From Helianthus annuus (Eukaryota > Streptophyta > Magnoliopsida > Asterales > Asteraceae), in the NCBI RefSeq assembly GCF_002127325.2, contig NC_035435.2, forward strand, positions 131,976,904-132,040,903: a stretch of 64,000 nt of DNA. The letters are read 5' to 3'. The position numbers and the translations under genes were made by a program. Shown one piece after another: positions 1 to 64,000 of the stretch. The notes under the pieces were generated by a model. That model saw only the letters and a program-made list of their open reading frames with translations. It was not told the DNA's origin and searched no databases. Numbering within the stretch: the stretch's first letter is position 1; each line of letters opens with the position of its first letter.

Positions 1-1395
1 CACAAAAACCTAATCGCACAAACCAAAACCTAATCGACCGTCACCACTGTCAAGATCATCATCATCAACATCGTATCATCATTGTCATCAACATCAGAAA
101 AACGACATCACTGGAACAAAAGGGGCGCCGAAAATAAAAAAGAAAAACGCTTCCAGTCGCCGGAAACAGGGCATGCTAAGTGTGAAGGTGGAGGTGAAGG
201 TGAAGGTGTGGTGTTGCCGGAGAACCTTGCCGGAGAAGACGAGAATGAGAGGGAAGAGGAGGGAGGTCGTGGTTTGGTGGATCTCTTCTAATTTAAGAGG
301 GTTTGGGTGGATCTCTGCTAATTTAAGAGAGAGGAGAGAGAGACAATGGGTCTTTAAATAAAATAAAAATAAAAAAAATGACCATTTCACCCCTGAGGAA
401 AAGGATAAAAATTAGGTTTTTTTTGGAGAAATCTGAGATGACTTTACTTTTGGACTAAAATGGCAATAAATTTGAAATCATAGGGACCTAGATGCAAAAG
501 GTTTGAGTTCTGGACTAAAGTGTCAAAAGTGACCAAACCTTAAGGACCAAAATGGCAGTTTACTCAAAAAATATATAAAAACAGGGTCAAGTTAGACTTG
601 AACCTAGAAACCACCACATATTATACACACGCGTGACCAACTGAGCTATGCATGTTTTGATAATCAAACCGGAACCGTTGAAGAATTATGCACCACCCAA
701 CGCAAAGCTGAAACGCCTTTCTTCTCCACCCAGCCGCGACCTGAACTAGCGACCCGTTTTCGTTCTCCCTTCGACTCGCCACAGTTTCACTTCAACCCGA
801 CCTTACACGTTTTGAATTTTCGGCCACAATAAAACCACAACTTCAAATCTTCCATTTACCATACCTGAATGTAGGGAAAAGATCAAATAGAAAACTTAGT
901 TTGGGTAGGAAGGATATGAAGCAATAAGAGGATGACATGTAGCAAAGATGAAAACACATAAGGAGGGGCATTTTGGTCAGAACTCACCATATTAAAAAAA
1001 CCTAGCATCTGCAATTCATTTCTCTTCCCCGTATGCTCACATCCACCATTTTCAAAACCATAAACTACCACATCACAACCAACACCACCACCTCCACCTC
1101 CACCACCACCACCACCACCACCTATGATCGCCACCATCTTGCCAAAAACTAGATCTAAAACCACCACCACCTTCAACCACCTGTTGGGTTTTTCGATCTG
1201 ACACCACCATTCCACCATCCACCGCCACCAGTTTCCCCACGGTGTATCGAAGTTCTTTCTTCGTCCACCATCGTTAATCAAAGTTCTTTTGTAAGTTTTG
1301 ATATTTATTATTTTCATTGTGTTTTAGGTTACCAAACCTCAATTGCGTTTTTCACCTCATTGTGTATTAGTTAGAGTTCTTTTCATTTTTGTTCT
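1..1395. other. Unassigned AT-rich DNA with microsatellite
   Basis: No convincing gene. Open frames here come from low-complexity sequence. A purine-rich stretch (about 270-345) holds two imperfect copies of a GGATCTCT-CTAATTTAAGAG motif. Around 420-560 lies a block with repeated 'ggacyaaaatggca' phrases, a pattern I associate with dispersed repeats of eudicots. Positions about 1086-1122 are an imperfect (CAC)n/(CCA)n microsatellite, read as polyglycine on the minus strand. Confidence 0.5.
585..655 (-). repeat. tRNA-derived SINE-like or tRNA-relic sequence
   Basis: On the minus strand there is a good RNA polymerase III A box (TAGCTCAGTTGG, complement of 637-648) followed about 40 nt later by a B-box-like GGTTCAAGTCT (complement of 594-604). 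The spacing suits a tRNA or a tRNA-derived SINE head. The acceptor stem does not pair well, so it is not called as a functional tRNA. A T-rich run follows on the minus strand. Confidence 0.4.
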
Positions 1396-2530
1396 TCTGG
1401 ATGTTAAAGCAGAGGCATGACCATGCTAAAATAGAAGCATGATCATGTTGGAACAAAGACATGACCACGTTAAAACTCATTGTGTTTTAGAACCTGTGGT
1501 GCAAAGAACATGATCACGCTAAGACAGAGGCATGATCATGTTGGAACTAAGACATACCCATGTTAAAACTACACTGCTTTTTAGAACCTATGTTAAAACT
1601 CCATTGCTTTTTAGAACCTGCAGTGCAAAATATTAATTTTGGGTTTCATTGTGTCTTACAACCTAGAGTGTAAAGAACCTGATCATGCTAAAATAGAATC
1701 ATGGTCATGTTGGAACAAAAGCATGACCATGTTAAAACATAAACATGGCCATGTTAAACTCCATTGCTTTTTAGAACCTACAATACAAAATATTGATTTT
1801 TGGTTTCATTGCGTTTTACAAGCAAAAAACATGATCATGCTAAAATAGAAGCATGATCATGTTGGAACAAAAGCATGACCTTGTTCAAACATAAACATGG
1901 TCATGTTAAAACTCTATTGCTTTTTAGAACCTACAATGCAAAATACTGATTTTGGGTTTCATTGTGTTTTACAACCTGGGGTACAATGAACATGATCATG
2001 CCAAAATAGAAGCATGATCATATTGGAACAAAAGCATGACCATGTTAAAACATAAACATGTCCATGTTAAAACTTCATTGCTTTTTAGAATCTGCAGTGC
2101 AAAATCTTGATTTTGGGTTTCATTGCGTTTTAGAACTGCAGTGTAAAAGAACATGATCATGTTAAAAGGGAAGCATGATCATGTTGGAACAAAGACATGA
2201 CCATGTTAAAACATAAACATAAACATGACCATGTTAAAACCCATTGTGTTTTAGAACCTGGATGTTGGAACAGAGGCATGACCATGTTAAAACAAAGGCA
2301 TTGCCATGTTAAACAAAGACATGACCATGTTAAAACAAAGACCGACCATGTTAAAAGAGAAACATGACCATGTGAAACCCATTGCATTTTAGGTACCTTT
2401 TCTTCAGAATTTGAATGCAAAGAACATGATCATGCTAAAACATAAACATGATCATGTTAGAATAGAGGCATGACCATGTTAAAACATAATCACGGCCATA
2501 TGAAACCCGATTGCGTTTTAGATCCTGGGT
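1396..2530. repeat. CATGATCATG/CATGACCATG tandem array
   Basis: Higher-order tandem repeat. A longer unit of roughly 150-180 bp contains a 'cattgcgttttagaacctg' phrase followed by several copies of a 20-22 bp unit of the form 'gcatgaccatgttaaaaca'. The short unit is centred on the palindromes CATGATCATG or CATGGCCATG and imperfect versions of them. Length and spacing vary, so this is a decayed minisatellite. Open frames across it merely reflect its periodicity. Confidence 0.85.
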
Positions 2531-2957
2531 TATAGTGTGTTGTTCTATCCATTGCGTTTTACGTATCTGGGTTTTAGAATTTTTTTTCAAAAGTATAGCA
2601 ATAGTGTGCTCGTTTTAAAGATAAAAAACGCTTGTTTTTATGGTGCATTTTTAAAAAAAAATATTGCCGTATGAAAAAGTTATTAACGTTTTAAAAACTC
2701 TCAAATGACTTGGATGGACTAGAATACCCTCAAACTAACTCACGCGCCTCTTTTTTTGTTCAATTTCACCTATTTAATCTTAGCCATTGATTATTTAATA
2801 GATGGTCAAGATTACTCTGTAGCATTTCTACCCAAATAAACTTTTATCATGACCCTAAATGTATTCATTCTAAACACCATTAAATACATCAAGAATTTGA
2901 TCGGTCTCCTGCAAATCAACGACACTAGCTCTTAATAACTGGTCTCATTTGAGCCTT
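2531..2957. other. Flank between satellite and LTR element
   Basis: AT-rich, no gene seen. The last 70 bases hold a 23-bp phrase (2894-2916) that recurs at 15797-15819 beyond the other end of the LTR element, suggesting that the target site lay within a small local duplication. Confidence 0.5.
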
Positions 2958-2962
2958 GGAAC
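2958..2962. repeat. Target site duplication GGAAC, left
   Basis: The five bases before the TG of the left LTR are GGAAC. The same five bases follow the CA of the right LTR at 15722-15726. This fixes both ends of the ARID-carrying element and shows integrase-type insertion. Confidence 0.93.
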
Positions 2963-3522
2963 TGAAGATTAATGATAATCAAGTCCATCCGAGATTCGGT
3001 TTCGGGCCGGTAGCTTTATTATTTGTTTTAGTTTCGTTAATGGGTCAAACAGTTTATTGTTTTATGTTTATGTCTAGTATTTGGGCCGGAGGCCATGTCT
3101 AGTGGGTCGAACGAATTAGTGAGTCCATTAGGTTTATGTAATGTTGGAAAACAAGCAGATTGGGCCGAAGATAACGAACCGGTACGTCTTGTATAACTGC
3201 ACGAGCGGTTATGAGGGAAACGTCACCTCTCTTTGTCAAACGTTGTGACTCTTCAAGACGTACCTGTTGCTGCATATAAATTCGGTTCCAAATCCCTTGT
3301 TCCTGTACGTTGTTCTGCATTAGCAAGATTGTATTTATAAGAAGTCAAGTTCGATCAGTTTGTTTGTTCGGTTAGTTTACTATCGATTCGCAGATTGTTT
3401 GGTTAGTTTGTTCATAATGAAGTATTGTGATTATTGTGGTTTGTTTGAGAATGATTGTGTATGCGGTCACAACTCGATCCGTTCCGACTGGTCCTAGGTT
3501 TCCGATGACGATGATACCAACA
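2963..3522 (+). repeat. 5' LTR of the ARID-carrying element
   Basis: 560 bp, TG...CA. It contains a TATA box (3275-3281) and, 142 bases further, the ATG (3417) of the element's gene, so promoter, leader and the first 35 codons all lie in the LTR. Compared with the 3' copy it has TAG instead of TGG at 3495-3497. Confidence 0.93.
3275..3281 (+). promoter_or_regulatory. TATA box of the 5' LTR
   Basis: TATAAAT in a GC-richer context. It is conserved in the 3' LTR at 15474-15480. Transcription would be expected about 30 bases downstream, giving a leader of roughly 110 nt before the ATG at 3417. Confidence 0.6.
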
Positions 3523-3523
3523 T

Positions 3524-3536
3524 TGGTATCAAAGCC
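3524..3536 (+). other. Primer-binding site (tRNA-iMet type)
   Basis: TGGTATCAAAGCC lies one base after the LTR and matches the plant initiator-tRNA-Met primer site TGGTATCAGAGCC at 12 of 13 positions. Unusually it lies inside the protein-coding frame. Confidence 0.8.
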
Positions 3537-4424
3537 AAAGGTTTAACAGGAACCGGAAAGGGTTGTGATCATGATGGGAACCGGTTATGTGGAGACAAGG
3601 GAAAATCGGTTGAAACCGATTACGGTGAAGATGTTGTTCGTAGTGGAAAGTGCGGCCGGGCGGCGGAAGAAATGGATGAGTACGCGCAGGGGAAGCCAAC
3701 CATACGAACCGGGAAGTCACCGGTAAAGAAGTTTCCAAAGAAAATGGTTCCAAAGGGGTTCGTGAAGAAGTCCGGTAAGAAGGCAAATGCACCGGTGGGA
3801 AGGCCAAGGAAACCGAGAATTCGTTGCTTCAAGTGCAAGCAATTTGGTCATATCGCCTCGATTTGCCCAAGTAAGTATATTAATTTATCGCCATTACCGG
3901 TTGAAAGTGATTATGTGGTTAAGGATACATGTGGCGGTAAATGGGATTCGATATGGGTTGTTGATCCTACATACAAAACACACATGACGGGAAACCGGAA
4001 TGTGTTCAAATGTTTCAAGAGGCACTTTGGGGTAGTGACAAACGAGAGTAGGAAGGATTTCTCGTTTGTGCATGGTATTGGAGAAGTTAGTGTCCCGGTG
4101 GATGGCAAAGACAAAACGATCCCATGTGTAAGTTACGCTCCTAGTCTAGACAAGAACGTGTTAAGTCTAGAACAACTTTTGTTTCAAGGGATAGAAACAG
4201 TTACAATGGGGGATACATGTCTATTAAAGAAGATGTTTGGAAGTCGCTCGAAAGGGTTCGATATTTATGAAGATAAGTCAGAGGTTGACTTAGAACAAGA
4301 TTATCTCAACACGTTTTATGATAATCTTGGTGTTGATAACGGTTACAAGAAAGAAAAGAAGGAATTTAAAGAATGCTTGGAAGATTACTACGAAAGGGAA
4401 TTCGAAAAGGAAAGGAACAAGAAA

Positions 4425-4429
4425 AAGGT
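4425..4429. repeat. Target site duplication AAGGT, left
   Basis: AAGGT precedes the gypsy LTR here and recurs at 14455-14459 after its other LTR. Counting one copy of the five bases, the interrupted frame continues in phase across the insertion. Confidence 0.93.
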
Positions 4430-4897
4430 TGTCACACCCCCAAATTACCACCTAGGGAAAGTCCCTGTTAGGCGTGTGACGTACCAACAACGAGCCACTA
4501 ATTACATTGAACCAATACAAGTTTATAAATCAAATCCTCGAATATTAATGAAAATCACCATCAACGCGTTTAAACAAAAACCAACATGTTCAGCGGAAGC
4601 AAATAGTAAACCAATGTTAAACTGTTTCAAAAACCAATGTATACTATCAATAATCAATCACATGAAACCTTCAAGTCGACCCATGACCACTCCATCTACT
4701 CCAGACAGCAAGTTCCCAAATCCAAGACACCTAATGACCTGCGAGCATGCAACAAGTGTATCAGACAACGCTGGTGAGTTCAAAGTTTTGTTAACGTGCT
4801 TAGTCACCAGATGTGTGTTTAAGACAATTCAACGTTTTGTTTTGATGTTGTTATTACTCGATTACCGTATGTGGCGACTAGATGTGAATGCCCAACC

Positions 4898-4921
4898 CCA
4901 ATGCCTCCATTTAGGCATTGG
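4898..4921. repeat. Conserved LTR hairpin 1
   Basis: CCAATGCCT and AGGCATTGG pair as a 9-bp stem around a 6-base loop. A second copy is at 4996-5019. Equivalent hairpins lie at 11996-12019 and 12094-12117 in the other LTR, and in related LTRs at 31168-31191, 36735-36758 and 49431-49454. Confidence 0.8.
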
Positions 4922-4995
4922 TCATGAGGTCAAGGTATCAACAACCTTGAATAGATGTAAGGGGTCTTATATGTACACGATGAGAATGCCCAACC

Positions 4996-5019
4996 CCAAT
5001 GCCTCTAACTAGGCATTGG
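4996..5019. repeat. Conserved LTR hairpin 2
   Basis: Tandem second copy of the CCAATGCCT/AGGCATTGG hairpin, about 98 bases after the first, with a different loop. Each hairpin is followed by GGTCATGA. Confidence 0.8.
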
Positions 5020-5950
5020 TCATGAAGTCCAGGTAATTAGTTCACGCACGTCCTTTCGGCCCGGTGTGAGGGTGCCAAACCTAATAGCGCTATCAACTAA
5101 ATACCTCGTTGCTTCTTCAGCAACACGGTAGATGTACGGGGTCTTACATGATTTATACTGTGTTCAATAACCAACATCCCAATTAAACAGTTTACCCAGT
5201 ATTCCCTTCAGAAACGTTTACCAGATGTCCCAAACCACCGGGACGCATGCTTAGAAAAGTGCAGTGAACTCACCTTTGTTTTGCTCGGTAGAATTAATTA
5301 CCCGTTTAACAAAGTGATCAACCAAGCCCTATGATAGTTACACACGACAATCAGTTTGCATACAATCACAGCACGTAATATTCCACGTTCAATCCTCAAA
5401 CAGTGTACACGTATACAAATATTGACATTCTAAATATGTTGTATAATAACTCATTGACCATGTACAGTCCACAAAACATGAAGCCCAGTTAATCGTGTGG
5501 TTCGTTTACAAGCATGTGGCCCAACGGCTCGCGCCCACTTATTGCGGTTATACTAAATTACCAAATCTATTTATAACATTGTTCAAATGTCAATTCTAAT
5601 TTACAAATTAAACTAGTAACAGCCCACAACATGATTAATCACATAGCCCAACAACACAACAGTTGCATGTGCAACCCATTCTAGTCGAGTAACCACCATT
5701 GTACAATATGCCCATTTACCTACCCATATCTATTTCCAATTACCCACTAATGTCGGCCACCTCATTACACAATTCTCAACAATGGGCATTACAAGAAACA
5801 CGTCAATTATAAGGAACACACCATGATTGCACATGTCAACAGGCGTCCATTCCTAACAGTAATAGACAAGCATATTAGGGCCTTTAACATCTACCACTTC
5901 ATATCTATTAATACTTAATTTAGTATGTACAGTAACTTGACCAAGATTTG

Positions 5951-6051
5951 GACACGCCCAATGGTGTTGGTGAGTTAGATAAGGTGTAGAATAGTAGGAG
6001 GTCATGGGTTCAATCCCCATAATCTGCAAGTTTAGCCATTCAAAAAAAAAA
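5951..6051 (+). repeat. Short SINE-like element in LTR
   Basis: A tRNA-like A-box region (about 5966-5982), a perfect B box GGTTCAATCCC (6007-6017) and an A-run at 6042-6051. It is present in both LTRs of this element but not in the related LTRs at 30681 and 48966, so it entered the family lineage before this copy transposed. No clear target duplication seen. Confidence 0.5.
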
Positions 6052-7518
6052 TATACTAAGTTATATAATTAAATGCCCAAGCAACTTTGTTCAACAATAA
6101 CAATAATAGCATTGATTCAATAGTTAGGTGCACATGATCTGACATCCATATCAGTTTCACATGAATATATTTCAAGTCAACACCATGAATTAATTTTCAT
6201 GTCAGACTAATCTTTTACCCATGCCATTCTAAGCTTACATAGATTACCATGCAACCTTACTTCAATAGCACCCACATGCAAGGCCTTCATATCTCCTAGG
6301 TTACTGACAACATTTATGGACTTCCACTTTGTTTGATAATCACATGAACCGCCATTTTTTTTCATTCAAGTTATCATGCCTTATCAATCATTTAACATTA
6401 ATTCTATTGGACCTCTAAACATCAAGATTTATTGTGAATCACATATTATACATCACCAAATTAGTAATCAAGAAACTAACAATCCCTATTCTAGTCAACC
6501 CAATGATTCCTTATCTCCTAGATGATCCACCCCCCTTCCCCCCGTTACCAGCCGCGGACAACAACATCATGATATCGACATCCAATTTCACATAGCATAC
6601 TCATCATTAAAACACATCGTTTGCACTTTACATTAGAAACCATACAACTGTAATAATCAATATCACATATTATAACCACATAGTTAATCATCATACCTCA
6701 TTCAATAATACATATAACATTATCATGCAGGTATAAATAACAATAGACAAGAACTACTAACCAAGACTCTAATCGAATGAGATGCTAACTCGAATGAGGG
6801 GGGGTTCTGCCACTGCGATCGCGCAACTCAGGAGGAGCCTAGGGTTTTTGGTAGATTGATATTAACATATTAAGCTACCTAAGGGGTGTATATGCACTGA
6901 TGTATTGGCCGGCCCCAATCTACTAATCTACTTGGGCTTTACCAAGCCCAATCATGAATATGATGCATACATAAGTTCGGGTCTCTAATTGGTGCCCAAT
7001 ATAATTCATAGAGTCATAATAACTTGGAACAAGGGCCGCCGAGCCCACGTGGGCTTTACCCGGCCCAAGCATGACTTCGGTGCAATTGTGCTTGGTTTGG
7101 GCTTCGGCTCGTGTAACTTGGCCTAGAGTAACTTGTGTGTGTGCGTGGGCCGAAGGGGAGTGTGACAAGTGCGGCCCAAATGTAATCTAAGGCCCAACAT
7201 ACAAACAATAATTCTCGTTTACGTTAAGGTTTAACAATTAACAAATAGCAAGCGTTCACCGTAACGTGTGATAAAAACGTAGTGTAACAGGAATAATACC
7301 AGATTAAAAGTTATGAGGTTAGACAACGCTAAACTTGAAAGTTCGGGTTGTCACATCATCCCCAACTTAAAAGAAATTTCGTCCCGAAATTTGATAAGTA
7401 AGCACAGAGAAATGAGATGATAAATCAAGATTGTTGCGGATTTTTCCTCAGGTGCCACATCATCCCCAACTTGAAGAGGAATTTCGTCCCGAAATTCACC
7501 AGTAGTATCCGAATTTGA

Positions 7519-7640
7519 TTAGTCAACAGGAAAGAGCTGAGGTTACTTGAGTTTCATTTGATCCTTGCATCCCCACGTGAAATCCGGTCCACGTCTTGAG
7601 TCCCAACGAACACTCACGATTGGAATTTGACTAAGTTAAC
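7519..7640 (-). pseudogene. Gypsy pol C-terminus fragment
   Basis: The minus strand reads IPIVSVRWDSRRGPDFTW followed by a K-D-Q-M-K-L-K and P-Q-L-F segment, the typical end of plant Ty3/gypsy integrase. One internal stop interrupts it. The same domain appears independently at 21352-21570. Confidence 0.85.
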
Positions 7641-8848
7641 GAACCTTGACTTCTTGTCCATGTGTTCGCTAAATTTCTCCAGTAAAGGTATCGCACGTGT
7701 TCTAAATGACATCCCGTACGTTACCTGATTCGTCAGGTAACTCGAGTTTGTAGGTTACGCTTCCCGATTATTCCCAGACCGTTGAATGGTCCATTGTGTC
7801 GTCAGTTAAAGTCGCCATGCTTCCCAAGCATTCCACACCCTCCTAGGGTGAGACTTTCTACACAGTACGATCGCCTACAACGATCTTCCAGCGTTTCCCA
7901 CGTTTATCAGCTTTCCTGATGATCACGCGTTGCCACCAATCGGCTCCCGATCCAAACAACCTTCCCAAGAGTTTCGAGTACCAGTTCTGGACCAGTAATT
8001 AAGTTGTCAACCATCGTAGTCTAACAAGAAGGTTGGCATTATCGTCTATGCAATGCTTCAACAGAGCTGTCTGGTTACCAAGATGATAACTGCCGCAGTA
8101 GTACCCAACCATAGGTAAGAGTCCTTCCAATCCGCACCAAAGCCAGTCACACACATGCTCACAACATGTCTTCGAGTTCCAGGAGAGTTCGTCCTCTATG
8201 ATCGTTTATCCAACGGCGGTAAGCAATGCTCTGGTCCCAAACGCCGCCCCTCTTAGAGGAACATTCACAACTGTGAAGACTCGTAAGTCTTCTTGTTTGC
8301 AAGAAAATGTGCTAGTAACTTGAGTCCATCAATGATCACCCAGGTGATAATGTTTCCGTTTTGAGTTGTAAGTAGACTAGCAACAAAATCCGTGGCAGTC
8401 TGTTCTCATTTCCATACGTATGTTTCTGGTTGCTCATATCCCACCTAATTTTATCACATGCCAAACTTGTTCCCCATGCGTGGTTATGTGGGCCTTCAGG
8501 CCCGGTCACCCGTACATGGTCTTCAGGTTTTATTACATCCTATCGAAACTCAGATGAATAGGATATCGAGGCCCGTGTGCTTCACCTGCACCAGTTCCCT
8601 AAGGTTGCTGTATAGTGAGGTTCATATTCGTCCCATGAAGTAGCAAATATCATTCGATCTACCAAAGGTTGCTCCCCCATGCCCCGCATGGGTCAATATG
8701 GAGAAATCTCTCCCTTCAGTTCTTCAGTTTGGGCAAGGCGGGTCTGATCAGGTATGTTAGAGTCGATAGCAGGCTGCAAAGTTCGTGCACGTCCAGGTTT
8801 CACGGTCGTATTCATCCAATAGCTCCATCCAGCAATGTCGTTACATGT

Positions 8849-9181
8849 TTAGCTCCTTTCGAAACAAGGGTATACGGGAGGCCCTTGTGATCGGTCTTGG
8901 TAATGCATTTGGTACCGTCCAAGTAACGCCTCCAACTTAAATCCAAAGACCATGGCTTCCACCGTAGGTCGTAACTCGTGCAGTTCTTCCTGTAAGTCAA
9001 CTACGTAAACCATCATTTTCTCGTGCTGCATCGGTGTATGAATGGGACTCTGGTTCGAACCATAATGGTATACCACTGAATCACCCGCGCCCTCGGGTAA
9101 AGACGATGCTCCGTGCATTGTAGTGCTGGGTTTCCAAGGCTGGAAAGACGTCCTCCTGTTTTTTTTTTTTTTTACGAACAC
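8849..9181 (-). pseudogene. Gypsy RNase H fragment
   Basis: The minus strand retains the RT/RNase H boundary region. The segment EELHELRPTVEAMVFGFKLE corresponds to the 'thdlElaAvvfALK' region of Ty3/gypsy polymerases. In an overlapping frame, a Y-L-D-G-T-K-C-x-x-x-T-D-H-K-G-L segment (about 8850-8950) matches the 'YLyGtkcvvyTDHKsL' motif. The two frames show at least one frameshift. The catalytic TDHK remnant is visible. Confidence 0.75.
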
Positions 9182-9430
9182 AGCACCCGGCTGTGCTAAA
9201 GAGATTTAAGCTACGTGACCTTCGAAAATCATGTGATGAATGTGCGATAGTATCTTGTGAGACCGGGGAATTGTTGTACCGTCGAGGGATCTTTGGCGTC
9301 GCTCAATTTATAACAAAATGTATCTTAACGAGATCCCATGTATTCTACCTCGTCGATTACATGACCAGAAACGTACCTCTCAAATCCAGAAGTCACATTT
9401 ATCAAGCCTTCGCGCCGTGTGGCTCCTCCC

Positions 9431-9712
9431 TCAGGAGCTCTCAAATAAGATAGAAAGCTGTCCACGATGTTCTTTCCTCCTGGAAAAGATTAAAAATGTC
9501 ACCCAATAGCATGCTCGGTTCACATGATCCATAAGGCTGTTGGTGTGATGATTACTCCAAAGGTCATGGAATACAGAGTCGTATGGCCGAATTTTTGTCA
9601 GATAAGTCGCTGTAAAAAAAAAAACAACATTCTCCCCTTGGACTTCCATCTGATAATAGTTCGCTCGTAAATCAATCCTCGAATGAAAGTTCTTGCAACC
9701 CTCCTGGTGCAA
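9431..9712 (-). pseudogene. Gypsy reverse transcriptase fragment
   Basis: Minus-strand translation begins with C-K-x-F-H-S-R-I-D-L-R-A-N-Y-Y-Q-M, a clear counterpart of the plant gypsy RT palm motif 'FSKIDLRSGYHQ'. It then shows decayed versions of the 'nRvc...iySrt.EEH..HL' region. The Y-x-D-D catalytic box is not preserved. No product is expected. Confidence 0.8.
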
Positions 9713-9886
9713 GATGGTAAGAGTACGAGTATTCGGAGCTGCCTCTGGCGTGATATCAAACTGAGATTCCGCTTAACAGTTGTGGGAGTAAACCTGAAAA
9801 TTCCTTGGGTAGTACACCGAGAGAAATCTCGAACGATTGGTGGATCCTCGATCCTCTTTTCCTTAGCTTTACGTCAGTAACAGTTG

Positions 9887-10147
9887 TTAACATAGCAGGG
9901 TAATCCCTCCATAGACACTCATGGCTTTCATTGCTGAAATGACATTAACCGTTGCGCCACCCTGACGCGTTAGAACAGACATCAATCCTCCATTAAGGAG
10001 AGGGACACGTAAAATTTTCTCCTCACATGGTACATCTATCAAGAATAACAGGAGAAAGGTCGATGTCGAACACTTGTCCAACAAGGTCGAGTTTGCATCC
10101 CAACGGACATAGGAGGTTTCCTTTGACTTGCCGTCAGTTGGATCCAC
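9887..10147 (-). pseudogene. Gypsy protease-RT linker fragment
   Basis: The minus strand contains 'EEKILRVPLLNGG', a run 'GGATVNVISAMKA' and a downstream Gly-rich piece. These resemble the segment after the aspartic protease in Asteraceae-type Ty3/gypsy polyproteins ('EKIVRIPLPNGE...ISAmKA'). The protease active site itself is not recognised. Confidence 0.6.
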
Positions 10148-11511
10148 AACAAGTTCGGTTTCAAGAAGCGTCTGGGTTAAACAAAACAGAGACGAAGCGA
10201 TTTGCTACCCATACTAGCTACCATGTTGCTATTATCCTGGCGTCGCCCACGCCATTCCTAAATGCCCTTCCACGAGCATCGTTCCCAGTGTTTGTTGTTT
10301 TCGTTACGAGAATTTCCAGTACTGTCGCCGTTCCCTTGGTTGTGTGTCGTCTTGACTTAACAACGGCCAATCCATGTCGTAGGCACCTTCGTTTTCATAC
10401 TGCAAGCTACGATTACGTGTGCCTCAATGTCGTCGTGATTGTTGCCCTTAATGTCGTCGCTTGTAATGGGGTCCTATGACATTTCACCAACAGGGTACAT
10501 CTTTCACGTTCCGTGTTACGTACCAAGGCACTACTCACTGCGTGGGAAGTTACACATTCCACTCTATCGTCATTTGTCATCGCTTATGTCCCGATTGATT
10601 CGTAGGAGTTGACTCCCATTAGTCGCTGGCTAGGGTTAAGGATTCGGTTGAAGTCAATTTGCTGGTGTTCATTGCTGGTAACCATAGCCATTCTAATACT
10701 GAGGTCAGTGAGATACCACGCTTATCCTCTTGTCCATTGTTCTTGCAGGTCGACTGGGGTAATACACGGTATGTTGCTAGAGTGTTACAGAAGTGATCGC
10801 ACTTCGGGATCTAAGGCGCCAATATACTGAGTTCCAACCAAAGAAGAGGAGTGAGAAGGGTATCGACCAAACATTCGACGCTGCGACATCCAACTCAGGG
10901 ATGTCCGTACAAGCACCTTACATTCTATCTAGTTTGCTAGGCGTTCAGATGGGTGTTCAGGTAATGCTCGATAGCGTCGAGATTCGAAAGGTTTTAGAGA
11001 GAAGTGAAAAGGTCATGTTTGAGTAGGAGACAATCACTGCTATGGCTCCTATAGACTGTTGCGTTTCACATCAACCAAATAACGGAACGGAACCCCTTTT
11101 TCACTTGTTAAGTCTCACTGAGACTCACATGCACCCCACATTATTATTATGTGTGCACCCACAATAATATTGTGATTTGCACGCTCATCTCAGCTCCTCT
11201 TAACTCATGTCAAATGGTTCCTCAAACTCAAGTAGTAAGCAAGGAACATCACAAATTACGAGTCATGAATGTCTAAGGAAACACCACACTACCAATAACA
11301 TATCACGTGCAAGTAACGAATTCATACTGTTGTGCTAAACGTGCAATCACATGCAGTATCATATGTAAACGTTCACTAGTTATGCAGTACAATGGGTAAA
11401 CGAGAGACGAACCTTGCTATCTGGAGCTGAGTGTCATGGTCGATTTCGGTACTATTCGGTTATAGTCTGGTTTTATAAAAACGTTTTAAAACCAAGTTCA
11501 CTATAACCAGT

Positions 11512-11524
11512 GGCTCTGATACCA
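11512..11524 (-). other. Primer-binding site of the nested gypsy element
   Basis: Plus-strand GGCTCTGATACCA is the exact complement of TGGTATCAGAGCC. It lies three bases from the LTR edge and shows that the element runs on the minus strand. Confidence 0.92.
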
Positions 11525-11527
11525 AAC

Positions 11528-14454
11528 TGTCACACCCCCAAATTACCACCTAGGGAAAGTCCCTGTTAGGCGTGTGATGTACCAACAACGAGCCACTAAT
11601 TACATTGAACCAATACAAGTTTATAAATCAAATCCTCGAATATTAATGAAAATCACCATCAACGCGTTTAAACAAAAACCAACATGTTCAGCGGAAGCAA
11701 ATAGTAAACCAATGTTAAACTGTTTCAAAAACCAATGTATACTATCAATAATCAATCACATGAAACCTTCAAGTCGACCCATGACCACTCCATCTACTCC
11801 AGACAGCAAGTTCCCAAATCCAAGATACCTAATGACCTGCGAGCATGCAACAAGTGTATCAGACAACGCTGGTGAGTTCAAAGTTTTGTTAACATGCTTA
11901 GTTACCAGATGTGTGTTTAAGACAATTCAACGTTTTGTTTTGATGTTGTTATTACTCGATTACCGTATGTGGCGACTAGATGTGAATGCCCAACCCCAAT
12001 GCCTCCATTTAGGCATTGGTCATGAGGTCAAGGTATCAACAACCTTGAATAGATGTAAGGGGTCTTATATGTACACGATGAGAATGCCCAACCCCAATGC
12101 CTCTAACTAGGCATTGGTCATGAAGTCCAGGTAATTAGTTCACGCCCGTCCTTTCAGCCCGGTGTGAGGGTGCCAAACCTAATAGCGCTATCAACTAAAT
12201 ACCTCGTTGCTTCTTCAGCAACACGGTAGATGTACGGGGTCTTACATGATTTATACTGTGTTCAATAACCAACATCCCAATTAAACAGTTTACCCAGTAT
12301 TCCCTTCAGAAACGTTTACCAGATGTCCCAAACCACCGGGACGCATGCTTAGAAAAGTGCAGTGAACTCACCTTTGTTTTGCTCGGTAGAATTAATTACC
12401 CGTTTAACAAAGTGATCAACCAAGCCCTATGATAGTTACACACGACAATCAGTTTGCATACAATCACAGCACGTAATATTCCACGTTCAATCCTCAAACA
12501 GTGTACACGTATACAAATATTGACATTCTAAATATGTTATATAATAACTCATTGACCATGTACAGTCCATAAAACATGAAGCCCAGTTAATCGTGTGGTT
12601 CGTTTACAAGCATGTGGCCCAACGGCTCGCGCCCACTTATTGCGGTTATACTAAATTACCAAATCTATTTATAACATTGTTCAAATGTCAATTCTAATTT
12701 ACAAATTAAACTAGTAACAGCCCACAACATGATTAATCACATAGCCCAACAACACAACAGTTGCATGTGCAACCCATTCTAGTCGAGTAACCACCATTGT
12801 ACAATATGCCCATTTACCTACCCATATCTATTTCCAATTACCCACTAATGTCGGCCACCTCATTACACAATTCTCAACAATGGGCATTACAAGAAACACG
12901 TCAATTATAAGGAACACACCATGATTGCACATGTCAACAGGCGTCCATTCCTAACAGTAATAGACAAGCATATTAGGGCCTTTAACATCTACCACTTCAT
13001 ATATATTAATACTTAATTTAGTATGTACAGTAACTTGACCAAGATTTGGACACGCCCAATGGTGTTGGTGAGTTAGATAAGGTGTAGAATAGTAGGAGGT
13101 CATGGGTTCAATCCCCATAATCTGCAAGTTTAGCCATTCAAAAAAAAAATATACTAAGTTATATAATTAAATGCCCAAGCAACTTTGTTCAACAATAACA
13201 ATAATAGCATTGATTCAATAGTTAGGTGCACATGATCTGACATCCATATCAGTTTCACATGAATATATTTCAAGTCAACACCATGAATTAATTTTCATGT
13301 CAGACTAATCTTTTACCCATGCCATTCTAAGCTTACATAGATTACCATGCAACCTTACTTCAATTGCACCCACATGCAAGGCCTTCATATCTCCTAGGTT
13401 ACTGACAACATTTATGGACTTCCACTTTGTTTGATAATCACATGAACCGCCATTTTTTTTCATTCAAGTTATCATGCCTTATCAATCATTTAACATTAAT
13501 TCTATTGGACCTCTAAACATCAAGATTTATTGTGAATCACATATTATACATCACCAAATTAGTAATCAAGAAACTAACAATCCCTATTCTAGTCAACCCA
13601 ATGATTCCTTATCTCCTAGATGATCCACCCCCCTTCCCCCACGTTACCAGCCGCGAACAACAACATCATGATATCGACATCCAATTTCACATAGCATACT
13701 CATCATTAAAACACATCGTTTGCACTTTACATTAGAAACCATACAACTGTAATAATCAATATCACATATTATAACCACATAGTTAATCATCATACCTAAT
13801 TCAATAATACATATAACATTATCATGCAGGTATAAATAACAATAGACAAGAACTACTAACCAAGACTCTAATCGAATGAGATGCTAACTCGAATGAGGGG
13901 GGGTTCTGCCACTGCGATCGCGCAACTCAGGAGGAGCCTAGGGTTTTTGGTAGATTGATATTAACATATTACGCTACCTAAGGTGTGTATATGCACTGAT
14001 GTATTGGCCGGCCCCAATCTACTAATCTACTTGGGCTTTACCAAGCCCAATCATGAATATGATGCATACATAAGTTCGGGTCTCTAATTGGTGCCCAATA
14101 TAATTTATAGAGTCATAATAACTTGGAACAAGGGCTGCCGAGCCCACGTGGGCTTTACCCGGCCCAAGCATGACTTCGGTGCAATTATGCTTGGTTTGGG
14201 CTTCGGCTCGTGTAACTTGGCCTAGAGTAACTTGTGTGTGTGCGTGGGCCGAAGGGGAGTGTAACAAGTGCGGCCCAAATGTAATCTAAGGCCCAACATA
14301 CAAACAATAATTCTCGTTTACGTTAAGGTTTAACAATTAACAAATAGCAAGCGTTCACCGTAACGTGTGATAAAAACGTAGTGTAACAGGAATAATACCA
14401 GATTAAAAGTTACGAGGTTAGACAACGCTAAACTTGAAAGTTCGGGTTGTCACA
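11528..14454 (-). repeat. Gypsy LTR (5' LTR of the minus-strand element)
   Basis: Nearly identical to 4430-7355, including hairpins (11996-12019, 12094-12117), the SINE-like insert (about 13041-13150) and the GGCCCA cluster near 14010-14300. It ends at TGTCACA immediately before the AAGGT target duplication. Confidence 0.92.
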
Positions 14455-14459
14455 AAGGT

Positions 14460-15120
14460 GTACGGTGAAAGTTCGAGGGCAAGAAATAAGGAAATCGTGT
14501 ATTCCAAGAAAGCAAAGAAGGCGCTTTTAATTTACATCGAAGGTGAAAAGGATAATCCGCGTGAATCAAAAGAAACGCTCCGGGAACGAGCGTTAATTCT
14601 TTCACAACTCGAGGAAGACGTTATCGAAAGGAACATGATTATGGAAAGTTGTGTAGAACTGGGAGATCTCATAACTTTGCACGAAGAATTAAAGAATCAC
14701 CAAAGGTTTTTCGATGCTCCATTCGAAGAGATCTTGATTTGGTTTATTACGGATTTTCTTGGAATCGTATGTGAAAAGGCAATGCCACCCGAGTTGATTG
14801 ATGGCCGAGATCTTAGTCTCATCTTATTACATCGAATTGTAAAGCATAACGGAAGATTCAAGGAAGTAATGGAAAAGAACTTATGGGATGTGATCGCGGC
14901 CAAATATGGTTATGAACCGGATGATGCATATGAAGTCAAGGTTGCCTACATCTACTACTTGGAACTAGTTGAATGGTACTTCGACTACATGAGGAAAGAG
15001 CGTGGGAAAAAGGCAAACGTCATGGCTGGAAACTCAAGCAACAACGGCGGTTGGCTCGAAGAATCAAGTGACGATGAAGTGGTGGTCAAGATAGAGGTCA
15101 CCAACAACCGCAAGGAGTAA
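14460..15120 (+). pseudogene. CCHC/protease-like/ARID protein, 3' part
   Basis: Continuation of the gene at 3417-4429 after the nested gypsy element. It is in the phase the frame had before the insertion and is open to TAA at 15118. A charged, helical region (14460-14690) precedes an ARID/BRIGHT domain (about 14695-14995). The domain shows an F-x-x-I-x-x-W-F helix, P-P-E-L-I-D-G-R-D-L-S-L, the H-R-I-V-K-H-N-G-R-F turn, W-D-V-I-A-A-K-Y-G-Y and a final Y-x-x-Y-L-E-L-V-E-W-Y helix. These match the conserved ARID spacing, though the usual Gly-Gly turn is N-G. An acidic tail follows. ARID domains bind DNA, often AT-rich, in chromatin proteins. The stop lies 41 bases before the 3' LTR. Separated from its start by 10 kb, it is probably not expressed as a whole. 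Confidence 0.85.
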
Positions 15121-15161
15121 TCAAGGCTGGAGACTCGGATGTTCTTGCTTAGGGCGGTGAA

Positions 15162-15721
15162 TGAAGATTAATGATAATCAAGTCCATCCGAGATTCGGTT
15201 TCGGGCCGGTAGCTTTATTATTTGTTTTAGTTTCGTTAATGGGTCAAACAGTTTATTGTTTTATGTTTATGTCTAGTATTTGGGCCGGAGGCCATGTCTA
15301 GTGGGTCGAACGAATTAGTGAGTCCGTTAGGTTTATGTAATGTTGGAAAACAAGCAGATTGGGCCGAAGATAACGAACCAGTACGTCTTGTATAACTGCA
15401 CGAGCGGTTATGAGGGAAACGTCACCTCTCTTTGTCAAACGTTGTGACTCTTCAAGACGTACCTGTTGCTGCATATAAATTCGGTTCCAAATCCCTTGTT
15501 CCTGTACGTTATTCTACATTAGCAAGATTGTATTTATAAGAAGTCAAGTTCGATCAGTTTGTTTGTTCGGTTAGTTTACTATCGATTCGCAGATTGTTTG
15601 GTTAGTTTGTTCATAATGAAGTATTGTGATTATTGTGGTTTGTTTGAGAATGATTGTGTATGCGGTCACAACTCGATCCGTTCCGACTGGTCCTGGGTTT
15701 CCGATGACGATGATACCAACA
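15162..15721 (+). repeat. 3' LTR of the ARID-carrying element
   Basis: 560 bp, five transitions from the 5' LTR. TATA box at 15474-15480; the ATG at 15616 equals that at 3417. Here codon 27 is TGG, so the frame stays open through the LTR and 60 bases into flanking DNA before stopping. That short frame is a copy of the gene's first codons, not a separate gene. Confidence 0.93.
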
Positions 15722-15726
15722 GGAAC
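15722..15726. repeat. Target site duplication GGAAC, right
   Basis: Exact copy of 2958-2962, directly after the CA of the 3' LTR. Confidence 0.93.
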
Positions 15727-16503
15727 CCTTCCTCTCGTTTACCCACCTGCAGATTCTACAAGTCGTCCTTCATTCGTTCATTAGTTTAACTGGTCTAATT
15801 TGATCGGTCTCCTGCAAATTCTACGACGATTACACCGTGCACCATTGGAACCCCACCGGAAAACTTTGAACCTTCGGCAACGCCTCATCGTCGTTCATTC
15901 GTTTCAACTAGTTGGTAATTCTTGTGCAATTGTTTTAAGTTCTGCATAACAATCTTAAGTGTTGTGGTTTCATAATATCATAGTCGAATTAGTCGTTGAT
16001 GTTCATCGATTTGGGTTCTAAATACTCATATGATTTGAGATTAAACTGAGCATTGGTTACAAATATATTTTAAACTCTCGGTTAAACATCTAGTTTCTAT
16101 GAAAATTGCATTTGCATAAAGAAAGAAGTTTACTAATCCTATTCTACCATCTAGTTTCTATAAAAATTGTAGCTGTAGCTGCATGCCTTCTGTATTCAAA
16201 AGAAAGAAATACATAAACCCTTTCCTATCATCTAGTTTTTATGAAAATAGTTTCTTTTAGAGAAAAAAAAAGTGACTAATGTTGGTAAAATGTTAAACGA
16301 AATTTGCAGCCAAGAACTTGCGAACTTGCATTTTTGTTTATTTAATAATCGCTATAAATCTATAAATTTAGTTTATTAATATGACCCGGTCATAAACTAA
16401 AGTATATGTTTAATTTTCAAGGTTCTTAAACAAGGGAAAATACTACCCAATTCCTTTATATATAAAACTTATAAATTTTATTTATTTATTTATTTTTATC
16501 TTC

Positions 16504-16579
<76 letters not shown>

Positions 16580-17459
16580 TACACCAATTAGATTTTCTTC
16601 TCTGTTGTTGTCTTGTGTTAAGTGAGATAGATAAATACCTAAAGTTTATTTATTTAAAATTCAATCTATCCATTCCTTCTGAAATGACTAAACGCTTAAC
16701 GATTTTCAAGTAGTGTGTATATAAATTCTTTACGAGTTAGTCTTATAAATTCCCAACACCAAATTAATACCAAATTAAACAACATTAGAAAGTCTCAAAT
16801 CAAGAACCTGGATCACTAGACCCATTTTATCGTTCCGTTTATTTATAACATTTGTTATATCTATTTTGGGTGATTTGGTCAATTGCTTTACCTTGTGTAC
16901 TCATGCGGTAATTCTCGTGGATCGTTTCTTCACAACCCGTGAGTAATCTCTTCCATTTCCACCCTTTTAACTTTTCAAATTTTGTGGTGTATCATATTAT
17001 ACTTTTTGATTTACTTAACATGCTATGATCAAGTGTTGTTATGTGAACGTCTCATGTGTATTCTATTATTCTATATGCTATCTGATGTCAAGTTTATTGC
17101 ATGCTATTGTGTCTTGTGGTTCCACGGCTGACTAGGTTCCCCACGGCCATGGGTTGTAGCCTAGTATCACCAACAATATTAGACTCGCTCTTTGGGGCTT
17201 GAGACTGGTGCACGCTATTGTCATGAGTCTTATATTTAGTTGTTTTGTGTGGTTAATTGATTGTGTATTCTTGTTTGGGCCTTAGGAAATTAAATGGAAA
17301 TCTTATGATATGTTTGTTTTTGAACAATGTATGGAAAATTTTGATTATTATATGATATATGACAATTTAAATGGACATATTTTAAATATCGTAACAATGA
17401 TTAGTGCCAAGAGCTATGGGCACTCATCATGCCTCGTACCATTCCGCTGCAGGTCAAGG
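15727..17459. other. Intergenic DNA with short repeats
   Basis: No gene seen. Contains imperfect tandem copies of 'catctagtttctatgaaaatt' (about 16087-16250) and a long (AT)n tract (about 16508-16576). The part from about 16,840 to 17,459 has the look of decayed LTR sequence, but I could not find its ends. Confidence 0.45.
16508..16576. repeat. (AT)n microsatellite
   Basis: Almost perfect alternating AT over roughly 68 bases. Confidence 0.95.
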
Positions 17460-18465
17460 TGTGACACGATAATTAACAAATTCAAATTTCATTCATACTA
17501 AAAGGGAAACATACATCGTTTTGGAAAGGAAGATACAACATAGAGAATAACGTAACAACATGAAACAAAACATAAATTCAAGTTTAGGCGTGTTTCTAGT
17601 CCACCATAAATAATGTTCTTCGTTCGTCATCAACTAGTTTCCTGCAACATGTATTAAAATAAAATCAAGAAAAGTTGGCGAGTATACAAGTTTGAATACA
17701 TAGCATAATAGTGTCTAGAAAGTCGTCTCATATCCAACATGGCAATTTGTATATATCGTTATTTAACATACTAGTATGTGTTAACTATAGGTCAAACCAA
17801 AGTATACCGCAATCGTGCGTATCCTTGTCGCTGAAACGACAAGGCCGTAAAATAGTTTACTTAACAATACCACAAGAATACAGGCGGTGAGTTAATCCTA
17901 GAGCGCTATAGTTGTCAAGGTAGGTTTGTAAAGTTAATGAGCATATAGAACACAAGTTTAAGCATGACATGTAGTAATGAGAATGTAACAAGTATAATAT
18001 TTATAACCAATAGAGTATTTGCATAAATATGTTTAATCGTGAGTGAGTATTGGATTTGTATATATTTGTGTACATGTCACACCCAAAGTGTGTAAAACAA
18101 TAAATGTTATCGAGGATAGTCACGGTTTGTGTAGTAAGTCCACGAACTTGAGTTAATGCATTTGAGAGTTGAGTGAGACCGCTGAGTTATCCTACAAGGA
18201 TGAATGAGGCGTATGAGCTCGACGGAGTTTGGATTTGGAATGCAAAATGCAAGATGATTATTTAGTAGCAAAAATACATAAAACTTATCTTGACGAAATA
18301 CCCAAATTTGGACACCATGGTATAGTGTTCTTCATAGGCTTAAGTTGGCTTATTGGAAGTCCAAATTATGAGGAGTTTACATCAAGTTATTTTAACTATA
18401 TTCCTCTTGACATCAAAACCATGGATTGGTTAGCGTCTTAGGTTCCGTTAAATTTATAGATAAGT

Positions 18466-18495
18466 ATACATATACATACATATATATATATATAT
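18466..18495. repeat. (TA)n tract left of MITE A
   Basis: TA-rich microsatellite at the left edge of a chain of three inverted-repeat elements. Similar tracts lie at 18996-19019, 19490-19509 and 19817-19857. Confidence 0.85.
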
Positions 18496-18976
18496 AGAAA
18501 AAGTGTAACGTACAATAGAGCTTATCGTACGATACATACACGATCATCCCAGCCGTACGATCCGGTGCGAATTCAATCTTCGCATGTTATAAAAAGGCAA
18601 ATGAAATCGCATGGCTTGAAAATGTAATGAAATCGCATGTGAAAAAATGGCTAGCATGGGGTAATGTGAAAAATGGCATGGGGTGTGTAGATGCACAAAA
18701 TCGCATGTGGAAGATTAAATATCGCATGTGAAAAAATGGCTAGCATGGGGTAATGTGAAAAATGGCATGGGGTGTGTAGATGGATAAAATCGCATGTAGA
18801 AGATTGAATATCGCATGTGAAAACATGGCTAGCATGGTAATGTGAAAAATGGCATGGGGTGTGTAGATGGACAAAATCGCATGTGGAAGATTGAATTCGC
18901 ACCGGATGGTACGGCTGGGATGATCGCGTACGTATCGTACGATATGCCCTATTGTACGTTAACTGACCTCTCTTCT
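18496..18976. mobile_element. Inverted-repeat element A with internal tandem repeat
   Basis: Terminal inverted repeats of about 80-90 bp: left arm 18500-18585, right arm about 18879-18966, both containing the phrases AACGTACAATAG, ATCGTACGATAC and GATCATCCCAGCCGTAC or their complements. The centre (about 18635-18896) is three imperfect 89-bp tandem copies beginning GCATGTGAAAA. No transposase. The foldback can form a long hairpin. Flanked by (TA)n on the left and (CT)n(AT)n on the right. Confidence 0.85.
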
Positions 18977-18977
18977 G

Positions 18978-19018
<41 letters not shown>

Positions 19019-19019
<1 letters not shown>

Positions 19020-19490
19020 GGAGAAGGATCCGTTAGGAACCACCCTTTATTGCGAGAACCAATGTGAAAGCACCCAAAAACACCTAAAAATAGCTAAAAA
19101 CACAAAAAAAAAATATTTTTTTATAAAAAATTGATACTTTTAGTAGCCAATTTTTTTTTTTTTTTTTTGCTACTAAAAGTAGCGATTTTAATGTAAAAAA
19201 TATTAAAAATAAATTTTGTGTGTTTTTTTATTTTTTAGGTTTTTTGTGGGTTTAGTTTTTAGCATTTTAGCTTGGAGGGGGGGGGGAGGGGGTTTAGGTT
19301 ATTTTTGGGGTGGGGGAGGGGGGTTAGGTTTTTTTTAGGTTTTTTGGGGAGGTTTAGTTTTTAGCATTTATATTGGGGGGGTGGGGGTGGGGGGTGGGGT
19401 TTAGGTTTTTTTAGCTATTTTAGGTTGTGTTCACATTGGTTCTTTGCGGTTTTCTCGCAATAAAGGTGGTTCTCACATGAACCTTACCCT
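19019..19490. mobile_element. Inverted-repeat element B (MITE)
   Basis: Ends are inverted copies: left 19020-19100 (AGGAACCACCCTTTATTGCG...), right about 19410-19490 (complementary, with CGCAATAAAGGTGGTTCTC). The centre is T/G-rich with several homopurine G-runs. No coding. Bounded by (TA)n on both sides. Its end sequence is related to the four-arm element at 45078-45769. Confidence 0.8.
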
Positions 19491-19507
19491 ATATATATAT
19501 ATATATA

Positions 19508-19509
<2 letters not shown>

Positions 19510-19549
<40 letters not shown>

Positions 19550-19791
19550 TTAACGTACAAAACTGCTTAACGTACATTACGTACACAACGAAATTACGAC
19601 ATGCGTGATTAAATTTACAACGTGCGTGATTATATTTTGAACAATTTTGCCATGCGTGATTATGCACACTTATGCGTGATTATGTACAAAGCGTGATTAG
19701 GGTTTTAACTTCATAACTTGCGTGATTTTCAAATGAACTAGCGTAATTTTGTCGCGTACGTTATGTACGTTAAGCCGTTTTGTACATTATA

Positions 19792-19816
<25 letters not shown>
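19510..19816. mobile_element. Inverted-repeat element C (MITE)
   Basis: The outermost parts are a (GA)n run on the left (19512-19545) and a (CT)n run on the right (19791-19816). Inside these, inverted repeats 19549-19592 and 19742-19792 share ACGTACAAAAC and TTAACGTACAT. The middle repeats 'atgcgtgatta'. Its ends resemble element A, so A and C probably belong to one family. Confidence 0.8.
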
Positions 19817-19859
<43 letters not shown>

Positions 19860-21351
19860 TGTTAGTAGTCCAAATGTTAGGTTAGTCAAGTATGGTCATG
19901 CATGGAGGTAGGATGATAAACATCCATTTAATAACCTCATTATATATTTCACCAAAGTACAAAATCATCAACTATGTTGATGATTTCAGTTGGTCACAAA
20001 TATAGACTAAAATAAAAATACAATAACAACAAAATCTTAAAACAACCAAGTGAGCAAGCTAGATGCGTGCATCCCAAACATAGAAAGTGTTTGGTGACGT
20101 GATGTAGCCTTCTCCCTTTGTTGGAAATTGTTTAAGATTTAGTGGTATGAAGATAGGGTAACAAATCATACAAGTGAAGTAGTGGAACATAGTTTGGAAA
20201 GCCAAGGCTTCCATGGTTCACACATTTATCAAATCACCAGTCTCACCATGTTGAAGGTGGTGAGTTTGGATAATCTCAACACTTGTAGGTTGCTTGGAAC
20301 CTTGTTAAAACAGAAAGTTTAGGAGGTTCTTGGACCTCTAAACTCGTGGGAATCAACCCTATTCAAGTCCTATAACTTTAGGGTTGGTTAGGAGCAAGAT
20401 AAGTGCAAGATTCTTTCAAGAAAGTTAAGTTTATGAAAAGTTTGTAACGTATAACTTTAAAACAGAAAGTTTGGACCTCAAAATGGTGATGTTCCAACTT
20501 AGTTTAGCATAGTAAACTTGTGAAAATATTCCTAGAGGTTTCCCAAGCTTTCAAGAAGAAGAAAGAGGTTTCCCAAGCTTTCAAGAAGAAGAAAAGATGA
20601 AGAAACATGAAGAAAAGTGAGATGGAAGCTCACTTTTGAACCTATGTAGAATTGCCCAAACTTGTGATTTCAGCTAATGTGAGAGTGGTTTGAGAGTGGT
20701 TGAGGGTTTGGAAAAGTGAAATGGAGGGGTAGGAGGCTTGACTATATAGCTGTGAAGCAGGGTTTGAGTTTTAATTGAGTTAGAAGGTGATTTTAATTGA
20801 GTTAGAAGGTGATTGGGGAAGAAAAGAGGTGGAAAAAAGGTAACCAACCTGCAACCAAGAAACAACAATATGTGGATTGACTCCCCTCGCCACCCGCGAT
20901 AGGAAAAGGGTTAGTTCCCCACCCCCCACGAGGGACTCTTTCTCCTGACCAAGTTTGGTTTTTAGCATTTTAGCCCCTGAACTTCTACGTTTTTAACATT
21001 TTATGTTCAAAGTTTATGTTTTAACATGTTTTCGAGTATGGAACGTGTTTGTAAGTATCGTGCAAGTACCGGGCAACGTATAAATGATGGTTCAAGCGTA
21101 TGATAAGTCTAGGTTGTATGTAAATGTGTAGCTAAAGATTGTTTGCGTATAAATATGAGTATAACAAGTATAAGTATAAAAATGAATTTCCATTATGATC
21201 GAAGTCTTGGATTACAAGTTTAGAAATGACATACGAATACATTACAAGTACAAGTTTCCATAAATAGAAATGTGAGTACAAGTTTCTAAAGTATAGAAAT
21301 GCGAAGCGTTACAATCTCCCCTTCCTTAGGAAATTTCTTCCCGTAATTTAT

Positions 21352-21570
21352 TCAAGAGGAAGACTCAACGAACAAGTGAGGATATTTGGCCTTCATATCA
21401 CTCTAGAGTTCCCAAGTGAACTCGGCGCCACGTTTTCCTTCCCATCAAATCTTGACTATGGGAATTCGACTGCGTCTCAGTTGCATGGTCCCTCGGTCCA
21501 TGATTTCGACCGATTTCTTGACGAAATGTAACGACTTGTTGATTTATATCGACTCGAAATGATAAAAAAC
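21352..21570 (-). pseudogene. Gypsy pol C-terminus remnant
   Basis: The minus strand reads a segment with H-F-V-K-K-S-V-E-I-M-D-R, then RRSRIPIVKI, W-E-G-K-R-G-A-E-F-T-W-E and M-K-A-K-Y-P-H-L-F before a stop at 21352-21354. This is the hallmark end of Ty3/gypsy integrase in plants. Three internal stops break it (before INKSLHF, after IVKI and after FTWEL). It places the adjoining sequence to the left as the 3' LTR of a minus-strand element. The rest of that element is missing to the right. Confidence 0.88.
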
Positions 21571-22962
21571 GAACACCGGTACCAGAATTGATGTTGTTCA
21601 AACGGTATTAGTCGGTTCAGAGTCACCATGGTTGTACAGATATTCATTTATCGTCGCATGAAGAGTTGTATAAATGAAAAAAAAAAACGAAACCAATAAC
21701 CATAATAATGTACCATAATGATAATGTCAGTTTGTCGAAATAGAAAACAATAAAATAAATGTCGGTATTGAAAGCGTTGTTATATGTTAGGTGTCAATTT
21801 ATAGAATGCAAACAAACTAAACCGATATCAACTAAACAACATCTAGTACTGGTATCGATATTCGTTTTTAATTGTGGCCGATCAATGTATGGGTTTCTCT
21901 TTTAATTAGAATATTGAGTGCCAGTGTCATAACGAGTCGAACTGATACCGACCGAATTACTGCCGCAAAGCACGAGGGAATCTCACTAGTTTATCATTAA
22001 ATGTTGTTAATATTATATAAATTAATAATTTCCTAGCACTTTTGACCTTTGTAACTTATGAGGTCAAGCTTCATTGCCTCTTACAATATTAGTATTTTTT
22101 TCTCCTTTTTTTATAAAGCAATAGAAGATGCATAAACATACTTTTTTATTATTTTGATATTCGATGCTTATCAGTGTAATTTTATTATGGAAAATTAAAT
22201 GTGTATTTATAATTCAGATATTGTTTATATTATATAAATTAATAATTCCTAACACTTTTGACATTTGTAACTTATGATGTCAAGGTTCATTGCCACCTAC
22301 AACATAATTTATTCTTTTTACTTTTTATAAAGCAATAAAAGATGTATAAGGCGGAGAAGAAAACTATAAATATGAAACGTCTAAAGAAATATGAAACGTG
22401 GCAAATGAAATGAGACGTGCTTTACTCAGTTGTACATAAAGGTGTGCAAACTTGCACAAAATTAAATGTACAATCAGGATACAAAACTATTTTGTAAATT
22501 AATATATAGGGTAAATATCATCACTTCCATACTCACATAATTTGCTTTATTTTTTAACATATTCCTCATTACAAATTACAAATGATAGGACATCTAAGAT
22601 TTATAGTTTTTCTCAAAAATGCCTAATTTAATGGAAGTTAATAATCAAACGGCATCCAACATACTAAAAAATCATTAAAATTACATAATTGTTAAACAAA
22701 ATAATCATTAAAAACGCTTTTATTAGAATAAATTACATAATTATTATATAAAAATAATGAATGAAAAAAGAATTTATTGGAATCACAGAATAAATTATTA
22801 ATTAAAGCATCGATGCCCTTTGTTTTCGAAAAAAACAATTAAGTTAATATAAAATTGTCATACAAACATTAAAGGCATATTTATCACCAAAACATTGTCT
22901 ATTATAACAAATTAGTAATTTTCGTCACACACTCATTAATTTGGGTGCAAGCCACAATCCTC
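21571..22962. other. AT-rich intergenic DNA
   Basis: No gene seen. Two diverged direct copies of a roughly 130-bp sequence lie at about 22003-22136 and 22219-22349, sharing CACTTTTGAC-TTTGTAACTTATGA and TATAAAGCAATA phrases. The last part supplies the promoter region of the S1-family pseudogene. Confidence 0.5.
22003..22349. repeat. Diverged ~130-bp direct duplication
   Basis: Copies at about 22003-22136 and 22219-22349, separated by about 80 bases. Not obviously part of a named element. Confidence 0.6.
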
Positions 22963-22963
22963 T

Positions 22964-22973
22964 CTATATATAT
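22964..22973 (+). promoter_or_regulatory. TATA box of the S1-family pseudogene
   Basis: CTATATATAT, 46 bases before the ATG at 23019. The distance suits a short plant leader. Confidence 0.5.
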
Positions 22974-23018
22974 GTGCATAACTTGAGACAGAGAAGTATC
23001 TGAGTATCCTTTAAAACC

Positions 23019-23491
23019 ATGAAGTTGTTATCGAAATGGTGTTTTTTTCTTTATCTCATGTTACATTTTCTATCATTGTAAACGGTTTCGACCCTTCTTC
23101 GATAAGCAAAACTCTACCTTCGAGCAAATTTTTTGAACCATATAGAGTCTACATTACTAATTTTGATATTCCATTTGTAATCTATCAATGTGATATACCT
23201 TCACCAGGTTTACTCCTACCGGGAAACACGTTTACATGGAAATTTCGTAGAAATCTCTTCGAGACTAATAGATACCATTGTTGGTTTAGTCAACTTCAAT
23301 AAACTACTTTAAAGAAGATTGAACTCAACGTTTTCGACAAAGAAGTAGCCATGATGTGTGGCCGGAATTTGTTTCATATGAATCGATGTTATTGGTTGCT
23401 TACTCAGAGTGGTATGTATTTCTCTAAACACAATGAAACGTTCCAGAATGGCGCAGATGACAACTGGCGATTTATGTACGGATGGAATTAG
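23019..23491 (+). pseudogene. S-protein homolog (plant self-incompatibility S1 family), broken
   Basis: The ATG at 23019 starts a typical signal peptide (MKLLSK followed by an F/L-rich core). The frame shifts by one base around the T-run at 23039-23045 and then continues in frame 2. This gives the S1-domain core: Y-R-V-Y-I-T-N, a VIYQC strand, LLLPGNTFTWKFR and a Y-H-C-W-F strand. An in-frame TAA at 23300-23302 interrupts it. The same frame then runs through IELNVFDKE, R-C-Y-W-L, a Y-F-S-K-H segment and D-N-W-R-F-M-Y-G-W-N to TAG at 23489-23491. Length (about 157 codons) and the order of cysteines, central 'LLPG' and terminal W-N fit the family of small secreted S-protein homologs. One frameshift and one nonsense codon, no intron. 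It could alternatively express a truncated N-terminal piece. Confidence 0.85.
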
Positions 23492-23791
23492 TATATCATT
23501 ATTACTTATAAAAGAGCTAAAGTTGTATTGATTTTGTTTCCTTTGACATTTCTTATCAAGTGTTATAATAAACATGTAGTCTTGTGTGATTTTTGTTGAG
23601 TTTATAAACACAAATCGACTAAAACCAATTATGTTCAGCAATCGACTAAAACCAATTATGGTGTTCAGTTTATTATTGAAATATAAGTGTCATAACTCAT
23701 TAAGTACAACCCAATTATGTCATTTGTAGGGATGAGTTTGATACCGGTCCTTTCAATATAAAAAATACGGGTATCAAAAATCGTCAAATAT

Positions 23792-24147
23792 GGGTATCAG
23801 TACCGGTACCGAAAATTTTTGGTACGATGCAGTACCGGTATTTGAAGGTAAAATTTGATATGTGAAATATATGTTTATTTTTAAAGAGAGGAATGGCAGG
23901 TGAGTTTTGTTTATGTTTATTTATTTTATTATTTAGGGTAAAATGAACAAAATACCTCATGTGAGGTCTGGGTATCAGTACCGGTACCGAAAATTTTTGG
24001 TACGATGCAGTACCGGTATTTGAAGGTAAAATTTGATATGTGAAATATATGTTTATTTTTAAAGAGAGGAATGGCAGGTGAGTTTTGTTTATGTTTATTT
24101 ATTTTATTATTTAGGGTAAAATGAACAAAATACCTCATGTGAGGTCC
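23792..24147. repeat. 178-bp tandem duplication
   Basis: Two almost identical units, 23792-23969 and 23970-24147, each starting GGGTATCAGTACCGGTACCG and ending near CTCATGTGAGGTC. The high identity indicates a recent event. Each unit contains the self-complementary phrase AGTACCGGTACC. Confidence 0.92.
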
Positions 24148-25348
24148 ACTTGATCAGTTTTAACCCTGAAAATTAACTAAGTTAGGATCAATGGACATAA
24201 CTTGGAAGAGTTTGTAAACATAGAGTTCATTTTCAGTAATTAGTAATTATTGAATGTAAATGAGATATTTGTAATAAGACGATTTTTGTAATTTTTTTTC
24301 ACTCGCAAGCTCTCCCCTTTATCTATATTATATATTATATATATTTATTACAAACATAAAATAACAAATTTATTATTCAATACAGTGTACATCTTTTCTG
24401 TTACCGTTAAATTGATATTATAATATTGGTATATTATAGTATTAAGACAATTTCTTTTTTTAATTATTAATATTAATTTTTTTTAACGATATATTTCTTT
24501 TAATCCCTATCGTCTGTGAGACTTGAATCCAAAACCTTCCCCTCTCAAACACAGGCGTTTAAAGGTTTTGCATTTGTTAATGAATCACCACCCCATTGAT
24601 AATTATTAATAGTAATTAGTGGCTTAAACATGCATATTGCAGGTGTTAGGACAATTGTATACTGGTATTCACCTCGAGAAAAAAATTACATTGAAACACT
24701 AAATGTCGTAAAAGAAGAGAATCCAAAACAAATAATTTTTACTATTCAATTTGTAGCAATTAACAACATTTTGTTCAACACATTAACTACTAAAAAATAG
24801 ATTTTAGTGTCTAACCTAGGGTCTATTTATAATTATTAACCATTTGAAGAAAAACACTACAAATTTGAATGACAATTTCAAATGGGTTCTATACCTTTTT
24901 AAATTTTTTTATCATAAACAGTATCAGTAAATAATCCCTTGATCCATTAAAATAATGCATACAATACATAGTTCTTATTTAAAAAAGCATCAGGTGTTCT
25001 CTATTATTTGAGTTCCTATAGACAACACATCTTCATCCTTTGTTTCTGATATATGAACACAACTTATTACAAAATTATACCTGATTCGTCAAACACACAG
25101 ATGAAGATGATGATGCCTTAAATTATGTTAACGATTGCAACTCACAGAAAAACACCAAACACAGATGATGATGATGCTTGAGAGGGAGGAGAAAAAGTTT
25201 TTTCTTGGTGAAATCTGAAGTCTAATGATGGCCAGTCCTTACTCTTCCGCAAACAATAGTTTCACCAAAAGAGGATCATATATACATATATATACATACC
25301 TTCAAATGAAAACTTCAATTTATTAAAGAAAACTCAATATCAGTGTCA
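24148..25348. other. AT-rich intergenic DNA
   Basis: No gene seen. A TAATCCC...GAGACTTGAATCC phrase near 24502-24540 faintly recalls a minus-strand tRNA B box, without an A box. Confidence 0.4.
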
Positions 25349-27345
25349 CTAGAAGCTATTAACCTGCATGACACAGGTCTTCTAAATTTTTGGCATAAGG
25401 ATTGTCCTTAGCATATTACAAATTAAAAAAAAATGTATTAGAAGGTGGGTTTAAGGGTTGGCAGAACCAACCCAACTCGTTTTGACCCGTTAACTAACCC
25501 AGTCACCTGCCTATTTTGATCGTCGTAGAACGATTCACAAGGTTTCGATGGCAAAATTGAAGCGCATTAAAAGTTCCTTGAAACCATGTTTCATAGAATG
25601 CACATAGACCACAGTATATAGTTCATTGGCAAGACTTTGATCCATGAATGCTCAATCCAGGCAAATGATGTTATCTTTAGATTGTACGGTGATCAAGTAT
25701 TGTTAACTTACTTGATAAAAGACAAAGAGAGAGTACGCACTTCGTGAAATTAAAGATCGAGAAGAGAAGAATAGTAATCGGTTTTCTTCTCTTCTTGTTT
25801 CAAATGGTTTCTTAGAGCTTAGCTTATTGAACCGTTCGCCCAACTTCCAATTTCAGTGTTGCCGATGATAAAACAATGAGCATAGTTGAAAATCCAACAT
25901 TGATGAAAACGGGTGCTGATTTGGATGATAAGAAACATCACAGTCCAAGTATGACTAAGGCCTGGAAAATCAAGAATGATTCTTCATTAATAGATTGATA
26001 CTTCACATAAAGATGGAAGCTTAACTGCTAGGGTTCGACAGAGGGCGGGAGACAGGGTCACAGCCATATATTCAGAAGAATAACAAAATTAAAATGCAAC
26101 CTATGTATTTTGAAATAACATCATCATATATTCAGAAGAATATCATTTTTCCTACCACTCAAGAATTGCTTCACATAGTGAGGATCTTGTGAAGAGGTTT
26201 AGCTGTAGCTTTTAAAAGAAGAAACAATTAAGTTAATAGAATTGAATATGGGCAACTTGCCTTATCATACATGCCATCCCTTATCATGTTGAATTTACTG
26301 AAATTGGAGTAGGTAGACAATCTGACAATTTAAACCAGAAAAAAACATGGTGAAATTGAAATTGAACAAAACTAACATCAATCAAGCAAGAAAACCTAGA
26401 AATTGATTACAATGTATAAAATTGAATTATAGAGATTATTTGCAAACTGAGAGAAGAACAACCCAACTTTTCCAACCACCATGTCTTGCATTTTTTTGCA
26501 TAATCCAACATAATTTAAGGCTAGTCACATACCAAACAGAATCTTGAAGATTGTAATCTTCCACAACAGGACTTGATTACCAATAAACTTGATTTCCATT
26601 CTTCAAAGAACTTTATATAGAAATTAAGTTCAAAATCCAAGAAAAACGAAAAACATCAAATCCGAGATTAAGATTGATGATCAAATCCAAGAAACAATTA
26701 AGTTAATAGTATATCAAAATCCCAAAAAATGAAACATAAGTTCATCGATCATCAAATCGCCTATCAAAAACCCTAACGAACCTAGTCTAAAACAAAACAA
26801 CATCAAATCCGAGATTAAGATTGATGAGTAACAGCCGGCATTCAATGAGTTCATCCGAAGGTGAAAATCAAAATCATATAAACAAACAACATCAAATCGG
26901 TTATCAAAACCCTAAGAAAAAAACAATAACTTAATTGATCTTCAAATCATGTAAATAACTCTACAGATCATCAAATAACAGTAAATAATTAAGAAATCAA
27001 AGTACAAAATAGCATTCAAACAGAACCAAACAAAAAAAGATCAGCGAAATCAAACATTACCGTCAATGGTAGATTATTGGGTCTTGAAGATCGGTTGAAG
27101 ATTTTCGCACAAAATTGATTGAGATCCTGAGGATAACCGATTGTGAGTGTGTTTGATTGAGGAACAATGAATGATGGGAGATGAGAGAGAATGAGAGAGA
27201 AAGCGTACAAAAGAAGCCTTTTCCAATCGTGGCATATGAGCTTTGCCACATGTATGCTTATGTGGCTTCTTATTTGGCATCAACCAATGGGTGACATGTG
27301 TCCCCCAATGGTTTGCTTTATTAGATATATAGATATAGATATAGA
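25349..27345 (-). mobile_element. Non-autonomous Helitron, minus strand
   Basis: On the minus strand the 5' end reads TCTATATCTATATC...TAATAAAGC (complement near 27345) and the 3' end reads ACCTG-TGTCATG-CAGGT hairpin, then TAATAGCTT, then CTAG (complement of 25349-25352), with host A and T on the outside (plus T at 27346, plus A at 25348). These are the canonical Helitron ends: 5' TC, 3' CTRR preceded by a hairpin, insertion between A and T. The interior has no Rep/helicase. Near the 5' end there is a pyrimidine-rich, exon-like stretch (27050-27250). The exact 5' base is uncertain because of the TATATC repeats. Confidence 0.68.
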
Positions 27346-28365
27346 TTGGTGAAACGAATATAGAATTAAAATGTATAGTCAAATATGTGTAATAACTACA
27401 TTTATGATTTTGAATTTCAAAATGAGCCAATGTATAAGGAAAAAAAATGGAAAGTAGTGTCTTAATCGCCTATTAATTATTAATAGCAATTTAAATAACT
27501 TGCTTGATTGAATCATACCGGTTATAAATTAATTTATAAAATAATAGTTTTTCATTTTGTATTTTTCACATTTGGAAAAACTGATATAAAAAAATCGAAA
27601 AGCAAATATTATTAAAAATTTATAGTAAACTTATATAAAAATAAATTTTTAATTTTTAATTAAAAAAATATGACCAGATATAGTAAAAGTAAAAGTAAAA
27701 ACATTAAATATAAACCAAAGGTAAAGTAATATTAACTAATACAAAAGGCCACATGATTAATATCTAAAGTTTACATATTACCAAACTAATATATATCCAA
27801 CTTAACAACCAACATTTACAAAAGATATTCACAATAGTTGGATCTACTAAGACCATTAACAAAACACACATATACTATTGTCTTGAAACAAAGACCATTA
27901 GAAACATACGAACTACCATTGTACACAACCACACAACTTCATCAAAAACTGTTTGGACTTTATGAACAAAGGAAACTACTTAGAGACTTACTTCAAAATC
28001 ATTTTGGCTTGATCCAGACAGTAAACAAAGGTGCATTTCTGAGGTGCGATGATACCATTCGGCTTAGTGAACTTCTTCTGTCATTCATAAGAAATATATC
28101 TAAACCCACCACCATGCTTCTCAGGTCCAAAAGAAATAGCGATATCAACTCCATCCAAATTATCTACGGTCATCTTCAAGGACATATCAACACAAGACAT
28201 CTCCGCAGCTTTAGCGTGAAGACGCTAAAAACAAATTCAAAATACCAATAATCAACATCCAAATCCAAATATAAAATATTTAATAGCAATAAAATAAAAA
28301 TATTGATAAGTAAATCAAAGAGGTAAAGAGTTTAGAAAGCATAGTTAAGAATTGGAAACAGTCGA
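27346..28365. other. AT-rich DNA upstream of the RRM frame
   Basis: No convincing gene. A 137-codon open frame at 27838-28251 has no recognisable motif and biased, repetitive content, and I do not call it. The last 60 bases could be the leader of the RRM gene or LINE. Confidence 0.4.
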
Positions 28366-28722
28366 ATGGGGAGCATAGGGAGAGGAGGAGAGAATGTGAC
28401 CAAGTTTTTCGTCGGAAACTTACAGGAGCGTTGTAGTTCAAGAGATCTGGAGGAGTTATTCAAGGATACGGGGGAGATTGTGTGGATCTACGTAGCAAGA
28501 ATGAGAGACTCAAGAGGGAACAGGTTCGGATTTCTCAGCTTCAATAACGTGAAGGATATTAAGGAGTTTGAGGAGAATATGCACAACACGAAAATGGGAG
28601 ACAACAGGTTGAAGGTGAATGTTGCCAAGTTTACAAGTACCGGAGGGGAGCAACCACCGCCTCCAGTGGATAATCGGAACCCTCAGCTATTTTCGGGGAT
28701 GAATAACACGGATAGGAAACAA
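28366..28722 (+). pseudogene. RRM protein, probably LINE ORF1, cut by CACTA
   Basis: ATG at 28366 opens a frame with one RNA-recognition motif at residues about 12-88. RNP2 is K-F-F-V-G-N-L, RNP1 is R-G-N-R-F-G-F-L-S-F, followed by the β4 segment L-K-V-N-V-A-K-F. A Pro-rich linker begins at residue about 96. The frame is host-derived only to 28722, where the CACTA element starts; codons read beyond are transposon sequence. The phrase order (N-L after RNP2, 'A-R-x-R-D-x-x-G-N-R-F-G-F', 'K-x-G-x-x-x-L-K-V-N-V-A-x-F') is what I know from RRM-type ORF1 proteins of plant L1/BNR LINEs, which bind the element RNA. A host splicing-type RRM gene is the alternative. No stop or frameshift before the break. 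Confidence 0.75.
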
Positions 28723-29416
28723 CACTACAACAAAAATGGCTTTTTAGGACCTTTTTGTGCGACGCTTGTAAAAGAGGGTCCTAAAAAACTATATAATAGG
28801 ACTAATGAACTTTTGGGGTCCTTTTATAAAATACTCTACTAAACCGGTGTCCTAGAAATTTATTTAATAGGATGAATGATTTTTGGGTCCTATTATCATA
28901 TAATTTAATAGGACACTTAAAATGTAGATCCTAATAAAGTACTTTATAAGACATTTAATTGTTAGTGTTCCATTATGTGGTACTGTATTAGGACACTTGA
29001 TCATCTGGGGTCCTATTATAACATAACTTAATAGGACACGTTGTAGTTAAGTCATAAATGTTCAGTGTTATAGGACCCTTTCTAGTCGAAGTCATGTTAG
29101 AACTTAACTTAATAGTACACTTGACACTTGGGTCTTATAACTTTAAACTTTATATGATGCTTAATCATTGTGGTGTTATTATAATACACCGTAATATGAC
29201 ACTAGATATTTGAGTCATAAAACATTAGTTTTATAGGACGCTTATTCACGTGAGTTTTATTATAATATAACTTAAAAAGACACTTGACACTTGGGACTTA
29301 TAAATTTAACCTTTATAGGACGCTTAATCATTGTGATGTTATTCCAATACACTGTAATATGACACCTGATATTTGAGTCATAAAACATTAGTTTTATAGG
29401 ACGCTTATTCGCTAGA
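28723..29416 (+). mobile_element. CACTA element, left end and subterminal repeats
   Basis: Begins with the CACTA-superfamily terminus CACTACAACAAAAATGGC, preceded by CAA as a possible 3-bp duplication. Followed by many diverged copies of a subterminal repeat of the type 'taataggacac..tgg-gtcctatta', as expected of En/Spm elements whose subterminal arrays bind transposase. Interrupted at 29417 and continuing at 30672 and 38797. No transposase is seen before later insertions break it; its right end is outside the window. Confidence 0.75.
29412..29416. repeat. Target site duplication CTAGA, left
   Basis: Copy at 30667-30671 on the far side of the foldback unit. Confidence 0.85.
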
Positions 29417-30666
29417 TGTTAGGATCTGAGTTTCTTTTGATTATGCTTGTTTGATAATAATGAAGATGAAACAGAGTTAAATGCAGTGGAATTAAATGAA
29501 ACAAACTTTCAACACACAATCAATGAGAGAATAAGTTTTAGCAAACATGTTTATATTGAAATCGAATGATTGTATTTGTTACAATAATCAATTCACAATT
29601 CATGCATGCACATAATCTCCCCCTCAACGTACTGTTCTATTTATAGTACAGAACAAACCACTGAGCATCTTTTGGCTGACGTCACCATGAAAGTGACATC
29701 TAACCTCCTAACAACCTTTAACCACTGACTATTATAACCACTGATGACTAAACAACTGATTACAAACATAATACAAAGAATAAAGTAAACTACTGCTTCT
29801 TCATTCCATTGTTATAGCTTCAGCAGTGCTTTGTGTCTTCAGCAGTACTTGAACCATATTAGTAGATTGAGCATCAGTGCTTTGTCTTCAACAGTCTTTA
29901 GGGATCAGCAGTTGTTGTGAAGAGTTTTGGCATCATCTGTTCTAGGGAGAGATTGTTGGGATTGAACCCTACAAAGGAACAGTTGATAAAGCCAAAATTG
30001 GATCAGATCAGTGGATTCAGAATAAGCAGTTGTTTGCACTTAGTCTTTCCCCTTGAAAGTGGCCCTAACGTCTGATGACCTATAAGTACTGCTTTTCACA
30101 ACAATTGCTGATCCCTAAAGATTGTTGAAGACAAAGCACTAATGCTCAATCTACTGATATGGTTCAAGTACTGCTGAAAACACAAAGCACTGCTGGAGCT
30201 ATAACAGTGGAATGAAGAAGCAGTAGTTTACTTTATTCTTTGTATTATGTTTGTATTCAGTTGTTTAGTCATCAGTGGTTGTAATAGTCAGTGGTTAGAG
30301 GTTGTTAGGAGGTTAGATGTCACTTTCATGGTGACGTCAGCCAAAAGATGCTCAGTGGTTTGTTCTGTACTATAAATAGAACAGTACCCTGTACTGTTCT
30401 ATAAGCTCTCTTCATCACTAAGTCATTCTGTACGAACAATCACTGTGAGCTCAGGCTGAGGGGGAGATTATGTGCATGCATGCATTGTGAATTGATTATT
30501 GTAACAAATACAATCATTCGATTTCAATATAAACATGTTTGCTAAAACTTATTCTCTCATTGATTGTGTGTTGAAAGTTTGTTTCATTTAGTTCCGCTGC
30601 ATTTAACTCTGTTTCATCTTCATTATTATCAAACAAGCACAATTAAAAGAAACTCAGATCCAAACA
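29417..30666. mobile_element. Foldback unit made of two inverted copia-type LTR copies
   Basis: 1,250 bp. The left arm (29417-29924) is the inverted complement of the right arm (about 30092-30666), with an unpaired loop (29925-30091). The right part, 29954-30666, reads as an LTR: starts TGTTGGGATTGAACCC, has a TATA-like CTATAAATAG (about 30370) and ends CAGATCCAAACA. The left arm is the 3' portion of the same LTR in reverse, so both outer ends are the same LTR end (TGTTAGGATCTG and its complement). The right arm has about 70 extra bases (about 30388-30460). The whole unit is flanked by CTAGA duplications, so it inserted as one object. A transcript would fold into a roughly 500-bp hairpin. Confidence 0.88.
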
Positions 30667-30680
30667 CTAGAGTTCTATTA
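30667..30680 (+). mobile_element. CACTA fragment between two insertions
   Basis: Fourteen bases comprising the CTAGA duplication and the TATTA target of the next element. Joined to 28723-29416 and 38797-38885 they restore continuous CACTA subterminal sequence. Confidence 0.6.
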
Positions 30681-33223
30681 TGTCACACCCCAAAATTACC
30701 ACGTCGGGAGTGTCCCTGTTAGGCGCGTGACAAACCAATAACGAGCCACTAATCATACTGAACCAATCACGAGTGTTAAATAAAATCATCATTTATTACT
30801 GAAAATCACCGTCACTAAGTTTGAATGAAAACCAACATGTTCAGCGGAAGCAAATAAAATAAAAAAAATCATAGTTTAATTGTTTCAAATTAAATGTATG
30901 TAATCAATAAACTCAGCATTCGTATCCAATCAGCACGACCCATGACCACTCCAGCTACTTCAGACAGCAAGTTCCAAATCCATATAATCTAACGACCTGC
31001 GAGCATGCACCAAGTGTATCAGACAACGCTGGTGAGTTCATAGTTTTACGAAAACGTTGTTTACCAAGTATGTAGTTAATCCATTGAAGTTAATTCCAGA
31101 AGTAATGATGAAAACAATGTTGATAATACCCCAATACAAGACGGCTTCTGATTATTTTGCCCTTTCTCCAATGCTCCTATCAAAGCATTGGTCATGACTT
31201 GGTCATTAGTTCAACACCCGTCCTCCCAGGAACGGGGTGAGGTTGCCAAACCTAAGTAGCGCTACTAACTAATACCATGTTACCTTCCAGGTAACCAAAC
31301 AACACGGAGGGACTTTAAAGGTGATAGGAAGAGTATATTATCCAACATTCCCGTTTTTACCCAAAAGACTTATCCCTCCCAGGAATACCCACTGACTGTC
31401 CCAACCACCGGGACGCATGCTCAAGAGAGATGAACTCACCTTGGTTTTGCTCGGTAAGACTAGTTACTTTGTTTAACAGTTGAGCAATCAAGTCCTAGTA
31501 CAATTATCATTATAATCAGTTTCACATGTCCATAAGTCACGTAATCAACATGTTGCACACAGTGTAATAACAATCAATAACACATATTAAACATTCTGCT
31601 TGCATCCAAGTTTATTCATTAGTCCATGTTTGATCTATCCCATAACAGTGTTCGGCCCAAACACTACTATACTCATGTCCATTTATGAATTAAGCATACC
31701 TATTATGTTTAGCCAACACTAGTACGGCCCAGCTAGACACCGGCCCAAACAAAGTGAAGTCCAAGGGACTTGTGCGACCCTACTGAAGTATACATTCACA
31801 ATCTGGGTGTGCAACCCATGCGTGGCCCAGCACCAAGAATATGTGGTTAGATGGATGTGCAACTTGTAGTTGGGCACATCCCACTGTTAACCCTCGACCC
31901 CATGTTATTCTACCCAAAAGTTTTCAAAACAGAATAGTAGTTCATCAAACAACATATAATATTCAATAACAATCAATACCCAATTTACACCACAATCATG
32001 ACAACCGTTTCACAACCATATAGCTTAATTAATAATAAGTCTTTAAGGCCATACATCATTTTCATTGACTTTTGTCTAAAATAAGTGGTCCAATTATTAA
32101 CAATTTCTCATCATCAATATCCTAATACTCCTGTACATGCTCATGACCCAATCAGGTTGATACTTCATACGTACATGATCACATGATTTTATTAATTAAC
32201 ATGTATTCCTAACTGGTACATCTAAAAACAACATTCATGCAATTAATTCCCCAATCTGATTATCATAACAAGCTGGTAACAATTACAACTAATACATAGA
32301 TGCATATCATATTCTCACTATCCGAATCTAATATACATGCAACCCTAATCAAGATACAATTCAACCGACAACGTACGCCACACCCGTGCCTATTTACTAC
32401 ACATATATCACACTTCACATCCACTCTCCTTGTAAATTAAGCACACATACAAACAAGATCACACATAATTCCTACGATTAATCCAACACACAAATACGAT
32501 TATGTATTAACAAAGCTAGCGAGTAAAGGTTTGGCACAAACGCAAATCACTAACCACGCGTTTTGATCCGGAAAAGAGGCTGCTAACTCGAAGGGGGAGG
32601 GGGTATCGTCTGCCGTCGACCCAAAGAGATGTGGGGTTTCTTTTGCTGTGCGTGGTCTTGAAAAAGAGAAGTAGGGGTTTGCAAAGAGTTGTGAAGCCTT
32701 ATGTATTATTTACGTAATTAAAGGGGATGGGAGGTGGGCTCGGTTTGGTTTTGGTCCAACAAACAACCACCGCATGTGCAGCCCACTTAATGAAATAAAT
32801 CAAAATCACATGCTACTAGTTAAAAATCACATGCAGCTAGCTATTGATTGGAGCCTAATGTCGGCCCATGTGCTGAACAAATAATTAAGCTTATGCCGGC
32901 CCATGTGCTGAATAATTAGTAAGTTTATAAATATTAATTTGCATGAGATATGTTTAGTGATTTAATAATAGCGTTTCCGATCCATGACTAACAAAGATAT
33001 CCACAAAGATATCCTAAGTGTATGCGTGTGCCAAGATGTCCACATGCGACCCAAATGTAACGTGTGTGCGGTTTGAAACATAAATTCGATATAGACGGCC
33101 CAAAAGCATAATCGGCCCAATCGTCTACCAAGTTTAACATGAGAGGGAAACGTTGGAAAGGAATAATGAGAAATTAAGATCACGAACGAACTGGCACAAA
33201 CCTTGAAAGTCCGGGTTGTCACA
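30681..33223 (-). repeat. LTR of the young gypsy element (left)
   Basis: Starts TGTCACACCCCAAAATTACC and ends GGGTTGTCACA on plus. Contains the family hairpin at 31168-31191, the G-rich block near 32600 and several GGCCCA motifs. Confidence 0.92.
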
Positions 33224-36200
33224 TCATCCCCAACTTGAAAGAAATTTCGTCCCGAAATTTGACAAGTAGGAACTGAGGAGTGAAGTGAGGAAATTAGGAT
33301 TATTGCGGATTTTGCTCGGGTGTCACATCCTCCCCATGTTACAGAAATTTCGTCCTCGAAATTTAGGCTATATTATACTCTAGGCTCCAATTATGAGTTT
33401 GTCGATAATTCACTAAACACGTAGTTAAATACGGTTTCACGAAAGTTCACTAAATAATATATAAGTCATATAGCATATAAAGTCAGATAACATATAAATT
33501 CACATAAGTTATATTTCTTTATTTGCTCAGGAATAGTGTTCTAATTGTTCATCAACGTTCGAGTACAACCCATGTGTAATTCCGTAATTCCCCGAATTAC
33601 CGTTATGTGAGTGTTATGCATGAATGAGTGTTTGAGGTAATAGAGTTTGTGTTAATTGTGTTAAACTAAAAATGTCTTGCTCTTAAGTAGAAACACAAGT
33701 TGAGTTAATAGGAGCTTGATAATGAAGAATGTTGTGACAAGTTATGCTAAGCTCAAGAGATGCTCACAAAAGTTGAAATACGAGTGTGTCATACATCTGT
33801 ATGGCATTGCCTGATGCATTTAACATGTGCGACCGGGGGGGGGGGGGTTGTTGCACTAAATATAACTTGGGTGAGCTATACGCCTTCGAATTTGGGGACT
33901 TGCAAAAAGGCAGTGTTTAGTTATCATGGATGTTGTATATTAAGTAGCCAACACTTCACGAAGCAAGTGTATCTAATGTATATCTAGAGCTTACCAGGAT
34001 TGAGGCGAATGTCGTACATCATAAACGAAGGGTCGACGAGATAAACCGAACTGGAAATGTGTTAAGGTAGTTTGTTACAGGCTAAAATGCTCAACCCTCA
34101 AATCACGTGTGTCGGGTGCACTACCAAGATTTTCTCGAAGCAAAATATGTGAATGTGATAAAGTGAGTGTAAGAGATATATGTTTATATATGGTATCGCT
34201 ACCGGCGATCAGAACTGGTGCAGTCACCCCTATCGAAGATCAAAGGTGATGCCATTGTATGTAAGAATTCGAGAAAGAAAATATAATTTCTTGGAACAGG
34301 TGATTCAAGCAATTCAATCAATCGATTGAATGAAAACTCAAGTTAGGCATTAATCCCTATTTCAGACTGGTATCATCTTGACTCGTTCGTTCAGAGGGAA
34401 AAGAGATTTTCAGTTGATATTGATCGTGATATTTTGGTCGCAGTTGATTGTAGTAGATGACCAGCCTTCGGTCAAAGAGAGATAAGCATGGAACAAAGAG
34501 GTCGATGAAGCTATACATGAGTATGGTGCTTTCACACAAGAGGGAATTTTGACCTTGGCATACCTTACGTAAGTAATAATTTTATTTTTATGTTCTTGCA
34601 CTTGATGATCTTAAGTATGACTCATTCCTCGAGTGACGTTCGTAGAGAGTGATTTAGCCAAGCAAGGATTAGCGTATAACAGGGCTATGCAAGAACTATG
34701 GTATTCATTTTAGCACAACAAGATAAGACGCGAAGAATATACCAAAACGCGGTTATCATAAATCTGTTCCATCTAATTGTTTTAGAATCACGAGTAAAGT
34801 AGCAAATCCGATGATGAGGATGTAGCTGGTCGCAAACAAGAAGTATAAATGGAAATAAAGTGATGTACCAGTCGATGGAAGCGTTACTTTGAGGGTGTTG
34901 GCGCAAGAAGAATTATCTATGAAGGTGATAGTTGGCTAAGTCTGTAGCATCTCGGTTAAATCAGAGCGTTCTCTACAGTCGTCGAGCTGCTTGTATGCGA
35001 ATAAGAATAGATTCACTAAGATCCATGTAAGTAATTGAGTATGCAATTAGTCGAACATGTATGCAACCAAGTTTGAAGGTTTGAACTAAGACGGGTGTAC
35101 TGGGGACATCACATATGTCGCCAAGAGGTTTCATTACAAAGGCATGTAAAGGCGTTCAAAATGGTATGGTGATGATAACAATACATCATCATTTTCAGAT
35201 TCAATATTGAAATGATGGAACTGTTCTTATGGAAATCCGTTTGCAGAGTTAGATATGTTAGGATGAAAACCAGGTTAGACTAACGATAAGTCACAAGGCA
35301 GTATAATGGGGCCAAAGGGAATTTTATGGTTAAGTGCAAGGGGTAAAGTATTAGTGTACGAGGGATTCTTCATACTACGTTGATATGCTGATGTCGAAGA
35401 GCTTACACTAAGAGTCTTGTAGGGTTTAGATCGAGATAACAGGTTCTGATGAGAATCTTAGTTTCACCAAGTTTCTTACATGAGTAAAAGAAAAATAATG
35501 AGGGATTCCCGTGATGATAGCTCATTGTGTTCGAGAACATCTTCGGTCTAATAGTTGCGCCTATCAACTACCGCATGGGTTTAACTGTTCCAGTTAGTCG
35601 TTGAGTGGTTTATGAGAACTTCTACTAGCGCTACGGAAGTTATAAGCAAATAAAAAAAAATATCACAGGTTACACAAAGATTCACATGCATCCACAAGAA
35701 TGGTGGAAAGAATAAGGATCAAGATTGAATAGAAGTCAATCATCGCCATAACCCCAACAGATTGTTGAATCCCCAGTTATGTCGATTAATGAGTCAGAAT
35801 CCCTTTCACACTTGCTAAGCCTCACTGGGACTCACATGCACCCCACATTATTATTATGTGTGCACCCATAATGATAATGTAATTTGCATGTTTATCTCAG
35901 TTCCTCTTAGCTTGTGTCAAAAGGTTCCTTAGATTCGAGTAGCAAAACGAACGTTGTTAAGATAGTAAAGATCACAAAAGTCTAGAGGTTATGCCATACT
36001 AACAATGCATCATAAGGTAGACAAATAATTACATGTAATCAATCATACTATAGTGCTGAGTGTGTAGCCATATGCAATGTCATAAGTAGGTGTACGCTAG
36101 GCACGTAATGCATAAGGTAAATAAAAAACGAACCTTGCAATCTGAAGCTGAGTGTCATGGTCGATTTCAGAACTGTTCGGTTATAGTCTGGTTTTATGAA

Positions 36201-36247
36201 AGCGTTTTAAAACCAAGTTCACTATAACAGTGGCTCTGATACCAAAC
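33224..36247 (-). other. Non-coding interior of the young gypsy element
   Basis: Begins with 'tcatccccaacttgaaagaaatttcgtcccgaaattt'-type sequence shared with the interior edge at 7356, and ends with sequence shared with 11080-11527, including 'tcacatgcaccccacatta' and the primer site. Between them all frames are closed at short distances. A 14-base G-run lies at about 33833-33847. Confidence 0.75.
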
Positions 36248-38791
36248 TGTCACACCCCAAAATTACCACGTCGGGAGTGTCCCTGTTAGGCGCGTGACAA
36301 ACCAATAACGAGCCACTAATCATACTGAACCAATCACGAGTGTTAAATAAAATCATCATTTATTACTGAAAATCACCGTCACTAAGTTTGAATGAAAACC
36401 AACATGTTCAACGGAAGCAAATAAAATAAAAAAAATCATAGTTTAATTGTTTCAAATTAAATGTATGTAATCAATAAACTCAGCATTCGTATCCAATCAG
36501 CACGACCCATGACCACTCCAGCTACTTCAGACAGCAAGTTCCAAATCCATATAATCTAACGACCTGCGAGCATGCACCAAGTGTATCAGACAACGCTGGT
36601 GAGTTCATAGTTTTACGAAAACGTTGTTTACCAAGTATGTAGTTAATCCATTGAAGTTAATTCCAGAAGTAATGATGAAAACAATGTTGATAATACCCCA
36701 ATACAAGACGGCTTCTGATTATTTTGCCCTTTCTCCAATGCTCCTATCAAAGCATTGGTCATGACTTGGTCATTAGTTCAACACCCGTCCTCCCAGGAAC
36801 GGGGTGAGGTTGCCAAACCTAAGTAGCGCTACTAACTAATACCATGTTACCTTCCAGGTAACCAAACAACACGGAGGGACTTTAAAGGTGATAGGAAGAG
36901 TATATTATCCAACATTCCCGTTTTTACCCAAAAGACTTATCCCTCCCAGGAATACCCACTGACTGTCCCAACCGCCGGGACGCATGCTCAAGAGAGATGA
37001 ACTCACCTTGGTTTTGCTCGGTAAGACTAGTTACTTTGTTTAACAGTTGAGCAATCAAGTCCTAGTACAATTATCATTATAATCAGTTTCACATGTCCAT
37101 AAGTCACGTAATCAACATGTTGCACACAGTGTAATAACAATCAATAACACATATTAAACATTCTGCTTGCATCCAAGTTTATTCATTAGTCCATGTTTGA
37201 TCTATCCCATAACAGTGTTCGGCCCAAACACTACTATACTCATGTCCATTTATGAATTAAGCATACCTATTATGTTTAGCCAACACTAGTACGGCCCAGC
37301 TAGACACCGGCCCAAACAAAGTGAAGTCCAAGGGACTTGTGCGACCCTACTGAAGTATACATTCACAATCTGGGTGTGCAACCCATGCGTGGCCCAGCAC
37401 CAAGAATATGTGGTTAGATGGATGTGCAACTTGTAGTTGGGCACATCCCACTGTTAACCCTCGACCCCATGTTATTCTACCCAAAAGTTTTCAAAACAGA
37501 ATAGTAGTTCATCAAACAACATATAATATTCAATAACAATCAATACCCAATTTACACCACAATCATGACAACCGTTTCACAACCATATAGCTTTAATTAA
37601 TAATAAGTCTTTAAGGCCATACATCATTTTCATTGACTTTTGTCTAAAATAAGTGGTCCAATTATTAACAATTTCTCATCATCAATATCCTAATACTCCT
37701 GTACATGCTCATGACCCAATCAGGTTGATACTTCATACGTACATGATCACATGATTTTATTAATTAACATGTATTCCTAACTGGTACATCTAAAAACAAC
37801 ATTCATGCAATTAATTCCCCAATCTGATTATCATAACAAGCTGGTAACAATTACAACTAATACATAGATGCATATCATATTCTCACTATCCGAATCTAAT
37901 ATACATGCAACCCTAATCAAGATACAATTCAACCGACAACGTACGCCACACCCGAGCCTATTTACTACACATATATCACACTTCACATCCACTCTCCTTG
38001 TAAATTAAGCACACATACAAACAAGATCACACATAATTCCTACGATTAATCCAACACACAAATACGATTATGTATTAACAAAGCTAGCGAGTAAAGGTTT
38101 GGCACAAACGCAAATCACTAACCACGCGTTTTGATCCGGAAAAGAGGCTGCTAACTCGAAGGGGGAGGGGGTATCGTCTGCCGTCGACCCAAAGAGATGT
38201 GGGGTTTCTTTTGCTGTGCGTGGTCTTGAAAAAGAGAAGTAGGGGTTTGCAAAGAGTTGTGAAGCCTTATGTATTATTTACGTAATTAAAGGGGATGGGA
38301 GGTGGGCTCGGTTTGGTTTTGGTCCAACAAACAACCACCGCATGTGCAGCCCACTTAATGAAATAAATCAAAATCACATGCTACTAGTTAAAAATCACAT
38401 GCAGCTAGCTATTGATTGGAGCCTAATGTCGGCCCATGTGCTGAACAAATAATTAAGCTTATGCCGGCCCATGTGCTGAATAATTAGTAAGTTTATAAAT
38501 ATTAATTTGCATGAGATATGTTTAGTGATTTAATAATAGCGTTTCCGATCCATGACTAACAAAGATATCCACAAAGATATCCTAAGTGTATGCGTGTGCC
38601 AAGATGTCCACATGCGACCCAAATGTAACGTGTGTGCGGTTTGAAACATAAATTCGATATAGACGGCCCAAAAGCATAATCGGCCCAATCGTCTACCAAG
38701 TTTAACATGAGAGGGAAACGTTGGAAAGGAATAATGAGAAATTAAGATCACGAACGAACTGGCACAAACCTTGAAAGTCCGGGTTGTCACA
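36248..38791 (-). repeat. LTR of the young gypsy element (right)
   Basis: One base longer than the left LTR (an extra T in the CTTTAATTAAT run) and otherwise nearly identical. Hairpin at 36735-36758. Confidence 0.92.
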
Positions 38792-38885
38792 TATTATAAC
38801 ATAACTTAATATGACACATGACACTAGGGTCTTATATAGGTTTTGTGCTATTAATATAGGTTTTAGTGGCACTTGACACGCCTTT
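38792..38885 (+). mobile_element. CACTA continuation
   Basis: TATTA duplication followed by CACTA-type repeat phrases (ataacttaatatgacac, gacactagggtcttata), ending where the next gypsy LTR starts. The right end of the CACTA element must lie beyond the window or beyond the copia element. Confidence 0.6.
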
Positions 38886-39361
38886 TGTAACATTTCCATT
38901 TTTATCATATAAGAATTATTGGTTGTTTAAGTTTATTAATCACTAGTAACTAGTTTAATTTTTATTATTATTATTATAACTATTCGACCCAAATAGTTTT
39001 AAAAACTAGTTTATATATAATTGATTGGAATATTATAATAATTAATTGGCTTGTATATGCGTGACTTTTTTATTTTCTATATTAAAATAAAATATATAAA
39101 AACTTATTAAACGGGTAGACTACGGGTAAGTTGACTGTTAGAAATATGAAGCACCTAGACGGGTCTAGGAACCGTTTAATAATTAAGTTATAAAAATACA
39201 TTATATTTGAACCTACACCGTTTTTAATAAAACTTGTTTCAAAATGTAGATACAAATATTCTCGTTCTAAATGACATATTCATTGTTTTATAAAACGTTA
39301 TATTTTAGAAGTTATACACGCTAAATAAGTGAAGCAGTTGAATTAATTATAATAATAAATA

Positions 39362-42300
39362 TCTCTATACTTATAAATAAAAATGATTGTACACTTGGCA
39401 TTGTTTTAGCCCACCCTTTTAAGTTTTTCTCTTAAAATTAAACCCAATGCTGCCACATAGGATTTTTTTAACACGTGTCATCTTGCCTCATTCTAACTAG
39501 GTTTTATTTCTGATTGAGAGAAGATTCAGAGAAGATATACAAAATCCTCTCGAATCCGTTCAAAAAAAAAATCCTCCCGAACGCCAAACCTTCTCCTACC
39601 TTCAGCCGCCTCTCCTACCTTCAGTCGCCGTCAAACACAGATAATAGATATTACAGACTACAGTCGCAGATCTGTTCTCCAAAGATTCCATTGTTCGTCT
39701 CGTGACCGATCGAAACGCAGATTTGTTCATCGTTTTGCCAAATTTGGGGTAAGTGCTTATACTCATGTTAATTGTATTCGAGATTAAATGTAAGGCATTA
39801 CATGTGTTTAATCTAAAGTTTGTGGTCTCTGCAGTTTTGCCCTAATTCAACACTCTAGTTCCTCCATGGCTTAATTACTTCTCACATTTTCCATCTCAAG
39901 GTATACTCCTCTTCTGTTATATGTTATTCGTGTGTATACAATTATTGTTTGGATTGATTTTGTTGAATTTAGTTCTTGATTATGTGTTTTCCCAATGGGT
40001 TTTGATGTTCGCTAGGGTTTGGAGGTTCTTTTAGAGGTAAATGATTATCTATTACACTATACACTACAAATAGCCACCAAAGTAGCCTCAAATTAATTTC
40101 TATTTTAACAGCATTTCAAGATTATGTTAGGATCAAAATCATACACATTATAATTGGCACAAAACTAAAGGTTAAAAAAACAATATTTACTTAGTTCACC
40201 AATGTTCCTACCATCTGCAGTTATTGCTACGATTCTAAAGGATCCGAGAATTGTTATTAAATTTACAAACTTTGACCACTTAAATCCTTAATCATTATGC
40301 CCAACCTAATAATATTTCCACCTATAGAAAATCTTGTCATCTAATATACATATATTATAATATGATCAATTCTGCAAGCTCAAGTTCAGCTGTACAGTAT
40401 CTACATGCTTACTTAACATAATACATATACTCATTTTGTAATTTTCTGCCAATAAATGCTTCCAAACAATGTTTTAAGCTATTACTGTTCTTGCTGGCCA
40501 TTAGGTTCTTAAAAGTAATAGACCATTGTATAAACATACATTTATCCAGAAAAAAACTACGGATTTAGGGGGTTGGATGTGCATTAGACATTAGCAATGT
40601 TATTATTGGGACTTGAAGAATTGGAATCACAATCAAATAATCATGTGCTAAATGGGGTGTTTGGATGTGCGTTTTTTTAACTTATCAAGTGAGACTGAAA
40701 AATCCGAATTAGAACATCAACTACGATAATACATTTTACGGCAAGATAGTTTTTAAAGCTACTTTTGATTCATGAATCTGTAAAAAAGGCACTTCTCGAG
40801 CAGTTGACATCAGATTCGACCAAATCGTACTACTCCTAACCCGGTTGTTTGAACATCCCTATTTAGTTGTGTATAGTTATGTCAACCAAGGTTTAAAAGA
40901 ACCGAATTGAGCCTCGAGGCGTTTTCCCCTCGCCTCATGAGGCGAACCGAGGCGTAAGCCTAAGGCGGATTAAAAAAAACAAGTATAAAATTATATATCT
41001 TATAAAAAATACAATAATTTGCATGTTTTTGCAAATATGATTATTTTGATGCTTGAAGTGGCCTTATTGGTTGAAATCTACTTTTTACGTGCAACTTAGT
41101 TGCTTGCGTATTAAATTATTTACACGGTTGACTGTTTTTTTTGGTATCAAAACTATAACGTTTTGAGTTTGGTTGGTTAAATTTTAGGATTTCTATGAAA
41201 CAGGTTACTTAGTGAAAGCTGTAAGAATGGAGTTAGGTGCCGCGAGCTCGAACGCAAACGAAGAACCAAAGTTCCTTTGGAACTAGTGGGCAATTCCCAA
41301 AGCCAACTACTTGGCATGGAGAGCTTTTTCGGGTAGCATGCCATCTAAATCATGCCGTCCCGGATCTGAATTGCGCGACTTTGTGGCATTGGTGAAGAGT
41401 TTTCAACACATATATTTATTAATTGCTCGATTGCCAGAAGCATTTGGTGGAACATATTTGCTTGGGTGAGGGTTCCTATTCCTTCCCATTGCAATAATAT
41501 GGAGCACATGGTGGATGCATTCGCTGCTAGCCCTGGAGCAAGAAAACCGGATAAAAATAGTTCATACTATAGTGTTGGCAACAATTTGGCGCATATCTAG
41601 CAAGGGACTTGAAGATTTTTGAAGGAAAAGTAACATTCGTCTTAAGAATAATGGGAGCTAATCAAGGAAGACATTTTAATTTGGGTGTCGAAATGGACTA
41701 AGGTTCCCACTATGTCATGGGAAAAGTGAGTTTGTCTTTGATGTAGTCGAATTATTGTAATCAGATCTTCGGGTCTGTGCGTTTTTCTGATTTTTTTCTA
41801 TTGTACTTTCCGAGTTCCTTGTCCAAAAAATAAAGGAAAAGAAAGTAGTTTTCACAACTTCACCTTATATTTGTTATTCTTGCAATAAATCAGTATTCTT
41901 TCATCTTTTTAGGTTCAAATATGGATGGGAATAATTCTGGATATCTATATGAGATTATTATTGATTCTAGCTAAAGTAATACATATGCAAAGTTTTTGAG
42001 TTTTTATATAAAGAGCACACAAACCAAAAGTTAATTGCTAGTTAAGGTTCACATATATTGTGAGTTTAGCATATTAAATTTTGCAAATTATTGTTTCAGT
42101 GGTTGATGGTTTAAATTGCGTATTAGACGAAAAATTTAAAATGGATGATTTATAAGAAACTTTAATGCAAAAACAACAAATGAATTCGGCGGGTCATGTC
42201 TAAAATTTAAAATGTGTTGAACATTTGCAATTCGAATGTCACAGATGTGAACTTTTTCCTCGACAAAATGTATATCAATTTCGACATTAACTTGCACATG

Positions 42301-42583
42301 TACGTGGGTTATAATAGTAAATTCACTTTCTCATTACTTTAATATGTAAGTTTTTTTTATAAAGTTTCGTCTTGTGTCGTCTCAGTGGTATAAGATGAAC
42401 CATTAAGCTGTCTCTTTGCACCGCAGTTGTGACTTATGTATTGAAAGTATGCATATAACGAGTGTATTAGTTCTAATAACATTTTTGTGTATTTTTATTG
42501 AAGGTTCCATATAGTTTTATCAAAAATATCTATTTACAAAATATATTAGTTCGACCCGTGTATCACACGGGTAACTAACCTAG
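39362..42583 (+). mobile_element. Helitron in the gypsy LTR, with empty site in the window
   Basis: 5' end TCTCTATACTTATAAATAAA. The 3' end has a perfect 7-bp hairpin CCCGTGT-ATC-ACACGGG (42555-42571), then 8 bases and CTAG (42580-42583). It is flanked by host A (39361) and T (42584). The equivalent position in the other LTR copy (52923/52924) has the uninterrupted sequence AATA|TCATAA, which proves insertion between A and T without target duplication. The 3.2-kb element has no Rep/helicase. It carries an exon-like block near its 5' end (39510-39745, ending in a GTAAGT donor-like site) and a LINE fragment (41278-41622). Confidence 0.95.
41278..41622 (+). pseudogene. LINE reverse-transcriptase zinc-binding (zf-RVT) fragment
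   Basis: Translates as the C-terminal zinc-binding region of plant non-LTR retrotransposon polymerase: W-x-I-P-K-A-N-Y-L-A-W-R-A near the start, then in another frame L-C-G-I-G-E-E-F-S-T-H-I-F-I-N-C and ARSIWWNIFAWVRVP, then in a third frame K-I-V-H-T-I-V-L-A-T-I-W-R-I. One stop (TAG 41284-41286) and two frameshifts break it. It lies inside the Helitron, so it was either captured by it or inserted into it. The usual CPxC cysteines are partly lost. Confidence 0.82.
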
Positions 42584-42784
42584 TCATAAAATAAATCAAA
42601 ATATTTGAATTTAAAATTTATAAAGTGAACGTGTGATGTGCATGAAAGTCAAAGAAAGAAATAAATAAAATAATAAATAATAATAAATTTTAAGTTACAA
42701 ATGAAATTTGTAGGTTACGTGGCTGTGGCTGGCCAAATTAAAGAAAGAATCTTTTGAGTGCTCCCTAAGTTAAGTTCAATGTAC

Positions 42785-42792
42785 TATAAATA
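42785..42792 (+). promoter_or_regulatory. First TATA box of the gypsy B LTR
   Basis: TATAAATA followed by a pyrimidine-rich leader. The copy in the 3' LTR has lost the motif (CTAAAAATAG near 53110). Confidence 0.5.
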
Positions 42793-42879
42793 GAAGTGGC
42801 CACTACACCTTTTCAATTGTTCATTTCTTGCTCTGGCTTCTCTCTCGCCAACTTTCTTTGTCTATTCTTCATAATTATT

Positions 42880-43521
42880 GTTTTTATTTTAATATTTTCA
42901 TCAATAATAATAATAAAGCCCTGCCCCGTTTTAAATGTTTTAACCCCTGATCACTAAGTCAATACCCTGTCCGATTGATTTAGGACCCACCAACGCATGT
43001 CAAGGCTCTGCCCGACTAAGTACGTTGGGGTTCTGTCTCGTGACGTAGGGATAAAGTCGAATTGGGTTACTCTACTTAATGCGAGTGCATTATATATTTT
43101 ATTAAACAGTTCAGGAGTTATACCCAGAATTTAACAACCCTCGAAAACGACCCTAAACGCTCCAAGATACACCTCGTATACGAGAAATAGGCCCGAAATT
43201 GTTTTTATTTTAATATTTTCATCAATAATAATAATAAAGCCCTGTCCCGTTTTAAGTGTTTTAACCCCTGATCACTAAGTCAATACCCTGTCCGATTGAT
43301 TTAGGACCCACCAATGCATGTCAAGGCTCTGCCCGACTAAATACGTTGGGGTTCTATCTCGTGACGTAGGGATAAAGTCGAATTGGGTAACTCTACTTAA
43401 TGCGAGTGCATTATATATTTTATTAAACAGTTCAGGAGTTACCCAGAATTTAACAACCCTCAAAAACGACCCTAAACGCTCCAAGATACACCCCGTATAC
43501 GAGAAATAGGCCCGAAATACA
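42880..43521 (+). repeat. 321-bp tandem duplication inside the 5' LTR
   Basis: Units 42880-43200 and 43201-43521. The 3' LTR (52451-53852) carries a single copy (about 53207-53527), so the duplication arose after integration or in one LTR only. A third, diverged version of its 'ctgcccgacta..gttggggttctgtctcg' portion lies at 43905-44060. Confidence 0.88.
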
Positions 43522-43767
43522 TTTAAATTAATAAAAATAAAATAAAAACAATATTTTAAGTCTGTCGCGGGGGGCGACAGACTATACCTCCTCCATCGCG
43601 AGCCGCGAGCGAAGGGAATGGTGGCAGAACGCGGAGCCGCCACGTGGCAGGACACGCGTCGACAACCGGGATGACTCAGCAACCTCACGCCGCCTTTTTG
43701 ACCCTGGCGGGGCACGACGCCCTCTTGGGTCTCCGTCGCGGGGCGCGAGAAACTGGCCGAACGACCC

Positions 43768-43774
43768 TATAAAT
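43768..43774 (+). promoter_or_regulatory. Second TATA box of the gypsy B LTR
   Basis: TATAAAT, conserved at 53777-53783 in the 3' LTR, followed by a conserved leader 'ggagggcttcggcatttcag'. Confidence 0.55.
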
Positions 43775-44754
43775 GGAGGGCTTCGGCATTTCAGTCGAAT
43801 TCGTTCAGAAATTCTTATTCGCTCTCAATCTATGATAGCTAAAGTAATCCCCGGGTATTATACCCCCTAATTAGCGGAGATCTGCCTCGTTGTAAGTATC
43901 ATAACCCCTAGTAACGTATTAGATACGCTGCCCGATTGATCTAGTGCTCCGTAACGGCTGTTGAGGCTCTGCCCGACGTAGTCGTTGGAGTTCTGTCTCG
44001 GGGAGGGTATAACTATTGTAAATTTGGGTTATTATACTAACGCGTGTGCATTGTTTAAAATTTATTGATCGTAACTAGGAAACCACAGGAAATTACCTAA
44101 GATAGCAATATGAGTTAATCCTCTTTTTGTAAATTTCTTTTACAAAATCTCAATTGTTTTAATTTATATTTAACAGTGATTGAGTATTTGTATTCTATAA
44201 TTATCGTCGGTATGTTGGGGTTTTGTATACAAAATTAGTTACTACACTGTGAGTAGTAACATGACCACAAGTCGGGTTGACAGTACCGTGGGTGGTAATT
44301 AAAGTAGAAATATAAATAAATGTAATTGCGAGATCACCCTCAATGCTGTACAATGATAAAACTTGTTTTGATTAAACTAGGATTCACTCGCCGGTATTTC
44401 TTGTATTTCTTGCTGATAAAATCTTTTAACACGTGTTTCAGGTAACTTAGTGTGAAGCCAATAAAGCCAGCTGGAGAGCACTGAAGGCTTAGAAAAGTGG
44501 CCATAAAAGTTACATAATTAAAAATGAGAATTGTTTTCAATAATTAGGGTTATTCCCTATAACTGTACAAAAATGAAAATTTGGTTTTATCCCAGTATTC
44601 TATTTTAAATATTTTGGTGTTTAACTCTGATAAAAATATTCGCTAACTACGGTCCTGATGAAAATTTCTGCTGCCAAATTGATAAACACCGATACCATCT
44701 GACTGGCTCAAGGCTCCCGCTCCCAGGGTAGGGGTCGAGGGTTGTGACAGAAGG

Positions 44755-44766
44755 TGGTATCAGAGC
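44755..44766 (+). other. Primer-binding site of gypsy element B
   Basis: TGGTATCAGAGC, the tRNA-iMet primer site, five bases after the LTR end. Confidence 0.92.
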
Positions 44767-44963
44767 TAAACCACTTGTTTAAGCCATTTAGTTGTTCTTT
44801 TAATACCTAAACCTTAAGCATTTATGTTGTGTTAGGAAATAAATATCTTATGTGTTATCTTGTGAACCTAAAATCTTAATGTGTTTATTATGATTTTATG
44901 TCATTTAACGAATTTTGAATTCCCAATATGTGTTACCCATATCTGTATCTTACAGTTATGTTG

Positions 44964-45008
<45 letters not shown>

Positions 45009-47951
45009 CATGTCTTAGTAAATTTTGTGATACCTTATATATCTATCATATCCATATGATGTATGTATGGGAACATAGGGGATGGTTCAAATGAAAACCA
45101 ATTTTATTGTGAAAACTCGAAAACTAACTAAAAAAAGCCTAAAAAACACACCAAATTTTTTTTTTCAATTTTTTATAAAAAATCGCAGTTTTTTTTTATA
45201 TAAAAAAATTCAATTTTTTTTTTGTATTACACATGTGTAATAAATACTACACATGTGTATGTGTACTACACATCTGTAGTATTACACATGTGCACTACAA
45301 TTTTTTTTTTTGAAAATTTTTTTATATACTAAAAGTGGCGAAAATTGGTATGCAAAAAAAAATTGGTATGTTTTTTTTGGCTTTTTTAATTAGTTTTCGA
45401 GTTTTCATAATAACTAGTAGGTGAAGGTTCAAATGAAAACCACTAGTTATTGTGAAAACTCGAAAACTAATTAAAAAAGCCAAAAAAAAAACATACCAAA
45501 TTGTTTTTTGCATACCAATTTTCGCAGGTTTTTTTATATTAAAAAATTCAAAAAAAATATTTGTTTTTGCAGTGCACAAGTGTAATACTACACATATGTA
45601 TGTGTACTACAATTTTTTTTGAAAAAAAAAGTTTTTTTATATATATAAAAACCTGTGATTTTTATAAAAAAATAGAAAAAAAAATTTGGTGTGTTTTTTA
45701 GGCTTTTTTTAGTTAGTTTTCGAGTTTTCACAATAAAAGTGGTTTTTATTTGAACCATCCCCTCCCTGAGAACATAATGCAATATAAATTTTATAATAAT
45801 ACTAGAATGTTAATATTAATATAAAATAAATGCAATTCAGATATGATGCTTTGAATATCATAATATAAATATTTAAATAATATGTATGATACCTAAATTA
45901 TTTTATATCATTTAAATTCTCGGAATATGTTACTCCTATTTGTATCTTACATTATGTTAGGCTATGAAAAAATAAAAAGGGATATATTCATAAAATAATA
46001 TTAAATTCTGTATCCACATATTTATGTGAATATAATTCAAAATAAATTATAATAATAATACGATATTGATATTAATATCTTCATCAAAGATATAAAATAA
46101 CACCCTTAGGTAGGATATCATTGAAATATTATAATATAAAATATTATTCAGTGAAAGCAGGATATTTTATGATTTATATCCAAAAGATTTACTCAATTTA
46201 AAAATATGTATTTGTCAGAAGTTTTGATAAAACATATAATTATGCTAATTTTGTTAAAATATAATGTTTTAGCATTGTTTACATACAATAATTAAAATAC
46301 TTTGAAAATCACTTTATGACTCTTTATCTTATTATTAAAATTTAAATATGTAGATTATTGATCAAAATTTGATAAGTTATGTAATATTCAGAAATTATAT
46401 GAATAGTCGATAATTAACATGCGAGAGAAATTCTTAATACACAAACGCTCTTTAAGAAAAGTCTTTAATATATATTATTTATCATCATTATTATTAATAT
46501 ACTACACTAAATTAAATATTATTCTAAATTAAAATAATAATAATATTTTTGGAAGAATAAAATATTTGGCTCTTGAATAAAGTTATGTTAAAAGAATTTT
46601 ATAAAACATAATTCTTAATTTAATTTATACAAATAATGAACAAGAATTATTACAGTTCGACGATTCTAAAATTTAAACACATATACGTATACAATGGAAG
46701 ATATAAAATATTTTACAAAAAATATATTTATGAAACAAAAATACATACAACAACTTGGTACTGTGTAAATGATTTTAATACATAATACCTAGATATCAAC
46801 AGGAAATAGCTCAAACCTATTTTTTTAAATTATATGTAAGTCAGATATATATATATATATACATACATACATATATCTATATATATATATATATAGATAT
46901 ATGTATATATATATATATAATTTGTACTAATGATATTTTATCCATAAAATAAAAGTTTGTACTTACTATGTCATTAATAATATCTAGAGGGAGAAACATT
47001 TTTTATCATTTGATAAAGTTTAATTCATTTTTTAAATTATATTTAAGTCATATGTATATGTATTCTGAGATGAGAACGATACTTAAATTATTTTGTATTA
47101 TCTATTTTGATTCTTTAATAAATAGATATAATAAATTAAGAATTTGAATCAAGTTCTAGATATGTTATAACCAAAATAAGTCAACCATTCATTTAAAGAT
47201 TTAATTGTTCTAAAAGAATTCAGAAGAATCATATCTGTATTATTCCTTTTGATTAATTTTCTTTTTATTCCAAATATTATTTTTAATAAACCTGATAGAA
47301 ATTTATTTTGTTAATATAAAGGAATAAACAAAGTTATAAGAATAAACAAAATAATTAGTACAACTAGTTATGTAATTGAATTCCTATAACTTGGTATTAT
47401 ATTACAAAAAATTTAAAAACTTTATACGTATGTATATGCAAGACACAATTTTCTTGATAATATCTACAATATAAGAATATCTTGTGTAGAAGGACAAGCT
47501 TATATATAACAGAAGAAACAAACCTACATGTTTACTCAAAACCTATTTTGATACCCAACTTTACTTTAAAAGATACCTTAAAGAATATCTGTACTAGCAC
47601 CACCTCTTGAAAAAAAATAGTGCTTCAATGACGAAGAATCTCAGAATTTCATATAAAGCTCTTACCATTATTTTCTGAATACCTATCCAGTCATGAGCTC
47701 ATGAGCTCTGGAAATATAGTTGAATTAAGACAATTTAGAGAAAAGCTAATACACCAAAGAAAGAAACAACACATAATATAATATATACATTATCTTTATA
47801 TTTTGATAAGATATATAGTAAAAGAAAATGTTAAAATATAATATATATGTATATATATATATCTATCAATGCATAATACTGATGGCTATGACTATAATTG
47901 TGCTGAAGGTGCCTGTATAAATGCTCAGTTCTGTGATAATTATATCTGAAC
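44767..47951. other. AT-rich interior of gypsy element B
   Basis: No coding sequence recognised. Contains an (AT)n tract (about 44968-45004), a four-arm palindromic element (45078-45769) and TA-rich clusters at about 46845-46920 and 47843-47862. Confidence 0.6.
45078..45769. mobile_element. Four-arm palindromic MITE-like element
   Basis: The outer arms (45078-45165 and about 45680-45769) are inverted copies containing GGTTCAAATGAAAACC and TTGTGAAAACTCGAAAACT. The inner arms (about 45347-45420 and 45421-45510) are another inverted pair with the same core, so the unit looks like two head-to-head elements. GAACATA on both outer sides (45071-45077, 45770-45776) is a candidate target duplication. 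Between the arms lie ACACATGTGTA palindromes. No coding. Confidence 0.75.
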
Positions 47952-48532
47952 ATGTTTGTAATTCAGATGTCAAAGGAAATGACATGTAATCAAGAAATTC
48001 AGGCTGGTAATGAAAACTCTTTGGATAAAAATATTGTGGAGAATATAATAGCTCAAGGAATATCGAATGCCATACCTTCGATCATTGAAGCTATTAAAAC
48101 TTCGGTGCCCATAAACGAGAACCCTACTACCCACTGTAGGCATCCTCATCACTTCAAACCTAACCCTAGTATCCATGGAGTCATGATGTTTGCATCAAAA
48201 ATCCATCTTCCAAACGAAAGAAACCCACAACTTATAGTTACTCTTATAAGGAATTCCATACCGACAAATCATGTAAGGACAAAGGAATGGAATCGGCAAT
48301 CGTACAGCCTACCTGCAACAACAAAAAGCACTTAAGAAAACGCCATTCTAAGAAGACACTCCACTGTAACTTCTGCAAGAAGACTGGACATACAGAGGAT
48401 GAATGTAGAAGGAAAACTAATGTATGTTACAAATGCGGAGAACCAGGTCACATCCGTCCCTACTGCCCGAAACTATCTAAGACACCCGACCACGAGGATA
48501 GACACCCATATGAAGCTAAGGAAAACGCATAA
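47952..48532 (+). pseudogene. Gypsy Gag remnant with two CCHC knuckles
   Basis: A first frame (47952-48335) reads as an acidic/amphipathic Gag-like segment. After a frameshift a second frame (48287-48532) holds two adjacent knuckles, CNFCKKTGHTEDEC and CYKCGEPGHIRPYC, both C-x2-C-x4-H-x4-C. These would bind RNA in nucleocapsid fashion. A short piece at about 48601-48640 reads V-D-F-D-S-x-x-S-F-I, a possible decayed protease motif. The capsid region is largely missing. Confidence 0.82.
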
Positions 48533-48965
48533 ACACTTTCAACGCTGGAAGCAACAACAACTTTTGAAATAAGCACCCTTACATTTTGTCTGTACTACAG
48601 TCTTAGTCGACTTTGATTCCAATCACAGTTTTATAATAAAAGATCTTTATTTTCTTTCATAAATCGCTTGACAAATTCCTATGTCACGCATGCATTGCTT
48701 ACTACGCATGTAATTTCACTTCAAAAGATCATTTATTCAAAAGTTCGAATAAATATTTTGGTTATACTCAATTTGATAATCCCTATAATTGCGAAAATGC
48801 TGACTTTTGATATCAAGTCAACCGATTTCTTGGAAAACTCCTTTTTCTTTACAAAAAAGATACTTACCGGATTTTTATTTAAACCACTTCTTGTCAATAC
48901 ATATGTCCATTGTTGGAATATGTCCAAACCAAGATCAATTGTTTGAACTTGTTCATAATATACAT

Positions 48966-51426
48966 TGTCACACCCCCAAAATACCACTTAGGGAGTGTCC
49001 CTGATAGGCATGTGACGTACCAGCAATGAGCCACTAATTACATAGAACCCATACATGTTTCTAAAATAAAGTTCTTGATTAATAATAAATCACCATCAAA
49101 GTTCAAAAGAAAACCAAAGTATTCAGCGGAAGCAAAACCAAACGAAGTTAAATAGTTTAAAACCAATATAAGGTATCAACAAATCAAAATCAGAACACAA
49201 ATCCCTCCAATCGACCCATGAGACTCCAGCTACTCCAGACAGCAAGTTCCAATGCAAACAACTAACGACCTACAAGCATGCAAACAAGTGTGTCAGACTA
49301 CGCTGGTGAATTTAAAGTTTTGTTACCGAGTTTAGTTTACCAGATGTATATACAAAACAGTTTACCAAGTTGATTTGATGTTGTTATTAACTCGATTACC
49401 GAAATGGCTACAAGATGTGTTTGCCCAACCCCAATGTCTCTATCAAAACATTGGTCATGCTTTAAGGAAATTAGTTCACGCCCGACCACCCTGGTACGGT
49501 GTGAGGGTGCCAAACCTAATAGCGCTATCAACTAATAACCTCGTTGCCTCCTCGGCAATTGTCGGTAGATGTAATGGGTCTTATGTGATAGAAACTGAGT
49601 AATAATAACAAACATCCCAATAACTAGCATTCCTCCCTGGAACGTTACCCGATATCCCTCCCGGGATGCATGCTTGGAAAAGAGCAGTGAACTCACCTTG
49701 GTTTGCTTGGTTAGATTAATTTCTTGTTTACAGTTGGTCAATCAAATCCTATTAGGACCACTAGTGATAATCAGTTTCACATTCAAGTAAATCACAATCT
49801 TACGTGCACATCATACAAGTCATAGCAAGTATTGTTCGTACTATCACACAAGTTGTAGCAAGTATTCATACCAACACATATTCACATTGCAAGTTAGGGC
49901 CGTACACTCATGTTTTATTTTATCACAAGTAACTAGTTCGCCAACCACAAAAGAATAGAACCCAAGTCAGTTAACATGTAGCCCAATTGTTACTCACTCG
50001 TTTTACCCGACCCAACACCTGGTCCACCATGTCGGCCCACATGTTTCCGGTCCACACTTTAGGTGTGCGGCCCAGCTACAACTCGTTTACACATGAGGCC
50101 CAAAGTGGCATGTTCACTAATAACTATTTATGTATGTGTGGATGGTCCATCGAAGCCTAGCCCACAACTATACAATACCCACTTCGGCCTGTTGATATGC
50201 ACGTTACCCATTGTTTGATCAGTCTAACTCTAGGACCATGTTTATCCTTATATGCCATAGACACCCTAAACATCATGTAGTATTCACAGTTCTATTCGAT
50301 CATCATAATAAATTAACCATACCCATCATGCATTATCATCTTATAATCGGTCCAATCATGAGCAATCAAAAGCATTTTTCATTCATTCAATATTAGAAGG
50401 ATCCGATCACATGTGTCTGACATACAATTAAATGAAAAGATGATTGTTTCTAAAGGCCCAATCAAGATCCATTACCAACTATAGCCCTCAAGTATTACAA
50501 ATTAGGTCCACTTAAAATGCTTTGAGTGTAAATCTTTTGCATGAGTAGGAAACATTGTCAGCCATGTAAACATCAACTTAATAATTACAATTGGTCCAAT
50601 TACATTTAAGAGCATTAATGTGATGTTGGCCATTATCCAAATTAAATTCATTTAAAAATCATGAGGTCCAATAGAAAGACTAACTATAGTTCAATATTGT
50701 TGACGAAACATCAAGACATTTAATAAACTGTCTTTGCTTTATCGATTCAAGTATATCTTTGGCCAAGGATGTCACGAGATTAATTTATGATAACAAGTCA
50801 CATGCATACAATATTGATAATCAATATTAAACAGATTACTTTGAATAAGATCAGTTAATCAATATTGTCTTAAAGCACATGCATACAAAATTGATAATCA
50901 CATCCATACATGACAAGATCAAATAGTTGAGAGCTAATACCAATACGAATTTACTAACCTGAATTGGAACGATGATTCGAATGGGGGGGGGGGGTTTCTG
51001 CTACGGCCGCACGTAATTTTTGAAGGGATAGTAGGGTTTGTTTGTTGATATAATGAGTTGTAACACAAAAGAAAGTCATGTATTCCTAATATAGTACCAA
51101 AACATTTGAAGTGGGCCGGTCAAACCTAGTATCCAATCATCCAACCCAAGTGGATTCCTAGTATAATACCAAAACATTTGGAGTGGGCCAAAAATAATAC
51201 AACTACATAGTGTATTGGGCTAAGATTAAGCTAAAACAGGTGGGCTGCCAAGATTAAATCAAAATAAATGATGTATTGGGCTCGGGTGTGGCGATGCGGC
51301 CCAAATGTCCAAACGTTATTTAATAATTTAACAAGGTTACATGAATGGAACATTTTAACGAAAGATTACGAGAAGTAAAGATCAAAAGATGGAACGTTAC
51401 CTACCTTGAAGGTTTGGGTTGTCACA
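48966..51426 (-). mobile_element. Solo LTR of the TGTCACACCCC gypsy family
   Basis: 2,461 bp, beginning TGTCACACCCCCAAAATACC and ending GGTTGTCACA, flanked by TACAT on both sides (48961-48965, 51427-51431). No interior, so it formed by LTR-LTR recombination. By comparison with the two full elements of the family it is in minus orientation. Contains the hairpin (49431-49454), a G-run at about 50979-50992 and GGCCCA motifs. Confidence 0.93.
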
Positions 51427-51431
51427 TACAT

Positions 51432-52450
51432 TCAATTCAAAATCCCATATGATGAATTGAAATCATCATATTCAAGGTAATCTCATTGTTAGAATCATAA
51501 TAAACTTGTTTAAATGCTTCAACTTCGATGTATCATTCGTTAAAACACGACACCTCAAAGTGGCGTTTCCCTTTGAAACTTAAACTCATTTCATTTGCAC
51601 AACTGAGGTATGAATTTATCTATTTATTGATTCATTATCCTAAACCAGTCTTAATACAATTTTGTGTTAAGATAAAGGTGCCTAAATTCTTATTCCAATG
51701 TACCTCCAACATTTCTTTCATCTTTGAGTTAAACCTACAATATTCATTTATTATTTCATTCGAACATCCTATCTTTTGAATATCCAGATTCACTTCATTT
51801 GAAACTTTCAGTTAACCTCGAAAATGGTGAATTCATTCGGTCACCGTAATCATTGAATTCTTTCAATCATTACAACACCTTGCGGTGTCTATATAAATTT
51901 GTAGCCTGTGCTAATAATAAACCCTGATCATATCAATTCATACGACTCATCATTTAAGTAGTCTTGATATAGCTATGTATCAAGATAATAATACCCTAAA
52001 TCCTATTGTATTTTCGTTGTATCTCTACCATTCAAGTGTCACTGATTTCTAGTTTGGTAGTTAACAAATCATTTTTCATACCTCTATTTTGAGGTTATTG
52101 ATTCAAAACCTTTCTCAACTGACAATCAAAGTAAGTTCTCTTCTGACATCAAATTCTATTGTTTCTAAAAGTCATTGCATTTCGAATTTTATGCCTATCA
52201 AATGTCTCTTTTGAATTATGAAACTTAGGCACCTTGATAATTGTATCATTTCATCTTATTCAATTAACATCAATTCCTCCTGAAACTAAGTTTTGATACC
52301 ATTGAATTCCAATTATTCTATGATATCTTTATATTCATCTTTTGATTCTATCCCAGACACCTTGATAACTAACTAAAAGCTGTGATGTAACCCCGAGAAG
52401 ATACCGTAGCCAAAATCTCGAGGACGAGATTTAAAACAAGGTGTGGAGGA
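51432..52450 (+). other. 3' interior of gypsy element B
   Basis: No domain recognised; all frames are short. Ends with 'atctcgaggacgagatt' and a purine tract AAGGTGTGGAGGA directly before the 3' LTR, the usual polypurine priming site. Confidence 0.7.
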
Positions 52451-53852
52451 TGTAACATTTCCATTTTTATCATATAAGAATTATTGGTTGTTTAAATGTA
52501 TTAACCACTAGTAACTAGTTTTATTTTTATTATTATTATAACTATTCGACCCAGATAGTTTTAAAAACTATTTTATATATAACTGGTTGGAATATTATAA
52601 TAATTAATTGGCTTGTATATGCATGACTTTTATATTTTCTATATTAAAATAAAATATATAAAAACTTATTAAACGGATAGACTACGGGTAAGTTGCCGGT
52701 TAGAAATATGAAGTACCTAGACGGGTCTAGGAACCGTTTAATAATTAAGTTATAAAAATACATTATATTTGAACCTACACCGTTTTTAATAAATCTTGTT
52801 TCAAAATGTAGATACAAATATTCTCGTTCTAAATGACATATTCATTGTTTTAGAAAACGTTATATTTTAGAAATTATACACGCTAAATAAGTGAAGCAGT
52901 TAAATTAATTATAATAATAAATATCATAAAATAAATCAAAATATATGAATTTAAAATTTATAAAGTGAACGTGTGATGTGCATGAAGGTCAAAGAAAGAA
53001 AGAAATAAAATAATAATAAATTTTAAGTTACAAATGAAATTTGTAGTTTACGTGGCTGGCCAAATTAAAGAAAGAATCTTTTGAGTGCTCCCTAAGTTAA
53101 GTTCAGTGTACTAAAAATAGAAGTGGCCACTACACCTTTTCAATTATTCATTTCTTGCTCTGGCTTCTCTCTCGCCAACTTTCTTTGTCTATTCTTCTAT
53201 TATTATTGTTTTTATTTTATTATTTTCATCCATAATAATAATAAAGCCCTGTCCCGTTTTAAGTGTTTTAACCCCTGATCACTAAGTCAATACCCTGTCC
53301 GATTGATTTAGGACCCACCAACGCATATCAAGGCTCTGCCCGACTAAGTACGTTGGGGTTCTGTCTCGTGACGTAGGGATAAAGTTGAATTGGGTTACTA
53401 TACCTAATGCGAGTGCATTATATATTTTATTAAATAGTTCAGGAGTTATACCCGGAATATAACAACCTTCGAAAACGACCCTAAACGCTCCAAGATACAC
53501 CCCGTATACGAGAAATAGGCCCGAAATACATTTAAATTAATAAAAATAAAATAAAAAAAATGTTATAAGCCTGTCGCGGGGCGCGACAAACTACACCTCC
53601 TCCATCGCGGGTCGCGAGCGAAGGGATTGGTGGCAGAACGCAGAGCCGCCACGTGGCAGGACACGCGTCGACAACCGGGATGACTCAGCAACCTCACGCC
53701 GCCTTTTTGACCCTGGCGGGGCGTGACGGCCCCTTGTGTCTCCGTCGCGGGGCGCGAGGAACCAGCTGAACAACCCTATAAATGGAGGGCTTCGGCATTT
53801 CAGTCGAATTCGTTCAGAAATTTTTATTCTCTCTCAATCTCTGATAGCTAAA
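52451..53852 (+). repeat. 3' LTR of gypsy element B, left portion
   Basis: Collinear with 38886-43843 minus the Helitron and one 321-bp unit. Carries the Helitron empty site at 52923/52924. Broken after CTAAA (53848-53852) by the copia LTR; the unbroken sequence is visible at 43839-43843. Confidence 0.9.
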
Positions 53853-54516
53853 TGTTGGTGCACTTGTGTCTGTACTTTGTCTGTATTCGATCACGATGTA
53901 AACGATGTCCTTGTTAGTCATGTAAGTTTGACCAAGTCAACCGTCCTCCTGGTTTGACTTGGACAAACAGTTGTATTATGGTTGTTAATGTTCTGTGTCG
54001 AAGGTGGACAATCGAAGGATAGCTTCCATCCTTCGATGACCTCGAAAGATATGCTACGAAGGATACTGTTGGACTTCGAAGGATATGCAATCCTTCGAAG
54101 TATGTGTGAATCCTTCGATGGCTTTGACATCGATAGATGATCCTTCGATCATCTATCGGATCCTTCGGACAAGACAACCAGTGCTGGGTATATATATACC
54201 CATGCAGTGTGTTCACAAATAGACAGTGAGACTTGGAAACACACAGACAGAAAGATAGACTCGAGAGATAGAGAGAGGATTCTGTCAAGAACACACACAC
54301 ACTTAGAGAGAGTTTACAAAACTGATTTGTAAACATTGTGCTTGTAACCGGAACCTTCATTCGCATTAATACAAGTGGTGTTAATCGGTGAATCTTGTGT
54401 GTTTTGTGTTTATACTTGTCTCAACTCGGTTTGCATACTAGCTTGGATTCCGCACTCGCTAGTGTGTTACTATAACAAGGTTAAGGTTGAACCTCATCCT
54501 CCGCGAGGGACCTACA
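53853..54516 (+). repeat. 5' LTR of the copia element
   Basis: 664 bp, TGTTGGTGCAC... to ...GGGACCTACA. A palindromic TATA region GGTATATATATACC lies at 54187-54200. Many TCCTTCGA/TCGAAGGA motifs in both orientations occur upstream of it. Confidence 0.9.
54187..54200 (+). promoter_or_regulatory. TATA region of the copia LTR
   Basis: GGTATATATATACC, a self-complementary TATA box; transcription start expected about 30 bases downstream, within the LTR. Confidence 0.6.
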
Positions 54517-54518
54517 AG

Positions 54519-54531
54519 TGGTATTAGAGCC
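54519..54531 (+). other. Primer-binding site of the copia element
   Basis: TGGTATTAGAGCC, two bases after the LTR. A common copia variant of the tRNA-iMet primer site. Confidence 0.9.
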
Positions 54532-55327
54532 GTGGCTCTTTACCTTGTTAAAAACCGGGTTTTTGTTCAAGTCTTGGTGTGTTTGGACACTTGGTTTAGC
54601 TCCCGTTTTTAGTGATTTTCTTGGTTTTCTTGGCATAAAAACGTGTTCTAAACCAACCGGGAGTGTTTAAAAGCGGGTTGGGTAACTTACAACTTGTTTT
54701 TACGAAATTTGGCGATTTCCGGCCAAATTCCGGTGTGTTCCAGTGACTGGACTTTTTGGATAAGGTTTGCCATTTTGGGCATATTTTGTTTGAAAATCAA
54801 AGTTGGTGAAAAGTTGGGGTCAGAACATCCTTTCTGCCGAAAGTTGGTTCACCAACCAATCACCTTTCTCACCAACCTGTCACCTTTTCGTCAGTTGTGT
54901 CAGAAGCGATCGAAGGATATCTTTCGATATCGAACGATCATCTTTCGATCAAGGAAGGCTCGATAGATAATTATCTTTCGACCCATCCTTCGCAGTTGGT
55001 AACTTAACCTTCGACACAGGGAATCTAGTTCGAAGGATAGTTATACGAAAGATAAGGATCATTAAATTGTGAATCTTTCGAAATTGTTGTTCGAAAGATA
55101 AGGATCTTTCATTGTGAATCCTTCGAGATTAGTGTTCGAAAGATAAGGATCTTTCAAATTGTGAATCTTTCGAAGTTTTTGTTCGAAACTCAACAGTGAT
55201 CTCTCGAACACTGTTGATCCTTCGAACAAGTCTTGATCTTTCGAACAAGTCAGTATCTTTCAATTCGTGTCTGTTTGAACTTTAACAGTTTGTGTTTGTG
55301 TAGGACTTCTATTTGTATTTCATCAAA
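54532..55327 (+). other. Copia leader with palindromic TCGAAAGAT motifs
   Basis: About 800 bases between primer site and Gag. From about 54905 to 55265 it is dense in TTCGAAAGATAAGGATCTTTC-like pieces that can pair with one another. Could serve packaging or translation control; function inferred only. Confidence 0.6.
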
Positions 55328-58300
55328 ATGAGTTGTACAAGTCCTTGGGACTGGAGTATTGACTCACAATCTAGTCAAGAGCTAACCTCTGCTGCAGCTT
55401 GGGCAAAAAGCATGTTTCCACCGCCATCAATCAGTCCAAGTCAATGGGCTTTGGTATCCAATCAAAGTCAAAGCATTCAAAATCTTTTGATTAGTGAAAG
55501 CGAAACGGGCAGCAACAATCGTCCACCAAAGTTGAATCATATGAACGACTTTCCATCATGGAAAAACCGCTTTCACACGTATGTTCAAGGGCAAAGCACC
55601 GATCTTTGGACGTGTTTCATTAATGCATTCAATGCTAATCTTGAGGTTGCGGCGTCCACTTCAGAAGGTTATGCTAACATGCTGGAAAATGACAAGAAGG
55701 CTTATGAATTGGAGAAAAAGGCCTTTGCTACACTTACACAAGCACTCAACAAAGATATCTATCATCAGTTCTCCTACTGCAAGACCACGAAAACATTGTG
55801 GGATGCCTTAGTTGCTAGAGGAGAAGGCAATGCAGCTACTCGAAAGTCTCGTCATGATTTGTTGAAGAAAGAGTTTGAATCGTTTCAATTTTTGGAAAAC
55901 CAAACTCTAAATGATATGACAACATGTTTCTATCATCTGATTAGTGAAATGTGTGCTTATGGGGTTGTCTCTACTCAACAAGACATGGTGAATAGGTTTG
56001 CTGACGCCTTACCTCCAAAGTGGAGTTCTTTTATTGAGTTGTTGAAGCATACTGGAACTCTAGACACGGTTAACATCTATGAGTTCATTCAGAAGCTGGA
56101 ACATAAAAATGATGAAGAAATCAGGAAGGCAAAGCGAGCTCCCGCTCCTCAGAATACAGAAATGTACCTTCCAGGCTTCGATGTTTTGGCAAGATCCGCT
56201 GCAGCTCAGCAACCTAAACTGCAAACTGCATTTGTGTCCAACACAACTTCTCTTCCGTTTCCTCAATCAACTGCTGCTCCGGCTTTTGATCCAAGGTCTT
56301 ACATTCCCGTCCCAACACAGCCACAAGTACAACCACCACAACAACAACAGCAGGCTCATTATACAAACAATCCTCAACCTCAAAACCCTAACACAATCCG
56401 AGTCGATAATTCAAACCTTTCACATCTCAGCATTGAAGTTGCTAAGGAACATATGGAAATTATCAATACAATGGTCAGTGCTTACTGTGGTTTGGTAGCA
56501 GGTCAGCTTGGAAACATCAACATGACCAATGAAGATTATCAACAGATCGACAAGGAAGAAATGGAGTTGATGGACATCAAATGGGCTTTTGCTAGTGCAG
56601 TTAGAAGGGCAAAAGATTTCATGGCTCGAACTGGAAGAACTTCGTTGGAAGGAAAGAAAGATACGAAGTATGGGTTTGATATCAACGCCGTTACATGCTT
56701 CAATTGTGGTAATAAAGGGCACTTCAAACGTGAGTGCACTCGACCAACAAAACAAGGCAATCACAACCCTTTCAGAAACCAGACGAGTTCTACAAATGTG
56801 AATGCCCATCAAGAAAACCGTGAGAGGAGGATTGTGGCAGTTAATAACAATCAGGGCCAGTCTGGAACTTCAAATCCCAATCGGGCTTTGGCTGTTCAAG
56901 CTGATGAGGGATGTGACTGGTCTGTGCAGTTTGGTGAAGGTGATCAAGGAGGTGGAACAGCTTGTTATGCAAAGATCATCAAGCATGTTCATAAAGAAGA
57001 GTCCTCTGAAAGTGATGACAGTTCTGGTTATTCGGGTAGTTCTGATGAAGAAGGCTCTATTTCTGGGGATAATCAGTCTGAGCCTGATGTGAAGGAGGAA
57101 GGAGGTGCTGATATTCAGGATCTACTGAATGAAGCTGATGAGCTTAAATGTCAGAAATCAATTCTGATTAGGAAGGCGGCTACTGCATCAAAGGAAATGG
57201 AGAAGTTATTTTCTGAAGATGGAGCTTTTTCTTTTCAAACTGCCTTTATGGCAAACGTTTCAGCCTCTTCTAGTCAGGTAAATTCTGAACCTCCTGTTCC
57301 TAGTGTTTGTAAATCATGTGCTGATATGAAGCTTGAATCAGAAAAGCTTCATAGTCATAATCAGAATTTGGTTATTGAACTGTCAAAATGCAAAGAGGCG
57401 AACATGGCTTTAACTTGGAACGAAAATGATTTTAAATCAGTAATTGAAACATTAAAGAAAAATGTGTCCGAAGTGAACAAAGTAGTTTATCACAAGCAAG
57501 TAAGTATAAATGAATACATTAACATTGTGGAAGAAACTAAGAAGCAATTAGCCATTGCCCAATGCGAGAATGATGCGATCAAACAAAAATTGGAGAGTTA
57601 TTCTAACTCCCAATTTGTGCTTGATCACATCATCGATGTTCAACAACCGAAGGGAAATCATAAAGGCATAGGGTATAAGAAATGTCCGCCCCCTTTGATG
57701 AACAATTATACCAAGATGCCTGATGAGGAGGAAATGCCTCGGTATGAACCCAGTGTGCCTCTTGATGTTGAGGAATTTGTTGCTGGCTTAGGGTTCAAAC
57801 CGGACAATTCTTCAAGCACATCCTCTAAGCAACAAGAAACTTCATCATCCATGAAGCAAAGTCCTCCAATTATCGAGGACTATGAGACATCGGATGATGA
57901 ATCAGAAGTGGCTGTAAGTGATCAGGATAAATCACTTAACAAGATGAAAGGAGTAGTTATTCCACGAGAGAATCACATCCTTTGTGATCCTGATACTCCT
58001 GATGTCTCCTCTGTTAAGAAACAAGTGATTGATCCTGTCAAAGTTGATAAGACATGTGTGTCTACTGTTAAAAGCAGTAATGTGTTGTATACATTGGTTG
58101 GAGATAATAAAATCTACTCAGATCACGTTTTCCCAATTAAAAATGTAAATCAATCTCTGATTGATAAAGTCTTTGAAGACAACACAAACAAATTTTTGGG
58201 AAAAACACTTCCTAGAATTGTTGTAACACAATGTGATCCAATTCCTAAGGCTGAGATTAGAAAACAATTTGGTAATCAAAAATCCTCAACCACTCAACAA

Positions 58301-59047
58301 CCTAGTGCTTCTAATGGTAAACAACCAGTCAAACGAGCTCAAAAGCATAAAGTCTCTCAGATGAAGTCTGAAACAAAAGGAGCTCGATTTCAAAAGAAAG
58401 CAAAAGATGTCAAGTTCGTGTCATCCAAGGGTACTGATAAGATTGAAACTTTTGAGAACAAATCTAACACTGATTTTGTAAAACAAGTCACAATCTTGAA
58501 ACGTAACAGTGATAACAATTACACTCAACGCACAAATGGGTGTGATGAAAAGGCTAGTACCTCGGGGTCCACGAGTTCGACATCTTGTGGTCAATCAAGT
58601 TCTCCTAAATTTGTTGAAAGGAGAACATGTTTTAAATGTGGAGAAATAGGGCACATCATCAAAAACTGCCCAAATGCTCCAAAGAATAAATTTGTTGACA
58701 AAGCTCCACCTGAAACAGTTCATCCTCAACGTCGGTCAGTTTCACCTAAACATGATAAACGAACTGTAAAAGAACAAGAAACTAAACAACGACGTAAGAA
58801 CATGAAAATTGTTGAAAAAGCTTTACAATCTGAAGTTAAAACAGTTCAAAAGGAACCAAGTGTGTCACAACCTGTAAAACAAGAATCTTCAAAAACTGGT
58901 AGGCAAAAACGAACTTGGTTACCTAAGGCGGGTGACAATTCAGGGGGAGCAGTTGTTCTTGAAAACCATCAAGAGATTGATATCACGTTTCGTGATGCTA
59001 AGGGACGACCCAAGACCACTAAGGCTTGGGTCCCCATTCTCAACTGA
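55328..59047 (+). CDS. gag: Copia Gag, 1,239 aa, two separated zinc knuckles
   Basis: Structural protein that would form the virus-like particle and bind element RNA. ATG at 55328 (MSCTSPWDW) is preferred; upstream in-frame codons contain no ATG. Residues about 60-290 form a UBN2-type retrotransposon Gag region. Next comes a Gln/Pro-rich linker (340-360), zinc knuckle 1 CFNCGNKGHFKREC (from residue 457), an acidic Ser-rich stretch (about 555-600), coiled-coil-prone segments (about 600-760), a long polar region, and knuckle 2 CFKCGEIGHIIKNC (from residue 1101) in a basic C-terminus. Stop TGA at 59045. Much longer than a typical copia Gag (300-400 aa) and still fully open. A donor-like site at 57499/57500 may allow splicing to pol. 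Confidence 0.92.
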   Translation: MSCTSPWDWSIDSQSSQELTSAAAWAKSMFPPPSISPSQWALVSNQSQSIQNLLISESETGSNNRPPKLNHMNDFPSWKNRFHTYVQGQSTDLWTCFINAFNANLEVAASTSEGYANMLENDKKAYELEKKAFATLTQALNKDIYHQFSYCKTTKTLWDALVARGEGNAATRKSRHDLLKKEFESFQFLENQTLNDMTTCFYHLISEMCAYGVVSTQQDMVNRFADALPPKWSSFIELLKHTGTLDTVNIYEFIQKLEHKNDEEIRKAKRAPAPQNTEMYLPGFDVLARSAAAQQPKLQTAFVSNTTSLPFPQSTAAPAFDPRSYIPVPTQPQVQPPQQQQQAHYTNNPQPQNPNTIRVDNSNLSHLSIEVAKEHMEIINTMVSAYCGLVAGQLGNINMTNEDYQQIDKEEMELMDIKWAFASAVRRAKDFMARTGRTSLEGKKDTKYGFDINAVTCFNCGNKGHFKRECTRPTKQGNHNPFRNQTSSTNVNAHQENRERRIVAVNNNQGQSGTSNPNRALAVQADEGCDWSVQFGEGDQGGGTACYAKIIKHVHKEESSESDDSSGYSGSSDEEGSISGDNQSEPDVKEEGGADIQDLLNEADELKCQKSILIRKAATASKEMEKLFSEDGAFSFQTAFMANVSASSSQVNSEPPVPSVCKSCADMKLESEKLHSHNQNLVIELSKCKEANMALTWNENDFKSVIETLKKNVSEVNKVVYHKQVSINEYINIVEETKKQLAIAQCENDAIKQKLESYSNSQFVLDHIIDVQQPKGNHKGIGYKKCPPPLMNNYTKMPDEEEMPRYEPSVPLDVEEFVAGLGFKPDNSSSTSSKQQETSSSMKQSPPIIEDYETSDDESEVAVSDQDKSLNKMKGVVIPRENHILCDPDTPDVSSVKKQVIDPVKVDKTCVSTVKSSNVLYTLVGDNKIYSDHVFPIKNVNQSLIDKVFEDNTNKFLGKTLPRIVVTQCDPIPKAEIRKQFGNQKSSTTQQPSASNGKQPVKRAQKHKVSQMKSETKGARFQKKAKDVKFVSSKGTDKIETFENKSNTDFVKQVTILKRNSDNNYTQRTNGCDEKASTSGSTSSTSCGQSSSPKFVERRTCFKCGEIGHIIKNCPNAPKNKFVDKAPPETVHPQRRSVSPKHDKRTVKEQETKQRRKNMKIVEKALQSEVKTVQKEPSVSQPVKQESSKTGRQKRTWLPKAGDNSGGAVVLENHQEIDITFRDAKGRPKTTKAWVPILN

Positions 59048-59063
59048 TGTTTTTAAATGACAT

Positions 59064-62000
59064 GTGCAGGATGTTCTAGGAGGAACTATTAACAGCCACT
59101 GGATTATTGATAGTGGAGCATCCAGGCACATGACTGGCGACTTACGGCTCCTATACGACGTGAGAAACATTAGAGGAGGGTATGTTGCTTTTGCGGGAGA
59201 CAAAGGAGGATTCATCACTGGAGAGGGAAGTATCTCAAATGGTATGGTGTGCTTCGATAAGATCAATTATGTTAAGCAAATTGATCATAATCTTCTAAGT
59301 GTGTCGCAAATCTGCGATAAAAAATTCTCTGTGTATTTTGATGATGCCGGCTCCTATGTGCTGAAACCTGGATTCAAAATTCCACAAGAATGGATTCTCT
59401 TATCGGCTGCGAGAGTTAATGATCTTTATATTCTCGACATGAGCCAAGCGATTACAACATCTGCACAAGTCACTTGCTTTGTCTCAAAAGCCACGGAAAA
59501 GGAGTCTATATCTTGGCACAGAAGAATGGGACACATTCACTTGAGAAAGATGAACCATTTGGTGAAAAATAATCTTGTGAATGGTGTGCCTGTGAGAAGT
59601 TTTCATTTACAAGATATCTGTGTCTCGTGCCAAAAAGGGAAGCAAACAAAGAAGTCTCACCCTTTGAAGAAAATCAACACTGTCAGCATGCCTCTCGAAC
59701 GTCTTCATATGGATCTTTTTGGACCTATGAAGCACAAGACAACATTCGGAGATGCTTATTGTCTAGTTATTACTGATGATTATTCTAGATTTTCTTGGGT
59801 ATCCTTCATGGCACACAAGAGTCAAACTCCAGGCATCCTCAAGGATCTTCTTACAATGTTGGAGAATCTCTATTCGTTGAAAGTGAAGAGGATCCGAAGC
59901 GACAATGGAACCGAATTCAAGAATCAAGTTATGGATGAGTTCTGTACTTCTAAAGGCATTCTTCATGAGTACAGTTCTCGTTATACTCCACAACAAAATG
60001 GTGTCGCGGAGAGGAAGAATCAGACGATTATAGAAACTGCAAGAACAATGTTAGTAGAGTCGGAACTCCCTATTCAATTCTGGGGAGAGGCTGTATCGGC
60101 TGCATGCTACACGTTGAACAGAGTTCTTACAGTAAAGAGACATGGCAAAACTTGCTTCGAACTCCTTCAGAAAAGGAAACCGGATCTTTCTTACCTAGAA
60201 CCATTTGGTGCTCCATGTACTATGATTGAGCCGGATGGAAAGTTTGGAGCTAAAGCTATCGAGGGTTTCTTCCTTGGATATGCTACTCCAAATTTTCGTG
60301 TTTGGAATCTAGCTACCAAAAAGATTGAACTTTGGAGTGAAGTGAGGGTTCAAAGGTACACGAGTCCTGTTAGGGCTCCCGGTGATCCGTGGATGTTCGA
60401 TTATGATGGTCTATTTGACTCCTTCAATCTGCCAACCTTTGACGAAGAATCAGCAGCGGCTAGGATGTTGTTGGAAAGTGACAATGCTGCTGTCTCGCCT
60501 TTGGTTTGACCTATTGTTGTTGACCCTCAAGCTTCTTCGTCTGTCAACAATATGGTTCAAAATGAGGTTTATGAAGATGCTGCTGATTATAATGAATCTT
60601 CTGAAGATGATGAATACCATGATGCAGCTGAAGGATCTTCGGCTCCAGTTGCTCCTGTTCAAGGTGCCTCTGGTGATACACCTCATATGCAGAATGTAGA
60701 CACTGCTGAAGGGAATGCATCCACTTCTACCCACATTCCTGGTGTGGAGTTGGTTGTTGATCTTAATCTTACCAATTTGGGTATCAATGCACGTGTGCCA
60801 GAAAATCCTGAAATGAGGATTCATGATACCCACCCCCAGCAGAATATTATAGGAGATGTCCATCGCGGTGTGCAGACGCGTAATCAGCTGAGAAACAACC
60901 AGAATGCTGGTTTGTATTCAGCCATAAGAGAATCTGGTCAACAAAATGACTGGTCCTTCGCGTGTTACGTGTCACAAGAAGAACCAAAATCGTGGAAAGA
61001 AGCGTTGAAAGACAGTGCTTGGGTTAAAGCCATGCAGGAAGAATTGCAGCAATTTCAAAAGCTTGGTGTTTGGAAGCTTGTTGAAAGACCTGAGAATTAC
61101 AAGAAAATTGGCACTCGATGGGTTTTCAAATGCAAGAAAGACGACCGCGGAGTGGTTATTTGAAACAAAGCACGTTTAGTCGTTCAAGGTTTTCGTCAGA
61201 TAGAAGGAATCGACTACAATGAAGTCTATGCACCTGTTGCACGTCTGGAAGCTATTCGGATCTTTCTGGCGTATGCCTCATTCAAAGGATTCAAGGTTTA
61301 CCAGATGGACGTCAAAAGTGCATTCTTACATGGTGTGGTTGAAGAAGAGGTGTACGTCGAACAGCCTCCAGGTTTTGAAGATCCTATCCATCCCGATCGG
61401 GTTTGGTTGCTCAACAAAGCTCTCTATGGTCTTCATCAAGCGCCACGAGCTTGGTAAGCAACCTTATCTACCTATCTGCTGGAGAACGGTTTTCGAAGAG
61501 GTCTTATCGATTGTACTCTTTTCATCAAAGAACAAGATGGAGATCTTCTTCTGGTACAGGTATATGTTGATGATATTATTTTTGGTTCTACTAATGATGT
61601 CTTGTGTAGGAATTTCGAGCGCATTATGCAGGATAAATTCGAGATGAGTGCTATGGGGGAAATGACCTTTTTCTTGGGCCTACAAGTACAACAAACTGAG
61701 TCTGGGATATTCATCCATCAGACTAAATATGTTGGTGACATCTTGAGCCGGTTCCAGATGTCTGATGCAACGCCCATTGGTACCCCACTGCCACAAAATC
61801 ACGGAATTACTCCAGACTTGAAGGGTGAAGCTGTTAGCCCCTCATACTACCGCGCAATGATCGGATCTCTTATGTACCTCACAGCATCAAGGCCAGACAT
61901 AATGTACCCAACGTGCCTGCTAGCCAGATATCAAGTCAACCCGAAGGCCTCACATCTTGCAGCTGTAAAAAGGATTTTTCGTTATTTGAAGGGTTACCCT

Positions 62001-62510
62001 GACACCGGTCTATGGTACCCTAGGGATAATAACTTTGACTTAGTCGCATTCAGTGATTCTGATCATGGCGGATGCAAAATCGACGGCAAATCCACAACGG
62101 CTGGATGTCAGTTTTTAGGAAATCGCCTAGTCACATGGCAGTGCAAGAAGCAGACGTGCGTCGCTACATCAACATGCGAAGCTGAATATATTGCTGCCTC
62201 AAGTTGTTGCTCCCAAGTTCTTTGGATCCAACAACAATTGCGGGACTACGGTTTTGAATTCCTAACTACTCCTATTTACGTTGATAATTCTGCTGCTTTA
62301 CAGATCACTAGAAATCCTGTGCAGCACTCAAAGACCAAACACATCGAAATCAAATATCACTTCATACGTGATTGCTTTGAGAAAAGGCTAATCGATGTTG
62401 TTAAGGTCCACACCGATGACCAACGTGCCGACCTTTTTACCAAAGCTTTTGACAAATCAAGATTTGACTTTTTATTATTGGTAAACGACATTAAGGTCAA
62501 GCAAGAGTAA
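59064..62510 (+). pseudogene. pol: Copia Pol with three in-frame stops
   Basis: One continuous frame from 59061 to TAA at 62508-62510, broken only by TGA 60507-60509, TGA 61161-61163 and TAA 61455-61457. Protease: I-I-D-S-G-A-S-R-H-M-T-G (Asp at 59109). GAG pre-integrase: H-R-R-M-G-H...C-V-S-C. Integrase: D at 59712, D at 59901, E at 60009, giving the D-D-35-E spacing. [22 protein letters not shown] and Y-V-D-D at 61563-61574. RNase H: D-S-D-H-G-G, T-C-E-A-E-Y and V-D-N-S-A-A-L. The polyprotein would copy and integrate the element. Gag and this frame do not overlap: TGA at 59058 closes it upstream. Confidence 0.93.
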
Positions 62511-64000
62511 ACCAACATCGGAAAATCATTTTTGTAAATACCTTTGTGTTTTAAATTTGTCTTAGTTTATTGATTTTAGGGGGAGTAAATCCAAAAATCG
62601 GAAAATCCAAAAACATCGAAAAATTTCAAAAACACAAAAACAATAGAAAAACAAAAATGAGTTTCCTGGCGAGCAAAAGAGAAAATGATAGTACATCAGT
62701 GGTCTATTCAAACCTCTTTAAACCTTAAATGAAAAACGATAAGCAGCTCTATATAAGATGTATCGGTAGGCTCACAATCATTTTAAAGTGTGCAGGGTGA
62801 TATAAACTTAAATCGACTAAAGACCAGGTGGGAACCATTCATTGGCATATGGTCTTAGTACCGAAATTTCGTTTGATAGATTGCCGAGGTTCTGAGATAT
62901 TCGGTCTTTATGCTGCTTATCATCTGGGTATCATGGTTGTATCTTTTACCGAAAAAAAATAACAGGGACGCAAGTCTAGATCTTCCATGATACTATACAT
63001 ACGTGTACATATTACATACTGCATTCGACCTCAATAAGTGATAAACAATCACATGTCCATACAAATAAGTGATAAAATATCACATTTATCCGGGAGTCAA
63101 GTTCGTCTCTCTGCTGTACGGAAGTACTGACCTGTTCACGGACTTGCTCCTGTGTCCTCATGCATATGAAAATCAAGTTCCTCATCAATAAGTGATTATA
63201 TCACATAGGGCTTGTTTTCAAATCAAAATAAGTGAGTATCTCACAGCTTATACGGTCAAACAGATGATAATCGGTATACTCACCGGTAAGATGAATTCTC
63301 GTGCATACCTTGTTACGGGAATGTGTCGTGATGTGGATGAACACCGGTCAGTAAGTATAAATCATACCTTAACGTATCCCCTCGCCATGATTACATCTGA
63401 TAAGTTGAGCTTAAGTGGACAACAATACCGATAATTGTTATAGGATGCTTATCTTAATGTTAACTAACTGAACAACAAGAGTGTTTTGGCATGACCGTAC
63501 ACTGATATGATTCTCTTACCCTCGAAACTCACAAAAAGAATGTCTGTATATATTTATTTACTGCTTAACTTTTATTGCTTTTCTTTTAAACAAGTTTCGT
63601 CGTTTGGTGCATATCAGCACGACATTAGCGGGATGTCGCTTGATAACACTCAAAGGATGTTAAAATTGTTGTCTTTTAATTTATTCAAAAATACCAAAAA
63701 GATTTTATTTCTGCTTTATTTTCGATCGTACGATGTTGGAGCTCGAGTCTTCGTTACCTGAAACCTGAACGAAAACCGAATTGACTAAATCTTCATAAAC
63801 GGTCGAAATTTGCAAGTTTTGAAAGTTAAATCTAAAATTGAGAAATTTATTAAACTTTCTAACTGTCGGACGGTGTTTGATTGTGATATGGTCATTCGTG
63901 TGTCATTTGTTTATACTAACTATTCCAAGCAGTTGTTCTCATTACGCGCTTAGATTTCTTGCATGTGCAGATTCTAAAGTCTAGGAGAACATGGTCAATG
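62511..64000 (+). other. 3' non-coding region of the copia element
   Basis: No env-like frame found. A purine run (AGGGGGAG, 62578-62585) is a plausible polypurine tract, followed by an A-rich stretch. Four copies of AATAAGTGA-N-TCAC small palindromes lie at about 63033, 63064, 63186 and 63227. The 3' LTR, which should begin TGTTGGTGCAC, is not reached. Confidence 0.65.

Follow-up and report, generated by a model that had tools for sequence, protein, structure and literature searches.

A family of small LTR elements in sunflower that carries a CCHC-ARID protein

Anatomy of the locus and its encoded protein

The window analysed here, a stretch of 64,000 nucleotides of the Helianthus annuus genome (contig NC_035435.2, positions 131,976,904 to 132,040,903), contains at 2963–15721 an ARID gene enclosed by two LTRs (Table 1). 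The original prediction described matched 560-bp LTRs, a GGAAC target duplication and a tRNA-iMet-like primer site, and all three were confirmed. Self-comparison of the window showed that the LTRs are 99.1% identical, with 5 mismatches in 560 gap-free positions, and they have TG...CA ends. The outer boundaries of the predicted element also hold, but most of the interval between them is a second LTR element, which is approximately 10 kb long, has 2.93-kb LTRs and carries its own AAGGT duplication. The ARID element proper is therefore only about 2.7 kb in size and its ORF is split, so that the single gene predicted to encode a CCHC knuckle, a protease-like region and an ARID domain lies in two parts, although the domains themselves were confirmed with Pfam. 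The nested element is probably in minus orientation because a weak RT_RNaseH fragment (E 0.015, below the Pfam cut-off) sits on its minus strand; three other fragments of it gave no Pfam match. The window copy also has an in-frame stop codon at 3495–3497 in the 5' LTR, which is absent from its 3' LTR. The neighbouring copy L036, which lies about 80 kb from the window locus, is a segmental duplicate of the 3' part of this locus (window 11936–17690). The window locus is a disrupted member of a large sunflower family of such small elements.

Table 1 Features of the ARID element and of the element nested in it (window coordinates)
Feature	Position	Strand	Basis
GGAAC target-site duplication, left copy	2958..2962		Sequence read, partner at 15722..15726
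5' LTR of ARID element, 560 bp, TG...CA ends	2963..3522	+	Self-comparison
LTR-internal ORF start, ATG + 35 codons	3417..3522	+	Sequence read; relatives begin MKYCDYCGL...
Primer site, tRNA-iMet type, TTGGTATCAAAGCC in window copy	3523..3536	+	Sequence read
ORF N-terminal part, left of nested insertion, 251 codons (P0001)	3672..4424	+	
Zinc knuckle zf-CCHC	3822..3872	+	Pfam PF00098, E 2.1e-5, over cut-off
Copia Pol_BBD, protease-type beta barrel	3954..4187	+	Pfam PF22936, E 2e-10, over cut-off
AAGGT target-site duplication of nested element, left copy	4425..4429		Sequence read
Nested long-LTR element; LTRs 4430–7355 and 11528–14454, 99.3% identical	4430..14454	− (probable)	Self-comparison
AAGGT target-site duplication of nested element, right copy	14455..14459		Sequence read
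ORF C-terminal part, 221 codons + stop (P0002); frame as 3672–4424	14455..15120	+	
ARID domain, profile 24–85 of 89	14788..14961	+	Pfam PF01388, E 2.8e-8, over cut-off
Candidate polypurine tract (weak), purine-rich AGGGCGGTGAA, before 3' LTR	15151..15161	+	By eye, one copy
3' LTR	15162..15721	+	Self-comparison
GGAAC target-site duplication, right copy	15722..15726		Sequence read

The full ORF of about 557 codons begins within the LTR and spans the primer site; in L031, the 557-aa ORF is the sole ATG-initiated ORF of at least 150 aa. The protein consists, in this order, of an LTR-encoded Cys/His N-terminus (the motif C-x2-C...C-x-C-x-H, then ...SDDDDTN), a basic stretch with the AT-hook-like GRPRK, the CCHC knuckle, a protease-fold domain, a helical region and the ARID domain. 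The ARID match of the window copy reached 34.5 bits against the curated Pfam cut-off of 24.1, and the ARID, PF22936 and zf-CCHC profiles were matched in 32, 34 and 26 of the 44 A3 members, respectively, fragments included. A PDB profile search with the ARID part gave 17 matches, 16 of which were ARID chains. The fold-comparison matches of the predicted structure to ARID cover approximately 14713–15024 with an identity of 12–28% across 13 ARID rows; beyond the ARID region, the models were weak. The canonical catalytic motif of proteases is D(S/T)G; where it would be expected, the Pol_BBD domain of the inspected copies has DPT. No Gag capsid family was found among the Pfam matches of the 44 members (E up to 0.01) or in L061–L063 (E up to 1), the knuckle alone being matched. 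The Copia pol order is absent and, as seen from the ORFs of L031, the ARID elements encode no integrase, reverse transcriptase or RNase H.

Copies in the sunflower genome

A genome search with the ARID piece yielded 1502 candidates. The 150 matches scored were distributed over contigs C1–C17; 131 were stop-free within the match and open frames of at least 540 aa were present in 90 of these copies. Eighteen of the 20 loci fetched had an LTR pair 2.1–2.7 kb apart, and 16 of these 18 had the primer site (one C/T position being left free). The 14 loci with scorable ends comprised 11 with an exact 5-bp target duplication, two with a match at 4/5 positions and one at 2/5. For this scoring, the canonical ends that matched best within 12 bases were taken, a choice that somewhat favours a duplication match. 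For comparison, TG/CA pairs drawn at random from these loci matched exactly over 5 bp in 11 of 10,000 draws. Inspection by eye found exact duplications at all four loci of a diverged subfamily (L053–L056). They are thus known from 20 loci (the window, the 11 scored loci, L028, L030, L053–L056, L062 and L063); a matching duplication was absent at L023, L044 and L061. The LTR pairs were mostly 98–100% identical. These data show that the family inserted recently. That CCHC-ARID proteins are spread as a mobile LTR family, as had been proposed for the window locus, is well supported by copies on C1–C17 with LTR pairs, differing target duplications and primer sites. Homologues in syntenic positions without LTRs would have spoken against the proposal; the copies lie instead within LTRs at unrelated sites.

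A search with the window LTR, in which 40 of 429 candidates were scored, gave short LTR pairs except for the window's own and three that were 10.7–10.9 kb apart. A nested long-LTR element interrupts the ARID element at L051 (C7:1108xxxxx), as one also does in the window copy and at L045 (C3:3106xxxx). A further long LTR pair lies at C4:1777xxxxx. L057 and L058, LTR pairs for which no ARID match had been listed, enclose broken ARID ORFs, L059 is an LTR only and L060 is a partial copy.

Distant relatives have the same design. Three of the 150 ARID loci were checked (L061–L063, 25–29% protein identity), and they proved to be short LTR elements whose ORFs begin inside the LTR; their LTRs are 99.7–100% identical. 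The LTRs of this second family start with TA, not TG, at L061 and L062. Among the 40 of 293 candidates scored in a search with the second-family LTR, only pairs 1738–1751 bases apart and four single LTRs were found, identical LTRs occurring on six contigs. The second-family LTR end together with the primer site occurs at 43 places, and in a comparison by eye 38 of them coincided with the beginning of a matched ARID ORF; C13:139652661 sits behind a listed ARID match, and C13:113563902 is another of the five sites away from ARID ORF starts. No autonomous partner was found among the candidates scored with either LTR. At L065, the second-family LTR and ORF start are followed by Copia gag_pre-integrase, SH3 and RVT_2 domains and by an integrase-core match below the cut-off. 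Its ARID-like part, 98% identical to a C10 copy, stops abruptly at the knuckle, and a second LTR was not found among the 40 of 924 matches scored; L065 may therefore be a one-off recombinant rather than a helper. L064 and L066 have a different central region and a partial ARID; two Pfam matches to unrelated viral families there were below the cut-off.

Selection on the protein and on the LTR end

The pooled dN/dS of copies chosen by protein similarity was 0.138 for P1 (30 copies), 0.102 for P2 (31 copies) and 0.070 for ARID. The ratio decreased from 0.27 in the closest pairs to 0.09 in the most distant ones, and was 0.091 for L061/L062. In four between-subfamily pairs, the differences at the three codon positions (0.09–0.17/0.05–0.11/0.45–0.55) were strongly third-position-biased. 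This shows that the protein was kept under purifying selection during the spread of the family. Non-coding LARD and TRIM elements are classed as such by having no conserved coding capacity, which does not describe elements with a dN/dS of 0.07–0.14.

The LTR-embedded ORF start was read in 20 of 21 copies, with an in-frame ATG in 17 of the 20, and sequence divergence falls directly 3' of this ATG. Most copies read have the primer site TTGGTATCAGAGCC, which we take to be a match to plant tRNA-iMet and which is translated as IGI(R/K)A inside the ORF. The synonymous difference was 0.000 in LTR codons 24–35 and 0.019 in the primer-site codons, compared with 0.389 in codons 2–13, showing that overlapping nucleotide constraint acts on the LTR end and the primer site.

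Proposed mobilisation, alternatives and related systems

We consider it probable, at roughly 0.78, that these elements form a non-autonomous, Copia-derived LTR retrotransposon family encoding one protein of about 557 residues with CCHC, protease-fold and ARID parts. Transcription from the LTR would produce an RNA with the ORF beginning near the LTR end and reading through the primer site. Without a reverse transcriptase or integrase of their own, the elements are presumably mobilised in trans, and a Copia element would supply capsid, reverse transcriptase and integrase. The protein may bind its own RNA through the CCHC knuckle and the basic region, which would amount to cis preference, and the ARID domain and AT-hook-like motif may engage nuclear DNA or chromatin; this engagement could help the expression, nuclear retention or integration of the copy. 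A more speculative extension is a two-part system of an old, diversified ARID lineage and a Copia helper. The helper would give capsid, reverse transcriptase and integrase, and the ARID element would give a protein that binds RNA and DNA, works in cis on the RNA of its own copy, and steers the cDNA to chromatin or protects it there. The ARID lineage would have survived many generations of helpers, and this would account for the near-saturated synonymous divergence, for families with 25–29% identity having a common LTR-embedded start and for the still-identical LTRs.

It is possible, though doubtful, that the protein of such an element acts against the helper or against host silencing and not on its own RNA. 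Lacking a capsid, a knuckle protein could act as a poison or a parasite of helper particles; alternatively, the ARID could keep LTR chromatin open. This would produce an identical sequence anatomy; no Pfam capsid domain was matched, and passages of PMC7730604 mention a truncated Gag restricting Ty1. However, a trans benefit common to all copies would not obviously select the ORF of each copy so strongly. Public annotation as transcription-factor or ARID-family genes and the purifying selection would both suit a plant-serving CCHC-ARID gene that was captured or duplicated and whose frame is kept by host selection. This is improbable in view of the exact target duplications at 20 loci, the 98–100% identity of most LTR pairs, the start codon in the LTR, the ORF over the primer site with its nucleotide constraint there and at the LTR end, and the design common to families 25–29% identical. 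That the ARID piece was picked up by chance as LARD-like cargo, with a protein unneeded for movement, would fit the absence of a polymerase and the state of the window copy, disrupted by a stop codon and an insertion, but is made very improbable by the dN/dS of 0.07–0.14, the third-position bias in the sample used and the long open frames in 90 of the 150 copies. Spread through segmental or tandem duplication, a concern raised with the original prediction, applies to L036 and is in line with the head-to-tail arrays of 2190-bp units that exist, but it is hardly credible for the family. For copies with their own duplications it is contradicted, because most scorable loci have exact 5-bp duplications that differ from one another and identical second-family LTRs occur on six contigs.

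The trans-mobilised Copia derivative that we favour resembles plant Ty1/copia elements in having the CCHC knuckle and Pol_BBD in Copia order, a 5-bp target duplication and an iMet-type primer site, but it lacks integrase, reverse transcriptase, RNase H and the catalytic protease motif. Chromoviruses are autonomous Ty3/gypsy elements with an integrase-fused chromodomain; they likewise bear a chromatin-protein-type domain, whereas the ARID occurs without an integrase. The start codon of Ty1 sits in its LTR. Passages of PMC4974528 place the Ty1 initiator tRNA-Met primer site within the GAG ORF; the primer site is thus inside the ORF in both elements, although Ty1 is an autonomous gag-pol element and the sunflower element is polymerase-less and ARID-bearing. 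Terminal-repeat elements with one retroelement protein (TR-GAG/TR-RTEs) are described for sunflower in parts of PMC9784723 and PMC11728184. As far as those parts go, they share with the ARID elements the short length, two LTRs around a single ORF and the lack of a full pol, and tandem units with common LTRs are reported for the Galadriel TR-GAGs. The ARID elements differ in having no matched Gag capsid and in possessing the ARID, an inactive-looking protease fold and the LTR-internal ORF start; neither paper uses the term ARID in its main text. HadGAG1–3, domesticated sunflower GAG-host fusions presented in a portion of PMC9784723 as multi-exon genes without LTRs, also join a retroelement protein to a host-type domain, whereas the ARID elements are LTR-flanked and multicopy. 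ARID4A, KDM5/JARID and BAF250b are similar in ARID sequence profile and perhaps in predicted fold, but the ARID here has 12–28% identity to the 13 ARID rows and is embedded in a retroelement protein. Searches of an open-access library turned up no publication about ARID domains in LTR retrotransposons.

Non-autonomous LTR elements are usually regarded as passengers or spare Gag sources. This family keeps a chromatin-type, DNA-binding-type protein under strong selection while being enzyme-free, which makes the gain from the domain (targeting, expression or silencing escape) testable. Our results also suggest that many sunflower ARID and CCHC transcription-factor entries are transposon proteins, which bears on annotation and on claims of ARID gene expansion. 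The original prediction mentioned CCHC-ARID proteins annotated in some Asteraceae; all named homologues found belong to Helianthus.

Anatomy of the ARID-bearing LTR element

The LTR pair (Table), which ends in TG...CA and is flanked by GGAAC on both sides, was confirmed as originally predicted by both self-comparison and reading of the sequence. The proposal of a single gene between the LTRs held only in part. The interval is not one gene, as it contains a separate, nested LTR element with its own target duplication, AAGGT, but the two flanking ORF pieces share one frame across it. Without this insertion, the outer element measures about 2.7 kb. The two pieces, run separately against Pfam, gave matches above the Pfam cut-offs: Pol_BBD (2e-10) and zf-CCHC (2.1e-5) in the left piece and ARID (2.8e-8) in the right one. 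Both zf-CCHC and ARID, the domains named in the prediction, are thus present, and no polymerase is encoded.

Nested long-LTR elements, with LTR parts 99.7 and 99.9% identical, also interrupt two other ARID elements, L045 and L051. A repeat array lies immediately left of the window element, and the LTRs of a further long-LTR pair in the window have part similarity to those of the nested element.

Table. Coordinates of the features; bare positions are those of the window, C numbers denote contigs of the sunflower genome
Feature	Position	Remarks
ARID-bearing LTR element	2963-15721	
5' LTR / 3' LTR	2963-3522 / 15162-15721	5 mismatches per 560 (self-comparison)
ATG in 5' LTR	3417	
Left ORF piece	3672-4424	
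Nested LTR element	4430-14454	LTRs 2.93 kb, 99.3% identical
Right ORF piece	14455-15120	
Repeat array	1382-2528	diverged, CATGATCATG-type core
Further long-LTR pair	30681-33224 / 36248-38792	2.54 kb, 99.8% identical
L036, segmental duplicate	C3:132069500-132075300	of window 11936-17690, 98.5%
L052, array of ARID elements	C9:32636000-32645900	units 98-99% identical
Two second-family units	C9:128598342 / 128600091	spacing 1749 bases
L064, variant locus	C16:189639600-	
L065, variant locus	C3:145476000-145478600	
L066, variant locus	C11:183909400-	

Mobile copies in the sunflower genome

The sunflower assembly containing the window (3.01 Gb) was searched with the ARID piece, and the best 150 of 1502 candidates, distributed over contigs C1-C17, were scored. 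No stop occurred within 131 of these matches (counted from the match table), and 90 had an open frame of at least 540 aa. The surroundings of matches 2-21 were fetched, and 18 of these 20 loci had an LTR pair (identity 96.2-99.8%); no pair of the expected kind was found in L036 or in the split L045. The target duplication was exact at 11 of the 14 loci with scorable ends, matched at four of five positions at two and at two of five at one; a further four loci were not scorable. In a chance control, random TG/CA pairs matched exactly in 11 of 10,000 cases, although the real ends had been taken as the best-matching within 12 bases, so that a match was somewhat favoured. The claim that CCHC-ARID proteins are spread as a mobile LTR family is borne out by these data, and both its anatomy and mobility are well supported. 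Segmental duplication, envisaged as the alternative, did occur at L036, the copy closest to the window, which lies about 80 kb downstream and covers the 3' half of the window locus including the nested LTR, but the exact target duplications argue against it as the general explanation.

The difference of 0.9% between the window LTRs corresponds to about 0.35 million years at a rate of 1.3e-8 (PMC7730604). A tree of 34 right pieces set two subfamilies apart with full support. In four copies of the diverged subfamily (right piece 74-78%), every locus had an exact duplication, and the LTRs were 98.5-99.7% identical. Of four other loci, L028 and L030 had exact duplications, L029 lies within an array, and none was found at L023. 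The array L052 consists of head-to-tail ARID elements with common LTRs and five LTR-primer junctions 2190-2191 bases apart. Two units of the second family described below also lie close together on C9.

Selection on the protein and nucleotide constraint

Pooled pairwise dN/dS was 0.138 for the left piece (30 copies) and 0.102 for the right piece (31 copies), and by domain 0.105 for Pol_BBD, 0.215 for the knuckle and 0.070 for ARID, the pairs being non-independent and the copies having been picked through protein similarity. Among 25 copies (five with gaps or truncation were left out), the ratio fell from 0.27 in the closest pairs to 0.09 in the most distant ones, the trend to be expected of selection that works on the replicating lineage and ends upon insertion. 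Synonymous distances between the subfamilies were mostly too large for correction; in four between-subfamily pairs, differences at codon positions 1, 2 and 3 were 0.09-0.17, 0.05-0.11 and 0.45-0.55, with third-position change in ARID of 0.53-0.60. Caveats notwithstanding, an element without need for its own protein should not show such a pattern.

The N-terminus of public homologues (MKYCDYCGL...SDDDDTN-IGIRAKG) is encoded in the window from the ATG in the 5' LTR across the end of the LTR and on through the primer site. In this copy, the 5' LTR carries a stop which is absent from the 3' LTR. In 21 aligned copies, nucleotide divergence in blocks of 60 bases was 0.18-0.33 across the upstream LTR, dropped right after the LTR ATG and reached its minimum (0.016) at the LTR/primer-site junction. 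Leaving out one copy without the site, the in-frame ATG was present in 17 of 20 copies, and synonymous difference in these 20 was 0.389 in codons 2-13, 0.164 in codons 14-23, 0.000 in codons 24-35 and 0.019 in the codons of the primer site. Since replacement difference exceeded synonymous difference both in codons 24-35 (0.029) and in the 13 codons past the primer site (0.044 vs 0.023), nucleotide-level constraint overlaps the code there. It would come from reverse transcription, the integration end and perhaps packaging. The primer site of Ty1 likewise lies within GAG (PMC4974528). Both ends of the internal ORF had low synonymous difference (0.074 in codons 1-30 after 3672 and 0.111 in the last 40 before 15120, compared with up to 0.34 in ARID), perhaps owing to RNA signals or recombination.

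Related elements and the proposed mechanism

With the Pfam ARID model, the best 150 of 1349 genomic candidates were scored, all above the cut-off; compared by eye, none lay at the places of the 150 ARID-piece matches. Arabidopsis has about ten ARID genes. Three of these 150 loci were fetched (L061-L063), and all three were short LTR elements (LTRs 355-392 bp; identity 100, 100 and 99.7%) with Pol_BBD and ARID above the cut-off and a CCHC knuckle that fell short of it; their ORF starts within the LTR and runs across an iMet-type primer site. Target duplications were exact in L062 and L063 and not found in L061. The proteins are 25-29% identical to the window family (L061 vs L063, 54%), and dN/dS for L061/L062 was 0.091. 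Among the best 40 of 293 candidates for the L061 LTR, pairs were 1738-1751 bases apart and 12 matches, over six contigs, had the full score; exact matches (100%) to the L061 protein lay at five places, distributed over four contigs (best 88 of 11,081 loose candidates).

As no polymerase is encoded, reverse transcriptase and integrase are needed in trans for copying, and would most likely be supplied by Copia elements in view of the BBD, the 5-bp duplications and the primer site of iMet type. That the ORF of the element is itself under selection suggests that the protein aids the RNA encoding it. The CCHC knuckle and basic region may bind this RNA, and the ARID and AT-hook-like motif may act on DNA or chromatin.

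Sunflower TR-GAG elements (terminal-repeat non-autonomous elements with a single retroelement protein) and related single-protein elements have already been described (PMC9784723, PMC11728184), as have transcribed sunflower retrotransposons (PMC7730604). The word ARID is absent from the main text of these three papers, and no ARID-bearing LTR element turned up in an open-access library. The element shares the plan of known single-ORF non-autonomous LTR elements but differs in its unexpected cargo under strong selection. Its named protein homologues are all from Helianthus, a range possibly understated by a search which sees only relatives sharing 5-residue words, and in the annotation most of them appear as transcription factors of CCHC or ARID type.

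At L065, an ARID-element LTR with the ORF starting inside it and the knuckle is fused to pol domains of Copia type (gag_pre-integrs 4e-16, RVT_2 6.8e-28); the ARID-type part stops at the knuckle, with the breakpoint inside it. No second LTR was found among the scored matches (best 40 of 924). This single locus hints at recombination with Copia RNA. L064 and L066 have the same LTR and ORF start; their central region differs, being acidic, and their ARID is partial (36-39% identity). In L064, parts of the LTR are repeated about 1.34 kb apart.
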